From Muribaculaceae bacterium (GTDB lineage: Bacteria > Bacteroidota > Bacteroidia > Bacteroidales > Muribaculaceae): DNA of 45,348 bases. The DNA is taken from NCBI GenBank assembly GCA_017454355.1, contig JAFTDD010000009.1, forward strand, positions 1 to 45,348, given 5' to 3'. This document shows positions 1 to 45,348 of this stretch, piece by piece; the stretch's first letter is position 1, and every line of letters begins with the position of its first letter. The notes beneath the pieces were generated by a model, which searched no databases, was not told the DNA's origin, and saw only the letters and a program-made list of their open reading frames with translations. A program made the translations under genes and the position numbers.

Positions 1-703
1 AGTATTGCTCCAACTCATCGGCCGTGATGCCGCAAATGCCCTCGTAGGCGGCGTCCATCGTGATGTTGCTGATGTTGTTGATTGAGGAGAAGATGCTCAT
101 CTGCGAGAACTTGGTGATGCCCGTGATGAACACAAAGCGCAGGTGCTCGTACATCGACTTCACCGGTCCGTAGAACTCGTTGAACAGCGAGCGCATAGCG
201 ATTTGCTTCTCCTCGCTATCGATGACGTTAAGCACCGGCGAGTCGTACTCGTCGAAGATTAGTACTACCTTTTGGCCGGTTTTTCGATGAGCCTGCTCGA
301 TAATGTAGCGTAGGCGGTCGCCCAAGCCATCGCTGTCAGGGCAACGGCCATATATGTCCTCATATTCACGCAGCATAGTGCCAACAGTGACGCGCGAGGC
401 ATTAACGTCGTCGTTTTTGGCCTTCGACATGTCAAAGTGCAGCACCGGATAGACAGTCCAATCCTTCTCGAGACTGTCGATGGCCAGACCCTTGAAGAGG
501 TCGCGATGACCGAGGAAGAAATGCTTCAATGTGTTGCACAGCAACGTCTTGCCAAAACGCCGAGGCCGACTGAGGAACACCGTTTCGGCACCATCGTACA
601 CCATGCGGTAGACGTATGCCGTCTTGTCGACATACACCATACCACGATTGCGAACAACCTCAAAGTCTTGTATCCCCACCGGGTATATGCGTCTCTGTTC
701 CAT
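1..703 (-). CDS. AAA-ATPase-like protein, 3' end off window
   Basis: Partial gene; the start is ATG at 703-701 and the C-terminus lies outside the window. The N-terminus (MEQRRIYPVGIQDFEVVRN, then VDKT) and the Walker A segment LSRPRRFGKTLLCNTL are typical of the Bacteroidetes AAA-ATPase-like family (PF09820 type), which usually carries a PD-(D/E)XK nuclease-like C-terminal domain. That domain would be beyond position 1. A Walker B-like stretch VVLIFDEYDSPV is visible about 120 residues in, followed by FITGITKFSQ. Family members are abundant in gut Bacteroidales and their biological role is not established; a defence or mobile-element role is only a guess. The gene is monocistronic as far as visible, divergent from nothing and tail-on to the polyferredoxin gene upstream. 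Confidence 0.85.
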   Translation of the reverse strand, partial: MEQRRIYPVGIQDFEVVRNRGMVYVDKTAYVYRMVYDGAETVFLSRPRRFGKTLLCNTLKHFFLGHRDLFKGLAIDSLEKDWTVYPVLHFDMSKAKNDDVNASRVTVGTMLREYEDIYGRCPDSDGLGDRLRYIIEQAHRKTGQKVVLIFDEYDSPVLNVIDSEEKQIAMRSLFNEFYGPVKSMYEHLRFVFITGITKFSQMSIFSSINNISNITMDAAYEGICGITADELEQY

Positions 704-724
704 AACTCAACTTGTTTATAACCG

Positions 725-732
725 CAAAAGTA
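725..732 (-). promoter_or_regulatory. candidate -7 box of the AAA-ATPase-like gene
   Basis: The minus strand reads TACTTTTG, matching the Bacteroidetes -7 consensus TAnnTTTG, about 20 bp upstream of the ATG at 703. I see no clear -33 element at the expected spacing, so this is a weak call. Confidence 0.4.
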
Positions 733-748
733 ACAGAATTCAATATAG

Positions 749-2260
749 TTATCTGGTGGAATGGCGCTCATGACCCTCGACGTAGATGGCACTGAATGGT
801 CGCGCCGGGCAGACGTACTCGCAGGCGCCGCAGCCGATGCAGCGCGAACGGTCCACTGCCGGCACCATCGGCGACAACTCGTCGTCAGGGTCCAGTTGCA
901 CCATCATGATGGCCTCGCTCGGGCAGTGGCGGGCGCAGTTACCGCAGGCCACGCCGTCGCTGAGCACAACGCAATTCTCCTTAATCCACACCGCGTGTCC
1001 GATGACTGTGCTCACTTTTTCCTCAACACTGATTGGACGGATGGCTCCCGTGGGGCAAACCTCCGAGCAACGGTTACACTCCGGTCGGCAATATCCGCGC
1101 TCATAACTCATTACAGGCTGCATGAGCGACATCAGGTCGCCGCCGGGGCGCAACACGTCGTTAGGACACTGTGCCACACACAGTTGACATGCCGTGCAGT
1201 GGTGTCGCATATTGTCGGCGCCAAGCGACCCGGGCGGAGTGAGCGGCGTGGTGCGGCGTGGCGCTTTCTTGTCCTCAATCATAGCCAGGCCGCCGTCCAC
1301 CTTCTTGCCCGTCTGGGCCAGCGCGGCCTCGGCCATCACAATGGCTCCGCCAACTAGCATCGCCCGGCGAGCCTCCATGAAGGAAGCCTCCCCCATCCCC
1401 CTCCTGAAGGAGGGGGTTTCAGATTCCCACTCCCCCTCCTTCAGGAGGGGGCGGGGAGGGAGAACATTCAACGCCCCGTGGCTGCACGTGCCCAAGCAGT
1501 TGCCGCACACCACACAGCGCGAGTAGTCAATCGTGTGGTTCTTGCTATCGATGCACGACGCCTTGCACGCGCGCTCACACAGGCCACACGAGACGCACTT
1601 GTCGGTATTGATGCGCACCTTGAGCCACGACCAGCGCGAGAGCAGGCCCAGCACTGTGCCCACCGGGCATAGCGTGTTGCAATAGGTGCGGCCGCCGCGC
1701 CATGCCAGCGTGCCCACCAGGGCGAGCATCACCACGGCGATGCCCAATGTCAGGCCGCCGCGCAGCCACACGTCCTTGCTATAAAAGGCAAAACTGTCGT
1801 AGCGCTCTGCAATCGACGCCAACACGTTGTTGCCCCACAGCCATAGCGGCTGTAGCAGATTGGTGGCGATGCGGCCATAGTTGCCGTAAGGGTCGAGCAG
1901 CGCCACCAGCGAGCCAACTCCGGTTGCCACGGCCACAACAAGCACAGCCACCATCAGCCAGCGCAACCACGTCAACGGTCGGCTATAACTATAGCGGTAT
2001 TTCTTCTTTCTCAACGAGGAAATCAAGTCTTGCATGATGCCCAGCGGACAAATCACCGAGCAATAGACACGGCCCAACAGCAGCGTCACTACCGCCAGCA
2101 CGGCCAGCACAACCACGTTCACCGCCAGCGCGGCAGGCAACAATTGCACGCGAGCCATCCAGCCCAGCCACAAGTGGGCCGTGCCGGTGAAATCAAGCAG
2201 CAACAATGTGATGCCCACCATCATCACGGCGGCGAGAACTATCCTTATCTTTCTAATCAT
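749..2260 (-). CDS. NapH/polyferredoxin-like 4Fe-4S membrane protein
   Basis: A 503-residue membrane iron-sulfur protein. The N-terminal half has several hydrophobic segments and two CxxxCP motifs (YCSVICPLG and YCNTLCPVG) typical of NapH/CcoG-like polyferredoxins. A ferredoxin pair follows (CVSCGLCERAC, CVVCGNCLGTC). After a hydrophobic stretch (AMLVGGAIVMAEAALA) come further clusters CTACQLCVAQCP, CNRCSEVCP, CGNCARHCP and CIGCGACEYVCP. It probably relays electrons between a quinone or membrane donor and a cytosolic or periplasmic partner; no partner gene is adjacent. Oddity: residues about 265-291 (PPRPLLKEG to FRRGMGEASF) are encoded by two inverted copies of a GC-rich palindromic repeat that is intergenic elsewhere in this window. 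They form an in-frame insertion between the two ferredoxin blocks. The start ATG at 2260 precedes a good TM segment. Confidence 0.85.
   Translation of the reverse strand: MIRKIRIVLAAVMMVGITLLLLDFTGTAHLWLGWMARVQLLPAALAVNVVVLAVLAVVTLLLGRVYCSVICPLGIMQDLISSLRKKKYRYSYSRPLTWLRWLMVAVLVVAVATGVGSLVALLDPYGNYGRIATNLLQPLWLWGNNVLASIAERYDSFAFYSKDVWLRGGLTLGIAVVMLALVGTLAWRGGRTYCNTLCPVGTVLGLLSRWSWLKVRINTDKCVSCGLCERACKASCIDSKNHTIDYSRCVVCGNCLGTCSHGALNVLPPRPLLKEGEWESETPSFRRGMGEASFMEARRAMLVGGAIVMAEAALAQTGKKVDGGLAMIEDKKAPRRTTPLTPPGSLGADNMRHHCTACQLCVAQCPNDVLRPGGDLMSLMQPVMSYERGYCRPECNRCSEVCPTGAIRPISVEEKVSTVIGHAVWIKENCVVLSDGVACGNCARHCPSEAIMMVQLDPDDELSPMVPAVDRSRCIGCGACEYVCPARPFSAIYVEGHERHSTR
1387..1463. repeat. inverted pair of GC-rich palindromic repeats inside a CDS
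   Basis: Two copies of the unit CCTCCCCC-NN-CCCCCTCCT-N-A-N-GGAGGGGG lie head to head (about 1388-1417 and 1434-1463), separated by about 16 bp. The same unit occurs between genes at 28376-28407 and 38568-38597. Here it is read through in frame, giving the PLLKEG peptide. Confidence 0.85.
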
Positions 2261-2284
2261 ATATGGTTATTCGTTAGTTGAGTG

Positions 2285-2292
2285 CAAATTTA
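2285..2292 (-). promoter_or_regulatory. candidate -7 box of the polyferredoxin gene
   Basis: The minus strand reads TAAATTTG (TAnnTTTG) 25 bp upstream of the ATG at 2260. The -33 element is not obvious. Confidence 0.4.
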
Positions 2293-2314
2293 GTGATTTT
2301 TCGGCGAAAAATAA

Positions 2315-2344
2315 TTGTTATATCAAGAAAAAATGCTATATTTG
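2315..2344 (+). promoter_or_regulatory. Bacteroidetes-type promoter for the YbjN-like pair
   Basis: TTG at 2315-2317, a 19-bp spacer, then TATATTTG at 2337-2344. This matches the TTG/N19/TAnnTTTG consensus. It leaves an A/T-rich leader of about 75 nt before the ATG at 2427. Confidence 0.65.
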
Positions 2345-2426
2345 CACTCTTGATAGTTATCATAACATTCATTCGGTAAATTTCAAATCATCAATATTAA
2401 CCTCAATCTATTTAATTTACACTATT

Positions 2427-2804
2427 ATGACAGCAAAGGAATATGTGATCGAGTATCTCTCCGGCGAGGGATACCGCTACGAGGAGAACCCTAATTCAGG
2501 CAACATCGTATTCAAGTTTGAGGGTGTGAAGTATGTGTTCATCAACAACAGCGGCTCGCAGTTGCTGCAGTTGGTCATCCTCTTCTACGATGTCACCGAG
2601 GACAACCGCTATGCCGTGCTCGAGATTTGCAACAAAATCAATAGCGAGAAGGCGATGGTGAAACTCACCTGTGACGACGACACCGTGTGGTGCAATTGGG
2701 AGGACATCGTGCCCGAGCAGGGCTACAACCTGGGCCGCATCGAGATGGCGCTCAATATGCTCAAGAACGCCTATCAAACGTTTTATGAGGCTATCGGAGA
2801 GTAA
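2427..2804 (+). CDS. YbjN-like small protein, copy 1
   Basis: A 125-residue acidic, soluble protein without signal peptide or TM segment. Its size and pattern (KEYVIEYLSGEGYRYEENP, then a FKFEGVKYVFINN strand pair and an acidic helical C-terminus) resemble the YbjN / type III chaperone-like fold. The family assignment is my recognition of pattern, not a search result. I chose ATG 2427 because the next gene starts with the same residues (MTAKEY) and because it sits well downstream of the promoter at 2315-2344; upstream in-frame codons are untranslated leader. It is followed after 46 bp by a close paralogue, so this is a recent tandem duplication. The function of these small proteins in Bacteroidetes is unknown. 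Confidence 0.8.
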   Translation: MTAKEYVIEYLSGEGYRYEENPNSGNIVFKFEGVKYVFINNSGSQLLQLVILFYDVTEDNRYAVLEICNKINSEKAMVKLTCDDDTVWCNWEDIVPEQGYNLGRIEMALNMLKNAYQTFYEAIGE

Positions 2805-2850
2805 TCACCTCAGCACCAGTGATAACTAATTACCAATTACTCAAAAGACA

Positions 2851-3237
2851 ATGACAGCAAAGGAATATTTGATTGAGTATCTCTCCAGCGAGGGATACCG
2901 CTACGAGGAGAACCCTAATAGCGGCTCGATTGCCTTCAAGTTTGAGGGCGTGCGCTACGTGTTTATCAACAACAGCGGCTCGCAGTTGCTGCAACTCGTC
3001 ATCTTCTTCTACGACGTGAACGAGGACAACCGTATGGCCGTGCTTGAGGCTTGCAACAGGGTGAACAGCGAGAAAGCAATGGTGAAGTTCACCTGCGACG
3101 AGGACTCCATCTGGGCCAACTGGGAGGACATCGTCCCCGAGGAAGGCTACGACCTGAGCCGCATCGAGATGGCCCTCAACATGCTGCGCGGTGCCGTGGG
3201 CAACGTCTTCGATATCCTCAACGGCGACGCCGAGTAA
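2851..3237 (+). CDS. YbjN-like small protein, copy 2
   Basis: A 128-residue tandem paralogue of the preceding gene. The first 100 residues are nearly identical (MTAKEYLIEYLSSEGYRYEE, FVINNSGSQ-like block, WEDIVPEEGYDLSRIEMALN), while the last 20-25 diverge (VGNVFDILNGDAE against YQTFYEAIGE). Both copies keep an intact frame, which argues that both are used. No promoter is visible in the 46-bp gap, so the two are probably cotranscribed. An AT-rich repeat element starts directly behind the stop codon. Confidence 0.8.
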   Translation: MTAKEYLIEYLSSEGYRYEENPNSGSIAFKFEGVRYVFINNSGSQLLQLVIFFYDVNEDNRMAVLEACNRVNSEKAMVKFTCDEDSIWANWEDIVPEEGYDLSRIEMALNMLRGAVGNVFDILNGDAE

Positions 3238-3244
3238 TATTTCT

Positions 3245-3457
3245 CCTTAAGATCCGCAACCTTGAATATGCTCACGAAAATTTACGAAAATTCTTGAAAA
3301 TATTTTTCTCGTAAATTTGCGTAAATTATCGTAAATATTTTATCCACAGAATATTATTACCAATATTAAATTTACGAAAATTTACGAAAATTTACGAGAT
3401 ATAATATTTTTTTCGTGAATTTTCGAGAGAGAAAAATCGAGCCTAGCGGAATTAAGG
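3245..3457. repeat. AT-rich 213-bp element, copy 1
   Basis: The ends form imperfect terminal inverted repeats (CCTTAAGATCCGC left, GCGGAATTAAGG right), flanked on both sides by TTCT. The interior is packed with TTTACGAAAA / CGTAAATTT units in both orientations, and it has TTATCCACA (3340-3348), a perfect DnaA-box sequence. An inverted copy lies at 27113-27328. Confidence 0.8.
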
Positions 3458-3473
3458 TTCTCCTTAAAAGGTT

Positions 3474-3541
3474 GATTGTTGACCGTTGACCGTAAATCGT
3501 CGTTTCGGTCAACGGTCAACAGTCAACAGTCAACGGTCAAC
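3474..3541. repeat. heptamer tandem repeat (GTTGACN / NGTCAAC)
   Basis: Short GTTGACC units on the left and five or so GGTCAAC/AGTCAAC units on the right face each other across about 15 bp, so the block is also an inverted repeat. Its right edge supplies the TGA stop of the symporter gene (3539-3537). Confidence 0.85.
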
Positions 3542-4892
3542 CTTTCAGTAATCGCTTGACGCGTGGCGACAGCAGTAGCAATGTCGTCATCGTGCAAACT
3601 GCCATCAGGAAGAACGCCAGGTCCATCAGCGCGACCATCGTCGCCAGCGGAATCATCGCTCCCACCACGAGCATGATGATGTAGTAGATGTTGTAGTAGC
3701 GCACCTTGCCGGGACCGAAGAGGTAGTTGGTGCACTTCTGGCCATAGTAGGAATAAGAGAACATCGTTGAGAAGGCAAAGAAAAAGACGATGGCCATCAG
3801 CAGGTAGTGCCCTATGCCCGGCAGCAGTGTCTCGTAACTGCCCATCGCCACCCAAAGGCCCTTGACATCCTCAACGCCAACATAGTTGCCGGCCAGCAGA
3901 ATGGGGATGGCCGTGAGCGTACACACGATGCCGCTGTCAATCATCGGGCCGAGCATGGCCACGTAGCCCTCACGCAGCGGGTCGGTGTTGCGGCTGGCGC
4001 CGTGCATCATTGACGCCGTGCCGATGCCGGCCTCGTTGACAAACGCCGCGCGGCGCGCGCCAATCACGGCGATACCGGCCAGCGCGCCAAATCCGGCCTC
4101 CCAGTTGAACGCCTCACGGAAGATGCTCGCCAGCACCGTCGGCAGCCGGTCGGCATATATCACCGTGACCGAGGCTACCAGCACAAAGTAGAGCGCCACC
4201 ATCACCGGCACAATGCGAGTGGCCCACTGCGCGATGCGCCGTATGCCACCCAAAATCACTGCCCCGACAACCACGGCAATCACAATTCCCATGCCCATGC
4301 GCAGCCACACGGTGTTCTCAATCCCGGCCGGTGTGGTAAACACCGTCGTCACGGCCTCAACCAGTTGGTTGACCTGCATCAGGCACAACGTGCCCACCAG
4401 GCCGAAGCACGCAAAAGCCACCGCCATCGGCCGCCACTTGCGCCCCAACCCTTTCTCAATCATATACATCGGTCCACCCTGCGGCTCGCCGTCCTTATCC
4501 TCACCCTTATACATCACGGCCAGCGCGCCCTCAAAGAATTTGGTGGACATACCCACCAGCGCACTCACCCACATCCAGAAGATTACGCCGGGGCCTCCGA
4601 TGGTCAGAGCGATGGCCACGCCGGCGATGTTGCCCATACCCACTGTGGCGGCAATCGCGCTGAGCAACGCTTGCAGCGAACTGATCTGCCCCGTGGGCTT
4701 GCCCTCTTGAGCCGCCTGCTTTGAGCCAAGCGCGCGCAGCGCCGTCGGCAACCGCCGCAGCGACACCGCCCCACTATAGAAAAACAGAAACAATCCGCCG
4801 CCAATCAGCAGCAAAAACTCCGGATAGTTGCACACCGCGTCGCTCGCGGCTATAATCCAATTACTCGCTGCGCTCGTTATAGCATGTAGCAT
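3537..4892 (-). CDS. AGCS-family alanine/glycine:cation symporter
   Basis: About 451 residues with many hydrophobic segments. The family signature is visible in GGPMYMIEKGLG and NEAGIGTASMMHGAS, which aligns with the conserved NEAGxGSA region of sodium:alanine symporters (AlsT/DagA/AgcS). It would import small neutral amino acids with Na+ across the inner membrane. The start is uncertain: Met codons at 4913 and 4892 both lie in an octamer repeat array, giving the odd N-terminus MLHATYYMLHAITSAAS. I prefer 4892 because it leaves about 23 residues before the conserved YPEFLLLIGGG segment, the usual family length. The stop codon lies in a heptamer array, so repeats form both ends of the gene. 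Confidence 0.88.
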   Translation of the reverse strand: MLHAITSAASNWIIAASDAVCNYPEFLLLIGGGLFLFFYSGAVSLRRLPTALRALGSKQAAQEGKPTGQISSLQALLSAIAATVGMGNIAGVAIALTIGGPGVIFWMWVSALVGMSTKFFEGALAVMYKGEDKDGEPQGGPMYMIEKGLGRKWRPMAVAFACFGLVGTLCLMQVNQLVEAVTTVFTTPAGIENTVWLRMGMGIVIAVVVGAVILGGIRRIAQWATRIVPVMVALYFVLVASVTVIYADRLPTVLASIFREAFNWEAGFGALAGIAVIGARRAAFVNEAGIGTASMMHGASRNTDPLREGYVAMLGPMIDSGIVCTLTAIPILLAGNYVGVEDVKGLWVAMGSYETLLPGIGHYLLMAIVFFFAFSTMFSYSYYGQKCTNYLFGPGKVRYYNIYYIIMLVVGAMIPLATMVALMDLAFFLMAVCTMTTLLLLSPRVKRLLKG

Positions 4893-4920
4893 GTAGTATG
4901 TAGCGTGTAGCATATGTAGA
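4880..4920. repeat. octamer tandem array (GTAGCATG type)
   Basis: Five imperfect units of GTAGCATG on the plus strand. The minus strand reads CATGCTAC, which is open in all frames and provides the start codons and first residues of the symporter. Related arrays lie at 5330-5389, 42060-42110 and 42797-42829. Confidence 0.85.
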
Positions 4921-5286
4921 TTATAAATCGGATGATAAACGTTTATATAATGAGGTAAGCATTTTACTTATTTCATCTATTAGATGAATAACCGAATAAG
5001 ACAAATCGGCATCGATATATTTTAGTCGTTCACAAATCTCAACTTGCGTTGACAACTCAAATAAAGAGCCTCTTGCGACTGAAAGGAAATTCATATATTC
5101 CTTGTCGGATTGTCTTCCATAGCCCTCTGCTATATTTGAAGGGATGGAAATCACGGCTCGTCGCATCTGGTCTGCAAGAGCAAATCGTTCTTCTATTGGC
5201 AGTGTTTTTGCTAAAGCGTAAATTCTTACAGTCAAATCCATGCTTTTCTGCCACACTTGTAATCTTCTAAACTCGCTTGATCTCAT
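4921..5286 (-). CDS. four-helix-bundle protein (23S rRNA IVS / TIGR02436 type)
   Basis: 121 residues. The pattern FRRLQVWQKSMDLTVRIY, the central QMRRAVISIPSNIAEGYGR and the E-rich C-terminal helices are diagnostic for the four-helix-bundle family first seen in intervening sequences of 23S rRNA genes and related to the Avd accessory protein of diversity-generating retroelements. No rRNA or retroelement is nearby, so this is a stand-alone copy; such copies have no established function. The gene is clearly more A/T-rich than its neighbours and is flanked by two octamer arrays in opposite orientation (4880-4920 and 5330-5389), suggesting acquisition or mobilisation as a unit. The ATG at 5286 has no good Shine-Dalgarno site. 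Confidence 0.9.
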   Translation of the reverse strand: MRSSEFRRLQVWQKSMDLTVRIYALAKTLPIEERFALADQMRRAVISIPSNIAEGYGRQSDKEYMNFLSVARGSLFELSTQVEICERLKYIDADLSYSVIHLIDEISKMLTSLYKRLSSDL

Positions 5287-5329
5287 ATGCGATATTAATT
5301 CTTGTTGAAATAAATAATTAAAATGAAAA

Positions 5330-5389
5330 CTACCTGCTACGTGCTACCTGCTACCTGCTACGTGCTACCTGCTACGTGCTACCTGCTAT
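5330..5389. repeat. octamer tandem array (GCTACCTG/GCTACGTG)
   Basis: About seven units alternate GCTACCTG and GCTACGTG. On the minus strand each unit contains TAG, and since the period is 8 every frame meets a stop within 24 bp. The stop and last residues (NSR) of the neighbouring lipoprotein gene are made from it. Confidence 0.9.
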
Positions 5390-7490
5390 TGTGGTAGTCT
5401 TGGTAGCGGTTGCCGCTATAGGTGCCGCGGCCAAAGGCGTTGCTGTTAAACTCGTCGTCCTCCTCTTCGGTTGGCTTTGTCTCTTTGGGTTTCAGCAACT
5501 TGCTCTTGGTTTCAGGCTTGTTTTTGCGTATCTGTTCCGGCTTCTGCAGGTCAACAGCCGTGGCGTAGATGTCCCACGGCTGGCTCACGTCCCAGTTGCG
5601 GCGAACCTTGATGCGTTGTGGCAGGTAGAAAACGTCCTCAGGCTGAAGGTGTTGGGCGTAGTTGCCCGTGTCCCAACGGCCGTTGCCGTTGCGGTCATGC
5701 ACCAAGCGCACGTAGTAGGTCTCGGGTGTCACATATCGGAATACGGCCGCGCCACTGCCAACAATCGTCGTGGCGCGCACGATGCGTTCGCTGCCGTCAA
5801 GCAACTGCACAATGGCACTGTCGCCGGCACCTAGGCCGCTCACGTCGATGCGCAGCGACCCGTACTCGCTCTCGTCCTTCACCTTGAATTCGCGTCGCAT
5901 CTTGTTGCTCGCCGTGCCGTAGGCGCTCGTCACGGCAAGGCTGTCGAGCACCAGAGCGTAGGTGCTGTCGGGCTGTAACGTCACGGGCAGCAGCAGCCCC
6001 ATGCAGTCGCCATCATAGCGCGGCACGAGTGGCGGCACGTCCTCCAAGGCCACCCACACGCTGTCCGGCATGCGTTGCCTGAGCAGGTGCACCGCGCTTT
6101 GGTCAATTCGCGCGATGGGTTCGTCGACCTTCAAGCGCAGGCTGTCGGTAATCTCGATTTTGTTGCCCGAGTTGCCGTCGGCATCAAGTTTGAGGTGCCG
6201 CACAACGGTCACCGTGTCGCGAGCCAAATCCTTCAGGTCCAGTTCGTCGTCCTCGGTGAGCGACCCCTGGGCCTGCTTTTCGAGCAACTGAGCCAGGCGC
6301 TTGGCGCGCTGCTCGCGCTGCTTGCGCTCCTGCTCGAGTTGCTTGAGTTCGGCGCGGCTCTGCTTGAACACAAAGTGGACGGTGTCGGTGGTCGCGACCA
6401 TACTGTCGCCCACCGTCTTGGGGTAACTGATGGCCAGCGTGAGGCTATCGGCGGCGATGAGTGTGGTGTCCGTGAGCCAAAGGATGGTCGAGTCCGACGC
6501 CTCTTTCACATATCTCTCGGGCACCATCCACTGCCGCTGGGCGGGCTGCGGACGCAGTGCCACCACGTGCGGCATGCTGTCCTGCGGCGCGGCCATCACC
6601 AACTGCAGGCGGCGCCGGTCAAGCCGGGCGGTGGTCTTGAGGTAACTGGCGCGGTAGCCCTCGTTGAACATCGGCAGCAACAGGTCGTCGGGCAGCAGCA
6701 GCGTGTGCTCGACCTCGACGACGGTGTCCACCTTGTGGTCAAAGGTAAAGATGGTGTCCATCGAGGTGAAGCGGCGTGTGGACGGCTCAATCACCGTGTC
6801 GAGCCACGCCACGTCCTCCGAGCGCGCCATGCGGTAGTCGCCGTCCATATCATTGAGGGCAAACACCCGGTAACGCCCGGGTTTGAGGCCGCGAATGGTG
6901 AAGCGGCCGCGGTCGTCAGTGCGCGCGATGCGCTCCAGAGGCAGTCGCGTGAACGCCGTGTCGCTCAGGTTGCTGTGAACGCCCACGAGCACATACTGCA
7001 TCGGCTCCAAGTCGCGTGCCCGCATCACGATGCCGCTCATGCCCAGCGTGTCGAGTGTAGCGCCGGTCGAGAACATATAGTGCAACTTTTCCATGCGATT
7101 GCCCTCGTTGTTGTCGGCCACCGCGTCCGAGAGGTCGATGACGTAGGTCGTCTCGGGCAGCAGCGTGTCGCGCAGTTCCACTTCCACGCGGCGGCCGTTG
7201 ACGGCGATGCGCGGCATGTTGAGTTGCGTGGGGCTCACTGTCACGCGCTTCTGCTGGTCAACGAGTTGCACCAGTTCGTCAAAAGTGAGCGTCACCTTGC
7301 CCGATGTCACGCCCGTGGCGCCGGGTGCCGGACGCGCCCCCACAAAGTGTGGCGGCATGTAGTCGCGCGGCCCGCCCTCGGGGCTGCCGATGCTCGCGCA
7401 GGCGTGCAGCAACGCCACCACCATGATGGCCGCTAACGGCCATAACCACGTGTATATATTGGTCTTGTCTCGCATGGGTCTTCTCTTCAT
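5379..7490 (-). CDS. Ig-like (Big_5) domain lipoprotein
   Basis: 703 residues. An N-terminal hydrophobic segment ends in a lipobox (LLHAC, Cys about 31), followed by ASIGSPEGGPRD, the usual start of the Bacteroidetes 'Ig-like domain-containing' lipoproteins with an SbsA-type Big_5 domain (PGATGVTSGKVTLTFDELVQ). The middle has beta-rich segments, a carboxypeptidase-regulatory-like stretch (GRFTIRGLKPGRYRVFALND) and a Q/E/K-rich helix near residues 380-410. It is probably anchored in the outer membrane, facing the periplasm or surface; the exact role is unknown although the family is widely conserved. Start 7490 is used, with an alternative Met five residues in. The C-terminus ends inside an octamer repeat array, so the last residues may be recently altered. 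Confidence 0.85.
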   Translation of the reverse strand: MKRRPMRDKTNIYTWLWPLAAIMVVALLHACASIGSPEGGPRDYMPPHFVGARPAPGATGVTSGKVTLTFDELVQLVDQQKRVTVSPTQLNMPRIAVNGRRVEVELRDTLLPETTYVIDLSDAVADNNEGNRMEKLHYMFSTGATLDTLGMSGIVMRARDLEPMQYVLVGVHSNLSDTAFTRLPLERIARTDDRGRFTIRGLKPGRYRVFALNDMDGDYRMARSEDVAWLDTVIEPSTRRFTSMDTIFTFDHKVDTVVEVEHTLLLPDDLLLPMFNEGYRASYLKTTARLDRRRLQLVMAAPQDSMPHVVALRPQPAQRQWMVPERYVKEASDSTILWLTDTTLIAADSLTLAISYPKTVGDSMVATTDTVHFVFKQSRAELKQLEQERKQREQRAKRLAQLLEKQAQGSLTEDDELDLKDLARDTVTVVRHLKLDADGNSGNKIEITDSLRLKVDEPIARIDQSAVHLLRQRMPDSVWVALEDVPPLVPRYDGDCMGLLLPVTLQPDSTYALVLDSLAVTSAYGTASNKMRREFKVKDESEYGSLRIDVSGLGAGDSAIVQLLDGSERIVRATTIVGSGAAVFRYVTPETYYVRLVHDRNGNGRWDTGNYAQHLQPEDVFYLPQRIKVRRNWDVSQPWDIYATAVDLQKPEQIRKNKPETKSKLLKPKETKPTEEEDDEFNSNAFGRGTYSGNRYQDYHNSR

Positions 7491-7612
7491 CTAAGTAATT
7501 TAAACCGGGTTGCCGAAATCGGCTTGCCGATGTTATCGCTGATGAAACGCGTCAGGTTTCTTAGCAACGGCACATTGCGAATCTGCCCGCGTTCCGTAGG
7601 TGTCGGCGCAAA
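7487..7612 (-). pseudogene. remnant of a DUF4143-type AAA ATPase
   Basis: The translation IRNVPLLRNLTRFISDNIG followed by KPIS resembles the segment of Bacteroidetes DUF4143 ATPases just after the ATPase core. Nothing of the Walker A region or the C-terminal domain is present, so this is an internal fragment. It stops at 7487, overlapping the start of the downstream lipoprotein gene. A large perfect inverted repeat lies directly upstream. Confidence 0.5.
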
Positions 7613-7620
7613 GATAGCAT

Positions 7621-7686
7621 TTTTTGTGGAGTATAGGAAATAAAAACCGCTTTTTCTGCGATTTAATTTCCTATACTCCACAAAAA
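7621..7686. repeat. perfect 21-bp inverted repeat
   Basis: The arms at 7621-7641 and 7666-7686 (core GTGGAGTATAGGAAAT) are perfectly complementary and separated by 24 bp. The block lies between the ATPase remnant and the terminator of the dockerin-protein gene. It may be the end of a degraded element or the old control region of the ATPase gene. Confidence 0.8.
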
Positions 7687-7692
7687 AAACTA

Positions 7693-7728
7693 AGGGACGG
7701 CTCTTGGTGTGACACAAGAGCCGTCCCT
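7693..7728 (-). terminator. intrinsic terminator of the dockerin-protein gene
   Basis: A perfect 14-bp stem (AGGGACGGCTCTTG with its complement) with an 8-nt loop. It is followed on the minus strand by TTAG and a run of eight T. It lies 49 bp past the stop at 7777. Confidence 0.88.
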
Positions 7729-7776
7729 GTTAATGTCCGTCACCCCGTCGTCAGGGATGTGGATTGAGAGGCGTTT

Positions 7777-10700
7777 TTACTGCTTGAGGATGGCCTCGAG
7801 GATGGCGTTCACGTCACCCACGTCGACCTTGCCGTCGCCGTTCACGTCGAAGTCGAGGTCAAGGCCGCCCTCGAGAATCACCTCGAGCACAGCGTTCACG
7901 TCACCCACGTCAACACTGCCGTCGCCGTTCACGTCAAACTTGTCGTCGGCACCGCTGACGAGTTGGAAGTTGTCGATGGGGACAATCGTGATGTTGGTGA
8001 AGTATTCGGGATCGTCGGTGGCGATGCGGCGGGCCTTGTGAGCACGCGGAGCCTTTGCTAACTTGCAGTCCTTGGCGCTGACACCCTTGGCGCGCAGGGG
8101 TGCGGCGTACTCTTCTTCACCCTCGCTGTCGGAACTCTCCCAAGCCTCGGCAATCTTGCCGATGGCGCGCATGCTGTAGCGCGAGCCGTACTGCAAGGCG
8201 AGGTTCACCTTGTCAATATACATGCGGTCAACAGCCACATAGATGGAGGCATCGGCCTTGGCGGGAGCGTCGGCCAGATAGGTGGTGCCGGCATCGTCCT
8301 TGACGAGGTAGCCCTCCATGGCGTAGATGGTGTTGCCGTTGACAAAGATTTCCTCGATGACATTCTGCTCGTAGGCAATGTCGGGCACCTCACCCTCGAG
8401 AGCCTCGGGAGCCTCGGTGACCACAAAGCGCGGGTTGGTGTAGTTGTCCTCGAGAGTGAGTTGCAGCGTGCCACCCTTGATCATCTTCATGGCGGCAATC
8501 TGGTTGAAGAGAGCCTCGTCGTCGCCGCAGTCGATGGCCGCCCAGTCGGGTGCCCACTCATACTGCTCGCCCTCGTAGGTGATCTCGGTGGCGTTGTCGG
8601 TGACGTAAATCAACTTCTCCTCGTCGCTGACGAAGCCCACAATCAGGTCGTCCTTGACCAGGTACTGCGAGCCGTCCTCGCCCTCGTACCAGATCTCCCA
8701 CATCAACTTCTCCTCGCCCTTGTACTCCTCGATGGCAATCGGATAGAACTGCCAGTTGTCGTTGAAGACGGCGCAGAAGCCCTCGATGCGGTAAGGCTTG
8801 TCGGCCTCGGGAGCGGCGATGTCAATCTTGAACTTGTTGAAGCCCGCGATATTGGCCTCGCTCTCGATGCCGTCATCGTCAACAATGGTCTTGTAGATGT
8901 TGAAGTTGCCGTTGGAGTCCGGAACGTCGTAGGTCACGTTGGTGAACTCATAGTAGGCGTTCATGTCGTACTCGTCATACCAGTCGCCGAAGTAACTGTC
9001 GTTGTTCACCGGCTCGATGTCGGCCGGGTCACACTTGCCGGCGGCGGGCTGCAGACCCTGCACGTTCACGGCCTCGATGGTGCCCTTGTAGGTGCCGCGG
9101 GCGCCCGTCCAACCGGCGGGAATTATGTCGCCCGGCTCGTAGGTCTGGTCAATCTTGCCGAAGATCAGACCGTCGGAGTTCATCGGAATGGTGAACATAC
9201 CGAAGAAGTCCATCTCGTAGTAGGAACGCACGTAGAGGTAGTTGCCGTTCTGATACAGAACGTAGGCCTCGTTGCCGTAGGTGAACTGCTCGCCGTCCTC
9301 CATCGCGTAGATGTCGGCGAAACTCTGCACGCCTTCAACCTCAACGGGCACGTCGGCCGCATCCTGGAACTCATCGACGGGAATCAACGAGTAGTTGGTG
9401 AAGTACATCGGGTCGTCGGTGGCGATGCGACGCAGCACCTTGTGGCGACGGGCCGGCTTGGCCATCTGAGACTTCTTGCTCAGCAGGCCCTTCTTGGCCG
9501 ACAACTTCTTGGCGGCCAGGGCGGGAGCGGCTTCCTCGTCGTCGCTGCTCTCCCACTCCTCGTTCTGCTTGACGATGGTGCGCATATAGTACTCGGTGCC
9601 ATCGTTAAAGGTCACATCGCTCTGGTCCATATAGTTGCGGTCAACCTCGATGTACTGGGTGGCGTCGGCAAACGCCGCGGCGTCGGCCAGATAGGTCTTG
9701 CCCTCGTTCTCGACAAAGTAGCCCTGGATGTGAGCCACCTCGTTGCCGTTCATGTTGAGCTCCTTGCTCATGTAGTGACGGCTGTATTGAATTTCGGGAA
9801 CTTCGCCCTCGAGAGCCTCGGGAGCCTCGGTCACCACAAAGCGCGGGTTGGTGTAGTTGTCCTGCAGAGTGATGTTGAGCGTGCCGCCCTTGATCATCTT
9901 CATGGCCGCGATCTGGTTGAACAGAGCCTCGTCGGCACCGCAGTCGATAGCGGCCCAGTCGGGTGCCCACTCGTAGGTAGAATCCTCATAGACAACCTCG
10001 GTGGCGTTGTCGGTGACGTAGATCAACTTCTCGGGCTCGCTGACGAAGCCGACGATCAGGTCGTCCTGAACGGTATACTGCTCGCCGTCCATACCCTCGT
10101 ACCAGATCTCCCACATCGGTGTGCCGGCTGCGGGGGCATCACCGCCGGCCTCAATGCTCACGGGGTAGAACTGCCAGTTGTCGTTATACTTGCACGCAAA
10201 ACCGGTGATGGTGTACACCATACCCTCCTCGGGCTCGGCAATCTCGATGCCGAACTGGTTGTAGCCGTCGATGGTGGCGTCGTTGCCTTCGCCGTCCTTA
10301 CCATAGATGGTGAAGTTCTTCTTGCCCTCGGCGGGAACGTCGTAGGTCACACCGGTGAACTCGTAGTACATGTTCATGTCGTACTCGTCGTACCATTCGC
10401 CGAAGTAGTCATCGTTGTTCCACGGCAGAACGTTATCCTCCTCGGTCTGCGAGGTGGCTGCCGCCAGGTCGCTCAGGTCCTTAGCCTCGATGGTGCCCTT
10501 GTAGGTCGTCTTGGTGCCCTTCCAGCCGGCGGGGATGATGTCGCCGGGGGTGTACTCCACGCCGGCGTCGCCAAAGAGGAGCATGTCGCTGGCATAGGTG
10601 CTGCCATCCTCCTCAAAGAGAGCGCGGGCATACAGGTACTTGCCGCTCTGGTAGAGCACGTAACTCTCGGCATCAAAGGTGAACTTGGCATCATCGGCAA

Positions 10701-11733
10701 GAGCCTTGAGTTGCTCGAAGTCGGCGATGCTCACGCGGTCGTCGTCGCCGCCACCCTCGCCGCCACCCTCGCCGTAGGCGGCCTCGATGCTAACCAGGTC
10801 GGCGCGCTTGGCAAAGGTGAAGGTCACGCTATTGGCGCTACCGGTCCACACGCCTTCAGCGAGTTTGCCGCTCGACACGGTCGGGGCATTGAACTGGGTG
10901 CCGCTAGTGAAGGTGATGCTCGTCAGTTTGCTGCCCGTGGGAGCGGTGAGAACGATGCTGCTCGTGCCGTACATGCGCAACTGCAAACCGGTGTTGTAGT
11001 CGTTCCAGAAACGCACGGGGGTACTGCCGTCGGCCGGGTTCACAGTGAGCGTCACGCCGCTGATGGTCACGCTCTTGGCTTCGGTGATGTCACCGGCACC
11101 GTTGTCGTTGGTCGAGGCGGCGGTGATGCCCGGGAACATGGTCAGGCCGTTGTTGTGGAAGTCAAACAGGGCCGTGCCGCTGCCGCTGGGGTCAGGATCG
11201 GGGTCAGGTTCGGGATCGGGGTCAGGATCGGGATCCGGGTCGGGAGTCCCGCCGCCGCCCTCACCGTCGGTGGTGACGGTGATGACCTTGAACTGATACT
11301 GGGCGGCAAAGGTGAGCGTCAACTCGTTGGCGTTGCCGCTCCAGTTCTTGCCGTCCCACGTGCCCACAGAGGGCGTGGGAGCGTTTGTCTTGCTGCCGGT
11401 CTCGGTGGCAATGGCTGTGATGTTCACGCCGGCCGGAGCCTTGAGGCTCACTGTGCCGCTGTAAACACGCAACTCGTAGCCGCCCGATGACTGCCACACG
11501 CGGTTGGGGTTCTGCTGACCCTCGTTGGCGGGGCTCACGGTCAACTCAATGCCGTCCACGGTGATGGTTTTGGCCTCGAGAATGTCGCCCGAGGTGGAGC
11601 CGTTGCCGTCCGACGGAGCACTGAAGCCAAACAACGTCAGGGCATCGGTGGTGAAGTTGAATACCGCCGTGCCCGCCATGGCTGTCGCCGCGCTGAGCAG
11701 CGCGACCAGAAGAAGCGAATAGAGTTTCTTCAT
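7777..11733 (-). CDS. secreted duplicated multidomain protein with C-terminal dockerin
   Basis: 1318 residues. A signal peptide (MKKLYSLLLVALLSAATAMA) is followed by two copies of a beta-rich module (about 21-155 and 186-320; ALFDFHNNGLTMFPG is typical) joined by a PDPDP-rich linker. Two long tandem repeats follow (about 333-795 and 797-1258), each with YVLYQSGKYLYAR-like, PGDIIPAGWKGTKTTYKGTI-like and MWEIWYEG segments and a basic tail before RRIATDDP. The end (about 1263-1316) has two calcium-loop repeats, DVNGDGSVDVGDVN and DVNGDGKVDVGDVN, a type I dockerin. No cohesin or cellulosome gene is nearby; in gut Bacteroidales such dockerins occur on many exported proteins. Substrate and partner are unknown. 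It has its own promoter (11858-11888) and terminator (7693-7728), so it forms a single-gene unit. Confidence 0.88.
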   Translation of the reverse strand: MKKLYSLLLVALLSAATAMAGTAVFNFTTDALTLFGFSAPSDGNGSTSGDILEAKTITVDGIELTVSPANEGQQNPNRVWQSSGGYELRVYSGTVSLKAPAGVNITAIATETGSKTNAPTPSVGTWDGKNWSGNANELTLTFAAQYQFKVITVTTDGEGGGGTPDPDPDPDPDPEPDPDPDPSGSGTALFDFHNNGLTMFPGITAASTNDNGAGDITEAKSVTISGVTLTVNPADGSTPVRFWNDYNTGLQLRMYGTSSIVLTAPTGSKLTSITFTSGTQFNAPTVSSGKLAEGVWTGSANSVTFTFAKRADLVSIEAAYGEGGGEGGGDDDRVSIADFEQLKALADDAKFTFDAESYVLYQSGKYLYARALFEEDGSTYASDMLLFGDAGVEYTPGDIIPAGWKGTKTTYKGTIEAKDLSDLAAATSQTEEDNVLPWNNDDYFGEWYDEYDMNMYYEFTGVTYDVPAEGKKNFTIYGKDGEGNDATIDGYNQFGIEIAEPEEGMVYTITGFACKYNDNWQFYPVSIEAGGDAPAAGTPMWEIWYEGMDGEQYTVQDDLIVGFVSEPEKLIYVTDNATEVVYEDSTYEWAPDWAAIDCGADEALFNQIAAMKMIKGGTLNITLQDNYTNPRFVVTEAPEALEGEVPEIQYSRHYMSKELNMNGNEVAHIQGYFVENEGKTYLADAAAFADATQYIEVDRNYMDQSDVTFNDGTEYYMRTIVKQNEEWESSDDEEAAPALAAKKLSAKKGLLSKKSQMAKPARRHKVLRRIATDDPMYFTNYSLIPVDEFQDAADVPVEVEGVQSFADIYAMEDGEQFTYGNEAYVLYQNGNYLYVRSYYEMDFFGMFTIPMNSDGLIFGKIDQTYEPGDIIPAGWTGARGTYKGTIEAVNVQGLQPAAGKCDPADIEPVNNDSYFGDWYDEYDMNAYYEFTNVTYDVPDSNGNFNIYKTIVDDDGIESEANIAGFNKFKIDIAAPEADKPYRIEGFCAVFNDNWQFYPIAIEEYKGEEKLMWEIWYEGEDGSQYLVKDDLIVGFVSDEEKLIYVTDNATEITYEGEQYEWAPDWAAIDCGDDEALFNQIAAMKMIKGGTLQLTLEDNYTNPRFVVTEAPEALEGEVPDIAYEQNVIEEIFVNGNTIYAMEGYLVKDDAGTTYLADAPAKADASIYVAVDRMYIDKVNLALQYGSRYSMRAIGKIAEAWESSDSEGEEEYAAPLRAKGVSAKDCKLAKAPRAHKARRIATDDPEYFTNITIVPIDNFQLVSGADDKFDVNGDGSVDVGDVNAVLEVILEGGLDLDFDVNGDGKVDVGDVNAILEAILKQ
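11185..11246. repeat. PD/PE dipeptide-coding tandem repeat
   Basis: A 12-bp-type repeat of GGATCGGGGTCA encodes the PDPDPDPEPDP linker between the two N-terminal domains of the dockerin protein. It is a likely length-variable linker. Confidence 0.75.
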
Positions 11734-11857
11734 GCTGATGGTTGGTTTTTGGATTAATAATTATGTTAGTTAATAGATTGATAACAATAAAACCACACGT
11801 CCCGGCTCAGGCCACCTGGCGGCGGCCGGGATGTGATGCTGCTGATTTATGACGCTG
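11734..11857. other. 5' leader of the dockerin-protein gene with GC hairpin
   Basis: An untranslated A/T-rich leader of about 120 nt. It contains an 11-bp hairpin with one wobble pair (11796-11806 with 11825-11835), followed on the minus strand by GGTTTTATTG. It could act as an attenuator or as an mRNA-stabilising structure. No coding sequence was seen. Confidence 0.5.
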
Positions 11858-11888
11858 CAAAATTACAAAAAAAAGTTAAACCGCCAAA
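11858..11888 (-). promoter_or_regulatory. promoter of the dockerin-protein gene
   Basis: On the minus strand TTTG (11888-11885), a 19-bp spacer and TAATTTTG (11865-11858) match the Bacteroidetes consensus exactly. Confidence 0.7.
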
Positions 11889-12000
11889 AACCATGTCCAC
11901 GCCTTTTTGCGGCCAATTGTACGAAGTAGTAGTTATATAGCGGAAAAACCTGTGGTTTTCGGTAGTAGTTAATTATTGTTAAACTTATGGTCACTGCCGC

Positions 12001-12029
12001 TTGTATATCGCAAAAATGTAGTAATTTTG
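12001..12029 (+). promoter_or_regulatory. candidate distal promoter of the signalling cluster
   Basis: TTG at 12001-12003, an 18-bp spacer and TAATTTTG at 12022-12029. It lies about 650 bp before the first gene. Confidence 0.55.
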
Positions 12030-12091
12030 CACTGTGTTTTTCATGGTATTAGATTTAAGGTTAATTGAGAATTGGTTGTCGTGAGACACCC

Positions 12092-12123
12092 AATTTTTTT
12101 TGTCCCCCCCCCTCACACACACA
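12092..12123. repeat. homopolymer and dinucleotide tract (T8, C9, CA)
   Basis: T8-GT-C9-T followed by (CA)5 lies between the two candidate promoters of the signalling cluster. Such tracts are prone to slippage and could alter promoter spacing or sequencing accuracy. Confidence 0.7.
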
Positions 12124-12180
12124 TGAGTGCAAGCATGGAGTGCATGCAAAACACAGTTTTCCATTTTTTTTCACTTTTTT

Positions 12181-12211
12181 TTGTGCAATTAAAAAAAAAT
12201 CTATAATTTTG
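12181..12211 (+). promoter_or_regulatory. candidate proximal promoter of the signalling cluster
   Basis: TTG at 12181-12183, a 20-bp spacer and TAATTTTG at 12204-12211. It is preceded by T8 tracts and leaves a leader of about 465 nt before the ATG at 12682. Confidence 0.55.
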
Positions 12212-12522
12212 CCGTTGGAATGTAAGATTGTCCGTTCGCTGCGTATTGTGGTGAATTGCTGATCATACAATCCGCCCATTTTATTCCACGCCGGGGTGTT
12301 ATCGTTTGGTTGCGCCGGACGGAGGTGGGAAGACATATAGATTACGGCGTTTTCTGTGACGCTTTGGTTTTGACTATATAAGAATCTAGCAAATTCAAGA
12401 CTGTTTGTCAAAAACAAAGCAACGAGGACGTCCCGTGGGATGATTGTATAGATTACCCTGCATTTTGGTTTTACACCATATATTAAAGGGTAAGATTATA
12501 TCATCGGCGTGGGGCTTTCGGC

Positions 12523-12653
12523 GTTGCTCGTTCCGACAAACAGGGCAATGCTAGAGCCTTTATATAGTGGACCGAGCAACAGACTTGGCTCCACGTTTTA
12601 GTATCTATATGTCTGTGCTTAAAAAATATTAACCGTGTCTTGTGGAGCCCAAG
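12523..12653 (+). ncRNA. candidate structured 5' leader of the signalling cluster
   Basis: Two long-range pairings are visible in the untranslated leader. GTTGCTCG (12523-12530) pairs with CGAGCAAC (12573-12580), and CTTGGCTCCAC (12584-12594) pairs with GTGGAGCCCAAG (12642-12653) with one bulge. The second stem ends about 28 nt before the ATG. I do not recognise a known riboswitch; it may be a cis-acting RNA or a chance fold. Confidence 0.4.
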
Positions 12654-12681
12654 CCAAAATGATTAATAAGAAGGTTTCACT

Positions 12682-13449
12682 ATGTCACAGAACAAGACAC
12701 GTGTGCCGGGAGTGGACGGCAATGACTATGACGCTCCTTACACCCAATCAGATGAGGAAGCCCGGCCAAATCAATCGTCTCCCTACGCCAGACAAAGCGT
12801 ACATGGCACTGTTTTCCCCGGTATGGAGGCGGCAATGCCCTCTAACGTTGATGCTTCCCGTCAGCCACAACCGAGTGGCAAACCGGTTGTCGGTTTCTTA
12901 TATTCAGTTTCAAGCGGACGCCCGGAATATTGGCCGATACACATTGGAGTAAACATCATTGGCAGTGAAGAAGGCGGTTGCGATGTCGTGCTTGATGAGC
13001 AGACAGTGAGTGCGCATCATGCAGAATTGACAGTTCGCCGATATGATGGCGAGGAAGTGCAACCGATGCAGGCGTGGATTAGCGATAGCCGTTCCACTAA
13101 CGGTACGGTGGTGAACGGTCGCGGCCTGATGCGCAACGAGGTGGACTTGCAGAGCGGTGATATTATCCGTTTCGGTATCAATTACGAGATGGTGATTATT
13201 CTTGTGGATGCGGGTGCGCTTGGTCTTAAGCGTGCCGCCAAGTTCTCACGCCGTGCGCCGCAAGCCGAAGCCGCAAGCAGTCCCAATTACGGTTACCCCG
13301 ATGATGATGGTCCTCGCTTCACTCGTGACGAGGAAATATTCGGCCCCTCTAATAATCCTTATTCCGCAAGCACCGGAGGCCAGGGAGGCACCGTGTTGAC
13401 TGATGGTAATTCTTTATCACAAGGTAGGGGAAAAACTGAGTATATGTGA
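12682..13449 (+). CDS. cytosolic FHA-domain protein, first gene of signalling cluster
   Basis: 255 residues, no signal or TM segment. An FHA phosphothreonine-binding domain spans about residues 85-175: IGVNIIGSEEGGCDVVL (the G-S strand), SAHHAELTV (the S-x-x-H motif), then DSRSTNGTVVNG (the STNGT loop). All key phosphopeptide-contact residues are present. The N-terminal 80 and C-terminal 70 residues are polar, glycine/serine/proline-rich and likely disordered; the N-terminus holds several Thr/Ser that could be kinase targets. It is the first of eleven same-strand genes and is followed after 15 bp by a kinase gene. It probably acts as the adaptor that docks on the phosphorylated kinase or on another phosphoprotein of this cluster. 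Confidence 0.9.
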   Translation: MSQNKTRVPGVDGNDYDAPYTQSDEEARPNQSSPYARQSVHGTVFPGMEAAMPSNVDASRQPQPSGKPVVGFLYSVSSGRPEYWPIHIGVNIIGSEEGGCDVVLDEQTVSAHHAELTVRRYDGEEVQPMQAWISDSRSTNGTVVNGRGLMRNEVDLQSGDIIRFGINYEMVIILVDAGALGLKRAAKFSRRAPQAEAASSPNYGYPDDDGPRFTRDEEIFGPSNNPYSASTGGQGGTVLTDGNSLSQGRGKTEYM

Positions 13450-13464
13450 TATTAAGGTAGTGTG

Positions 13465-15075
13465 ATGCCGGAAATCATAAGAATACAAGACATTGCCGAA
13501 CGCCGTCAGGGCATATACTACGAGTTTGACGCCTCTCTTCCGCCATTGGGAGAGGGCGGCATGGGGCGAGTGTATAGCGGTTATCGTGTGGACACAATGC
13601 GTGGCAACGAGCGACGTCCCGTTGCCATCAAGTGCCTGCGCGACGGGCTACCCGGCCATGTAATAGAGCGGGCGCGTCGTGAGGCAAGCATTCGTCTGCG
13701 CAATGACAATCTGGTTGAAATGCTTGCTTTTATAGAGGTGCGTGACAACCAATCGCAGGCAATTCGCTACCATGTGGTCAGTGAATTGTTAAATGGTGTT
13801 GACATCAATGACATGATTGACGGCAAGTGCACCAATACCCTCAGCAAAGGTGCTCCGATTGCCTTTGTGCAGGAGATGAAGCGCCTTTACGACACCGACC
13901 CGTATACCTTTGCGATCAAGGTCACCAAGAGTGTGCTCTCCGGTCTTCTGGCTCTTCATCAAGCGGGATATATTCATCGTGACATTGACCCGAGCAACAT
14001 CATGCTCACCGCTGACGGCAAAATCAAGTTGATTGATTTCGGCATCGCCAAACTGATTGACACGCTGGGGACTCAAGACCGCGGCTTCACACATGACGGC
14101 CAATTTATCGGCAAGCCCAATTATGCGGCACCGGAGTTGGTGCTTGGAGACATAAAGCATCAAGACACCACCACCGATATCTATGCCGTCGGTATCATGC
14201 TGTTTCAGTTGATTGTGGGGCATGTGCCGTTTGACGGTCCGATGCATGAGGTTCTCAAGATGCAACAAAACAAGCGAATTCCACTTGAGCAGGTGCGTCA
14301 GCGAGCACTGCGGCGCATCATAGATAAGGCGACCCGCAAAAAGCAAAACGAGCGATACGGCACCGCAACCCAATTTCTTGTGGCTCTTGAAGATTTGGAA
14401 AGCCGCAATTTGCCGTATCCGGATCGTTCTTTGCCGTCTTGGGTAGGTAAGGTCGCTATTGGGGGAGTCGCCTCGTGTGTGTCAATCGCTCTTGTGATTT
14501 TCATTATTGACCTTTTTGACAGTCAGCATGAGGTGGTTGACAATCCGTCGGGAGGTCTCACGAATCAGGAAGTCTACGAAAATCAACTTAATCTTCTACA
14601 CGCCGGCCACAGTCAGTCGTTAGACACTCTGGAGATGCTGGCCGCAAAGGGTGTGTATGAAGCCGCCGCGACACTCGGTGTGTTGTATCGTGACGACGAG
14701 TATAGTGCTTGCCTGCACACGATACCGCCAGGCAGCACTGACTCGGCCGCCGTGTTTGAAATCCGCCGTGCCCTTCACATCACTCCAAACCCACGGCTGT
14801 CGCACCGTTTCATTGAGATGGCGGTCAACAATAATCCTCAAGACTACAAGATGCTTATCGAGTTGGCCGAGGATTACTTGTGGCCCAACGATGACACTAC
14901 CGGCAAGAACGTGATGGGTACTTCACAGAATTTAGCGCGTGCGAAAGCGCTGCTCGGGCGAGCCCGCGAGTGTGCCAAAGAAAATGGAGACATCCGTTAC
15001 ACCGACATTATTGACGACAAGTTGAATCTTGACTACCTTCAAAATATCGAACCGAATTTTGAACCGTCCGACTAA
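13465..15075 (+). CDS. transmembrane Hanks-type Ser/Thr kinase
   Basis: 536 residues from ATG 13465 (a GTG lies one codon earlier). The kinase domain is about residues 20-310: glycine loop GEGGMGRVY, catalytic lysine in VAIK (about 56), catalytic loop HRDIDPSN (about 171-178), DFG (about 191) and YAAPE (about 222). The catalytic loop carries Asp where Ser/Thr kinases have the conserved Lys of HRDxKxxN, so activity or substrate choice may be unusual. A single TM segment (VAIGGVASCVSIALVIFII, about 330-350) is followed by about 185 residues outside the membrane, helical and Sel1/TPR-like in parts (AAKGVYEAAATLGVLY). Topology suggests a sensor-linked kinase in the inner membrane. It is 9 bp from the next kinase gene. 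Confidence 0.92.
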   Translation: MPEIIRIQDIAERRQGIYYEFDASLPPLGEGGMGRVYSGYRVDTMRGNERRPVAIKCLRDGLPGHVIERARREASIRLRNDNLVEMLAFIEVRDNQSQAIRYHVVSELLNGVDINDMIDGKCTNTLSKGAPIAFVQEMKRLYDTDPYTFAIKVTKSVLSGLLALHQAGYIHRDIDPSNIMLTADGKIKLIDFGIAKLIDTLGTQDRGFTHDGQFIGKPNYAAPELVLGDIKHQDTTTDIYAVGIMLFQLIVGHVPFDGPMHEVLKMQQNKRIPLEQVRQRALRRIIDKATRKKQNERYGTATQFLVALEDLESRNLPYPDRSLPSWVGKVAIGGVASCVSIALVIFIIDLFDSQHEVVDNPSGGLTNQEVYENQLNLLHAGHSQSLDTLEMLAAKGVYEAAATLGVLYRDDEYSACLHTIPPGSTDSAAVFEIRRALHITPNPRLSHRFIEMAVNNNPQDYKMLIELAEDYLWPNDDTTGKNVMGTSQNLARAKALLGRARECAKENGDIRYTDIIDDKLNLDYLQNIEPNFEPSD

Positions 15076-15084
15076 TCACGAGCA

Positions 15085-16047
15085 ATGGCAATCCCCAATC
15101 AACAGAAGCCGGACCGCGGCAAACCGAAGCCACAGGTGTTTGTTCGTCCAAACGATCCCTTTATTTATTTGAGGGTTCGTACGGATTGGTATTGTTATTG
15201 TCCCACCGACACTCCGCTTGGTCAGGGGGCGATGGGAACAGTCTATGTCGGATACAACTGCAAGACAAGAGAACGCATCGCCGTCAAACGTGTGATCGAC
15301 CGTTATGCCAACGTGCCTCAGGTGCGCGAGCGGGCGCGTCAAGAGGCTGCTCTGGAGTTCCGTCATCCAAATCTCGTTGAGATGATTGGCTATTGTGAAT
15401 ATGCCCACGACAGCGGTCCCATCTTCTTGTTGAGCAATCTTGTCGAGGGGCAGAACCTCGATGCCTTCGTCAACGGGATGTCACTTGAAGATCCTCACCG
15501 TGTAGAAAAAATCTGCACAGCCATTTATCAGATATTGGATGCGCTTGACTACATTCATTCACGAGGCGTAATCCACCGCGATATCAAGCCCAGCAACATC
15601 ATGGTTGAGGGAAACGGAAACGTTCGCCTGATGGATTTGGGCATCGCGCGAATGGCCGAGGGTAATGCGTTTTCTCAGTATGGTTTCATCGGCACCCCGG
15701 AGTATTCAGCGCCGGAGCAGATCAACCGCGACCGCACCGGTGTCACCAATCCGATTGACGCGCGCACCGACATATATGCCCTTGGCATCACTTTCTATGA
15801 GATGCTCACCGGCAGCAACCCGATGTCGGCCAATTCGGATGCAATGATTCTCTCTAACCAGATGACCCGAATCCTGCCTGACGCCAGTAATATTCCGCGA
15901 CGTCTGATGAATGTGATACTGAAAGCCACCGAGAAAGAGGCTTCCAAACGGTTTTCACGAGCCATTGATTTCAAGAACGCCATCATTGATGCAATGACAC
16001 CAAGGCCGTCATTGTGGGAGCGCGTCATTAATATGTTGAGTTTTTAG
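15085..16047 (+). CDS. soluble Hanks-type Ser/Thr kinase
   Basis: 320 residues. All kinase motifs are readable: PLGQGAMGTVY (about 45-54), IAVKR (Lys about 67), HRDIKPSN (about 164-171), DLG in place of DFG (about 183), and GTPEYSAPEQ in the activation loop, whose Thr/Ser may be autophosphorylated. The N-terminal 40 residues (FIYLRVRTDWYCYCP) are unusual and precede the glycine loop. There is no TM segment or sensor domain, so it should be cytosolic. With the transmembrane kinase directly upstream it could form a cascade, or one may serve as scaffold. The canonical catalytic Lys contrasts with the Asp substitution in its neighbour. Confidence 0.92.
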   Translation: MAIPNQQKPDRGKPKPQVFVRPNDPFIYLRVRTDWYCYCPTDTPLGQGAMGTVYVGYNCKTRERIAVKRVIDRYANVPQVRERARQEAALEFRHPNLVEMIGYCEYAHDSGPIFLLSNLVEGQNLDAFVNGMSLEDPHRVEKICTAIYQILDALDYIHSRGVIHRDIKPSNIMVEGNGNVRLMDLGIARMAEGNAFSQYGFIGTPEYSAPEQINRDRTGVTNPIDARTDIYALGITFYEMLTGSNPMSANSDAMILSNQMTRILPDASNIPRRLMNVILKATEKEASKRFSRAIDFKNAIIDAMTPRPSLWERVINMLSF

Positions 16048-16085
16048 TCTAATGGCACATTATGAATCCAATAGTTTTATAATCA

Positions 16086-17267
16086 ATGAACAATCAATCA
16101 TCGAATATGCCGTCTCCGGGCACCACATCCGAATTGAGGTCACTCCCATGCAAATGTGCCGGTTATAGCGCCTATGGAGAATCGCGCATCGGCGGACGCG
16201 GCGAGAATCAAGACAGTTATGGATTTCAAGACACTATTGTTGGCTTCCTGCTGACAGTGTGTGACGGCATGGGCGGTGGACCTGGTGGAAAGACCGCAAG
16301 CACCATCGCAGTGCGTGAGATTATTGCGGGAGTGCTTGACGCCGATGCCGACGAAACCCCTGTCAATATACTTATCAAGGCCATCCGGCGCGCCAATCTC
16401 GCGATTATGGAGGTCGCCTCTAAGAATCCTCAACTCAAGGGAATGGGGTCGACATGCACAGCGTTGCTAATCAACGAGCGTTGCGCCACTGTAGCACACG
16501 TGGGTGACAGCCGTATTTACCAATTCTCGAACCGCGCTAAAATATGGCGCACATGGGACCACTCAATGGTATTTGAGATGGTGGCTAAAGGAGTTATCAC
16601 CGAGGAGCAGGCACGCTTGTCGGCCCAAAGCAATGTCATAACCAGAGCCTTGGGCATGAAGAGTGATGTTGAGGTGGATACGGCCGAACTTTCCTATAGT
16701 GCCGGAGATCGTTTCCTGTTATGCAGCGATGGCATTCACGGATTAATGCCCGAGCAGGAACTCGTCAAGATGGCTACTGACAAACGGATGAAACTCGGTC
16801 AGATTGTTGACAATATCGCCACCACCGCCGATGCGACAGGCCGCACTTGTGGAGGCGGTCACGACAACCTCACCATCGTGATGCTAGAAACAGAAATCAA
16901 TTCAACATTACAGTCACCTATGAGAAAAAAAATTAAAATCACAATCTTGGCTCTCGCCGCTTTTGCCCTGCTAAGTTTCGCCTGTAATATCCTCCAACTG
17001 CGTGGCAACAATGCCGGTAAGCGCGACGAGCTGATGTCACAAGATTCCATCGCCGCCCTATCCGATAGCCTTAATAGTCACAAAGAGCAAGTGGCAAACC
17101 TGGGCGAAAAGTTGGAGCAGGCTAACCAAAAGGCGCAAATCATGGAGGAGGAAGTCAAGAATTTGCAGGATTCAGTCAAGAGATTGAACTCGCAGAAGCA
17201 AAAACTGAGCGCCGAGAACGACGCGAAAGACAAGAAAATCAAAGAACTTGAAAAAACAAAAAAATAG
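16086..17267 (+). CDS. membrane-anchored PP2C-type Ser/Thr phosphatase
   Basis: 393 residues. The PPM/PP2C domain covers about 20-270: RGENQDSYG (metal Asp), VCDGMGGG (about 58-65), STCTALLI, AHVGDSRIY (about 136-144), LLCSDGIHGLM and GGHDNLTIV (about 257-265). All metal-binding aspartates of the family can be seen. A TM segment follows (ILALAAFALLSFACNIL, about 285-303), then a coiled coil of about 75 residues rich in K/E/Q/L that should lie in the periplasm. It would reverse phosphorylation by the two kinases just upstream; the coiled coil may oligomerise it or couple it to envelope state. The first 20 residues are low-complexity; ATG 16086 is the first in-frame start. Confidence 0.92.
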   Translation: MNNQSSNMPSPGTTSELRSLPCKCAGYSAYGESRIGGRGENQDSYGFQDTIVGFLLTVCDGMGGGPGGKTASTIAVREIIAGVLDADADETPVNILIKAIRRANLAIMEVASKNPQLKGMGSTCTALLINERCATVAHVGDSRIYQFSNRAKIWRTWDHSMVFEMVAKGVITEEQARLSAQSNVITRALGMKSDVEVDTAELSYSAGDRFLLCSDGIHGLMPEQELVKMATDKRMKLGQIVDNIATTADATGRTCGGGHDNLTIVMLETEINSTLQSPMRKKIKITILALAAFALLSFACNILQLRGNNAGKRDELMSQDSIAALSDSLNSHKEQVANLGEKLEQANQKAQIMEEEVKNLQDSVKRLNSQKQKLSAENDAKDKKIKELEKTKK

Positions 17268-17294
17268 TCTCCCCAAAAACGACAAACCATCAAT

Positions 17295-17963
17295 ATGAAG
17301 ACTTATTCTGTGGGTCGCGACCTCAGTTGCGACATCGTCATCAACGACAATAGTGATGTGATCTCTCGCCGCCACGCCATCATCCAGGTCGCCGGTAATG
17401 GAGATATCACCATCACTGACTGCTCGACCAACGGCACCTACGTCAACGGCATCCGCATTGCCGGCAACACGCCTGTGCCGGTAACGCGCAATGACAGCAT
17501 CTCGTTTGCCCATGTGAGCAAGTTGGATTGGAACATGATACCCAAGCAACGGGGAGTGTTTCAATACGCGCTCTACGCCCTATGTGTAATTGTTGCCGTA
17601 TGTCTCGCTTTCGGTGTGATAAAATACATTGACAATCGTCCGACTGATTCGGGAGGCACGGCAATTGTTGCTCAAGACTCTATCAATAAGGAGAGCGTAG
17701 CCAAGGATGATTCCATCAAGAAGACAGAAGATGCCGCCAAAGCCGGCAAGTCAGGCAAGGAGGCTGCGAAAGACAAAGAAAAGGACAAAACCGCCCGCAA
17801 AGGCAAGGCATCGCAAGATAAGGACAAGTCGTCTCAGGGCAAAGACAAGTCGTCTCAGGGCAAAGACAAGTCGTCTCAAGACAAGGACAAGTCGTCTCAG
17901 GACAAAGACAAGTCGTCTCAAGACAAGGAGCAAAGCGGTGGTCAGCAGGGCGAGCGCTTGTAA
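17295..17963 (+). CDS. FHA-TM protein with KDKSSQ repeat tail
   Basis: 222 residues. An FHA domain is at the extreme N-terminus (MKTYSVGRDLSCDIVI, then SRRHAII and DCSTNGTYVNG, about 1-85). A single TM segment follows (LYALCVIVAVCLAFGVI, about 93-110), then a highly charged tail containing five heptapeptide repeats KDKSSQ(G/D) and ending in QQGERL. The topology suggested is phosphobinding domain in the cytosol and Lys/Asp/Ser tail in the periplasm. The tail is encoded by a near-perfect 21-bp tandem repeat and is likely to vary in length. It is spaced 27 bp from both neighbours. It is probably a tether that brings phosphorylated partners to the membrane; the tail could interact with peptidoglycan or with the barrel encoded downstream, but this is speculation. 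Confidence 0.9.
   Translation: MKTYSVGRDLSCDIVINDNSDVISRRHAIIQVAGNGDITITDCSTNGTYVNGIRIAGNTPVPVTRNDSISFAHVSKLDWNMIPKQRGVFQYALYALCVIVAVCLAFGVIKYIDNRPTDSGGTAIVAQDSINKESVAKDDSIKKTEDAAKAGKSGKEAAKDKEKDKTARKGKASQDKDKSSQGKDKSSQGKDKSSQDKDKSSQDKDKSSQDKEQSGGQQGERL
17820..17924 (+). repeat. 21-bp in-frame tandem repeat, five copies
   Basis: Units of AAGGACAAGTCGTCTCAGGG-type sequence (21 bp) encode KDKSSQ followed by G or D. The copies differ at two or three positions, mainly GGC against GAC in the last codon. Confidence 0.9.
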
Positions 17964-17990
17964 TCACACTAACCAAAAACAGATATAGAT

Positions 17991-19568
17991 ATGAGAATAC
18001 TGAAAATCGGAAGAGCCAGGGAATGTGATATTACTTTTCCAAGCAGCAAGGTGAGTTCATTGCACGCCGAGTTGATGATACGTGACAACGGCGACTATGT
18101 GCTGGAAGACAAAGATAGCACCAACGGCACCTTTGTGATGAACAAGCGTGTTCGTCCGGGCGTGCCGGTGACAGTTCGCCGCGGCGACTCTATCCGCTTT
18201 GGCGACACCACCCTCAATTGGGCACAGATTCCCGAACCGGAGGATAACAGCCAGTTTCGCGCCATCTACAGTATTGGCAGCAACCTGACTAACGATGTGC
18301 GCGTCACCGGTTCAACAGTAAGCCGTTTCCATGCCACGCTGAAAATCGACCGTAAGGGTCATGCTTTTATACAGGATCATAGTTCCAACGGCACAATGGT
18401 GAACGGAACCCGCATCGTCAGCGGACAGAACGTTGCCATCAAGCGTGATGACGCTGTGGTGTGTGGGGGAGTTCCCGTGAGCATCAAGCAATATATCCCG
18501 AGCAACCAATGGGCCAAAGCACTGCGCTTTGTCGGCCTCGCCGCAGCCGTCATCGGCATTGTCGTTGGGGGGTATTTCTTGCACGAATGGCTACGGCAAC
18601 CCGCCGAGCCGTCGCTTGATGCGCTTGCCGATGCCACCGCCATGGTCTATGGCGCCTATTATATTGATGTGGAGTATAAGAACGACCCGTTGATTAATAT
18701 GATTGACGGTTGGCCCAGAGTGTGGCGTTTTGGTATCATCACGAGTGGCAAGCAGAGAACGTTCGGACTTGACTTGTCGTGGTATGGTGCCAGACAGGAT
18801 TTCTCGCCAATGGAGTATACTGGCACCGCCTTCTTCATATCGGACAAGGGAGAACTGGGCACCAACCGTCATATAGCGTCTCCGTGGAGTGATGACGTGT
18901 TGGAGGCCGAGTACAAGCAGACTATATATGAGCAAATGCAAACCGTCCTCAACGCTCTCATTCCTCGATACATCGACAATCCCGCAATTCAGGCGGCTAT
19001 CGACCAGACGCGCAAGTCGGACATAGTCATCAGTGGACATCATGAGTTTCTCGGTGTCCTGCCTCGCGGTCGTCAAGCGAACACGATTAACGACTTCCTG
19101 CCGTGTCAAGTGATTGCCGACTCGGGTGACGAGAACAAGGATGTGGCACTGTTGCGTCTGAATAATGTCCATACCCCTGATGACATAGTTAAAAACGGTT
19201 ACTTTAATATAATGACGGCAAGAACCGATGCGCGTTCGCTCAAGTTGAACGAGCGTCTTATAACGATTGGGTTCCCTAAAGGCTTCTCATTCGCTTACGG
19301 CGTTGACGAGAAGATTGAAATCAACCCGACGGTCAACGAGGCGACGGTGGGCAAGGTCGCCAACAATAACCAGTTCCAAATCCAATGCCAGTCCTATGGC
19401 GGACAGAGCGGCTCGCCTGTCATCGACGAGAACCGACATTTGGTTGGTGTGCTTTGGGGTGGCTTTGCTGACGTAAAACTGAGCGGACTGATTCAGAACA
19501 GCACCAACCTCACGTTAGTGTGTAACATTGAGCATCTTGTTGAACTGTACAACAAGCACCATAAGTGA
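17991..19568 (+). CDS. FHA-FHA-TM-trypsin-like serine protease
   Basis: 525 residues. Two FHA domains lie in tandem (about 1-85 with SSLHAELMI and DSTNGTFV; about 86-166 with VSRFHATLKI and HSSNGTMVNG), both with the phosphothreonine-contact residues. A TM segment (VGLAAAVIGIVVGGYFL, about 181-197) leads to a periplasmic trypsin-like domain. Its triad is readable as His in GTNRHIASPW (about 294), Asp in KDVALLRL (about 384) and Ser in GQSGSPVID (about 473), followed by LVGVLWGG. The order implies a membrane protease whose cytosolic half reads phosphorylation made by the kinases upstream. I know of no standard family with this order, which makes it the signature protein of the cluster. The stop TGA overlaps the next ATG by one base. 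Confidence 0.9.
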   Translation: MRILKIGRARECDITFPSSKVSSLHAELMIRDNGDYVLEDKDSTNGTFVMNKRVRPGVPVTVRRGDSIRFGDTTLNWAQIPEPEDNSQFRAIYSIGSNLTNDVRVTGSTVSRFHATLKIDRKGHAFIQDHSSNGTMVNGTRIVSGQNVAIKRDDAVVCGGVPVSIKQYIPSNQWAKALRFVGLAAAVIGIVVGGYFLHEWLRQPAEPSLDALADATAMVYGAYYIDVEYKNDPLINMIDGWPRVWRFGIITSGKQRTFGLDLSWYGARQDFSPMEYTGTAFFISDKGELGTNRHIASPWSDDVLEAEYKQTIYEQMQTVLNALIPRYIDNPAIQAAIDQTRKSDIVISGHHEFLGVLPRGRQANTINDFLPCQVIADSGDENKDVALLRLNNVHTPDDIVKNGYFNIMTARTDARSLKLNERLITIGFPKGFSFAYGVDEKIEINPTVNEATVGKVANNNQFQIQCQSYGGQSGSPVIDENRHLVGVLWGGFADVKLSGLIQNSTNLTLVCNIEHLVELYNKHHK

Positions 19569-21160
19569 TGTCAAGAGGGGTGTTATGGCATAAGATGGCA
19601 ATAACCGCGCTGGCAATGGCTGTCGCCGTAGCCGGTTGCCACGCGGCGACATTCCACTGGGTGATTACACCGGGCGCTTATTCCGATATTCGGATTGTGT
19701 CATCGCAACTGCTGATGTGTCAGAGGGGCAATCAGTGGGACCTTGTCACATCAAACGGCCAGACGGTTGTGAGTGATGTGGATTTCATCGACAATTTCTA
19801 TGAGAACAAGGCCGTGGTAGCACGCCAACAAAACGGGAAATACCGTTTATTGGGATACATCAATGCCACCGACATGAACTACAACGCATTCCCGAGTTCC
19901 CTCACGCTATATGCCACCAAGTATAGTCACTTTTCTGAGGGACTGATTGCCGTGCAAGACGGTAATGGACGACAAGGATTTGCCGATGCCGGCGGGCGCG
20001 TGGTGGTGCCATGTCGCTACCAATGGGTGGCACCGTTCTGTGAGGGAGTGGCTGTGGTGCGTCCCAAAGCCTCGGAGGCTCTTTACATCAGCAAGAACGG
20101 CACGGTAAAGACAATATCTCATCACGATGGCCGTCTCAATTTTGCCACAAGTTATAGCGGAGGAACGGCACTCGTGGGCAATAACGGTGACTATGCGTTG
20201 ATTGACCGCAACGGGCAGAAAGTGCGCAAACCATCAGACTATGAGGTGACGAACTTCCGCAATCTCCTTCAAGAGTCCGACAACAACAACTATACCTATA
20301 ACAACTCCCCGCATCATAGTGTCAAGTTGTCCGCAGGTGCCGTCGATGCCGGTTTGATATCCTACCAATCCGGCGGGCGATATGGCATCACTCAAGGTTC
20401 AACGCGTGTAACAGAAGCGGTGTTTGACAATCTAGGCGAATTCATCAACGGCCGTGCCGTGGCACGTGTCGGTTCACGCACGGGTGTGATTGAATTGGTT
20501 AACGGCTCATTTTCCGGTTCGCTCGAGACAACATCGGTAAGCCTGAAAGCCGGAGAACGTCCTATATCCAACAACGCTGTGATTAAGGTGCCCGACGGCA
20601 TGGATGTGTCAAAACTGAGTGTAACCGCTGAGGGTTGTTCCGACTGGACCTGCCACAATAGCGGAAATACAATCACATGCAGGTTCATTCCCTCATTGCG
20701 GGAGGGGGCAGACACACATCGCGTCGCTTTCATCATCAAGGATCAGGCCGAGATACCTCTTTACAGTTACGCGGGCCAGATTGACGTGAAATGGATTAGA
20801 AAGCCGGTTCCCGTCCAACAGCCCGTCGTTCAGCCAGACGAAGGCGGGGGCAAAAAGGATGTCCCTCACAAGAGGACCGGCAGCATCACCATCGGCAACA
20901 TTGAAGCCGGTAAACCCGACGCGCAAGGTAAAATAACAATTTCGGCAAGGGTCACCAACACCACTTCCAGCCCTGCTAACGGCACCATCGCTTGTCAGGG
21001 AAGACAACAATCGTTCACTGTGTCTGCCGGCAAGTCGGTGACCGCGGCGGTAACAGTAAGTAACGCGACAAAAAACAGCAAGACAGTGACGGCCTCCGTA
21101 GCATGTGGCACCGCGTCACGCTCGGCCACCGTTGTGTTGAAAGGTTTCACAACAAAATGA
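19568..21160 (+). CDS. WG-repeat lipoprotein with Ig-like C-terminus
   Basis: About 530 residues; start ATG 19568 overlaps the previous stop codon (a GTG sits one codon earlier). A signal peptide with lipobox VAGC (Cys about 24) predicts a lipoprotein. Residues about 45-300 show WG/KWG-type repeats (NQWDLVTSNGQTVV, GRQGFADAGGRVVVPCRYQ, GDYALIDRNGQKV, GRYGITQGSTRVTEAVFD), a beta-propeller-like fold usually used for binding. The C-terminal 100 residues (GSITIGNIEAGKPDAQ onward) look like an Ig/CARDB-like sandwich. It is translationally coupled to the FHA-protease, so it is a good candidate for that protease's partner or substrate in the periplasm. Confidence 0.85.
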   Translation: MSRGVLWHKMAITALAMAVAVAGCHAATFHWVITPGAYSDIRIVSSQLLMCQRGNQWDLVTSNGQTVVSDVDFIDNFYENKAVVARQQNGKYRLLGYINATDMNYNAFPSSLTLYATKYSHFSEGLIAVQDGNGRQGFADAGGRVVVPCRYQWVAPFCEGVAVVRPKASEALYISKNGTVKTISHHDGRLNFATSYSGGTALVGNNGDYALIDRNGQKVRKPSDYEVTNFRNLLQESDNNNYTYNNSPHHSVKLSAGAVDAGLISYQSGGRYGITQGSTRVTEAVFDNLGEFINGRAVARVGSRTGVIELVNGSFSGSLETTSVSLKAGERPISNNAVIKVPDGMDVSKLSVTAEGCSDWTCHNSGNTITCRFIPSLREGADTHRVAFIIKDQAEIPLYSYAGQIDVKWIRKPVPVQQPVVQPDEGGGKKDVPHKRTGSITIGNIEAGKPDAQGKITISARVTNTTSSPANGTIACQGRQQSFTVSAGKSVTAAVTVSNATKNSKTVTASVACGTASRSATVVLKGFTTK

Positions 21161-21204
21161 TAGTAGTAAAATTCTCTTTAATTAATAACTTAAATTTACT
21201 TCTT

Positions 21205-21903
21205 ATGATTAAAAAACTCTTATTATTCACAGCCTTTGCCATCGCCACAGCCACCGCGATGGCACAGGCAAGCGGTGGGTTTGCCTCAAGCGGAGACAAT
21301 CCCTTTGGCAGCACCGAAAATATCGATGATCCGGTTCCCGAGGAGAGCATCAACCGTCCGCGCATCTCTCTCGGCATCAAGGCCGGCGCGAGTTACTGCA
21401 TGGCCGGCAATCCGGACGGGCTTGACCTGGGCATGAGCGGTAATATCGGTTGGCAAGGCGGCATCGCCGCGAACGCCCACTTTGGTCGTCGTCATGCCGG
21501 TTCTCCTAACGGAACAGGCTGGTTTGGTGTTCAACTCGAGGCATTGTATGCGCAGCGCAACGTCAAGACAGACATAGAGAACATCAAGTTAACCTGCTGG
21601 GCAATCCCCGTGTTGGGACAAGTATTTGTCACTAGCGACCTTGCCATTGAGTTGGGTCCGACATTCACCGGCGTGATAAGCGGCAAGCCCAAGACAATGG
21701 CATTCCAGAACTACCAGATCGGCATCGGTGACATTAAGGGATTTGATATTATGCTTACCGCCGGTGTTGAGTATCTCAACAAGAAAGGCTTCGTCGCCAG
21801 CGCCCGTTACAACCTCGGCATGAGCAATCTTGCCGCAAATTTCAAGAGCAAGGTGAGCAGCCTTGAGGTGTCGGTCGGTTACCTGTTCACTTTGTCCAAG
21901 TAA
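21205..21903 (+). CDS. outer-membrane beta-barrel protein (PorT-like fold)
   Basis: 232 residues from ATG 21205, chosen because it starts a clean signal peptide (MIKKLLLFTAFAIATATAMA); longer readings extend into the preceding gene. The mature part has alternating hydrophobic strands typical of an 8- to 10-stranded barrel (ISLGIKAGASYCMAG, WFGVQLEALYAQRNV, KGFVASARYNLGMSNLA) and ends in the aromatic/hydrophobic strand VSVGYLFTLSK. It is probably a small porin-like barrel of the outer-membrane beta-barrel (PF13568-like) group. It would be the outermost component of the cluster, 44 bp behind the WG lipoprotein gene. Ligand and role are unknown. Confidence 0.82.
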   Translation: MIKKLLLFTAFAIATATAMAQASGGFASSGDNPFGSTENIDDPVPEESINRPRISLGIKAGASYCMAGNPDGLDLGMSGNIGWQGGIAANAHFGRRHAGSPNGTGWFGVQLEALYAQRNVKTDIENIKLTCWAIPVLGQVFVTSDLAIELGPTFTGVISGKPKTMAFQNYQIGIGDIKGFDIMLTAGVEYLNKKGFVASARYNLGMSNLAANFKSKVSSLEVSVGYLFTLSK

Positions 21904-21934
21904 CACAATCCATTAACAAAAAATCAATCCGACT

Positions 21935-22936
21935 ATGAAAAAATATTTATCAATGCTCGTCGCTCTTGTTGCGATGATCGTAATGGTCGCGTGTACCAAC
22001 GATGATATCCCGATGGGTAACACAGTCACCTTCAAGGTGAACCCTAACACCGTCGTTTCTCCTTTCACCTATGAGTTCAGCGCCGGTGAGTTGGAACAGA
22101 TTGACAGCGATGAAAAGTTGCGTCTGCGCCTGTTTGTCTATGACAACGCCGGCAATCTTGTGAACAAGGCCGAAGAATTGGTGAGCAGTTATACCAATAT
22201 CGTCAACATGCCTCTCTCGCTTGCATCTGGCAACTATACCATTATCGGCACCAGCGATGTGGTTCAGCCGGGAAGTAAAGTGCCCGAGTTCTGGGGCTTC
22301 AGTGGCGAGCAACAACTCAACACGCTGACAATTACCGACTTGGGCTACATTGGAGCACAAGCCAAGATTCTTGGTGTGGCAAAGTCACAGGTCAGTGTCT
22401 CTTCCGATACGCGCGATGTGTCTATTAACCTTGCTCCGGCCGGTTCTGTAATCTATGTGCTGGTGAGGAGCATTCATCAGTATAGCAATGTAACTCATTA
22501 TGGTTTGGTTTGCAACAAAACGACCGATGCCCTGCTGTTTGACAACAATGGCAACACATTATTTGATGTCAAACAACAAGACGGGATGGTGTATGTCATG
22601 GCCAAGATTTCAACAGGAAACACCGGTGACAACATCTACACTATGAACTACATATTCCCGATGACGACCGCTAAATATCAATTTGTGTACTATGAGGGAG
22701 ATTCTTTCTATGATTTAGGTTCGGAAATGACTATAAACAACACGACGCAGGCCGGCAAGGAGTATCTTTTCTCGATGGATATGTCAGCGTCGGATTATGC
22801 CATCTCGCTGAAGGACGTGACAGGTCAACGACGTTCCGCGCCTCAACGAGTCGCCGCCGCCAGAGCGCAAGACGGAGCTGCCGGATTGCCGCTTCTCAAA
22901 AACGATCCGGTGCGGGTTGTGGATTTGGTTAAATGA
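21935..22936 (+). CDS. lipoprotein, possibly FimB/Mfa2-like
   Basis: 333 residues. Lipobox MVAC (Cys about 20) is followed by TNDD, an acidic start common in surface-exposed Bacteroidetes lipoproteins. The pattern LRLRLFVYDNAGNLVNK then SLASGNYTIIGTSD resembles the FimB/Mfa2 minor fimbrial group, where a beta-sandwich carries a short ornamenting strand; no fimbrial shaft or Mfa1-like gene is nearby. The C-terminal 35 residues (RRSAPQRVAAARAQDGAA) are basic and unlike the rest. It is in the same operon as the kinases and barrel, 31 bp after the barrel gene. I am sure of the lipoprotein call but not of the family. Confidence 0.75.
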   Translation: MKKYLSMLVALVAMIVMVACTNDDIPMGNTVTFKVNPNTVVSPFTYEFSAGELEQIDSDEKLRLRLFVYDNAGNLVNKAEELVSSYTNIVNMPLSLASGNYTIIGTSDVVQPGSKVPEFWGFSGEQQLNTLTITDLGYIGAQAKILGVAKSQVSVSSDTRDVSINLAPAGSVIYVLVRSIHQYSNVTHYGLVCNKTTDALLFDNNGNTLFDVKQQDGMVYVMAKISTGNTGDNIYTMNYIFPMTTAKYQFVYYEGDSFYDLGSEMTINNTTQAGKEYLFSMDMSASDYAISLKDVTGQRRSAPQRVAAARAQDGAAGLPLLKNDPVRVVDLVK

Positions 22937-22966
22937 GCGGTTTTGGATGGCTTCATATAAGGCTTG

Positions 22967-24313
22967 ATGAAGAAATCTTCCTATCTATATTGCCTGCTGA
23001 TGGCGGGTTTGGCGGTGATGGCCGGTTGCAAAGACAAGCACTCCGAGCCTGCCGAACCCGCCACACCGGGCAATACGGTGGAGAATGTCTATGAGGCGGA
23101 GTGTCGTTGGATTTATGGCCAGATGAACCGCAACTACCTTTGGCGGGAAGACTTGCCTGATTCGTTAAATTGTGATTATTTGTTGCCGCCGCATGCCTTC
23201 TTCAACAACCTTCTCTCGCCCAAAGACCGCTTCTCCTATATTGAACTTAACAATGGCTATTCTCCTCCCGCTTCCGACTACGGATTCGAGTATCAACCAT
23301 TCATTGACAATATGGGTGACTTGTATTGGCAGGTATTATACGTCCGTCCGGCTATTCGACAACGGTTCGGCATCAAGCGCGGCGAGTTTGTCAAACCACT
23401 CAACCGCACGGCCAATACCTTGACACTCCGGCGGGGAGAATTTCTTGACAATCGATTTGTTGCGCGAGCGGTTTGTTCTATTGAAGCCGTCGTCAGTGAT
23501 GTCCATAACTCAACCGTGCTGCTTGACAGTATCTATGAGATTGGAGGTAAGAGAATTGGCTATTTATGCTATTTGAAATTTGACCGGACTGAGGATCTGG
23601 AACCGGCCTTGACACGATTTGCCGAAGAACACATTGACGAACTGATATTAGACTTGCGTTACAATCCAGGCGGTTTTATTGATACAAGTCTATTTCTTTC
23701 CAACGCCATTGTAACGCCCAACGGATATGGACAACTGTTTCAGCGCCTCAGTTACAACAATGTTCTCTCTGCCTCCTACCGGCTCAGAACAGGGGATGAG
23801 TGCACTTACTCATATTTTGACGATCCGACTGACAGGACGCGGTTACGCAGTCATGAGCCGATATCTCTGGGAATAGAGCGACTGGTTGTGCTGACATCAA
23901 AATATACAGCCTCGGCCAGTGAAGCCACTGTCATCGCCTTAAGGCCATTCATGCCGGTGGTTATCATTGGAGAACGGACTGTCGGTAAAGGGGTGGGCTC
24001 GTGGACTGTCAGCGATAGCCGGTACAAATATAAACTGCACCCCATTATTTTCCGTTATTGGAACGCCGCATCGGAAACGACACCGGATGATGGTTTGGCT
24101 CCTGACATTGAAATTAACGGTGGTTACTATACGCCCGGGGAAGAACTTGGAAACCTGAACGAGCCGCTGCTGGCAGCCGCCATCACGTCTGTAACCGGCT
24201 ATGCCGCTCATCACAACAATATCAAGCGTGTCGGTCACAAGCCCGCAGGACTTGTTCCGGCCGGCGAACCATCGTTTGTAACAACTTTTAAACAAATGAA
24301 CTATGAACTCTGA
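22967..24313 (+). CDS. S41-family peptidase lipoprotein
   Basis: 448 residues from ATG 22967 (a TTG lies one codon upstream). Lipobox VMAGC (Cys about 21) precedes acidic, proline-rich residues. The S41/C-terminal-processing protease core is visible in LILDLRYNPGGFIDTS, in SKYTASASEATVIALRP (serine region) and in GERTVGKGVGSW (general-base Lys). Family members cleave at unstructured C-termini or trim envelope proteins. The N-terminal region has YGQMNRNYLWREDLPD, a cap-like helix typical of Bacteroidetes S41 lipoproteins; no clear PDZ domain is seen. It is the second protease of the cluster and overlaps the next gene by 11 bp, so the two are coupled. Confidence 0.88.
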   Translation: MKKSSYLYCLLMAGLAVMAGCKDKHSEPAEPATPGNTVENVYEAECRWIYGQMNRNYLWREDLPDSLNCDYLLPPHAFFNNLLSPKDRFSYIELNNGYSPPASDYGFEYQPFIDNMGDLYWQVLYVRPAIRQRFGIKRGEFVKPLNRTANTLTLRRGEFLDNRFVARAVCSIEAVVSDVHNSTVLLDSIYEIGGKRIGYLCYLKFDRTEDLEPALTRFAEEHIDELILDLRYNPGGFIDTSLFLSNAIVTPNGYGQLFQRLSYNNVLSASYRLRTGDECTYSYFDDPTDRTRLRSHEPISLGIERLVVLTSKYTASASEATVIALRPFMPVVIIGERTVGKGVGSWTVSDSRYKYKLHPIIFRYWNAASETTPDDGLAPDIEINGGYYTPGEELGNLNEPLLAAAITSVTGYAAHHNNIKRVGHKPAGLVPAGEPSFVTTFKQMNYEL

Positions 24314-25619
24314 AATAAAACGACTTCTAACCACAGGGCTTATTCTCCTAGGCTCGCTAGTCACTGTCGCGCAAATGCAGCATATCTACCTCAAGGACGG
24401 CAGTGTTCTCAATGGCCATATGTCATCACAACGCATCGGACAGAACATAGAGATTACCACGTCAAGCGCTACTATTTGCATCCCTGACAATGGAGCGCGA
24501 GTTAATGAGCGTCTTGAACCGATTGACAAGTTATCTCAGCAGTGGATTGACTGGGCCGACGAAAACGATGCGTGGCAAATCAGAGAGGGTAAGAAGCATT
24601 TAACCATGGCCGACATCTCTTTCACAACAAAGGACGATGAACGCAATTGGAGAACTATTGAGTCGGTGAGGATTATAGAGCGAGGTAACATGATTAAGTA
24701 TCATGAATGTCGCACTAATCATTATGTGCTCAAACCGGCTGAGATTGACCGCTTTGTTGTTGACCGCCGATCTTCACAACAACTCACCGGAACTAACGTC
24801 CGATATACTTTGCGTGACGGACGCTCCGTTACCGGACAATATATTGAACTCATTCTGGGTAAAACACGCAGTATCATCGATGACAATGGCATTGTCTATA
24901 AGTTCCCCGTCAGGGATATCCTAAAACAAGAAATATTGCCGCTTCACCCGGACTACACGCTGCTTCAACAGAGTGAATTCCTTGATGAGATTGAACTTAA
25001 GTCTCAGTCTCCATTGAAGGGCGTGATTTCTCTTTACGATGATGAAAAAGGTTATGTTACTATTGAGAGTGTTCACGGTGGAATTCAAACCGTGAGGATG
25101 GACGACATCGTATGCTATCGCAAAACACTAAATAAGGATTGGGTCGACATTGAGGATATATTGTTGGAAGATGGCGAATTGCTGATTAACCGCTACACTT
25201 GTGATGCGCAAAAACTCATTGAACGCGACAACAAAATCCACTTTGATGTTGATAGCGTCCTCACGTGTTCTGTACCGATTGCCGAGGCCGAAAACCTATT
25301 GGTTGAGACAAAAATAGAAGCGAATAGTCTAAGTTCAAGGGACTTCGTCCTGCTTAGGCTGCGAGACTATACTCCCGACTTGAAAAAGGAAATTAGCGCA
25401 GCGGCCAAAAACAAAAAAGCAAAACCCATTACCGCTATCCGCAGATATGGTTTCACCTATGAGGACGCATTCCGTGGCGCGACACGCCCCGTCAGCCGTA
25501 TGACAACACCAAGCGGCACCACACGTCTCTCCTTTAAATTAGTGGTTCCGGTCCGCAAAGCGATATATGCCATTTACGACTCGGGGACTAATCAGATATA
25601 TCCGTTTATTGTTGATTAA
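24303..25619 (+). CDS. secreted protein with LKDGS-type repeats, function unknown
   Basis: 438 residues with an N-terminal hydrophobic signal (LLTTGLILLGSLVTVAQ) and no lipobox. Three degenerate copies of a beta module common in Bacteroidetes envelope proteins can be seen: HIYLKDGSVLNGHMSS, RYTLRDGRSVTGQYIE and SPLKGVISLYDDEKGYVTIE, each followed by a strand and a (V/M)xDI-like turn. The remainder is polar with no recognised catalytic motif. It is the last gene of the cluster and the most A/T-rich. The family is unknown to me. By position it could be the terminal periplasmic or secreted effector, or a structural partner of the S41 protease, with which it overlaps. Confidence 0.75.
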   Translation: MNSEIKRLLTTGLILLGSLVTVAQMQHIYLKDGSVLNGHMSSQRIGQNIEITTSSATICIPDNGARVNERLEPIDKLSQQWIDWADENDAWQIREGKKHLTMADISFTTKDDERNWRTIESVRIIERGNMIKYHECRTNHYVLKPAEIDRFVVDRRSSQQLTGTNVRYTLRDGRSVTGQYIELILGKTRSIIDDNGIVYKFPVRDILKQEILPLHPDYTLLQQSEFLDEIELKSQSPLKGVISLYDDEKGYVTIESVHGGIQTVRMDDIVCYRKTLNKDWVDIEDILLEDGELLINRYTCDAQKLIERDNKIHFDVDSVLTCSVPIAEAENLLVETKIEANSLSSRDFVLLRLRDYTPDLKKEISAAAKNKKAKPITAIRRYGFTYEDAFRGATRPVSRMTTPSGTTRLSFKLVVPVRKAIYAIYDSGTNQIYPFIVD

Positions 25620-25831
25620 AGACTAAGAGTAATCAGTAACTAGTTGCTGTACGATAAAATCCATTAGGATTGTCAATGTTTTGTAGGGCCTCGCTTTGGC
25701 GTGGCCGCAAGCAGCGACAAATGTGAGCCCCGTCAGGGGCGACAGCCCATAGGCGGGGGCGTGAGCCCCCGTGACTATGGCGTGAGTTTTTCTCAATCAA
25801 AGCCCCGTAGGCAGAAGCATGCGGAGACTGT
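25620..25831. repeat. intergenic GC-hairpin repeat region
   Basis: No coding sequence was seen. A TAATCAGTAACTAGTTGCTG-type motif is at 25630-25649 (a relative at 33121). GC hairpins follow: GCCCCGTCAGGGGC at about 25728-25741 and GGGGGCGTGAGCCCCC at about 25757-25772. The stretch GTAGGGCCTCGCTTTGGCG at 25682 resembles one embedded in the acyltransferase gene near 39015. Confidence 0.6.
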
Positions 25832-26012
25832 CGAAACTGTATCATAATTCATAATTTTTGGATTTAGCCGCCCTTATGGGCGGGAAATTATTCAAAATCT
25901 AAAATAAAAGCAAATAATTATTTTCTCATTTATAATGATTTAATAGATCTGAAAATTTGAATGAGATTTTGAAAGATTTCCGCACGCAACGCGTGCGCCA
26001 ATTATAATATAT
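25832..26012. mobile_element. MITE-like element, copy A
   Basis: It starts with 18 of the 19 bases of the terminal repeat CCGAAACTGTATCATAATT. It carries two GC hairpins (GCCGCCCTTATGGGCGG near 25868 and CCGCACGCAACGCGTGCG near 25980) around an AT-rich core with ATTTTGAAAGATTT motifs. The right end is degraded (AATTATAATAT instead of AATTATGATAC). It is an inverted copy of 40858-41045. Confidence 0.8.
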
Positions 26013-26015
26013 CTA

Positions 26016-26816
26016 CTAATCACTCTTTATATTGGGGTCGATGCCGAGGCCGAAGAGGGCGTAGTCGTAGTAGATCGGGTCGTCGGGTCGCAGGCGTCGC
26101 AGCACATCGGTAATCTCGACGGTGGTGCGGCGGTCGGCCTGATGGCGTGACGTCAGTCCTAGGCTGTGGGCGGTGTTTCCCACGTGCACATCAAGCGGAA
26201 TGAACAGTTGGCTCGGCCGGATGGAGTGCCACAAGCCCATATCAACGATGCCATCGTCGCGCACGAGCCATCGCAGCGCCATGTTGACGCGCTTGAGAGC
26301 CGACGTGCGCAGGTTCGACGGCAGGAAGCGCGAGTCGCACGTGCCGCCGTTGGCGGCGGCGATGTCGGCGTTGAGGTGCTCCACGAGCGTCCATGCCGGC
26401 GCCGCGGTGTCGCCCGCGCCGATGACCGCCGAATAGGCGTCCAGCGACCCGTGACGGCCGTACACCTCGCGCAGGCCACGCAGCGCGTGCTTGAGGTTGC
26501 GGCCAAAGAACGTGCGGTGAATGTTCAGTTCGTCGGGCACGGCCTCCCACGCGCCGTCCATCATCCACGCTGCCGGTTGCCCTTCCATCAACTCCAGCAG
26601 CCGCTCGGCGTCGCGGCAAATCATCTTGCGGTTGCCCCAGGCGATGGCCGCCACCAGCAGTGACACCACCTCCACGTCGGGCAACGACGTGAACCGACGC
26701 GGAAACTGCACCGGGTCGCTCAGCGCAAACTCCGGCCGGCACACCCTGCCCGCCTCGCGCTCGAGCAACTCTCTTAACTCTCTATCGTCCATCCTCATAA
26801 AGGTATTGAAAAACAA
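26016..26816 (-). CDS. TIGR02757-family protein
   Basis: Up to 266 residues; starts at 26816, 26798 and 26792 are all possible, and MDDRELRELLEREA (26792) fits the family best. Conserved features of the TIGR02757/DUF2400 family are clear: LVAAIAWGNRKMICRDAERL, FLPSNLRTSALKRVNMALRWLVR, WHSIRPSQLFIPLDVHVGN and the C-terminal DPIYYDYALFGLGID. The family has an HhH-GPD-like helical arrangement and conserved Asp/Lys, suggesting a link to DNA-glycosylase folds, but its activity is not established. It is a single gene; the MITE-like element lies directly behind its stop codon. Confidence 0.88.
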   Translation of the reverse strand: MFFNTFMRMDDRELRELLEREAGRVCRPEFALSDPVQFPRRFTSLPDVEVVSLLVAAIAWGNRKMICRDAERLLELMEGQPAAWMMDGAWEAVPDELNIHRTFFGRNLKHALRGLREVYGRHGSLDAYSAVIGAGDTAAPAWTLVEHLNADIAAANGGTCDSRFLPSNLRTSALKRVNMALRWLVRDDGIVDMGLWHSIRPSQLFIPLDVHVGNTAHSLGLTSRHQADRRTTVEITDVLRRLRPDDPIYYDYALFGLGIDPNIKSD

Positions 26817-27112
26817 TTAAATAAACAAAATTTTGTCACATGTTCCTATTTTTTCATCTGCCGCAAGTTGTTTTTTAACATAAATATCCATTATAAGTTT
26901 CTATAGTAGATAAATTGATAGTTGTGAGAAATGTAGGGGCAGAATTTATTATTAACATGACTATCAACAACTTTTATATCAGAAACTTGAGTGAGAATTA
27001 ATGGATAATTGTTGAAAATTAATCAGCGACTTTTTGCGGTGGACACAGTGATAAAACAAAGGACAAGAGAGCAAGAGACTTTATAAAATTCCCCTTGCTC
27101 TCTTATCTCTAT
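26817..27112. other. AT-rich intergenic stretch with 11-bp hairpin
   Basis: No coding sequence was seen. At 27065-27104 an 11-bp perfect stem (AAGAGAGCAAG / CTTGCTCTCTT) has an 18-nt loop; it is followed by only a weak T-rich stretch, so terminator function is uncertain. TTGATAGT (about 26917) and ACTATCAA (about 26962) form a weaker pair. Confidence 0.5.
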
Positions 27113-27328
27113 CCTTAATTCCGCAACTCGATATTTATCTCTCGAAAATTCTCGAAAATTCCCGAAAAAATATTGTATCTCGTAAATTTTCGTAAATCTA
27201 CGTAAATTTAATTTGGGTGATAATATTCTGTGAATAAAATATTTACGACAATTTACGCAAATTTACGAGAAAATTATTTTCGATAATTTTCGGAAATTAT
27301 AGTGAGAATTTTCAAGGTTGCGGATTTT
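27113..27328. repeat. AT-rich 213-bp element, copy 2 (inverted)
   Basis: This is the reverse-orientation counterpart of 3245-3457, base by base similar: CCTTAATTCCGC start, CGTAAATTT/ACGAAAATT units, and TATTCTGTGAATAA at the place of the DnaA box (TTATTCACA on the minus strand, 27229-27237). It ends in AAGGTTGCGGATTTTAG. Confidence 0.8.
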
Positions 27329-27368
27329 AGATCTATTGTTGTATTGTCTCTTTTAGGGTGAGGAGACG

Positions 27369-28310
27369 TCACTCGGGGAGGACAAAGTCAACTGGGACCT
27401 GCACGGTGGCGCCCACGGCCTGACCGTCGATGCTGGCGGGGTTGAACGGCGGCAGAGCCTTTACCACGCGCAGCGCCTCGGCGTCCTGCTCGCGCGTTTG
27501 GCCCGGTGTGGCGATGGTCGCCTCAACTACGCGTCCGGTGGCGTCAAGTTTGGCGGCAACCACCACGCGGCACGCTTGGCGAGCCCTCAGCGCCGCCTCG
27601 GGCCATACGAGCCTCTGACGTATTTCGGCCTTGAGAGCCTTGTTGCCGCCGGGGAACGAGGCGTACACCACTTCGGTAGGCTCGGCGTTGTCCGGCACAC
27701 CGGCAACAACCAGCGGCGACAACTCATCGCCGCGCCACTCGCGGGAGCCGGGCAACTCGCCCAAGTCCTTGAGCAGTTTGGCGCAGTAGTCGCGGCGCAC
27801 GGCGTTGTTGTCGCGAGCGATGATGTCGCGCAGCAGCGCGCGGCCTTGCTCATAGCAGCCCAGGCTGATGAGCGTTGTGGCGCGCTCCTCGGCCAGATCC
27901 ATGTTGTCCGGCAGAGCCTCGGTCATCAGGTCGAGCACTTGCATCGCCTTGATGGTGTCGCCCAGTTGCTTGCATGCCAACTGGCTCTCGTAGCCAATCC
28001 ACGCGAGCGTCTTGGCGCCGCTGGCATCCATCTTCTCGAGGTTGTCGCCCAGTTGAGGCCCCAGTTTCTCCATAGCCTTTCCGAGCCATTCGAGGCCGGT
28101 GGCGGCATCGCCGCGGCGGGTGGCCGTCGCGCCCAGGTAGCCCAGGGTCTGCACGTCGTCGTTTCCGGCCTTGTGGAGCGCGGTGAACAGGCGGTAGGCC
28201 TCCTCGTAATTGTTGTCGCGGTAGGCCGCAATCGCGGCGTCGTAGTCGTCGGCCGCCACGGCGGTCATCGCCGTGATGGCCATCAGAGCGAGAGCGATAA
28301 TCTTTTTCAT
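27369..28310 (-). CDS. periplasmic TPR protein with TonB C-terminal domain
   Basis: 313 residues from ATG 28310, which begins a signal peptide (MKKIIALALMAITAMTAVAA); the longer reading starts inside a repeat element and is rejected. Residues about 22-180 are TPR-like helices (YDAAIAAYRDNNYEEAYRLF, DVQTLGYLGATATRRGD). The last 90 residues are a TonB_C/energy-transducer domain (LVWPEAALRARQACRVVVAA, DATGRVVEATIATPG, FNPASIDGQAVGATVQVPVDF). There is no N-terminal TM anchor typical of true TonB, so it may be a periplasmic adaptor or a structural use of the fold. Upstream sits a composite hairpin repeat (28318-28408). Confidence 0.82.
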   Translation of the reverse strand: MKKIIALALMAITAMTAVAADDYDAAIAAYRDNNYEEAYRLFTALHKAGNDDVQTLGYLGATATRRGDAATGLEWLGKAMEKLGPQLGDNLEKMDASGAKTLAWIGYESQLACKQLGDTIKAMQVLDLMTEALPDNMDLAEERATTLISLGCYEQGRALLRDIIARDNNAVRRDYCAKLLKDLGELPGSREWRGDELSPLVVAGVPDNAEPTEVVYASFPGGNKALKAEIRQRLVWPEAALRARQACRVVVAAKLDATGRVVEATIATPGQTREQDAEALRVVKALPPFNPASIDGQAVGATVQVPVDFVLPE

Positions 28311-28317
28311 TGCTGTT

Positions 28318-28408
28318 GGGGTGTACGAGACTTCGTCTCGCAATACAAAACCAATTATTATAACTCTTAACTATACCCCCCTCCGTTAGGAGGGGGAAGG
28401 GGGAGGCA
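28318..28408. repeat. composite repeat: CGAGACTTCGTCTCG hairpin plus GC palindrome
   Basis: The hairpin CGAGAC-TTC-GTCTCG (28326-28340) lies in a 40-bp block, and a GC palindrome (28376-28407, CCCCTCCGTTAGGAGGGG core) follows. The same two parts in the same order recur at 38487-38598. Each composite sits 8-17 bp upstream of the start of an exported-protein gene. Confidence 0.85.
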
Positions 28409-28951
28409 TCAATAATTCTCGGCCTTGAGTTCAAAATAGGCGCGTGCGTGCTTGCACACGGGGCACTCCTCCGGTGCTTGCTTGCCCACGACGATGTGGC
28501 CGCAGTTGCGGCACTGCCACACGGCGTCGCCGTCGCGCGAGAACACCAGTCCCTGCTCCACGTTGTCGAGCAGGCGGCGGTAGCGCTCCTCGTGGGCGCG
28601 CTCGATGGCGGCCACGCCGTCCATCACCTCGGCAATCTCGTCGAAGCCCTCCTCGCGGGCCTCGCGGGCCATACGCACGTACATTTCGGTCCACTCGTGG
28701 TTCTCACCCTCGGCGGCGGCGCGCAGGTTGTCGACGGTGGGCTTGATGGCGCCGCCCTCGAGCAACTTGAACCACAGCTCGGCGTGCTCCTTCTCCTGGG
28801 CCGCTGTCAACTCAAAGATGGCCGCAATCTGCTGGTAGCCGTCTTTCTTGGCCTTGCTGGCAAAATAAGTGTACTTGTTGCGAGCCATCGACTCGCCGGC
28901 GAATGCCTCGAGCAGGTTCTGCTCGGTCTTTGTTCCTTTTAATGATTTCAT
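28409..28951 (-). CDS. rbr: rubrerythrin
   Basis: 180 residues. An N-terminal ferritin-like diiron domain shows ESMARNKYTYFASKAKKDG, AAQEKEHAELWF and AAIERAHEERY with the expected Glu and His ligands. A C-terminal rubredoxin domain binds Fe(SCys)4 via CRNCG and CPVC. This is classical rubrerythrin order. It reduces hydrogen peroxide in the cytosol of anaerobes, with electrons from NADH or rubredoxin reductases. The start at 28951 fits the usual length. The gene is flanked by a tandem-repeat region upstream and a composite hairpin repeat immediately behind its stop. Confidence 0.95.
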   Translation of the reverse strand: MKSLKGTKTEQNLLEAFAGESMARNKYTYFASKAKKDGYQQIAAIFELTAAQEKEHAELWFKLLEGGAIKPTVDNLRAAAEGENHEWTEMYVRMAREAREEGFDEIAEVMDGVAAIERAHEERYRRLLDNVEQGLVFSRDGDAVWQCRNCGHIVVGKQAPEECPVCKHARAYFELKAENY

Positions 28952-28965
28952 AGTGTTTTAGTTGA

Positions 28966-29050
28966 GGAGTTGATGGGTTGAGAGGTTGAGCCTCGCGCTG
29001 GCGCGCTCAGGAAGAATAGTGGCTCAACCTCTCGACCCTCAACCAGTTAA
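28966..29050. repeat. GGTTGAG/CTCAACC repeat with CGCGC hairpin
   Basis: GAGTTGATGGGTTGAGAGGTT-like units on the left and CTCAACCTCTCGACCCTCAA on the right form an inverted block around GAGCCTCGCGCTGGCGCGCTC. It is related to 37128-37267. No coding sequence was seen. Confidence 0.7.
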
Positions 29051-29054
29051 CGAA

Positions 29055-30860
29055 TTATTTGATTTTCTCGGGATTGAGTTCGGGCAAGAGCACTCCGGCG
29101 TCCTCCTCGGTGTTGCGCTTGAGCAGTTCCTCCACGCTGTCCACCACGTTGACGATATAGTCGGCGAGTTTCTCGGCCTCGCAGATGATGTCCATATAGA
29201 GGATACCCGCCTCGTAGGGGTACTTCTTGTTGTTGATGTTCTCAACGTTGGCGCTGCGGCAGTGGTTGCGGAACTCGTTGATTTCGCGCTCCTTCTCGTA
29301 ACTGCGGCGCAGGTCGTCGAAGTTGGCGCCGTCCACGTCGACCAAAATGCCCATCATGTTGGTCATCGCTTGGGAGACATACTTGAGCATAAGGTCGATG
29401 TTCTTGTAGTTATATTCCACGAAGTGGGCGTCGCTCTGCATCTTGCGCACAAACGTCTTCGCGATGTTGTTGCAACTGTCGGCAATCGACTCGAGTTCGC
29501 TGACGATGTTGAGCAGCGTGGCGATGCGCATCTTGGAGGCGTGGCTCAGGCGGCCGTCCATCACCTGGTTGAGGTAGTTGGCGATCTCAATCTCCATGCG
29601 GTCGCTGATGTCCTCATATTTATATATGCGCTCCAGCAGTTCGTCAAACTCCTTGGTACCCAGTTTGGTGTGCACCAGTGTCTTGACCATGCCAAACATG
29701 CGCTCCACCCTCTGGGCCATCACCACGGTTTCACGCTGTGCCTGCAGGATATTGAGTTCGGCGGCACCCACCAGGCCTGCGCTGATATACTTGAGTTGCG
29801 ACTCGCTGTCGTCGGTCGGCTTGGTCTTGATAAAGTAGTCGACAATCTTCACCATCAGTCCGGTGAAACCCAGCAGCAGCAAGAGGTTGCACGTGTTGTA
29901 CATGGTGTGGTAGACGGTGAGGCCCCACGAGGTGGCGGCGCGCATCTTGGCCAACTGTGCCTCGCCGGCGGCATCGGCGCTGGCGTAGAGGGCCGTCGGG
30001 TCGCCAAAGCCAATTGACTCAGTCACAATGGCCGCCAACTTGACAAAGAGGAAGAACACCGGCACCATCCACACCGTGCCAATCAGGTTGAACAGCAGGT
30101 GGATGCCGGCCGCCTTCTTGGCGCTGGCGTTGCCGCCCAGCGAGGCGAGCAGCGGCGTGACGGTCGTACCCACGTTGCTACCCAGCACGATGGCACACGC
30201 CATATCAAACGGTATCCAGCCCTTGGTGCTCATGATGAGCACAATGGCTATCGTGGCGGCACTCGACTGGATGACCATCGTCACCACCATACCCACCAGG
30301 AAGAAGAGGAGCACCGACAAGTAGCCCATCTCGGTGTAGTTCTTCAACGCGGCAAAGAGTTCCGGCGACTTGCTCAAGTCGGGCACATTGTCCTGAATAA
30401 ATTCCAGACCATAGAACAGGAAGACAAAGCCGATGAGAAACTCGCTGATTGACTTCCACTTGCTCTTCTTGGTGAACATCAGCGGCACCGCGATGGCAAG
30501 TAGCGGCAGCAGATACTTTGTCAGGCTCACCGAGAAGCCGAAGAAAGTCACCACCCATGTGGTGAACGTCGAGCCCACATTTGCGCCCATAATCACGGCC
30601 ACACTCTGCTGGAGCGTCATCAAGCCCGCGTTGACAAAACTCACCACCATCACTGTCGAGGCGCTTGAACTTTGGATTAACGCGGTGATTGTCACGCCGG
30701 TGAGCATGCCCACCCACGTGTTGCGTGTCATTGCCGACAGGATGTCGCGCAACTTGCCGCCGGCTGCCTTCTGCAAGCCCTCGCTCATCACCTTCATGCC
30801 ATAGAGGAATAGCCCCACGGCACCAAGGAGCGAGAGAAAGTTAAGGAACGTATAGTCCAT
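29055..30860 (-). CDS. Na/Pi cotransporter-family protein with PhoU-like domain
   Basis: 601 residues. The N-terminal 330 residues hold two inverted Na_Pi_cotrans repeats with the signature QSSSAS (ALIQSSSASTVMVVSFV) and QSSAAT (MVIQSSAATIAIVLIM), plus MGANVGSTFTTW and LGSNVGTTVT. The C-terminal 220 residues are helical and PhoU-like (RIYKYEDISDRMEIEIANYL, IVSELESIADSCNNIAKTF). Family members import phosphate with Na+, and the PhoU domain is thought to regulate transport. The start at 30860 (MDYTFLNFLSLLGAVGLFLYG) fits. It has a good promoter at 30919-30949 and lies between two rubrerythrin genes. Confidence 0.92.
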   Translation of the reverse strand: MDYTFLNFLSLLGAVGLFLYGMKVMSEGLQKAAGGKLRDILSAMTRNTWVGMLTGVTITALIQSSSASTVMVVSFVNAGLMTLQQSVAVIMGANVGSTFTTWVVTFFGFSVSLTKYLLPLLAIAVPLMFTKKSKWKSISEFLIGFVFLFYGLEFIQDNVPDLSKSPELFAALKNYTEMGYLSVLLFFLVGMVVTMVIQSSAATIAIVLIMSTKGWIPFDMACAIVLGSNVGTTVTPLLASLGGNASAKKAAGIHLLFNLIGTVWMVPVFFLFVKLAAIVTESIGFGDPTALYASADAAGEAQLAKMRAATSWGLTVYHTMYNTCNLLLLLGFTGLMVKIVDYFIKTKPTDDSESQLKYISAGLVGAAELNILQAQRETVVMAQRVERMFGMVKTLVHTKLGTKEFDELLERIYKYEDISDRMEIEIANYLNQVMDGRLSHASKMRIATLLNIVSELESIADSCNNIAKTFVRKMQSDAHFVEYNYKNIDLMLKYVSQAMTNMMGILVDVDGANFDDLRRSYEKEREINEFRNHCRSANVENINNKKYPYEAGILYMDIICEAEKLADYIVNVVDSVEELLKRNTEEDAGVLLPELNPEKIK

Positions 30861-30918
30861 CTAATTGTTTGTTAAGGTTTTAGTTTATCGAATAGTGGTA
30901 AAACCCACTTTCACTTTA

Positions 30919-30949
30919 CAAAATTACTACAATCGGTTGTAACTGCAAA
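30919..30949 (-). promoter_or_regulatory. promoter of the Na/Pi transporter gene
   Basis: On the minus strand TTTG (30949-30946), a 19-bp spacer and TAATTTTG (30926-30919). Confidence 0.65.
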
Positions 30950-30976
30950 ATTTAAAAATTAAAAAATCGGCGGAAA

Positions 30977-31008
30977 TTTGGCCGTTCCGACTTTTTTACT
31001 TATCTTTG
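30977..31008 (+). promoter_or_regulatory. promoter of the reverse rubrerythrin gene
   Basis: TTTG at 30977-30980, a 20-bp spacer and TATCTTTG at 31001-31008. It is divergent from the transporter promoter, with about 28 bp between the two. Confidence 0.65.
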
Positions 31009-31052
31009 TAAAAATTTGATGTTTTACTCACTATTTAATTTTACACACTACT

Positions 31053-31601
31053 ATGGCAAAGAAATGGATTTGTACCGTGTGCGGTTACGTGCACGAGGGT
31101 GACACCCCGCCCGAGAAGTGCCCGTTGTGCAAGCAGCCGGCCGAGAAGTTCAAATTGGTCGAGGAGGATAAGCCGAGTTTCGCCAGCGAGCACGAGTTGG
31201 GCATCGCCGCCGGCGTTGACCCCGAGATTATTGAGCACCTGCGCTCCCACTTCATCGGCGAGTGCAGCGAGGCCGGCCAATATCTGGCTATGGCCCGTCA
31301 GGCTCACCGTGAGGGCTATCCCGAGATTGGAGAGGCCTTCCGCCGCTACGCCCTCGAGGAGGCCGAGCACGCCGCACGCTATGCCGAGATGCTCGGCGAG
31401 GTGGTCTGGGACACCAAGACCAACCTCGAGAAGCGTGCCGCCGCCGAGCGTGGCGCATGTGAGGAGAAGACCCGCATCGCCAAGTTGGCCAAGGCTCAGG
31501 GTCTGGACGCCATCCACGACAACCTGCACGAAATCGCGCGCGACGAGGCTCGTCATGGCCGCGGCTTCCAGGGTATGCTCGACCGCTACTTCGGCAAGTA
31601 A
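31053..31601 (+). CDS. reverse rubrerythrin-type peroxidase (rubredoxin first)
   Basis: 182 residues. The rubredoxin domain is N-terminal (CTVCGYVHEGDTPPEKCPLC) and the ferritin-like diiron domain follows (HFIGECSEAGQYLAMARQA, YALEEAEHAARYAEML, IHDNLHEIARDEARHGRGF), with diiron-type Glu/His ligands in place. This is the domain order of reverse rubrerythrins, known as hydrogen peroxide and oxygen reductases in anaerobes. It is transcribed divergently from the Na/Pi transporter from a clear promoter. It complements the classical rubrerythrin encoded 2.1 kb away, so the locus carries both domain orders for oxidative defence. The stop at 31601 is followed by a long hairpin. Confidence 0.93.
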   Translation: MAKKWICTVCGYVHEGDTPPEKCPLCKQPAEKFKLVEEDKPSFASEHELGIAAGVDPEIIEHLRSHFIGECSEAGQYLAMARQAHREGYPEIGEAFRRYALEEAEHAARYAEMLGEVVWDTKTNLEKRAAAERGACEEKTRIAKLAKAQGLDAIHDNLHEIARDEARHGRGFQGMLDRYFGK

Positions 31602-31629
31602 CACCGCCCCCGGCGACCACAACACAAGG

Positions 31630-31674
31630 GTGGGCTTGAGGATTGCGACACAGTGTCTCAATCCGCAAGCCCAC
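31630..31674. terminator. 45-nt near-palindromic hairpin between convergent genes
   Basis: GTGGGCTTG, GGATTG and GACAC pair with GTGTC, CAATCC and CAAGCCCAC, with only single mismatches between the blocks, giving about 20 bp. It lies between a plus-strand gene and a converging minus-strand gene, so a bidirectional terminator is likely. A strong T tract is missing. Confidence 0.55.
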
Positions 31675-31698
31675 ACCTTATTCTTGACGATCACCTGT

Positions 31699-32895
31699 CT
31701 AATATATCATTCCGGCGAGCCATAGTGGCAGTTTCTTGCCAATCGGCATTTCAATGCGGTCGGCAAGCACGTAGGAGTACGGTAAGTCTGCAATTTGAGA
31801 AAACGATTTGTCCGGTCCGCCCACTTCGAGTGTGTACTTGCCGTCAATACGGAAATCACCGGATTCTTTACCATACTCAACATTATGGGCGTATGAGAGT
31901 TGATTGACAATAAAGCACTCGCGAAGCGTACCAATATTTTGTTGGTTACCAAAGGCATACATTAGATTAGTGTTTTGCAGGTAGATTTTATCGGGCTTTT
32001 GCATCTTGGTAACCGACATGTTGTCGCTATAAAGCAAGTGTAGCAACTCGGCACGCCTCATACTGGACAGATAACTCATCAGCGTTGTCTTGCTAATCTC
32101 CAGGTAAGCAGCGAGTTTGACAATGTTCACTTGGTAAGGGGCGTTGTTTGCAAGGTACATCATCAACGCTTTCAGTTTGCGTGTGTAGGCCGGTTCTATG
32201 CCGCAAAATAGGGTCATCTCTAGGTCTATGATGAAGTTCAACACATTCTCAATCCGTCTGTAATATTCTGTCTCTGCACCATCAAAGAAGGGGTAGTATC
32301 CCACTTTGAGATATTGCTCAAACAACTTTTGCGGTGTGCACACCCGATTTACCATGTCGCACACGTCATCGGCTTTATTCAACACCTCGTTAAGCGGCAC
32401 CACAGGCAGTTTAATGTTGTGATAAAAATGTAAAAATTCCCGAAATGACAGCCCGGCCATATCGTATGTCAGAACGCGCCTCGACAAGTCGGCATCCGCG
32501 TTAAGAATTTGGATTAACGATGACCCGCTGAACGTTACTTTCATGTCGGGCCACAAGTCAATAATCTCTTTTATCTCTTTGCTCCACGTTGGGTATTTGT
32601 GCACCTCGTCCAAGAATAGATGGCGTCCACCATGCATGTGGAACTGCTCGGCAAGATCCAATAACGAGTGTGTTGTGAAATACATGCTGTCCATCACGCA
32701 GTAGAGGCATTCTCCCGCACTTGTGCCATATTTTTGCTTGATATATTGCCGCATCAGTGTCGTTTTGCCAACACCTCGCGAGCCGCGGATGCCAACCAGT
32801 TGGGCTTCCCAATTGATACTGTGCATGATGTCACGGACGATAGCCGTGCTGACCTGCGATACCAATAACCTGTGCTTCTTAAATAGTGTTTCCAT
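31699..32895 (-). CDS. DUF4143-type AAA ATPase
   Basis: 398 residues. Walker A is GSRGVGKTTLMRQY (about 38-50), Walker B HLFLDEVHKYPTWSKEIK, sensor segment VTFSGSSLIQI. The C-terminal half has an HTH-like KLAAYLEISKTTLMSYL and ends in the DUF4143-type fold (YTLEVGGPDKSFSQI). It is an AAA_14/DUF4143 protein, abundant and often degraded in Bacteroidales, with unestablished function. The upstream region has three regularly spaced operator-like dyads, one inside its likely promoter, suggesting tight repression. The gene is A/T-richer than its neighbours. A fragment of a similar ATPase is at 7487-7612. Confidence 0.88.
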   Translation of the reverse strand: METLFKKHRLLVSQVSTAIVRDIMHSINWEAQLVGIRGSRGVGKTTLMRQYIKQKYGTSAGECLYCVMDSMYFTTHSLLDLAEQFHMHGGRHLFLDEVHKYPTWSKEIKEIIDLWPDMKVTFSGSSLIQILNADADLSRRVLTYDMAGLSFREFLHFYHNIKLPVVPLNEVLNKADDVCDMVNRVCTPQKLFEQYLKVGYYPFFDGAETEYYRRIENVLNFIIDLEMTLFCGIEPAYTRKLKALMMYLANNAPYQVNIVKLAAYLEISKTTLMSYLSSMRRAELLHLLYSDNMSVTKMQKPDKIYLQNTNLMYAFGNQQNIGTLRECFIVNQLSYAHNVEYGKESGDFRIDGKYTLEVGGPDKSFSQIADLPYSYVLADRIEMPIGKKLPLWLAGMIY

Positions 32896-32917
32896 CTTGA
32901 AGATTGTTTTCTCGCTG

Positions 32918-33013
32918 CAAAATTACAAAATGTTCACCACACTAACCAATTTTTTATAATAAATGTTCATTATGATGAACATTTTGTCGCAAAAGTGTTC
33001 ACTGCGGTGACCA
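32918..33013 (-). promoter_or_regulatory. ATPase promoter with three operator-like dyads
   Basis: The -7 box TAATTTTG (minus, 32925-32918) has a loose -33 (TTG, 32949-32947). Three 18-bp dyads of form TGTTCA-N6-TGAACA lie at 32931-32948, 32964-32981 (perfect 7-bp arms) and 32996-33013. They are 33 and 32 bp apart, about three helical turns, and each is bounded by A/T runs. The binding protein is unknown. Confidence 0.65.
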
Positions 33014-33185
33014 TTTTCAGAAAAATAGGGTGGAAATGAAAAATGATTTTCTTATGTCGCGATTTTTTTATAAATTTGCGGTTCCGTTTGGAAGCGACCG
33101 CTAACCACTACCGGAAACCTTAATCAGTAATTAGTGATTGCTGATTGGAAATTAGAAGAACGTCAAATCAATTCAACGCGATAAA

Positions 33186-34298
33186 ATGGCAAATATCACT
33201 CGCATCGTCCTCACCGGAGGACCGTGCGCCGGCAAGACGACGGCACTGACCAAGATAGTCGAGCATTTCTCCAGCATGGGATACCAAGTGTTCACCCTGC
33301 CCGAGGTGCCCACCATGTTCACCGCCGCCGGCATGAACTACCTGACCACAAACAAGGAATACTTTTATCAAGGCGAGAAAGCGACTCTCGAAATCCAACT
33401 TGCCCTCGAGGATAAATTCTACCGTATGGCCCAGGAATGTACCGAGCCGTGTATCATCGTCTGCGACCGGGGCACGCTCGACATCTCGGCCTATATGGCA
33501 CCCGAGATGTGGGATGACATCACCCGCGCCGTGGGCACCAGCAGCGCCGAACTGCGCGAGCGCTATGACGCCGTGCTGCACCTGGTGAGTGCCGCCGATG
33601 GCGCCGAGCAATACTACACCACGGCCAATAACGCCCAGCGATATGAGGCGATGACAGAGGAAGGCCTGAACATCGCCCGCTCGCTCGACAAGAAGGTTAT
33701 CAAGGCTTGGACCGGACACCCCCACCTGCGCGTGATTAACAACCACGATGACTTTGACGCCAAGATGAAGCGCGTGCTCAAGGAAATCGGCGGCGTGCTC
33801 GGCCTGCCGCAACCCATCGAACTGGAGCGCAAATACATCGTCAAGATTAACGGCGAACTGCCGGCCGACGCCATCGACATCGACATCATCCAGACCTATC
33901 TGCGCAGCGCCGAGCCGGGCACCGAGGTGCGCCTGCGACGTCGCGGCTGGCAGGGCAAGTACATGTATGTCCACACGACCAAGAAGCGCATCTCGCCCAC
34001 CGAGGAACTCGTCACCGAGCGCCAAATCAACAATAGCCTCTACGAGATGATGCTCAGCCTTGCCGACCCCAACAAGCGCACCATCCGCAAGCACCGCAGC
34101 AGTTTCATCTGGCAAGGACAATACTTTGAGGTAGACACATATCAGGACGCCCTCGAGGGTCTCGTTATCCTCGAGACAAAAGGCATTGAGGAAGGCGAGC
34201 CCGTCAAGTTGCCGCCTTTCATCGAGGTGCTCGAGGACATCACCGGCAACACTGCCTACTACAACCACTCCCTCGCCGGAAATGACTTTAAACTTTGA
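33186..34298 (+). CDS. P-loop NTPase-CYTH fusion (Ttd14-like)
   Basis: 370 residues. An N-terminal P-loop NTPase (IVLTGGPCAGKTTAL, then CIIVCDRGTLDIS as the Walker B region) of the AAA_28/NadR-like group is followed at about residue 215 by a CYTH domain with the signature ELERKYIVK (ExExK) and basic strand residues VRLRRRGWQGKYMYV, then YFEVDTYQDALEGLVILE. This order matches the animal Ttd14-type proteins and their bacterial homologues. CYTH domains bind or hydrolyse triphosphates or cyclise ATP; the actual substrate here is unknown. No partner gene is adjacent apart from the downstream S24 repressor, 102 bp away across a tandem repeat. ATG 33186 follows TAAATTTG (33071-33078), a possible -7 box. 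Confidence 0.88.
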   Translation: MANITRIVLTGGPCAGKTTALTKIVEHFSSMGYQVFTLPEVPTMFTAAGMNYLTTNKEYFYQGEKATLEIQLALEDKFYRMAQECTEPCIIVCDRGTLDISAYMAPEMWDDITRAVGTSSAELRERYDAVLHLVSAADGAEQYYTTANNAQRYEAMTEEGLNIARSLDKKVIKAWTGHPHLRVINNHDDFDAKMKRVLKEIGGVLGLPQPIELERKYIVKINGELPADAIDIDIIQTYLRSAEPGTEVRLRRRGWQGKYMYVHTTKKRISPTEELVTERQINNSLYEMMLSLADPNKRTIRKHRSSFIWQGQYFEVDTYQDALEGLVILETKGIEEGEPVKLPPFIEVLEDITGNTAYYNHSLAGNDFKL

Positions 34299-34302
34299 AT
34301 CA

Positions 34303-34382
34303 TAGGACTCCCTAGGACTCCCTAGGACCCCTAGGAAATCTAGGAAATCTAGGAATCCTAGGAAATCTAGGAATCCTAGAAA
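34303..34382. repeat. CTAGGA-type tandem repeat
   Basis: About eight units of CTAGGAATC, CTAGGAAAT and CTAGGACTCC (9-10 bp) fill most of the gap before the S24 repressor gene. CTAG is rare in many bacterial genomes, which makes the density striking. Confidence 0.85.
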
Positions 34383-34400
34383 CTACATCACATCACACCA

Positions 34401-35096
34401 ATGGACAATACCGACACCAACACAGTCATTGAGCGTATTCGCTACATCATGTCGCGCCTGGGCGTCTCACAGCGCGAGTTTGCCGTGCGCATCGGTCTCG
34501 ACACCAGCAACCTGTCGAAGTATCTCAACGGCCACATCCCCGTGAGCGACGCCCTGCTCAACCGCATCGTGGTCAATGTGGGCGCCAACAAGCAGTGGCT
34601 CACCACCGGCGAGGGACTACCCTTTGCCGCCTCCACGCGCATCGTCACCGCCACCATGCCAGGCATCGCCGTGACCGACCAGACCACGGGCCGCGGCACG
34701 CCGGTTTATGACATCGACGTCACCGCCGGAAACGCCCCGCGTGCCATGCTCTTCACCGACGACCGCATCAGCGGCTGGGTCGACATGCCGCAACTGCTCG
34801 ACCCGGCAAGCAAACTGGTTACCGTCACCGGCAACTCTATGGCCCCGGTCATCAATAGCGGTGACCTTATTGCCGTGCGCGAGGTGCGCGACATGAGCCT
34901 TATCCTTTGGGGGGAAATCTATGTGGTGCTGCTCGAGGACTACCGCATGGTGAAGTATGTGCGTCGGCACCCTGACCGCTCAATGGTAATCCTCCACAGC
35001 GAGAACGCCGCCTATGACGACATCGAACTGCAACGTGATGCCATCCGCGAACTGATGCTCGTCCAGAGCATCCTCCACGTTGACCGCCGCAACTAA
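34401..35096 (+). CDS. HTH-XRE / S24 peptidase repressor (CI/LexA-like)
   Basis: 231 residues. An N-terminal helix-turn-helix (SRLGVSQREFAVRIGLDTSN then LSKYLNGHIPVSD) is followed by a linker and an S24/LexA-like autoprotease domain with the Ser nucleophile in GNSMAPVINSGDLIAV and the Lys in RMVKYVRR. This is the layout of phage CI-type and stress repressors that self-cleave on activated RecA. No phage genes adjoin it, so it may be a domesticated regulator or the relic of a lost element. A tandem repeat of CTAGGA units fills its upstream region, and the converging ftsH gene ends 18 bp after its stop. Confidence 0.9.
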   Translation: MDNTDTNTVIERIRYIMSRLGVSQREFAVRIGLDTSNLSKYLNGHIPVSDALLNRIVVNVGANKQWLTTGEGLPFAASTRIVTATMPGIAVTDQTTGRGTPVYDIDVTAGNAPRAMLFTDDRISGWVDMPQLLDPASKLVTVTGNSMAPVINSGDLIAVREVRDMSLILWGEIYVVLLEDYRMVKYVRRHPDRSMVILHSENAAYDDIELQRDAIRELMLVQSILHVDRRN

Positions 35097-35113
35097 TGCG
35101 ACGGCCTCCGGCC

Positions 35114-37102
35114 TCAGGGCTGGAACGGTGGGGGAGTGACGGTGGTGTTGTCGCCGGTGGGCTCGTCGCCGCCCGGAGTCTCTTGCTCGGCGATGATGTC
35201 GTTGCGCGAGCGCCACTGGCGCGGACCGAAGATGCGCTCGGCATCCTCGGCGAAAATCACCTCGCGACGCTCGAGCAGGTCGGCCAACTCGTGGTGGCCG
35301 GTCTCATAGCGCGTGAGCAACGCTTTGGCGCGCTCATACTCTCCGTTGATAATCTTCTGCACCTCGGCGTCAATGGCGCGGGCGCGCTCCTCGCTATAGG
35401 GCTTTGTGAAGCCGTAACTGTCGCTGCTCGAATCGTAGTAACTGATGTTGGGCAGCGTGTCGCTCATGCCGTAGTAGGTCACCATGGCATAGGCGAGTTT
35501 GGTGCTGCGCTCCAAGTCGTTGAGCGCGCCGGTGTCGGTGAAGCCGATGAAGAGTTCCTCGGCGGCACGGCCGGCGAGCAGTTTGCAGATCTGGTCGAGG
35601 ATGGCTTGGCGCGGCTCAATCTGTCGCTCCTCGGGGGCGTACCACGCCGCGCCCAAGGCCTTGCCGCGAGGCACGATGGTGACCTTGATGAGCGGGTCGG
35701 CAAACTCGAGGTGCCAGCCCACGGTGGCGTGGCCGGCCTCGTGCACGGCAATGGAATGGCGCTCGTCGGCCGTGATGACCTTGCTGCGCTTCTCCAGGCC
35801 GCCCACGATGCGGTCGATGGCGTCGGTGAAGTCCTGGCGCTGCACGGCTTGCTTCTTGCGGCGAGCGGCAATCAGCGCGGCCTCATTACACACGTTGGCG
35901 ATGTCGGCGCCCGAGAAACCGGGCGTCTGCCGCGCGAGGAAGTCGAGGTCGACGCTGCCGTCGGTCTTGACACCGCGCAGGTGCACCTGGAAGATTTCCT
36001 TGCGGTCGGTGAGTTCGGGCAACTCAACGTAAATCTGTCGGTCGAAGCGGCCGGCGCGCAGCAGCGCCTTGTCGAGGATGTCGGCGCGGTTGGTGGCGGC
36101 AAGCACGATGATACCGCTATTGCTGCCAAAGCCGTCCATCTCGGTGAGCAACTGGTTGAGCGTACTCTCGCGCTCGTCGTTGCCGCCCAGGCTGGGGTTC
36201 TTGCCGCGGGCGCGACCCACGGCGTCAATCTCGTCAATAAAGATGATGCACGGCGCCTTGCTCTTGGCCTGGCTGAAGAGGTCGCGCACCCGGGAGGCTC
36301 CCACGCCCACAAACATCTCGACGAAGTCCGAGCCCGAGAGCGAGAAAAACGGCACCTCGGCCTCGCCGGCCACCGCCTTGGCCAGCAACGTCTTGCCGGT
36401 GCCCGGCGGGCCAACGAGCAGCGCGCCCTTGGGGATTTTGCCGCCCAACTCGGTATATGTTTCGGGGTTCTTCAAGAAGTCGACAATCTCGGCGATTTCC
36501 ACCTTGGCCTCGGCCAAGCCGGCCACATCGTTGAAGGTGACCTTGTCGCCGTTGCTGCCGTCAAACAGCGCGGCCTTGCTCTTGCCCACGTTGAAGATGC
36601 CTCCGCCGCCTGCTCCGCCCATGCGGCGGAACATCAGCACCCACAGCAGCACCAGCAGCACCACCGGACCGAAGTACCACAGGATGTTGCTCAATCCGCT
36701 GTTGTCCTCATACTTGTAGTCGCCGGTGTAGCGTCCTTCCTCCTGGGCCTTGCCGATGAGTTTGTCGGCGGCGTCGGTGCTGGGAATTTCGACAGCGATG
36801 CGCATCTTGTCGTTAGCGCCCACCGCATTGCCGTCGGCCGGGGTCGGCTTGGGGTCGTCCTTGGTAAGCACGCGGCGCAGCGAGTCGCTCACCACGTCGG
36901 CCTCCGCCTTCTTGTCGCTGTAGATGACGATGTTGTCGACGGCGTTGGCGTTCACGGCGTCCTTAAATTGGCTCCACTGCATCTGACGGGTAGTGAAACT
37001 CGCGTCGTTGCGCATCATCCACAGGGCGAAGATAGAGGCGAAAATCAAGATGTACATCCACATGATGTTCATCTTGGGCTTGCTATTCTGTTTCTTTGCC
37101 AT
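35114..37102 (-). CDS. ftsH: ATP-dependent zinc metalloprotease FtsH
   Basis: 662 residues. An N-terminal TM segment ([17 protein letters not shown]) and a second one ([17 protein letters not shown], about 140-156) flank a periplasmic domain. The AAA module has Walker [15 protein letters not shown] (about 231), Walker [13 protein letters not shown] and the second region of homology [19 protein letters not shown]. The M41 zinc site is HEAGH (about 454). It degrades misfolded and short-lived membrane proteins. It is the third gene of a porT-like, rsfS, ftsH series on the minus strand, an order seen in other Bacteroidales. A repeat block of about 140 bp separates it from rsfS. Confidence 0.97.
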
Positions 37103-37127
37103 TTGTCCGGGCTATTGTTAAAACGTT

Positions 37128-37267
37128 GAGGAGTTGAGGGGGTGAGGGGTTGAGCCTCGCGCTATCGCGCTCGGGGATATTGGATTTGGCTCTGTGACGG
37201 CCAGGTTCTACATTTATTCCCATTTGCGATAGCAAATGGCTCAACCCCTCAACGTTCAACCGCTAAA
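37128..37267. repeat. GGTTGAG/CTCAACC repeat with CGCGC hairpin, second locus
   Basis: TTGAGGAGTTGAGGGGGTGAG units on the left, a GAGCCTCGCGCTATCGCGCTC hairpin near 37152, and GGCTCAACCCCTCAACGTTC on the right. It fills the gap between ftsH and rsfS and is related to 28966-29050. Confidence 0.7.
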
Positions 37268-37276
37268 CCTTATTAT

Positions 37277-37639
37277 TTAATAGATGTCTGGGACGAGAGT
37301 GAGTTTGGCGTCGGCCCAGAGGCGCTCCAGGTCGTAGCGCTGACGCAACTCGCCCAGGAACACGTGAGCAAAAACCATGCCATAGTCAATCACAATCCAC
37401 TCGGCGTTCTGGTAGCCGTCGTAGTTGAACGGCCTCACGCCGATGTGCTCTTCAACATACTCGCGGATGCTGTCGGCCACGGCCTCCACCTGCATGGCGC
37501 TGTTGCCCGTGGCGATGACAAAGCCTCCGGTGGCGGCCTCCTCGATTGACGAGAGGTCTACGTAGGCGATGTCGTGTCCTTTCTTTTCCTGAATTGCCTC
37601 GATGATGGTGTTAACCAATGTCTGCTTGTCTACTGCCAT
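37277..37639 (-). CDS. rsfS: ribosome silencing factor RsfS
   Basis: 120 residues, the normal length of the Iojap/RsfS family. Signature segments: DIAYVDLSSIEEAATGGFVI, GNSAMQVEAVADSI, AEWIVIDYGMVFAHVFLGEL and RYDLERLWADAKL. It binds ribosomal protein L14 and blocks subunit joining when nutrients are scarce. It sits between the porT-like gene and ftsH on the minus strand. The ATG at 37639 is preceded by an A/T-rich leader. Confidence 0.96.
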   Translation of the reverse strand: MAVDKQTLVNTIIEAIQEKKGHDIAYVDLSSIEEAATGGFVIATGNSAMQVEAVADSIREYVEEHIGVRPFNYDGYQNAEWIVIDYGMVFAHVFLGELRQRYDLERLWADAKLTLVPDIY

Positions 37640-37714
37640 TATTTTGTAGTTGGTTGATTGTTGTTGTCTGATATGGGTTGCAAAGGTACAAAAAAAATGC
37701 GCTCCCTCAAAATG

Positions 37715-38470
37715 TTACTCAAAATAGAATGTGACCACCACCATGCTGTTGAGAACCTTGTCGAGACTCTCGGTGAAGCGCATCATCTCGGGATTGTCCT
37801 CCAGATCGGGACGATTTTTGTTGAGCACATTCTTCAGGCCGAAGCAAAACTTCACCTCGGGGCACAACTTGAAGTAGGGCAGATAGATGTCACAACCCAT
37901 GCCCACGGTGAGCATAAAGTCGGTGCGCGAAATCTTCAGTTGCTCGCTGCGCTCCTTGCCCACGCTGAACAGGCCCATGCCACCCACGGTGAAGTAGGGT
38001 CGCAGGTTGCGGTAGCGCAGTGAACTGATTTTCAGGTCAAGCGGCACGACAACGTAGGTGCTTTTGATGTTCTGGGTCTGATGCACGTGGCTCGGCTCGA
38101 GCGCGTCGGCCGGCGCGAGTTGGTTCTGGAAGTAGACCACCTTGTTGCCGAAGTACATTCCCGGCGTCAGGCGCAAGTTGAAGTGCTTGCCCAATCGCCA
38201 GTCGGCCAGCACGTTCACGCAGAAGCCCGGCGAGTGGTTGGGCACCTCGGCCATCCACTGTTCGCCGTCTTCGGTGATAAACGCGTTGTTGGTTAACTTC
38301 AAGTCTTGGAAGTTCATGCCCACGCTGAAGCCGAAGTGCAGCCGCTTGTTGTCGGCATACGGCCGGTTGAGGATGCGGTCGTTGTCCTGGGCGGCGGCGC
38401 CCGGCGCGAGCATCGCCACCAGCACAGCCAGCACAGCGGCGTGGAGATATTTGAGCAGTCGTTGTTTCAT
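37715..38470 (-). CDS. porT: PorT-family outer-membrane protein
   Basis: 251 residues from ATG 38470, which opens a signal peptide (KYLHAAVLAVLVAMLAPGAAAQ); the longer reading begins inside a composite hairpin repeat. The mature protein shows beta-barrel strands (LHFGFSVGMNFQDLKL, YVVVPLDLKISSLRYRN, PYFTVGGMGLFSVGK, SMVVVTFYFE). Its family is PorT/SprT, needed for type IX secretion in species that have that system. No other T9SS gene is in the window, so the secretion role cannot be tested here. Linkage with rsfS and ftsH supports the family call. Confidence 0.85.
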   Translation of the reverse strand: MKQRLLKYLHAAVLAVLVAMLAPGAAAQDNDRILNRPYADNKRLHFGFSVGMNFQDLKLTNNAFITEDGEQWMAEVPNHSPGFCVNVLADWRLGKHFNLRLTPGMYFGNKVVYFQNQLAPADALEPSHVHQTQNIKSTYVVVPLDLKISSLRYRNLRPYFTVGGMGLFSVGKERSEQLKISRTDFMLTVGMGCDIYLPYFKLCPEVKFCFGLKNVLNKNRPDLEDNPEMMRFTESLDKVLNSMVVVTFYFE

Positions 38471-38486
38471 TATGGCAGTGGTTGTT

Positions 38487-38598
38487 GGGCATACGAGACT
38501 TCGTCTCGCGATACAAAACAAATAACGCAACTATATGACGATTTATTGCCCACGGAGGCATGACACCCCCTCCTTTAGGAGGGGGCGGGGGAGGACAA
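38487..38598. repeat. composite repeat, second copy
   Basis: The hairpin CGAGACTTCGTCTCG (38494-38508) lies in a 40-bp block matching 28318-28350. About 55 bp further, a GC palindrome (38568-38597, CCCCTCCTTTAGGAGGGG core) supplies the last residues and the TAA stop of the acyltransferase gene. Confidence 0.85.
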
Positions 38599-39636
38599 CA
38601 GGCGGCGTGTGACGGGCACGGTGAACCAGCGGTGGGTGGCCCACGCCACGGGGAAGAGAGCCACAAGCGTCATCAGCCACTCCCAGTCGTAGTTCATCAC
38701 GCCAAAGTGCCCCAACACAGGGGCCACAAGTCGGTCGACCATCAGTCCGGTTGGCGTGTGCATCATATATAACTCGAGGCTGATGCCTCCCAGCCACTGT
38801 AGCGGTGTCGAGAGTAGCAGCCGTCCGATGGGGCCCTCGTTGCCGTTACACACGGCGGCAGCCAGCACCACGGCGGCCACCGGCAGCCAGTAGAGCAGAT
38901 TGCTGTTCCACGCCACCAATGCGTTGTCGCTGAGGCGGTCCGTCACCACAAACGCCGCCAGCAGCGCCACCGCTCCAAATTCGATGAGGGCGTAGTATGT
39001 GGCATGTGGCATGTAGGGCCTGGCCTTGGCCTGGCCGCGAGCCCACAGGTCATACACGAGCATGCCAAGCAGGAAGTCGCCGGCGCGCACCGGCGGAAAG
39101 GTGTGCAGCCAGTCGCGCGTGGGTTGGTCGCAGTGCCATAGCACAACGGCCATCACGGTGCCCCAGGCGACCACCAGCAGCACACCGCCACTCTCTCCCA
39201 AGCGGCTCATCAATCGCCGCAGCAGCGGGTAGGCGGCATAGAGGGCAAGCAGTGTGGCTAGAAACCACGACGGCTTGTTGAACGAGAGAAACACTTCGCG
39301 CACCGGCACCCACGAGTGTACCAGCAACGCGTTGGCGGCCAGCGCCGGAGAAAAGGTAAACCGGCCGTCGCGCAACTGCACGGCCAGCACTACGGCCAGC
39401 GCGAGCCAGTGTAACGGGCCAACGCGAGTGGCGAAGCGGCGGCCGCTCTCAACGCAGGCGCTCGCCGTCACGCCCCCCTCGTCAACCGGATGGCGCATCG
39501 ACATCAGGAAACCGCTGGAGACAAAGAAGAACACCACCGCCGCCCAACTCATCTGGTCGGCGGCATGGATGCCGTTGTGCATCAGCACCACGCTCAGCAC
39601 CATCACTCCTCGCCATCCCCTCAACGCCCCAATCAT
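38575..39636 (-). CDS. acyltransferase 3-family membrane protein
   Basis: About 353 residues from ATG 39636, which lies 9 bp after the stop of the upstream glycosyltransferase; longer readings overlap that gene and are rejected. About ten hydrophobic segments and the opening LRGWRGVMVLSVVLMHN, with VVFFFVSSGFLMS, are typical of acyltransferase_3 (OafA/NodX-like) proteins, which O-acylate sugars or lipids in the inner membrane. The C-terminus SSPAPS and the TAA stop lie in a GC palindromic repeat. Residues about 194-213 (ARGQAKARPYMPHATYY) are encoded by octamer-type and GC repeats in frame. It probably acts with the glycosyltransferase on one surface glycan. Confidence 0.85.
   Translation of the reverse strand: MIGALRGWRGVMVLSVVLMHNGIHAADQMSWAAVVFFFVSSGFLMSMRHPVDEGGVTASACVESGRRFATRVGPLHWLALAVVLAVQLRDGRFTFSPALAANALLVHSWVPVREVFLSFNKPSWFLATLLALYAAYPLLRRLMSRLGESGGVLLVVAWGTVMAVVLWHCDQPTRDWLHTFPPVRAGDFLLGMLVYDLWARGQAKARPYMPHATYYALIEFGAVALLAAFVVTDRLSDNALVAWNSNLLYWLPVAAVVLAAAVCNGNEGPIGRLLLSTPLQWLGGISLELYMMHTPTGLMVDRLVAPVLGHFGVMNYDWEWLMTLVALFPVAWATHRWFTVPVTRRLLSSPAPS
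38998..39057. repeat. in-frame octamer plus GC repeat inside the acyltransferase gene
   Basis: The minus strand reads CTACATGCCACATGCCACAT, a diverged relative of the CTACATGC arrays, next to GGCCAGGCCAAGGCCAGGCCC. The latter resembles the GTAGGGCCTCGC repeat at 25682. Confidence 0.65.
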
Positions 39637-39644
39637 CTTCTTTT

Positions 39645-40820
39645 TTAGCCATAGATAGTGTAGTTGCTGCGGCGGTGGCGGCGCTCCTGCAATGAGTAGA
39701 AGCAGTTGACCACCGGACGCCACAGGGCAAACAGCGGCACCGACAGCAACAACTGCGGCGCTCCGAGGACGCGGCACTGGCGGCGCACGGCGGCGATGGC
39801 GGCAGGCCACGTGAGTAGCAGCGACAGCAGCGCGGCGACAATCACCACGGGGCTCGTGGGCTGCAGCGCCACGGCGGCAATCGCGGTGGCCAGATGGCCA
39901 ATCGCGGCGAGAGAGGCCAGCGACTGCGACACACGCGGCCACCGCCTGACGAGCGACGACGTGAAGTCGCGCCGCATCTTCAGCACGCTGTGGGCGTGCG
40001 ACATGTGGTCGTAGTGGGCATGCAGTTGGCTCTCGCGGGCGAGTTGCACACGTGTGTTGGCTGCCGTTGCAATCCGGCTCACCCACACGTCGTCGTCGCC
40101 CCACTGCAGGTGCAGCAATTCCGAGAAGCCCTTGTGGGCGTCAAACACCTCGCGACGATATGCGAGGTTGTCGCTCGTGCCCCGATATGGGTGACCGGTG
40201 ATAGCGCTCACGAGCCACTGCGCGCCGGTGCTCACCGTGTCAAACACGCGGTAGAACCGCCCCGAGCCACGGTCACGGCTATAGCGGTAATGGCTATAGC
40301 CCAGCACGACGTCCACGCCCGGCTCAAAACGGCTCATCATCAGCGACAGCCACCGCTCGCTCGACGGACGGCAGTTGGCGGTGGTGGTGAGCACAACGGG
40401 ATATTGTGAGGCCTTGATGCCGAGCATCAACGCGAGTTTCTTGGGCGACAGCGCGCGCGAGTCGCGCGGCGTGAAAGTCACTTTGAGGTTGTCAAACTGT
40501 GCGCGAAACTCACTCAATGTGTCGCTGGCGGCCTCGTTCTGGTCGCCGGCCACCACAATCACCTCAAAGCGCGGATAGTCCTGGTGGAGGAAGTGAGGCA
40601 GGCAGTGGCGCAACTCGCCAATCTCGTTGCGGCCGTCCACAATGACGCTCACGCCGAGCGGCTCGCCGCCGCCGGCCACTCCGGCCTCCTCACAGGCTGC
40701 CGCATGGCGCGTCAATACCCGTGCCCGATGCCATTGCCACAACGCGTAGCCCAAACCTAATATGACCGATGCCGCCAGCAGTGACCACACCACCGGCGGC
40801 AGCGCGAAATCTATTGTCAT
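39645..40820 (-). CDS. family 2 glycosyltransferase, membrane-bound
   Basis: 391 residues. An N-terminal TM segment (WSLLAASVILGLGYALW), then a GT-A domain: VSVIVDGRNEIGEL, YPRFEVIVVAGDQNEA, VVLTTTANCRPSSERW (the substituted DXD region), and WGDDDVWVSR, the acceptor-site acidic motif. Two or more C-terminal TM segments (VVIVAALLSLLLTW) follow. This is the layout of processive or lipid-linked GT2 enzymes such as those building surface glycans. The DXD position reads TAN, so the metal-binding Asp may be elsewhere or lost. It is followed by the acyltransferase gene after 8 bp, suggesting one pathway. Confidence 0.88.
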   Translation of the reverse strand: MTIDFALPPVVWSLLAASVILGLGYALWQWHRARVLTRHAAACEEAGVAGGGEPLGVSVIVDGRNEIGELRHCLPHFLHQDYPRFEVIVVAGDQNEAASDTLSEFRAQFDNLKVTFTPRDSRALSPKKLALMLGIKASQYPVVLTTTANCRPSSERWLSLMMSRFEPGVDVVLGYSHYRYSRDRGSGRFYRVFDTVSTGAQWLVSAITGHPYRGTSDNLAYRREVFDAHKGFSELLHLQWGDDDVWVSRIATAANTRVQLARESQLHAHYDHMSHAHSVLKMRRDFTSSLVRRWPRVSQSLASLAAIGHLATAIAAVALQPTSPVVIVAALLSLLLTWPAAIAAVRRQCRVLGAPQLLLSVPLFALWRPVVNCFYSLQERRHRRSNYTIYG

Positions 40821-40857
40821 AATCTTTATATACTATCTTATATTTTAATGTACATTT

Positions 40858-41045
40858 CCGAAACTGTATCATAATTAGCGCACGCGTTGCGTGCGGAAAT
40901 CTTTCAAAATCTTATTCTAAATCTCACATCTATTAAATAATTAAAAATGAGAATATTAATTATTTATTTCTATTTTAGATTTTGAAAGATTTCCCGCCCG
41001 TTAGGGCGGCAAAATCCCATAATATAAATTATGATACAGTTTCGG
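40858..41045. mobile_element. MITE-like element, copy B, with perfect 19-bp TIRs
   Basis: CCGAAACTGTATCATAATT at 40858-40876 and its exact reverse complement at 41027-41045 bound 188 bp with no coding capacity. Inside are the hairpins GCGCACGCGTTGCGTGCGG and CCCGCCCGTTAGGGCGG around an AT-rich core with GAAAGATTT repeats. A degraded inverted copy lies at 25832-26012. No target-site duplication is obvious to me. Confidence 0.85.
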
Positions 41046-41057
41046 TTGGGGAGCGGC

Positions 41058-42041
41058 TTACATTGTGCGGGACGTGAGGCGCTCGATGAGTTCGACAAAC
41101 ACATCGTGCTGCTTGGCGCCCATACCGCAGCCGTGCAACGCCTCGATGGCGCGCGTCGAGTAGTCTCGCACGGCATCGGTGGCGTGCTCGCGCAACCCGA
41201 GCCGCTCGTAGATGGCCGTCACGGCAGCCACCTTCACCTCGCGCGCCGCATCCTTGCCCTCGCCGGTAACATAATAGTCCAGTTCGCGACGGTCGGCGCC
41301 GCCGGCCATGTGCAGCGCGTTGATGAGCAGGAACGTCTTTTTGCCGCACATGATGTCGCCGCCGGTGGCCTTGCCGAATGTCGCCGGGTCGCCCCACACG
41401 TCCAGCACGTCGTCCTGCACCTGGAAGGCCATGCCCATGTTCTCGCCCACCTGATAGATGCGGCGGGCAGTAGCCTCGGCGGCGCCCGCGACAAGCGCGC
41501 CCAACTGGCACGACGCGCCAAGCAGCACCGACGTCTTGAGGCGTATCATCTCCATGTACTCCTCGAGCGTCACATCATCGTAGCGCTTCTCGAAGTCCAT
41601 GTCGAGTTGCTGACCCTCATACACCTTCATGGCGGTGCGGTTAAACAGTTCAAAAGCGTGTATCACACAATAGGCCGGAGCCTGCGCCAGATACTTCATT
41701 GACAGGGAGAGCATCGCGTCGCCGCTGAGGATGGCGACGTTGTCGTTCCATTTGGTGTGAACCGTGGGCTGGCCGCGGCGCACGTCGGCGCGGTCCATCA
41801 CGTCGTCGTGCAACAGTGTGAAGTTGTGGAACAACTCCACCGCCAGCGCCACCGGCATGGTGAGTTCAAGGTCGCCGTCCAGAGCGTCGGCACTCATCAG
41901 CGCCAATGCCGGACGCACTCGCTTGCCGCCCTGACCCATCGTGTAGGCGATGGGATCGTAGAGGTTGGCCGGTCGCTCGGGATACTTGATATGGCTCACG
42001 GCCTGATTGACCATGTCAAGATATTCTTCAAATGTTTTCAT
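41058..42041 (-). CDS. polyprenyl (all-trans) diphosphate synthase
   Basis: 327 residues. The first Asp-rich motif is FTLLHDDVMDRADVRRG (DDxxD), the second FQVQDDVLDVWGD. Other family segments: GGKRVRPALALMSAD near residue 35, KTSVLLGASCQLGAL and GKKTFLLINAL. It condenses isopentenyl diphosphate with allylic primers; whether the product is C15, C20 or a longer quinone chain cannot be told from sequence alone, as the residues before the first motif (VELFHNF) allow more than one choice. The start ATG at 42041 is clear. The MITE-like element sits 12 bp behind its stop codon and an octamer array lies in front. Confidence 0.9.
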   Translation of the reverse strand: MKTFEEYLDMVNQAVSHIKYPERPANLYDPIAYTMGQGGKRVRPALALMSADALDGDLELTMPVALAVELFHNFTLLHDDVMDRADVRRGQPTVHTKWNDNVAILSGDAMLSLSMKYLAQAPAYCVIHAFELFNRTAMKVYEGQQLDMDFEKRYDDVTLEEYMEMIRLKTSVLLGASCQLGALVAGAAEATARRIYQVGENMGMAFQVQDDVLDVWGDPATFGKATGGDIMCGKKTFLLINALHMAGGADRRELDYYVTGEGKDAAREVKVAAVTAIYERLGLREHATDAVRDYSTRAIEALHGCGMGAKQHDVFVELIERLTSRTM

Positions 42042-42059
42042 CGTCTAATGATATTTTAT

Positions 42060-42110
42060 CTACATGCTACATGCTACGTGCTACGTGCTACATGCTACGT
42101 GCTACATGCT
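42060..42110. repeat. octamer tandem array (GCTACATG/GCTACGTG)
   Basis: About six units of GCTACATG or GCTACGTG. On the minus strand it lies directly after the stop of the lipoprotein gene (42110) and carries a TAG in each unit. Confidence 0.9.
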
Positions 42111-42781
42111 CAATTAATGTTTCTATTGAATTCGGCCTCGCAGCGTGCCATGCGTGGGGCGTCGTAGATTTCGCGTAGCGCGTCGAGGCGGTCGCGCACC
42201 AGGGCGGTGTCGGCCTCGGGCATACGGTATTCCTCGGCCAAAGCGCGCCCCAACTCTTCGGGCGTGATGGCGGCGCGGGCATAGACGCGCATCTGCTCGT
42301 CAACGGGCAGTTCGCGCGTGCGGCGGTCGAGTTCGAGCGAATAGGCTTCGGCACTCGCCACGGCGCCCACCCGTCCGGCGCCGGTGCCCACCACGGTCAT
42401 CTGCGACAGCGCCTGCTCCGGCGTGATGGTGGCGCTATGGCGCAGGCTGTCGAGCAACCGTCCGGCGTAAAAGTCGGCAAAATCGGCAGGCTCAAAGGCC
42501 ACGGCGCGTGCGGCGGCCGTCAGCGTGTCGTTGCCGTGAGCCTCCACGTTCTCGATAAAGAGTTCTTCCAGCGTGTGGCGGCTCCACGGCAGGCTCAAAT
42601 TCTCAACATGACCGTCGTAGGTGGCCTTGAACGTGGCCAGAGCCTCGGTGTCGCCGCGCTGCCACTTGCCAGCGAGCGACTCGCTCAGGCGCATGGCGCG
42701 CTCCGGCACGTGGTCGTCACACGCGGTCAGCGCCGTCATCACCACGGCTGCCAATGCAAGATATTTTATAAGTCGCGACAT
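42110..42781 (-). CDS. lipoprotein of unknown function
   Basis: 223 residues. The signal peptide ends in lipobox ALTAC (Cys about 21) followed by DDHVPER. The rest is helical and acidic with no recognised motif; a mid-region (MTVVGTGAGRVGAVASAEAY) is small-residue rich, and the C-terminal third is charged helix (LGRALAEEYRMPEADTALV). It lies between the polyprenyl synthase gene and another small lipoprotein gene on the same strand, with octamer arrays in both gaps, so cotranscription is plausible. The stop codon abuts an octamer array, but the last residues NRNIN appear native. Confidence 0.75.
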   Translation of the reverse strand: MSRLIKYLALAAVVMTALTACDDHVPERAMRLSESLAGKWQRGDTEALATFKATYDGHVENLSLPWSRHTLEELFIENVEAHGNDTLTAAARAVAFEPADFADFYAGRLLDSLRHSATITPEQALSQMTVVGTGAGRVGAVASAEAYSLELDRRTRELPVDEQMRVYARAAITPEELGRALAEEYRMPEADTALVRDRLDALREIYDAPRMARCEAEFNRNIN

Positions 42782-42796
42782 AATATTTTATTGCTT

Positions 42797-42829
42797 GTTA
42801 CATGCTACGTGCTACATGCTACATGCTTG
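42797..42829. repeat. octamer tandem array overlapping a gene end
   Basis: About four units (TACATGCT/TACGTGCT). The minus strand reads AAGCATGTAGCATGTAGCAC; the last residues (ACSM) and TAG stop of the small lipoprotein are made from it. Confidence 0.9.
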
Positions 42830-43141
42830 TTTGTTGAAGATTGCCCGGTGCAGGGCGGGGTCTTTTTCGGCCAGCGAGGTCCGGAAGGCCTCGTCAAATG
42901 CTTCGGCTCCCACGCTGTCGCCGGCCAAGGCGAAACTGTCGGCGGCGGCGCGCACCCTGAGGATTGCGCTCTGCAACGCCAGCGTGTCGGCGTGGTCGAC
43001 GCCTGTGAGTGCGACCGCGGCACGCCCACCGGCTTCACGGGCGGCTGTCGTATCGGGCGGCGGAGTCCTATGGCAGGACGTCAAGACGAGCAGCGCGGCG
43101 AGCGCCACCGCCAAATATGTGGAACGTCTAACATCTACCAT
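42812..43141 (-). CDS. small lipoprotein of unknown function
   Basis: 109 residues. Lipobox VLTSC (Cys about 23) follows a hydrophobic signal (YLAVALAALLVLTSC). The mature part is alanine-rich, helical and acidic (SAILRVRAAADSFALAGDSV). The end, NKQACSM, is encoded by an octamer array, so the original C-terminus may have been lost. There is no recognised family. It is probably cotranscribed with the lipoprotein gene downstream on the same strand. Confidence 0.68.
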   Translation of the reverse strand: MVDVRRSTYLAVALAALLVLTSCHRTPPPDTTAAREAGGRAAVALTGVDHADTLALQSAILRVRAAADSFALAGDSVGAEAFDEAFRTSLAEKDPALHRAIFNKQACSM

Positions 43142-43305
43142 CTAAATGTCTAAACCATTGTTACCAACTTGCAAAGATAATAAATTACCGTGACTTAACC
43201 GCAAAAATTTCCGAAAATAATTTTCTCACCCTAAAATCCGTTGCATTCAACGTTACATTCACACCGTCCCGCCCACTCCGTCCTGTATAACCCGAAAAAT
43301 TGTAG

Positions 43306-43344
43306 GGCCTGGCCGTTTTATTGTATGGTCAGGCCGTTTTTTTT
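43306..43344 (+). terminator. plus-strand terminator-like hairpin
   Basis: GGCCTGGCC (43306-43314) pairs with GGTCAGGCC (43327-43335) with one mismatch, followed by G and T8 (43337-43344). No plus-strand gene ends just upstream. Confidence 0.55.
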
Positions 43345-43383
43345 GTATGGTCAGGCCGTTTGAAATTGGTGCAATCAAATGCA

Positions 43384-43418
43384 TGAAAAAAACCGGAGAG
43401 GCCTATAGGCTTCTCCGG
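43384..43418 (-). terminator. terminator of the XRE repressor gene
   Basis: ACCGGAGA pairs with TCTCCGGT and an inner GCC-TATA-GGC extends the stem (43391-43418). On the minus strand it is followed by a T7 run (43390-43384). It lies 90 bp past the stop at 43508. Confidence 0.78.
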
Positions 43419-43507
43419 TCTCGGGTCGGGGTGAGAGGATTTCTTCAGTAACATTATGAGTTTCCATGACGATAATTCATAGATAGTTTTAGTCTTAAAA
43501 CTTATTG

Positions 43508-43870
43508 TTACTGTCCCGTTTTTGTCCCGGTTTGAGCCAGTAAAATCTGGATTGTACGCTCCTTTTCCTTAAGAAGCTCCTTCAGTGCTGCCACTTCATT
43601 AGCAGTGATTGTCACCGCCGCGTTGGCGTTGCCGATTACTGTTGAGGCATGCACGCTCGACACGTTAATACCCGCTTCGTCGTCAAAGAAATACGACGGC
43701 GACACACCGATTAAACCACAAATGCGGTCAAGGAGTGAGCAGTCGATGCTCTCCTTGCGCATAATCGCCGACAAGTAAGTGGGCGTGATGCCCAACTCGG
43801 CGGCGAGATCTTTCTTGACGAGACGCTTCTCCTCAATCAATCTCTTTAGCTCGTTTCCAATATTTTTCAT
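43508..43870 (-). CDS. XRE-family repressor (prophage-type)
   Basis: 120 residues from ATG 43870 (an upstream in-frame Met at 43918 lies within the control region and is less likely). Helix-turn-helix: LVKKDLAAELGITPTYLSAI, then MRKESIDCSLLDRICGLIGV. The C-terminal 50 residues form a likely dimerising coiled coil (ALKELLKEKERTIQILLAQ). It has no peptidase domain, so induction would not be by self-cleavage. It is divergent from a small Cro-like gene across 122 bp with palindromes, the classic lysogeny-switch arrangement. Terminator at 43384-43418. Confidence 0.85.
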   Translation of the reverse strand: MKNIGNELKRLIEEKRLVKKDLAAELGITPTYLSAIMRKESIDCSLLDRICGLIGVSPSYFFDDEAGINVSSVHASTVIGNANAAVTITANEVAALKELLKEKERTIQILLAQTGTKTGQ

Positions 43871-43902
43871 AAAACAAAATGTTAAATTATCTAAAACTTT
43901 CG

Positions 43903-43981
43903 GTTTGAGGTCAAACATATTGTTTGAGTTTGCAAAAATAAATGTACTTTTGCGGCTGTAAAGTTACAACAATTATTGTAA
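43903..43981. promoter_or_regulatory. divergent switch region with operators and promoters
   Basis: The half-sites GTTTGA-GG-TCAAAC-ATATT-GTTTGA (43903-43927) form two overlapping palindromes. A plus-strand promoter TTTG (43923-43926), 18 bp, TACTTTTG (43945-43952) has its -33 box inside the last half-site. A minus-strand -7 box TATGTTTG (43919-43912) also overlaps. A second dyad TTACAA-N6-TTGTAA lies at 43964-43981. Confidence 0.68.
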
Positions 43982-43992
43982 ATGTACTCGCT

Positions 43993-44235
43993 ATGAACTC
44001 AAAAAACGACGAAATTCGCAAAGATTCGATTGCGCTTCGAGATTTCTTGAATCGCTTTTCCAACCATCGCAAGACCTATGTCATTGACAGAATTTGTGAT
44101 GGCTGTCTCGTACCTCGCCACACTGTGTTTAATTGGGCGCGCGGCTTGTCTCGCATACCCGAACTTCACAAGCGCAAAATTGAGGAAATTTTTTCAGAGC
44201 GTATCTTTGATTCTCTAACTATTTGTGAAAAATGA
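43993..44235 (+). CDS. small Cro-like DNA-binding protein
   Basis: 80 residues from ATG 43993. Helical and basic, with a putative HTH in RICDGCLVPRHTVFNWARGL. It opens the plus-strand early operon opposite the repressor, the position of cro/ner-type genes. It overlaps or abuts the next gene. The family is not certain. Confidence 0.7.
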   Translation: MNSKNDEIRKDSIALRDFLNRFSNHRKTYVIDRICDGCLVPRHTVFNWARGLSRIPELHKRKIEEIFSERIFDSLTICEK

Positions 44236-44242
44236 CACAGCC

Positions 44243-44791
44243 ATGCCATTGAGAATTGAGTTTTACACCTATGAGGATGAGTTGTGGTACCGCACGTCCG
44301 ATGGTCACACCGAGCGTCTGACTGAGCGTCACCACGACATCATCAGTGATATGCTCGACAAGATTGAGACGCTCTACCCGAAAGCATACGTTGCGTTGAG
44401 CAAAGAGTATGAGCGTTGTTTGCCCAACGTGTCGCTTTACCGCTATCGCATGGTGCTTCGCTTCTGCAAGTGCAATTTCGGCAACATCGACAACATTGCC
44501 GACATCGACCACTATGGCCGGTTCCATCTGGAGTGTGTGCCGTGTCCGCTTCGCGGTGAGTGCCGTCAGGAAGGTGTGATTTGTCACCCGGAGTTTGACA
44601 GTCGCCTGAGTGAAGCCGAGAAACGTGTGCTGCGTCTCTGGTACGATGGCATGTGCAAGGAAGCGATTGCCGAGCAGTTATATTTATCAATCCATACAGT
44701 AAACAACCATATCCGCAATGCCTTCGCCCGGCTTGGCATCCATGAGAAAGCCGAGTTTTTCAGGTATGCGGAATCAAACCATTTGTTTTAA
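44243..44791 (+). CDS. LuxR-type HTH regulator of the mobile element
   Basis: 182 residues from ATG 44243 (a GTG at 44225 would add six and overlap the previous gene). The C-terminal 65 residues are a LuxR/GerE HTH: LSEAEKRVLRLWYDGMCKEA, then IAEQLYLSIHTVNNHIRNAF and RLGIHEKAEF. The N-terminal part has a Cys cluster (CVPCPLRGECRQEGVIC), perhaps a metal site, and no receiver or autoinducer domain. It probably controls early expression of the element. The TAA stop overlaps the next ATG by one base, so translation is coupled. Confidence 0.82.
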   Translation: MPLRIEFYTYEDELWYRTSDGHTERLTERHHDIISDMLDKIETLYPKAYVALSKEYERCLPNVSLYRYRMVLRFCKCNFGNIDNIADIDHYGRFHLECVPCPLRGECRQEGVICHPEFDSRLSEAEKRVLRLWYDGMCKEAIAEQLYLSIHTVNNHIRNAFARLGIHEKAEFFRYAESNHLF

Positions 44792-45348
44792 TGAGCGACT
44801 TTTATTCTGATTTGACGATACGCAAGGTGCGTGAAAATGCCGATATTAGCTATTGCGTGCCGAATGCGTCGCTCACTCGAGCCACGTCATACGTTCCGTG
44901 CCCGAAGTGCGGTGCCTCGGGCAAGAATAAAGGGCTTTGCGTGACACATAAAAGCGGCAAGAATATCGCTAAATGCTTTTCATGCGGTTTCTCACTGGCC
45001 GATGCTATCGCCGCCGCTCTTTATTATGCTTGCAACGATGACCGAAGTCGCTTTGCCGAAGCCGTCAAGAGTGCCGCCGATGCAAACGGCATCTACATCA
45101 TGAGTGAGCAAGAGCAACGCAAGCAGATTGTGTCACAGCACCGCAAGGCGATGGCCAAGAGTTTCTGCGAGACTCAACTTGAAGCCTCTGGCCTGACGGT
45201 TGACGACGTGATGGTGCGCGTCCAGGAAACAGTGAACGGCGAAACAGTTGAACGCCTTGAACCGGCAATGCGCAAGGGCGGCATCGACCGAATGGGCAAC
45301 CTACGCCCTGGCGATGATGAAATGCTCATCTACTACTATCGCCTTGAC
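44791..45348 (+). CDS. zinc-finger primase/helicase-like protein, 3' end off window
   Basis: 186 codons are open to the window edge. A CHC2-like zinc ribbon is visible: CPKCGASGKNKGLC, then about 14 residues and CFSCG, as in phage and plasmid primases (DnaG/gp4-like). The region after it (SLADAIAAALYYACNDDRSRF) is helical. The catalytic Toprim or helicase part would lie outside the window, so I can only say primase-like. It is coupled to the LuxR-type gene and marks the replication module of the prophage or integrative element. Confidence 0.75.
   Translation, partial: MSDFYSDLTIRKVRENADISYCVPNASLTRATSYVPCPKCGASGKNKGLCVTHKSGKNIAKCFSCGFSLADAIAAALYYACNDDRSRFAEAVKSAADANGIYIMSEQEQRKQIVSQHRKAMAKSFCETQLEASGLTVDDVMVRVQETVNGETVERLEPAMRKGGIDRMGNLRPGDDEMLIYYYRLD

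What the first reader, a model, noticed from the sequence alone, without database searches (positions are those of the whole stretch)
12682..25619. Eleven-gene FHA / Ser-Thr kinase / PP2C / protease cluster reaching from cytosol to outer membrane
Directly visible: eleven plus-strand genes, most gaps under 45 bp and two overlaps, encoding FHA, TM kinase, soluble kinase, TM-PP2C, FHA-TM, FHA-FHA-TM-protease, WG lipoprotein, barrel, Mfa2-like lipoprotein, S41 lipoprotein and a secreted protein. Known: kinase/PP2C/FHA sets govern type VI secretion or cell division elsewhere, but no Tss gene is here. Inference: the proteins form one pathway in which cytosolic Thr phosphorylation, read by FHA domains, controls periplasmic proteolysis and an outer-membrane output. 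The cluster is visibly less GC-rich than the flanking genes, hinting at transfer.
Basis: partly seen in the sequence, partly recalled or inferred. Interest (0 to 1): 0.88.

Follow-up and report, generated by a model that had tools for sequence, protein, structure and literature searches.

The report
Mobile kinase-protease module, T6SS-linked in relatives
An eleven-gene unit in a Bacteroidales genome combines two protein kinases, a phosphatase, phosphothreonine readers, a membrane protease that faces outward and several envelope proteins; it sits on an apparently acquired island, and relatives of it are built into the gene clusters of a bacterial injection weapon, so it may be that weapon's control module working here without the weapon.

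Summary
In detail: eleven tightly packed plus-strand genes (12682-25619) encode FHA, TM kinase, kinase, PP2C-TM, FHA-TM, FHA-FHA-TM-trypsin-like protease, WG protein, barrel, lipoprotein, S41 protease and a secreted protein. It is a recurrent unit: 13 loci in 12 genomes, all 13 with the protease, PP2C and at least one kinase; barrel and gene 9 occur in 5 of 13, S41 in 2. The own genome carries a second, seven-gene copy. The window copy looks like an island: in a close relative (flanking DNA 93-96% identical) the two flanking genes are adjacent and 13.9 kb is missing. The new point is the T6SS link. In two relatives of different families the same genes run straight into ClpV and TssC of a Bacteroidota T6SS, and in 9 of 21 TssC-positive Bacteroidales genomes kinase genes adjoin T6SS genes. 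Yet 10 of the 12 module genomes, the window's included, show no TssC. Best reading: a threonine-phosphorylation control module of T6SSiii kind with an added outward-facing protease arm, here acquired without a T6SS and probably acting on its own envelope proteins. Signalling steps are inferred. "Mfa2-like" is not supported.

The parts
12108..26034 (.). island: stretch absent from relative G016, where about 55 other bases join the two flanking genes
12180..12211 (+). candidate Bacteroides-type promoter (TTTG, 20 nt, TATAATTTTG)
   Evidence: only strict match on the plus strand of 11700-26100; consensus recalled; weak
12682..13449 (+). gene 1: soluble FHA adaptor with two N-terminal T-x-x-P-G motifs
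   Evidence: FHA 58.5 bits; motif in 8 of 8 homologues
13462..15075 (+). gene 2: kinase, one TM segment (331-349), extra-cytoplasmic tail
   Evidence: Pkinase 116.7 bits; TM
15085..16047 (+). gene 3: kinase, no TM segment in this copy
   Evidence: Pkinase 156.6 bits
16086..17267 (+). gene 4: PP2C phosphatase, one TM segment, C-terminal coiled-coil-like tail
   Evidence: PP2C_2 49.1 bits; TM
17295..17963 (+). gene 5: FHA, one TM segment, repetitive charged tail
   Evidence: FHA 67.2 bits; TM
17991..19568 (+). gene 6: FHA-FHA-TM-trypsin-like protease; H294, D384, S473 invariant in five aligned sequences
   Evidence: FHA 120.1 and Trypsin_2 39.5 bits
19565..21160 (+). gene 7: exported WG-repeat protein
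   Evidence: WG_beta_rep 56.1 bits
21205..21903 (+). gene 8: outer-membrane beta-barrel (start moved from 21103)
   Evidence: OMP_b-brl_2 30.2 bits; alignment A6
21935..22936 (+). gene 9: lipoprotein of unknown fold
   Evidence: invariant Cys20 after the signal peptide; no family match
22964..24313 (+). gene 10: S41 protease lipoprotein, accessory
   Evidence: Peptidase_S41 76.3 bits; seen in 2 of 13 loci
24303..25619 (+). gene 11: secreted beta-rich protein
   Evidence: no Pfam match; in 9 of 13 loci, two of them weak; model

Best explanation
The cluster is a transmembrane phosphothreonine relay of a family that also serves as a companion module of Bacteroidota T6SS. Inferred working: the two kinases, one with an extra-cytoplasmic region that could sense the envelope, phosphorylate the gene-1 adaptor at its conserved T-x-x-P-G motifs; the FHA domains of membrane proteins 5 and 6 bind the phosphorylated adaptor; this clusters or reorients protein 6 and switches its periplasmic serine protease; PP2C resets the relay; the exported proteins 7-9 and 11 are sensors or substrates. 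In relatives the same core adjoins T6SS genes and would gate that weapon. In this genome, where no T6SS was found, it arrived on an island and most likely controls its own envelope proteins. Shown by computation: parts, conservation, topology, island, T6SS neighbourhood in relatives. Inferred: every signalling step, its direction and the substrate.
For: Conserved unit: protease, PP2C and a kinase in 13 of 13 loci. Matched parts: kinases, PP2C and FHA proteins in one run; T-x-x-P-G in 8 of 8 gene-1 sequences, 0 of 91 other module proteins, 0.6% of shuffled N-termini. Genes 2, 4, 5, 6 each have one TM segment C-terminal to the signalling domain. T6SS: in G309 and G294 the module runs into ClpV, a TssB-position gene and TssC; kinases adjoin T6SS genes in 9 of 21 TssC-positive genomes. 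Island and foreign affinity.
Against: 10 of 12 module genomes show no TssC, so T6SS cannot be the general output. 8 of 17 TssC-positive order genomes have no Pkinase match and 4 have kinases only elsewhere. Only two T6SS loci hold the full module. No phosphorylation, binding or proteolysis was tested. Tree position of the T6SS-linked pair is unresolved in the seven-gene tree (18.7/20). In the motif scan parts of the protease triad were not found in L047, L086 and L088.
Confidence: 0.5

Rival explanations
1. A stand-alone envelope-stress or surface-remodelling module. The kinases read envelope damage, the protease trims surface proteins, and the T6SS neighbourhood in two families is a later recruitment without functional need.
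For: 10 of 12 module genomes lack a TssC match; orphan copies in several families keep genes 8, 9 and 11; the seven-gene copy in the own genome has no accessory envelope genes besides WG.
Against: Kinases adjoin T6SS genes in 9 of 21 TssC-positive genomes, far above chance by a rough count; WG, barrel and gene-9 relatives also stand at a T6SS end in G002.
Confidence: 0.3
2. An anti-phage or conflict module in which kinases act as toxic effectors, like the kinase-kinase-phosphatase (KKP) systems.
For: Two kinases and a PP2C side by side; island and patchy spread; kinases match PADLOC PD-T4-6 models strongly.
Against: Those matches are what kinase domains give in general; no cold-shock domain and no FHA on the kinases, unlike KKP (PMC11341870, passages); most of the module is membrane or envelope protein; T6SS neighbourhood.
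Confidence: 0.1
3. A decaying or chance assembly of unrelated genes.
For: Accessory genes vary between loci.
Against: All eleven frames are open; kinase, PP2C and protease motifs are present in the window copy; the order recurs in other families.
Confidence: 0.03

Closest known systems
T6SS threonine phosphorylation pathway (PpkA, PppA, Fha, TagQRST) of Proteobacteria
   Same: TM kinase, PP2C, FHA proteins; in two relatives encoded beside T6SS genes.
   Different: Two kinases, a TM-anchored PP2C, FHA on membrane proteins and on a protease; no Tss gene in the window; TagH/Fha model TIGR03354 scores 43.6 and 67.3 bits against a cut-off of 120.25. TagQRST and TagF were not searched for as families.
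T6SSiii loci of Bacteroidota (PMC10781749, PMC4714493; passages and term counts only)
   Same: TssC and Hcp in G294 match the PF17541 and PF17642 models.
   Different: Term searches of those two papers found no 'kinase' or 'FHA'.
KKP kinase-kinase-phosphatase prophage modules (PMC11341870, passages)
   Same: Two kinases and one PP2C in a row.
   Different: KKP order is phosphatase then two kinases, with cold-shock and FHA domains on the kinases; here neither.
Phosphorylation-switched FHA adaptors GarA/OdhI
   Same: Small soluble FHA protein with conserved threonines outside the FHA domain; that GarA/OdhI work this way is recalled.
   Different: OdhI model 17.0 bits against 200 for gene 1.
MarP-type membrane-anchored periplasmic serine proteases
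   Same: Trypsin-like domain behind a TM segment.
   Different: Here behind two FHA domains and one TM; MarP model 13.6 bits against 250.

Membership tests
T6SS threonine phosphorylation pathway | TM Ser/Thr kinase, PP2C phosphatase and FHA protein encoded together | tested here: met
T6SS threonine phosphorylation pathway | encoded with or acting on a T6SS | tested here: not met
   No TssC or VgrG-type domain found in the window genome, 89% complete; met in relatives G294 and G309
T6SS threonine phosphorylation pathway | FHA protein of the TagH/Fha family | tested here: not met
   TIGR03354 below cut-off for genes 5 and 6 and not listed for gene 1
T6SS threonine phosphorylation pathway | phosphorylated FHA partner required for output | not testable with these tools
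   needs experiment
KKP module | one kinase with a cold-shock domain, the other with FHA | tested here: not met
   definition from passages
KKP module | location in a prophage | not tested
   no phage gene was recognised among the ORFs examined, but the flanks were not fully searched
Anti-phage systems in PADLOC | system-specific parts beyond a generic kinase or protease domain | tested here: not met
   gene 9 was not in that scan
Mfa2/FimB fimbrial anchor (gene 9) | family or fold match | tested here: inconclusive
   no family match, best solved-structure match E 0.11 to a 'putative adhesin', model pLDDT 40.9

The most novel reading that the evidence does not exclude
Bacteroidota T6SSiii has its own threonine-phosphorylation control layer, which differs from the proteobacterial one in sending the signal outward through an FHA-gated periplasmic protease; the layer is modular, moves between families as islands, and has been separated from the weapon to drive other outer-membrane outputs.
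Probability: 0.3. Interest if true: 0.85.

Novelty: new variant of a known kind. Interest (0 to 1): 0.7.

Why it matters
How Bacteroidota T6SSs are controlled after translation seems open: term searches of two T6SSiii papers found no kinase or FHA. A kinase/PP2C/FHA/protease set that adjoins such loci in several families gives named genes to test. An FHA-gated periplasmic protease would be a route from cytosolic threonine phosphorylation to proteolysis across the membrane. Orphan copies would show how a weapon's control circuit can be reused.

Tried and rejected
Anti-phage reading: PADLOC gave kinase-domain, trypsin-domain and weak PP2C/coiled-coil matches. KKP membership: hallmark domains absent. 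'Mfa2-like' for gene 9: no family support; AlphaFold2 model too poor to use (pLDDT 40.9). Gene 11: model usable only for residues about 26-276; its fold search never ran. Sigma-70 promoter and terminator scan: more hits than in shuffles but scattered over both strands, not used. Island ends: no long terminal repeat among the repeats shown (capped list); no integrase search was made. My first view that T6SS loci of the own genus lack kinases rested on partly fetched loci and was dropped when their far ends were fetched. L031 was left out of counts as the same contig as L044 (equal sequence features and contig length). Divergent loci L027, L028, L090-L096 were kept out of the 13.

Papers: PMC11341870, PMC7159879, PMC10781749, PMC10482370 and PMC11925235 seen as found passages; PMC4714493 as a term count without passages; the rest as search listings. 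The ten literature searches that ran listed no paper whose title or abstract start describes this module or a T6SSiii phosphorylation pathway; listings were capped and the library lacks bioRxiv and most subscription journals.
Full report
Observation. The eleven plus-strand ORFs are present and tightly packed. Pfam assigns FHA to genes 1, 5 and 6 (two in 6), Pkinase to 2 and 3, PP2C to 4, Trypsin_2 to 6, WG repeats to 7, a beta-barrel to 8 and S41 to 10; gene 9 has one sub-threshold match and gene 11 none. Hydrophobicity gives one TM segment each in 2, 4, 5 and 6, C-terminal to the signalling domain. GC is 0.498 for 12108-26034 against 0.565 and 0.564 in the flanks.

The unit recurs. A protein search of 61 genomes found a second copy in the same genome (G000:C60) and others. 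Profile searches of 393 order, 101 genus and 395 phylum genomes and one scan of named genomes gave more. Without L031 (the same contig as L044), 13 loci in 12 genomes form one family. Gene 6 and PP2C are in 13 of 13 and a kinase (gene 2 or 3) in 13 of 13; gene 3 in 12, gene 2 in 9 (plus a contig-edge fragment in L026), gene 5 in 11, WG in 11, gene 11 in 9 (weak in L088 and L089), gene 1 in 8, barrel and gene 9 in 5 each, S41 in 2. L026, L030 and L046 are cut by contig ends. The family is rare: 6 of 393 order genomes (the other 2 of 8 hits are a protease frame without FHA in G046 and a different long frame in G424) and 6 of 101 genus genomes; in the phylum sample only G000 and G294 belong to it. 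More divergent sets (L027, L028, L090-L096) are not counted; some served as outgroup.

Inside the proteins. Gene 1 has T-x-x-P-G-[MVI] in 8 of 8 sequences, 0 of 91 other module proteins and 0.6% of shuffled N-termini; each of the eight also carries a threonine within its last nine residues. That these are kinase sites read by FHA domains is inference. Gene 2 has HRDID in 8 of 9 sequences, a departure from the usual HRDxK (recalled) that I cannot interpret. The triad columns H294, D384 and S473 are invariant in five aligned sequences; the wider motif scan missed one or more of these motifs in L047, L086 and L088, by divergence or because the pattern was strict.

Island and transfer. In G016 the two genes that flank the cluster are adjacent. 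Flanking DNA matches at 95.8% (7777-12107) and 93.4% (26035-26780); window 12108-26034 is replaced by about 55 bases. Synteny beyond these two genes is not kept, so the claim is limited to this junction, and deletion in G016 is not excluded. Of the 28 other genomes with a DUF2400 match I fetched ten including G016; the other nine (L179-L187, one only 3.8 kb) show neither the cluster nor the 1318-aa gene. In both concatenated trees the window copy pairs with G273 of another family (100/100), and six loci of the own genus, including the second copy of the own genome, form a separate clade (100/100). In the gene-6 tree the five barrel-bearing loci group with support 94 (my reading of the unrooted splits, since re-rooting shifts printed labels), but the seven-gene tree does not keep them together. 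The PP2C and kinase trees are weakly supported inside the family.

The T6SS link. In G309 and G294 (families f79 and f59) the order FHA, kinase, PP2C, FHA-TM, FHA-FHA-protease, gene 11, TM kinase, WG runs straight into a ClpV-type AAA gene, a 148-aa gene in TssB position (no Pfam match) and TssC; G309's TssC is cut by the contig end. In G294 the locus goes on with Hcp (PF17642), a VgrG-type gene and a weak TssK match below its cut-off. I call it T6SSiii because of the TssC and Hcp models. Both genomes carry a further kinase, TM kinase and WG gene at the other end (in G309 on another contig). Other T6SS loci were annotated with models built from G294 and G309 genes. G283 and G367 have, beside their T6SS, an FHA protein with a trypsin-like region (one FHA; Trypsin_2 below cut-off, 22.8 and 23.9 against 27.6 bits), PP2C, FHA and kinases. 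In the own genus all four TssC-positive genomes have a kinase and a WG gene beside T6SS genes; G442, G451 and G489 have PP2C there too, and G002 has relatives of genes 8 and 9. In G002 and G442 this is on another contig than TssC.

Proximity. Of 17 TssC-positive order genomes, 8 have no Pkinase match at E up to 1e-10, 4 have kinases not near TssC (G055, G214, G278, G344), and in 5 every kinase found adjoins T6SS genes: 14 of 20 kinases over the 17 genomes, two of them on G309's second contig. In the four genus genomes it is 5 of 21. A stricter count, same contig within 35 kb of TssC, gave 12 of 20 (0.44 expected) in the order genomes and 3 of 21 (0.50 expected) in the genus; 7 of 13 kinase-bearing genomes have at least one (0.90 expected, simulated p about 6e-6). 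The radius was set after seeing the data, and genes of one locus are not independent. A control of 204 kb of other loci held no kinase, PP2C or FHA match but three WG proteins, so WG alone is weak evidence. Module against TssC in the order sample, taking the two 393-genome samples as the same: 2 of 17 with TssC, 4 of 376 without (Fisher p 0.024).

The link is not general. 10 of the 12 module genomes have no TssC match, and the own genome has no VgrG-type domain match. Several of these genomes are incomplete (83-90%), and for G882 completeness is not given. Hence the reading: one module family, beside a T6SS in some lineages and free in others. With divergent modules in the tree the free loci separate from the T6SS-linked pair plus outgroup (97, 98); without them the pair is unplaced (18.7/20). 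Whether the module left the T6SS or joined it is open.

Close barrel homologues in the genus (243.7 and 138 bits) are two, both in G002 and both beside kinase and WG genes; the other matches reach at most 57.2 bits and occur in most of the genus (80 of 101 genomes with a match at E up to 1e-5). Gene 11 has matches in 8 of 101 genus genomes at E up to 1e-5: the window, G477 (a module locus used in the query), a weaker one in G011 with no module in the 20 kb read, and five of 28 bits or less.

Structure. Gene 11: pLDDT 60.7, residues about 26-276 beta-rich and mostly above 70. Gene 9: pLDDT 40.9, not usable. Both used only three sequences. No fold search ran.

Novelty. Term searches of two T6SSiii papers found no kinase or FHA, a review of T6SS regulation has no 'Bacteroid' in its text, and ten literature searches listed nothing on this module. 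That is not proof of absence from print.

Noticed in passing
L025 10843-19902 (G000:C60): A second, seven-gene copy of the module in the same genome, with GC like its neighbours; an about equal copy is in G016.
   Followed up: partly
L208 5586-11358 (G002:C71): Kinase, WG, two gene-9 relatives and a barrel in one run, on a 12.8-kb stretch in which the models found no T6SS gene.
   Followed up: partly
L045 16532-17680 and 3612-5066 (G385): A caspase-domain gene directly upstream of the module and a second TM kinase at its downstream end.
   Followed up: no
L092-L096: Family f136 of the same phylum carries divergent FHA-protease/PP2C sets with one to several kinase genes in a row.
   Followed up: no
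window 17797-17943: 21-nt direct repeats in gene 5 that encode a repetitive charged tail.
   Followed up: no
window 7777-11733: 1318-aa secreted protein with internal duplication and sub-threshold dockerin and EF-hand matches at its end; it adjoins the island site in G016.
   Followed up: partly
L100 12440-13747 (G294): T6SS cargo gene with a DUF4280 domain and a toxin-domain match (Ntox46).
   Followed up: no
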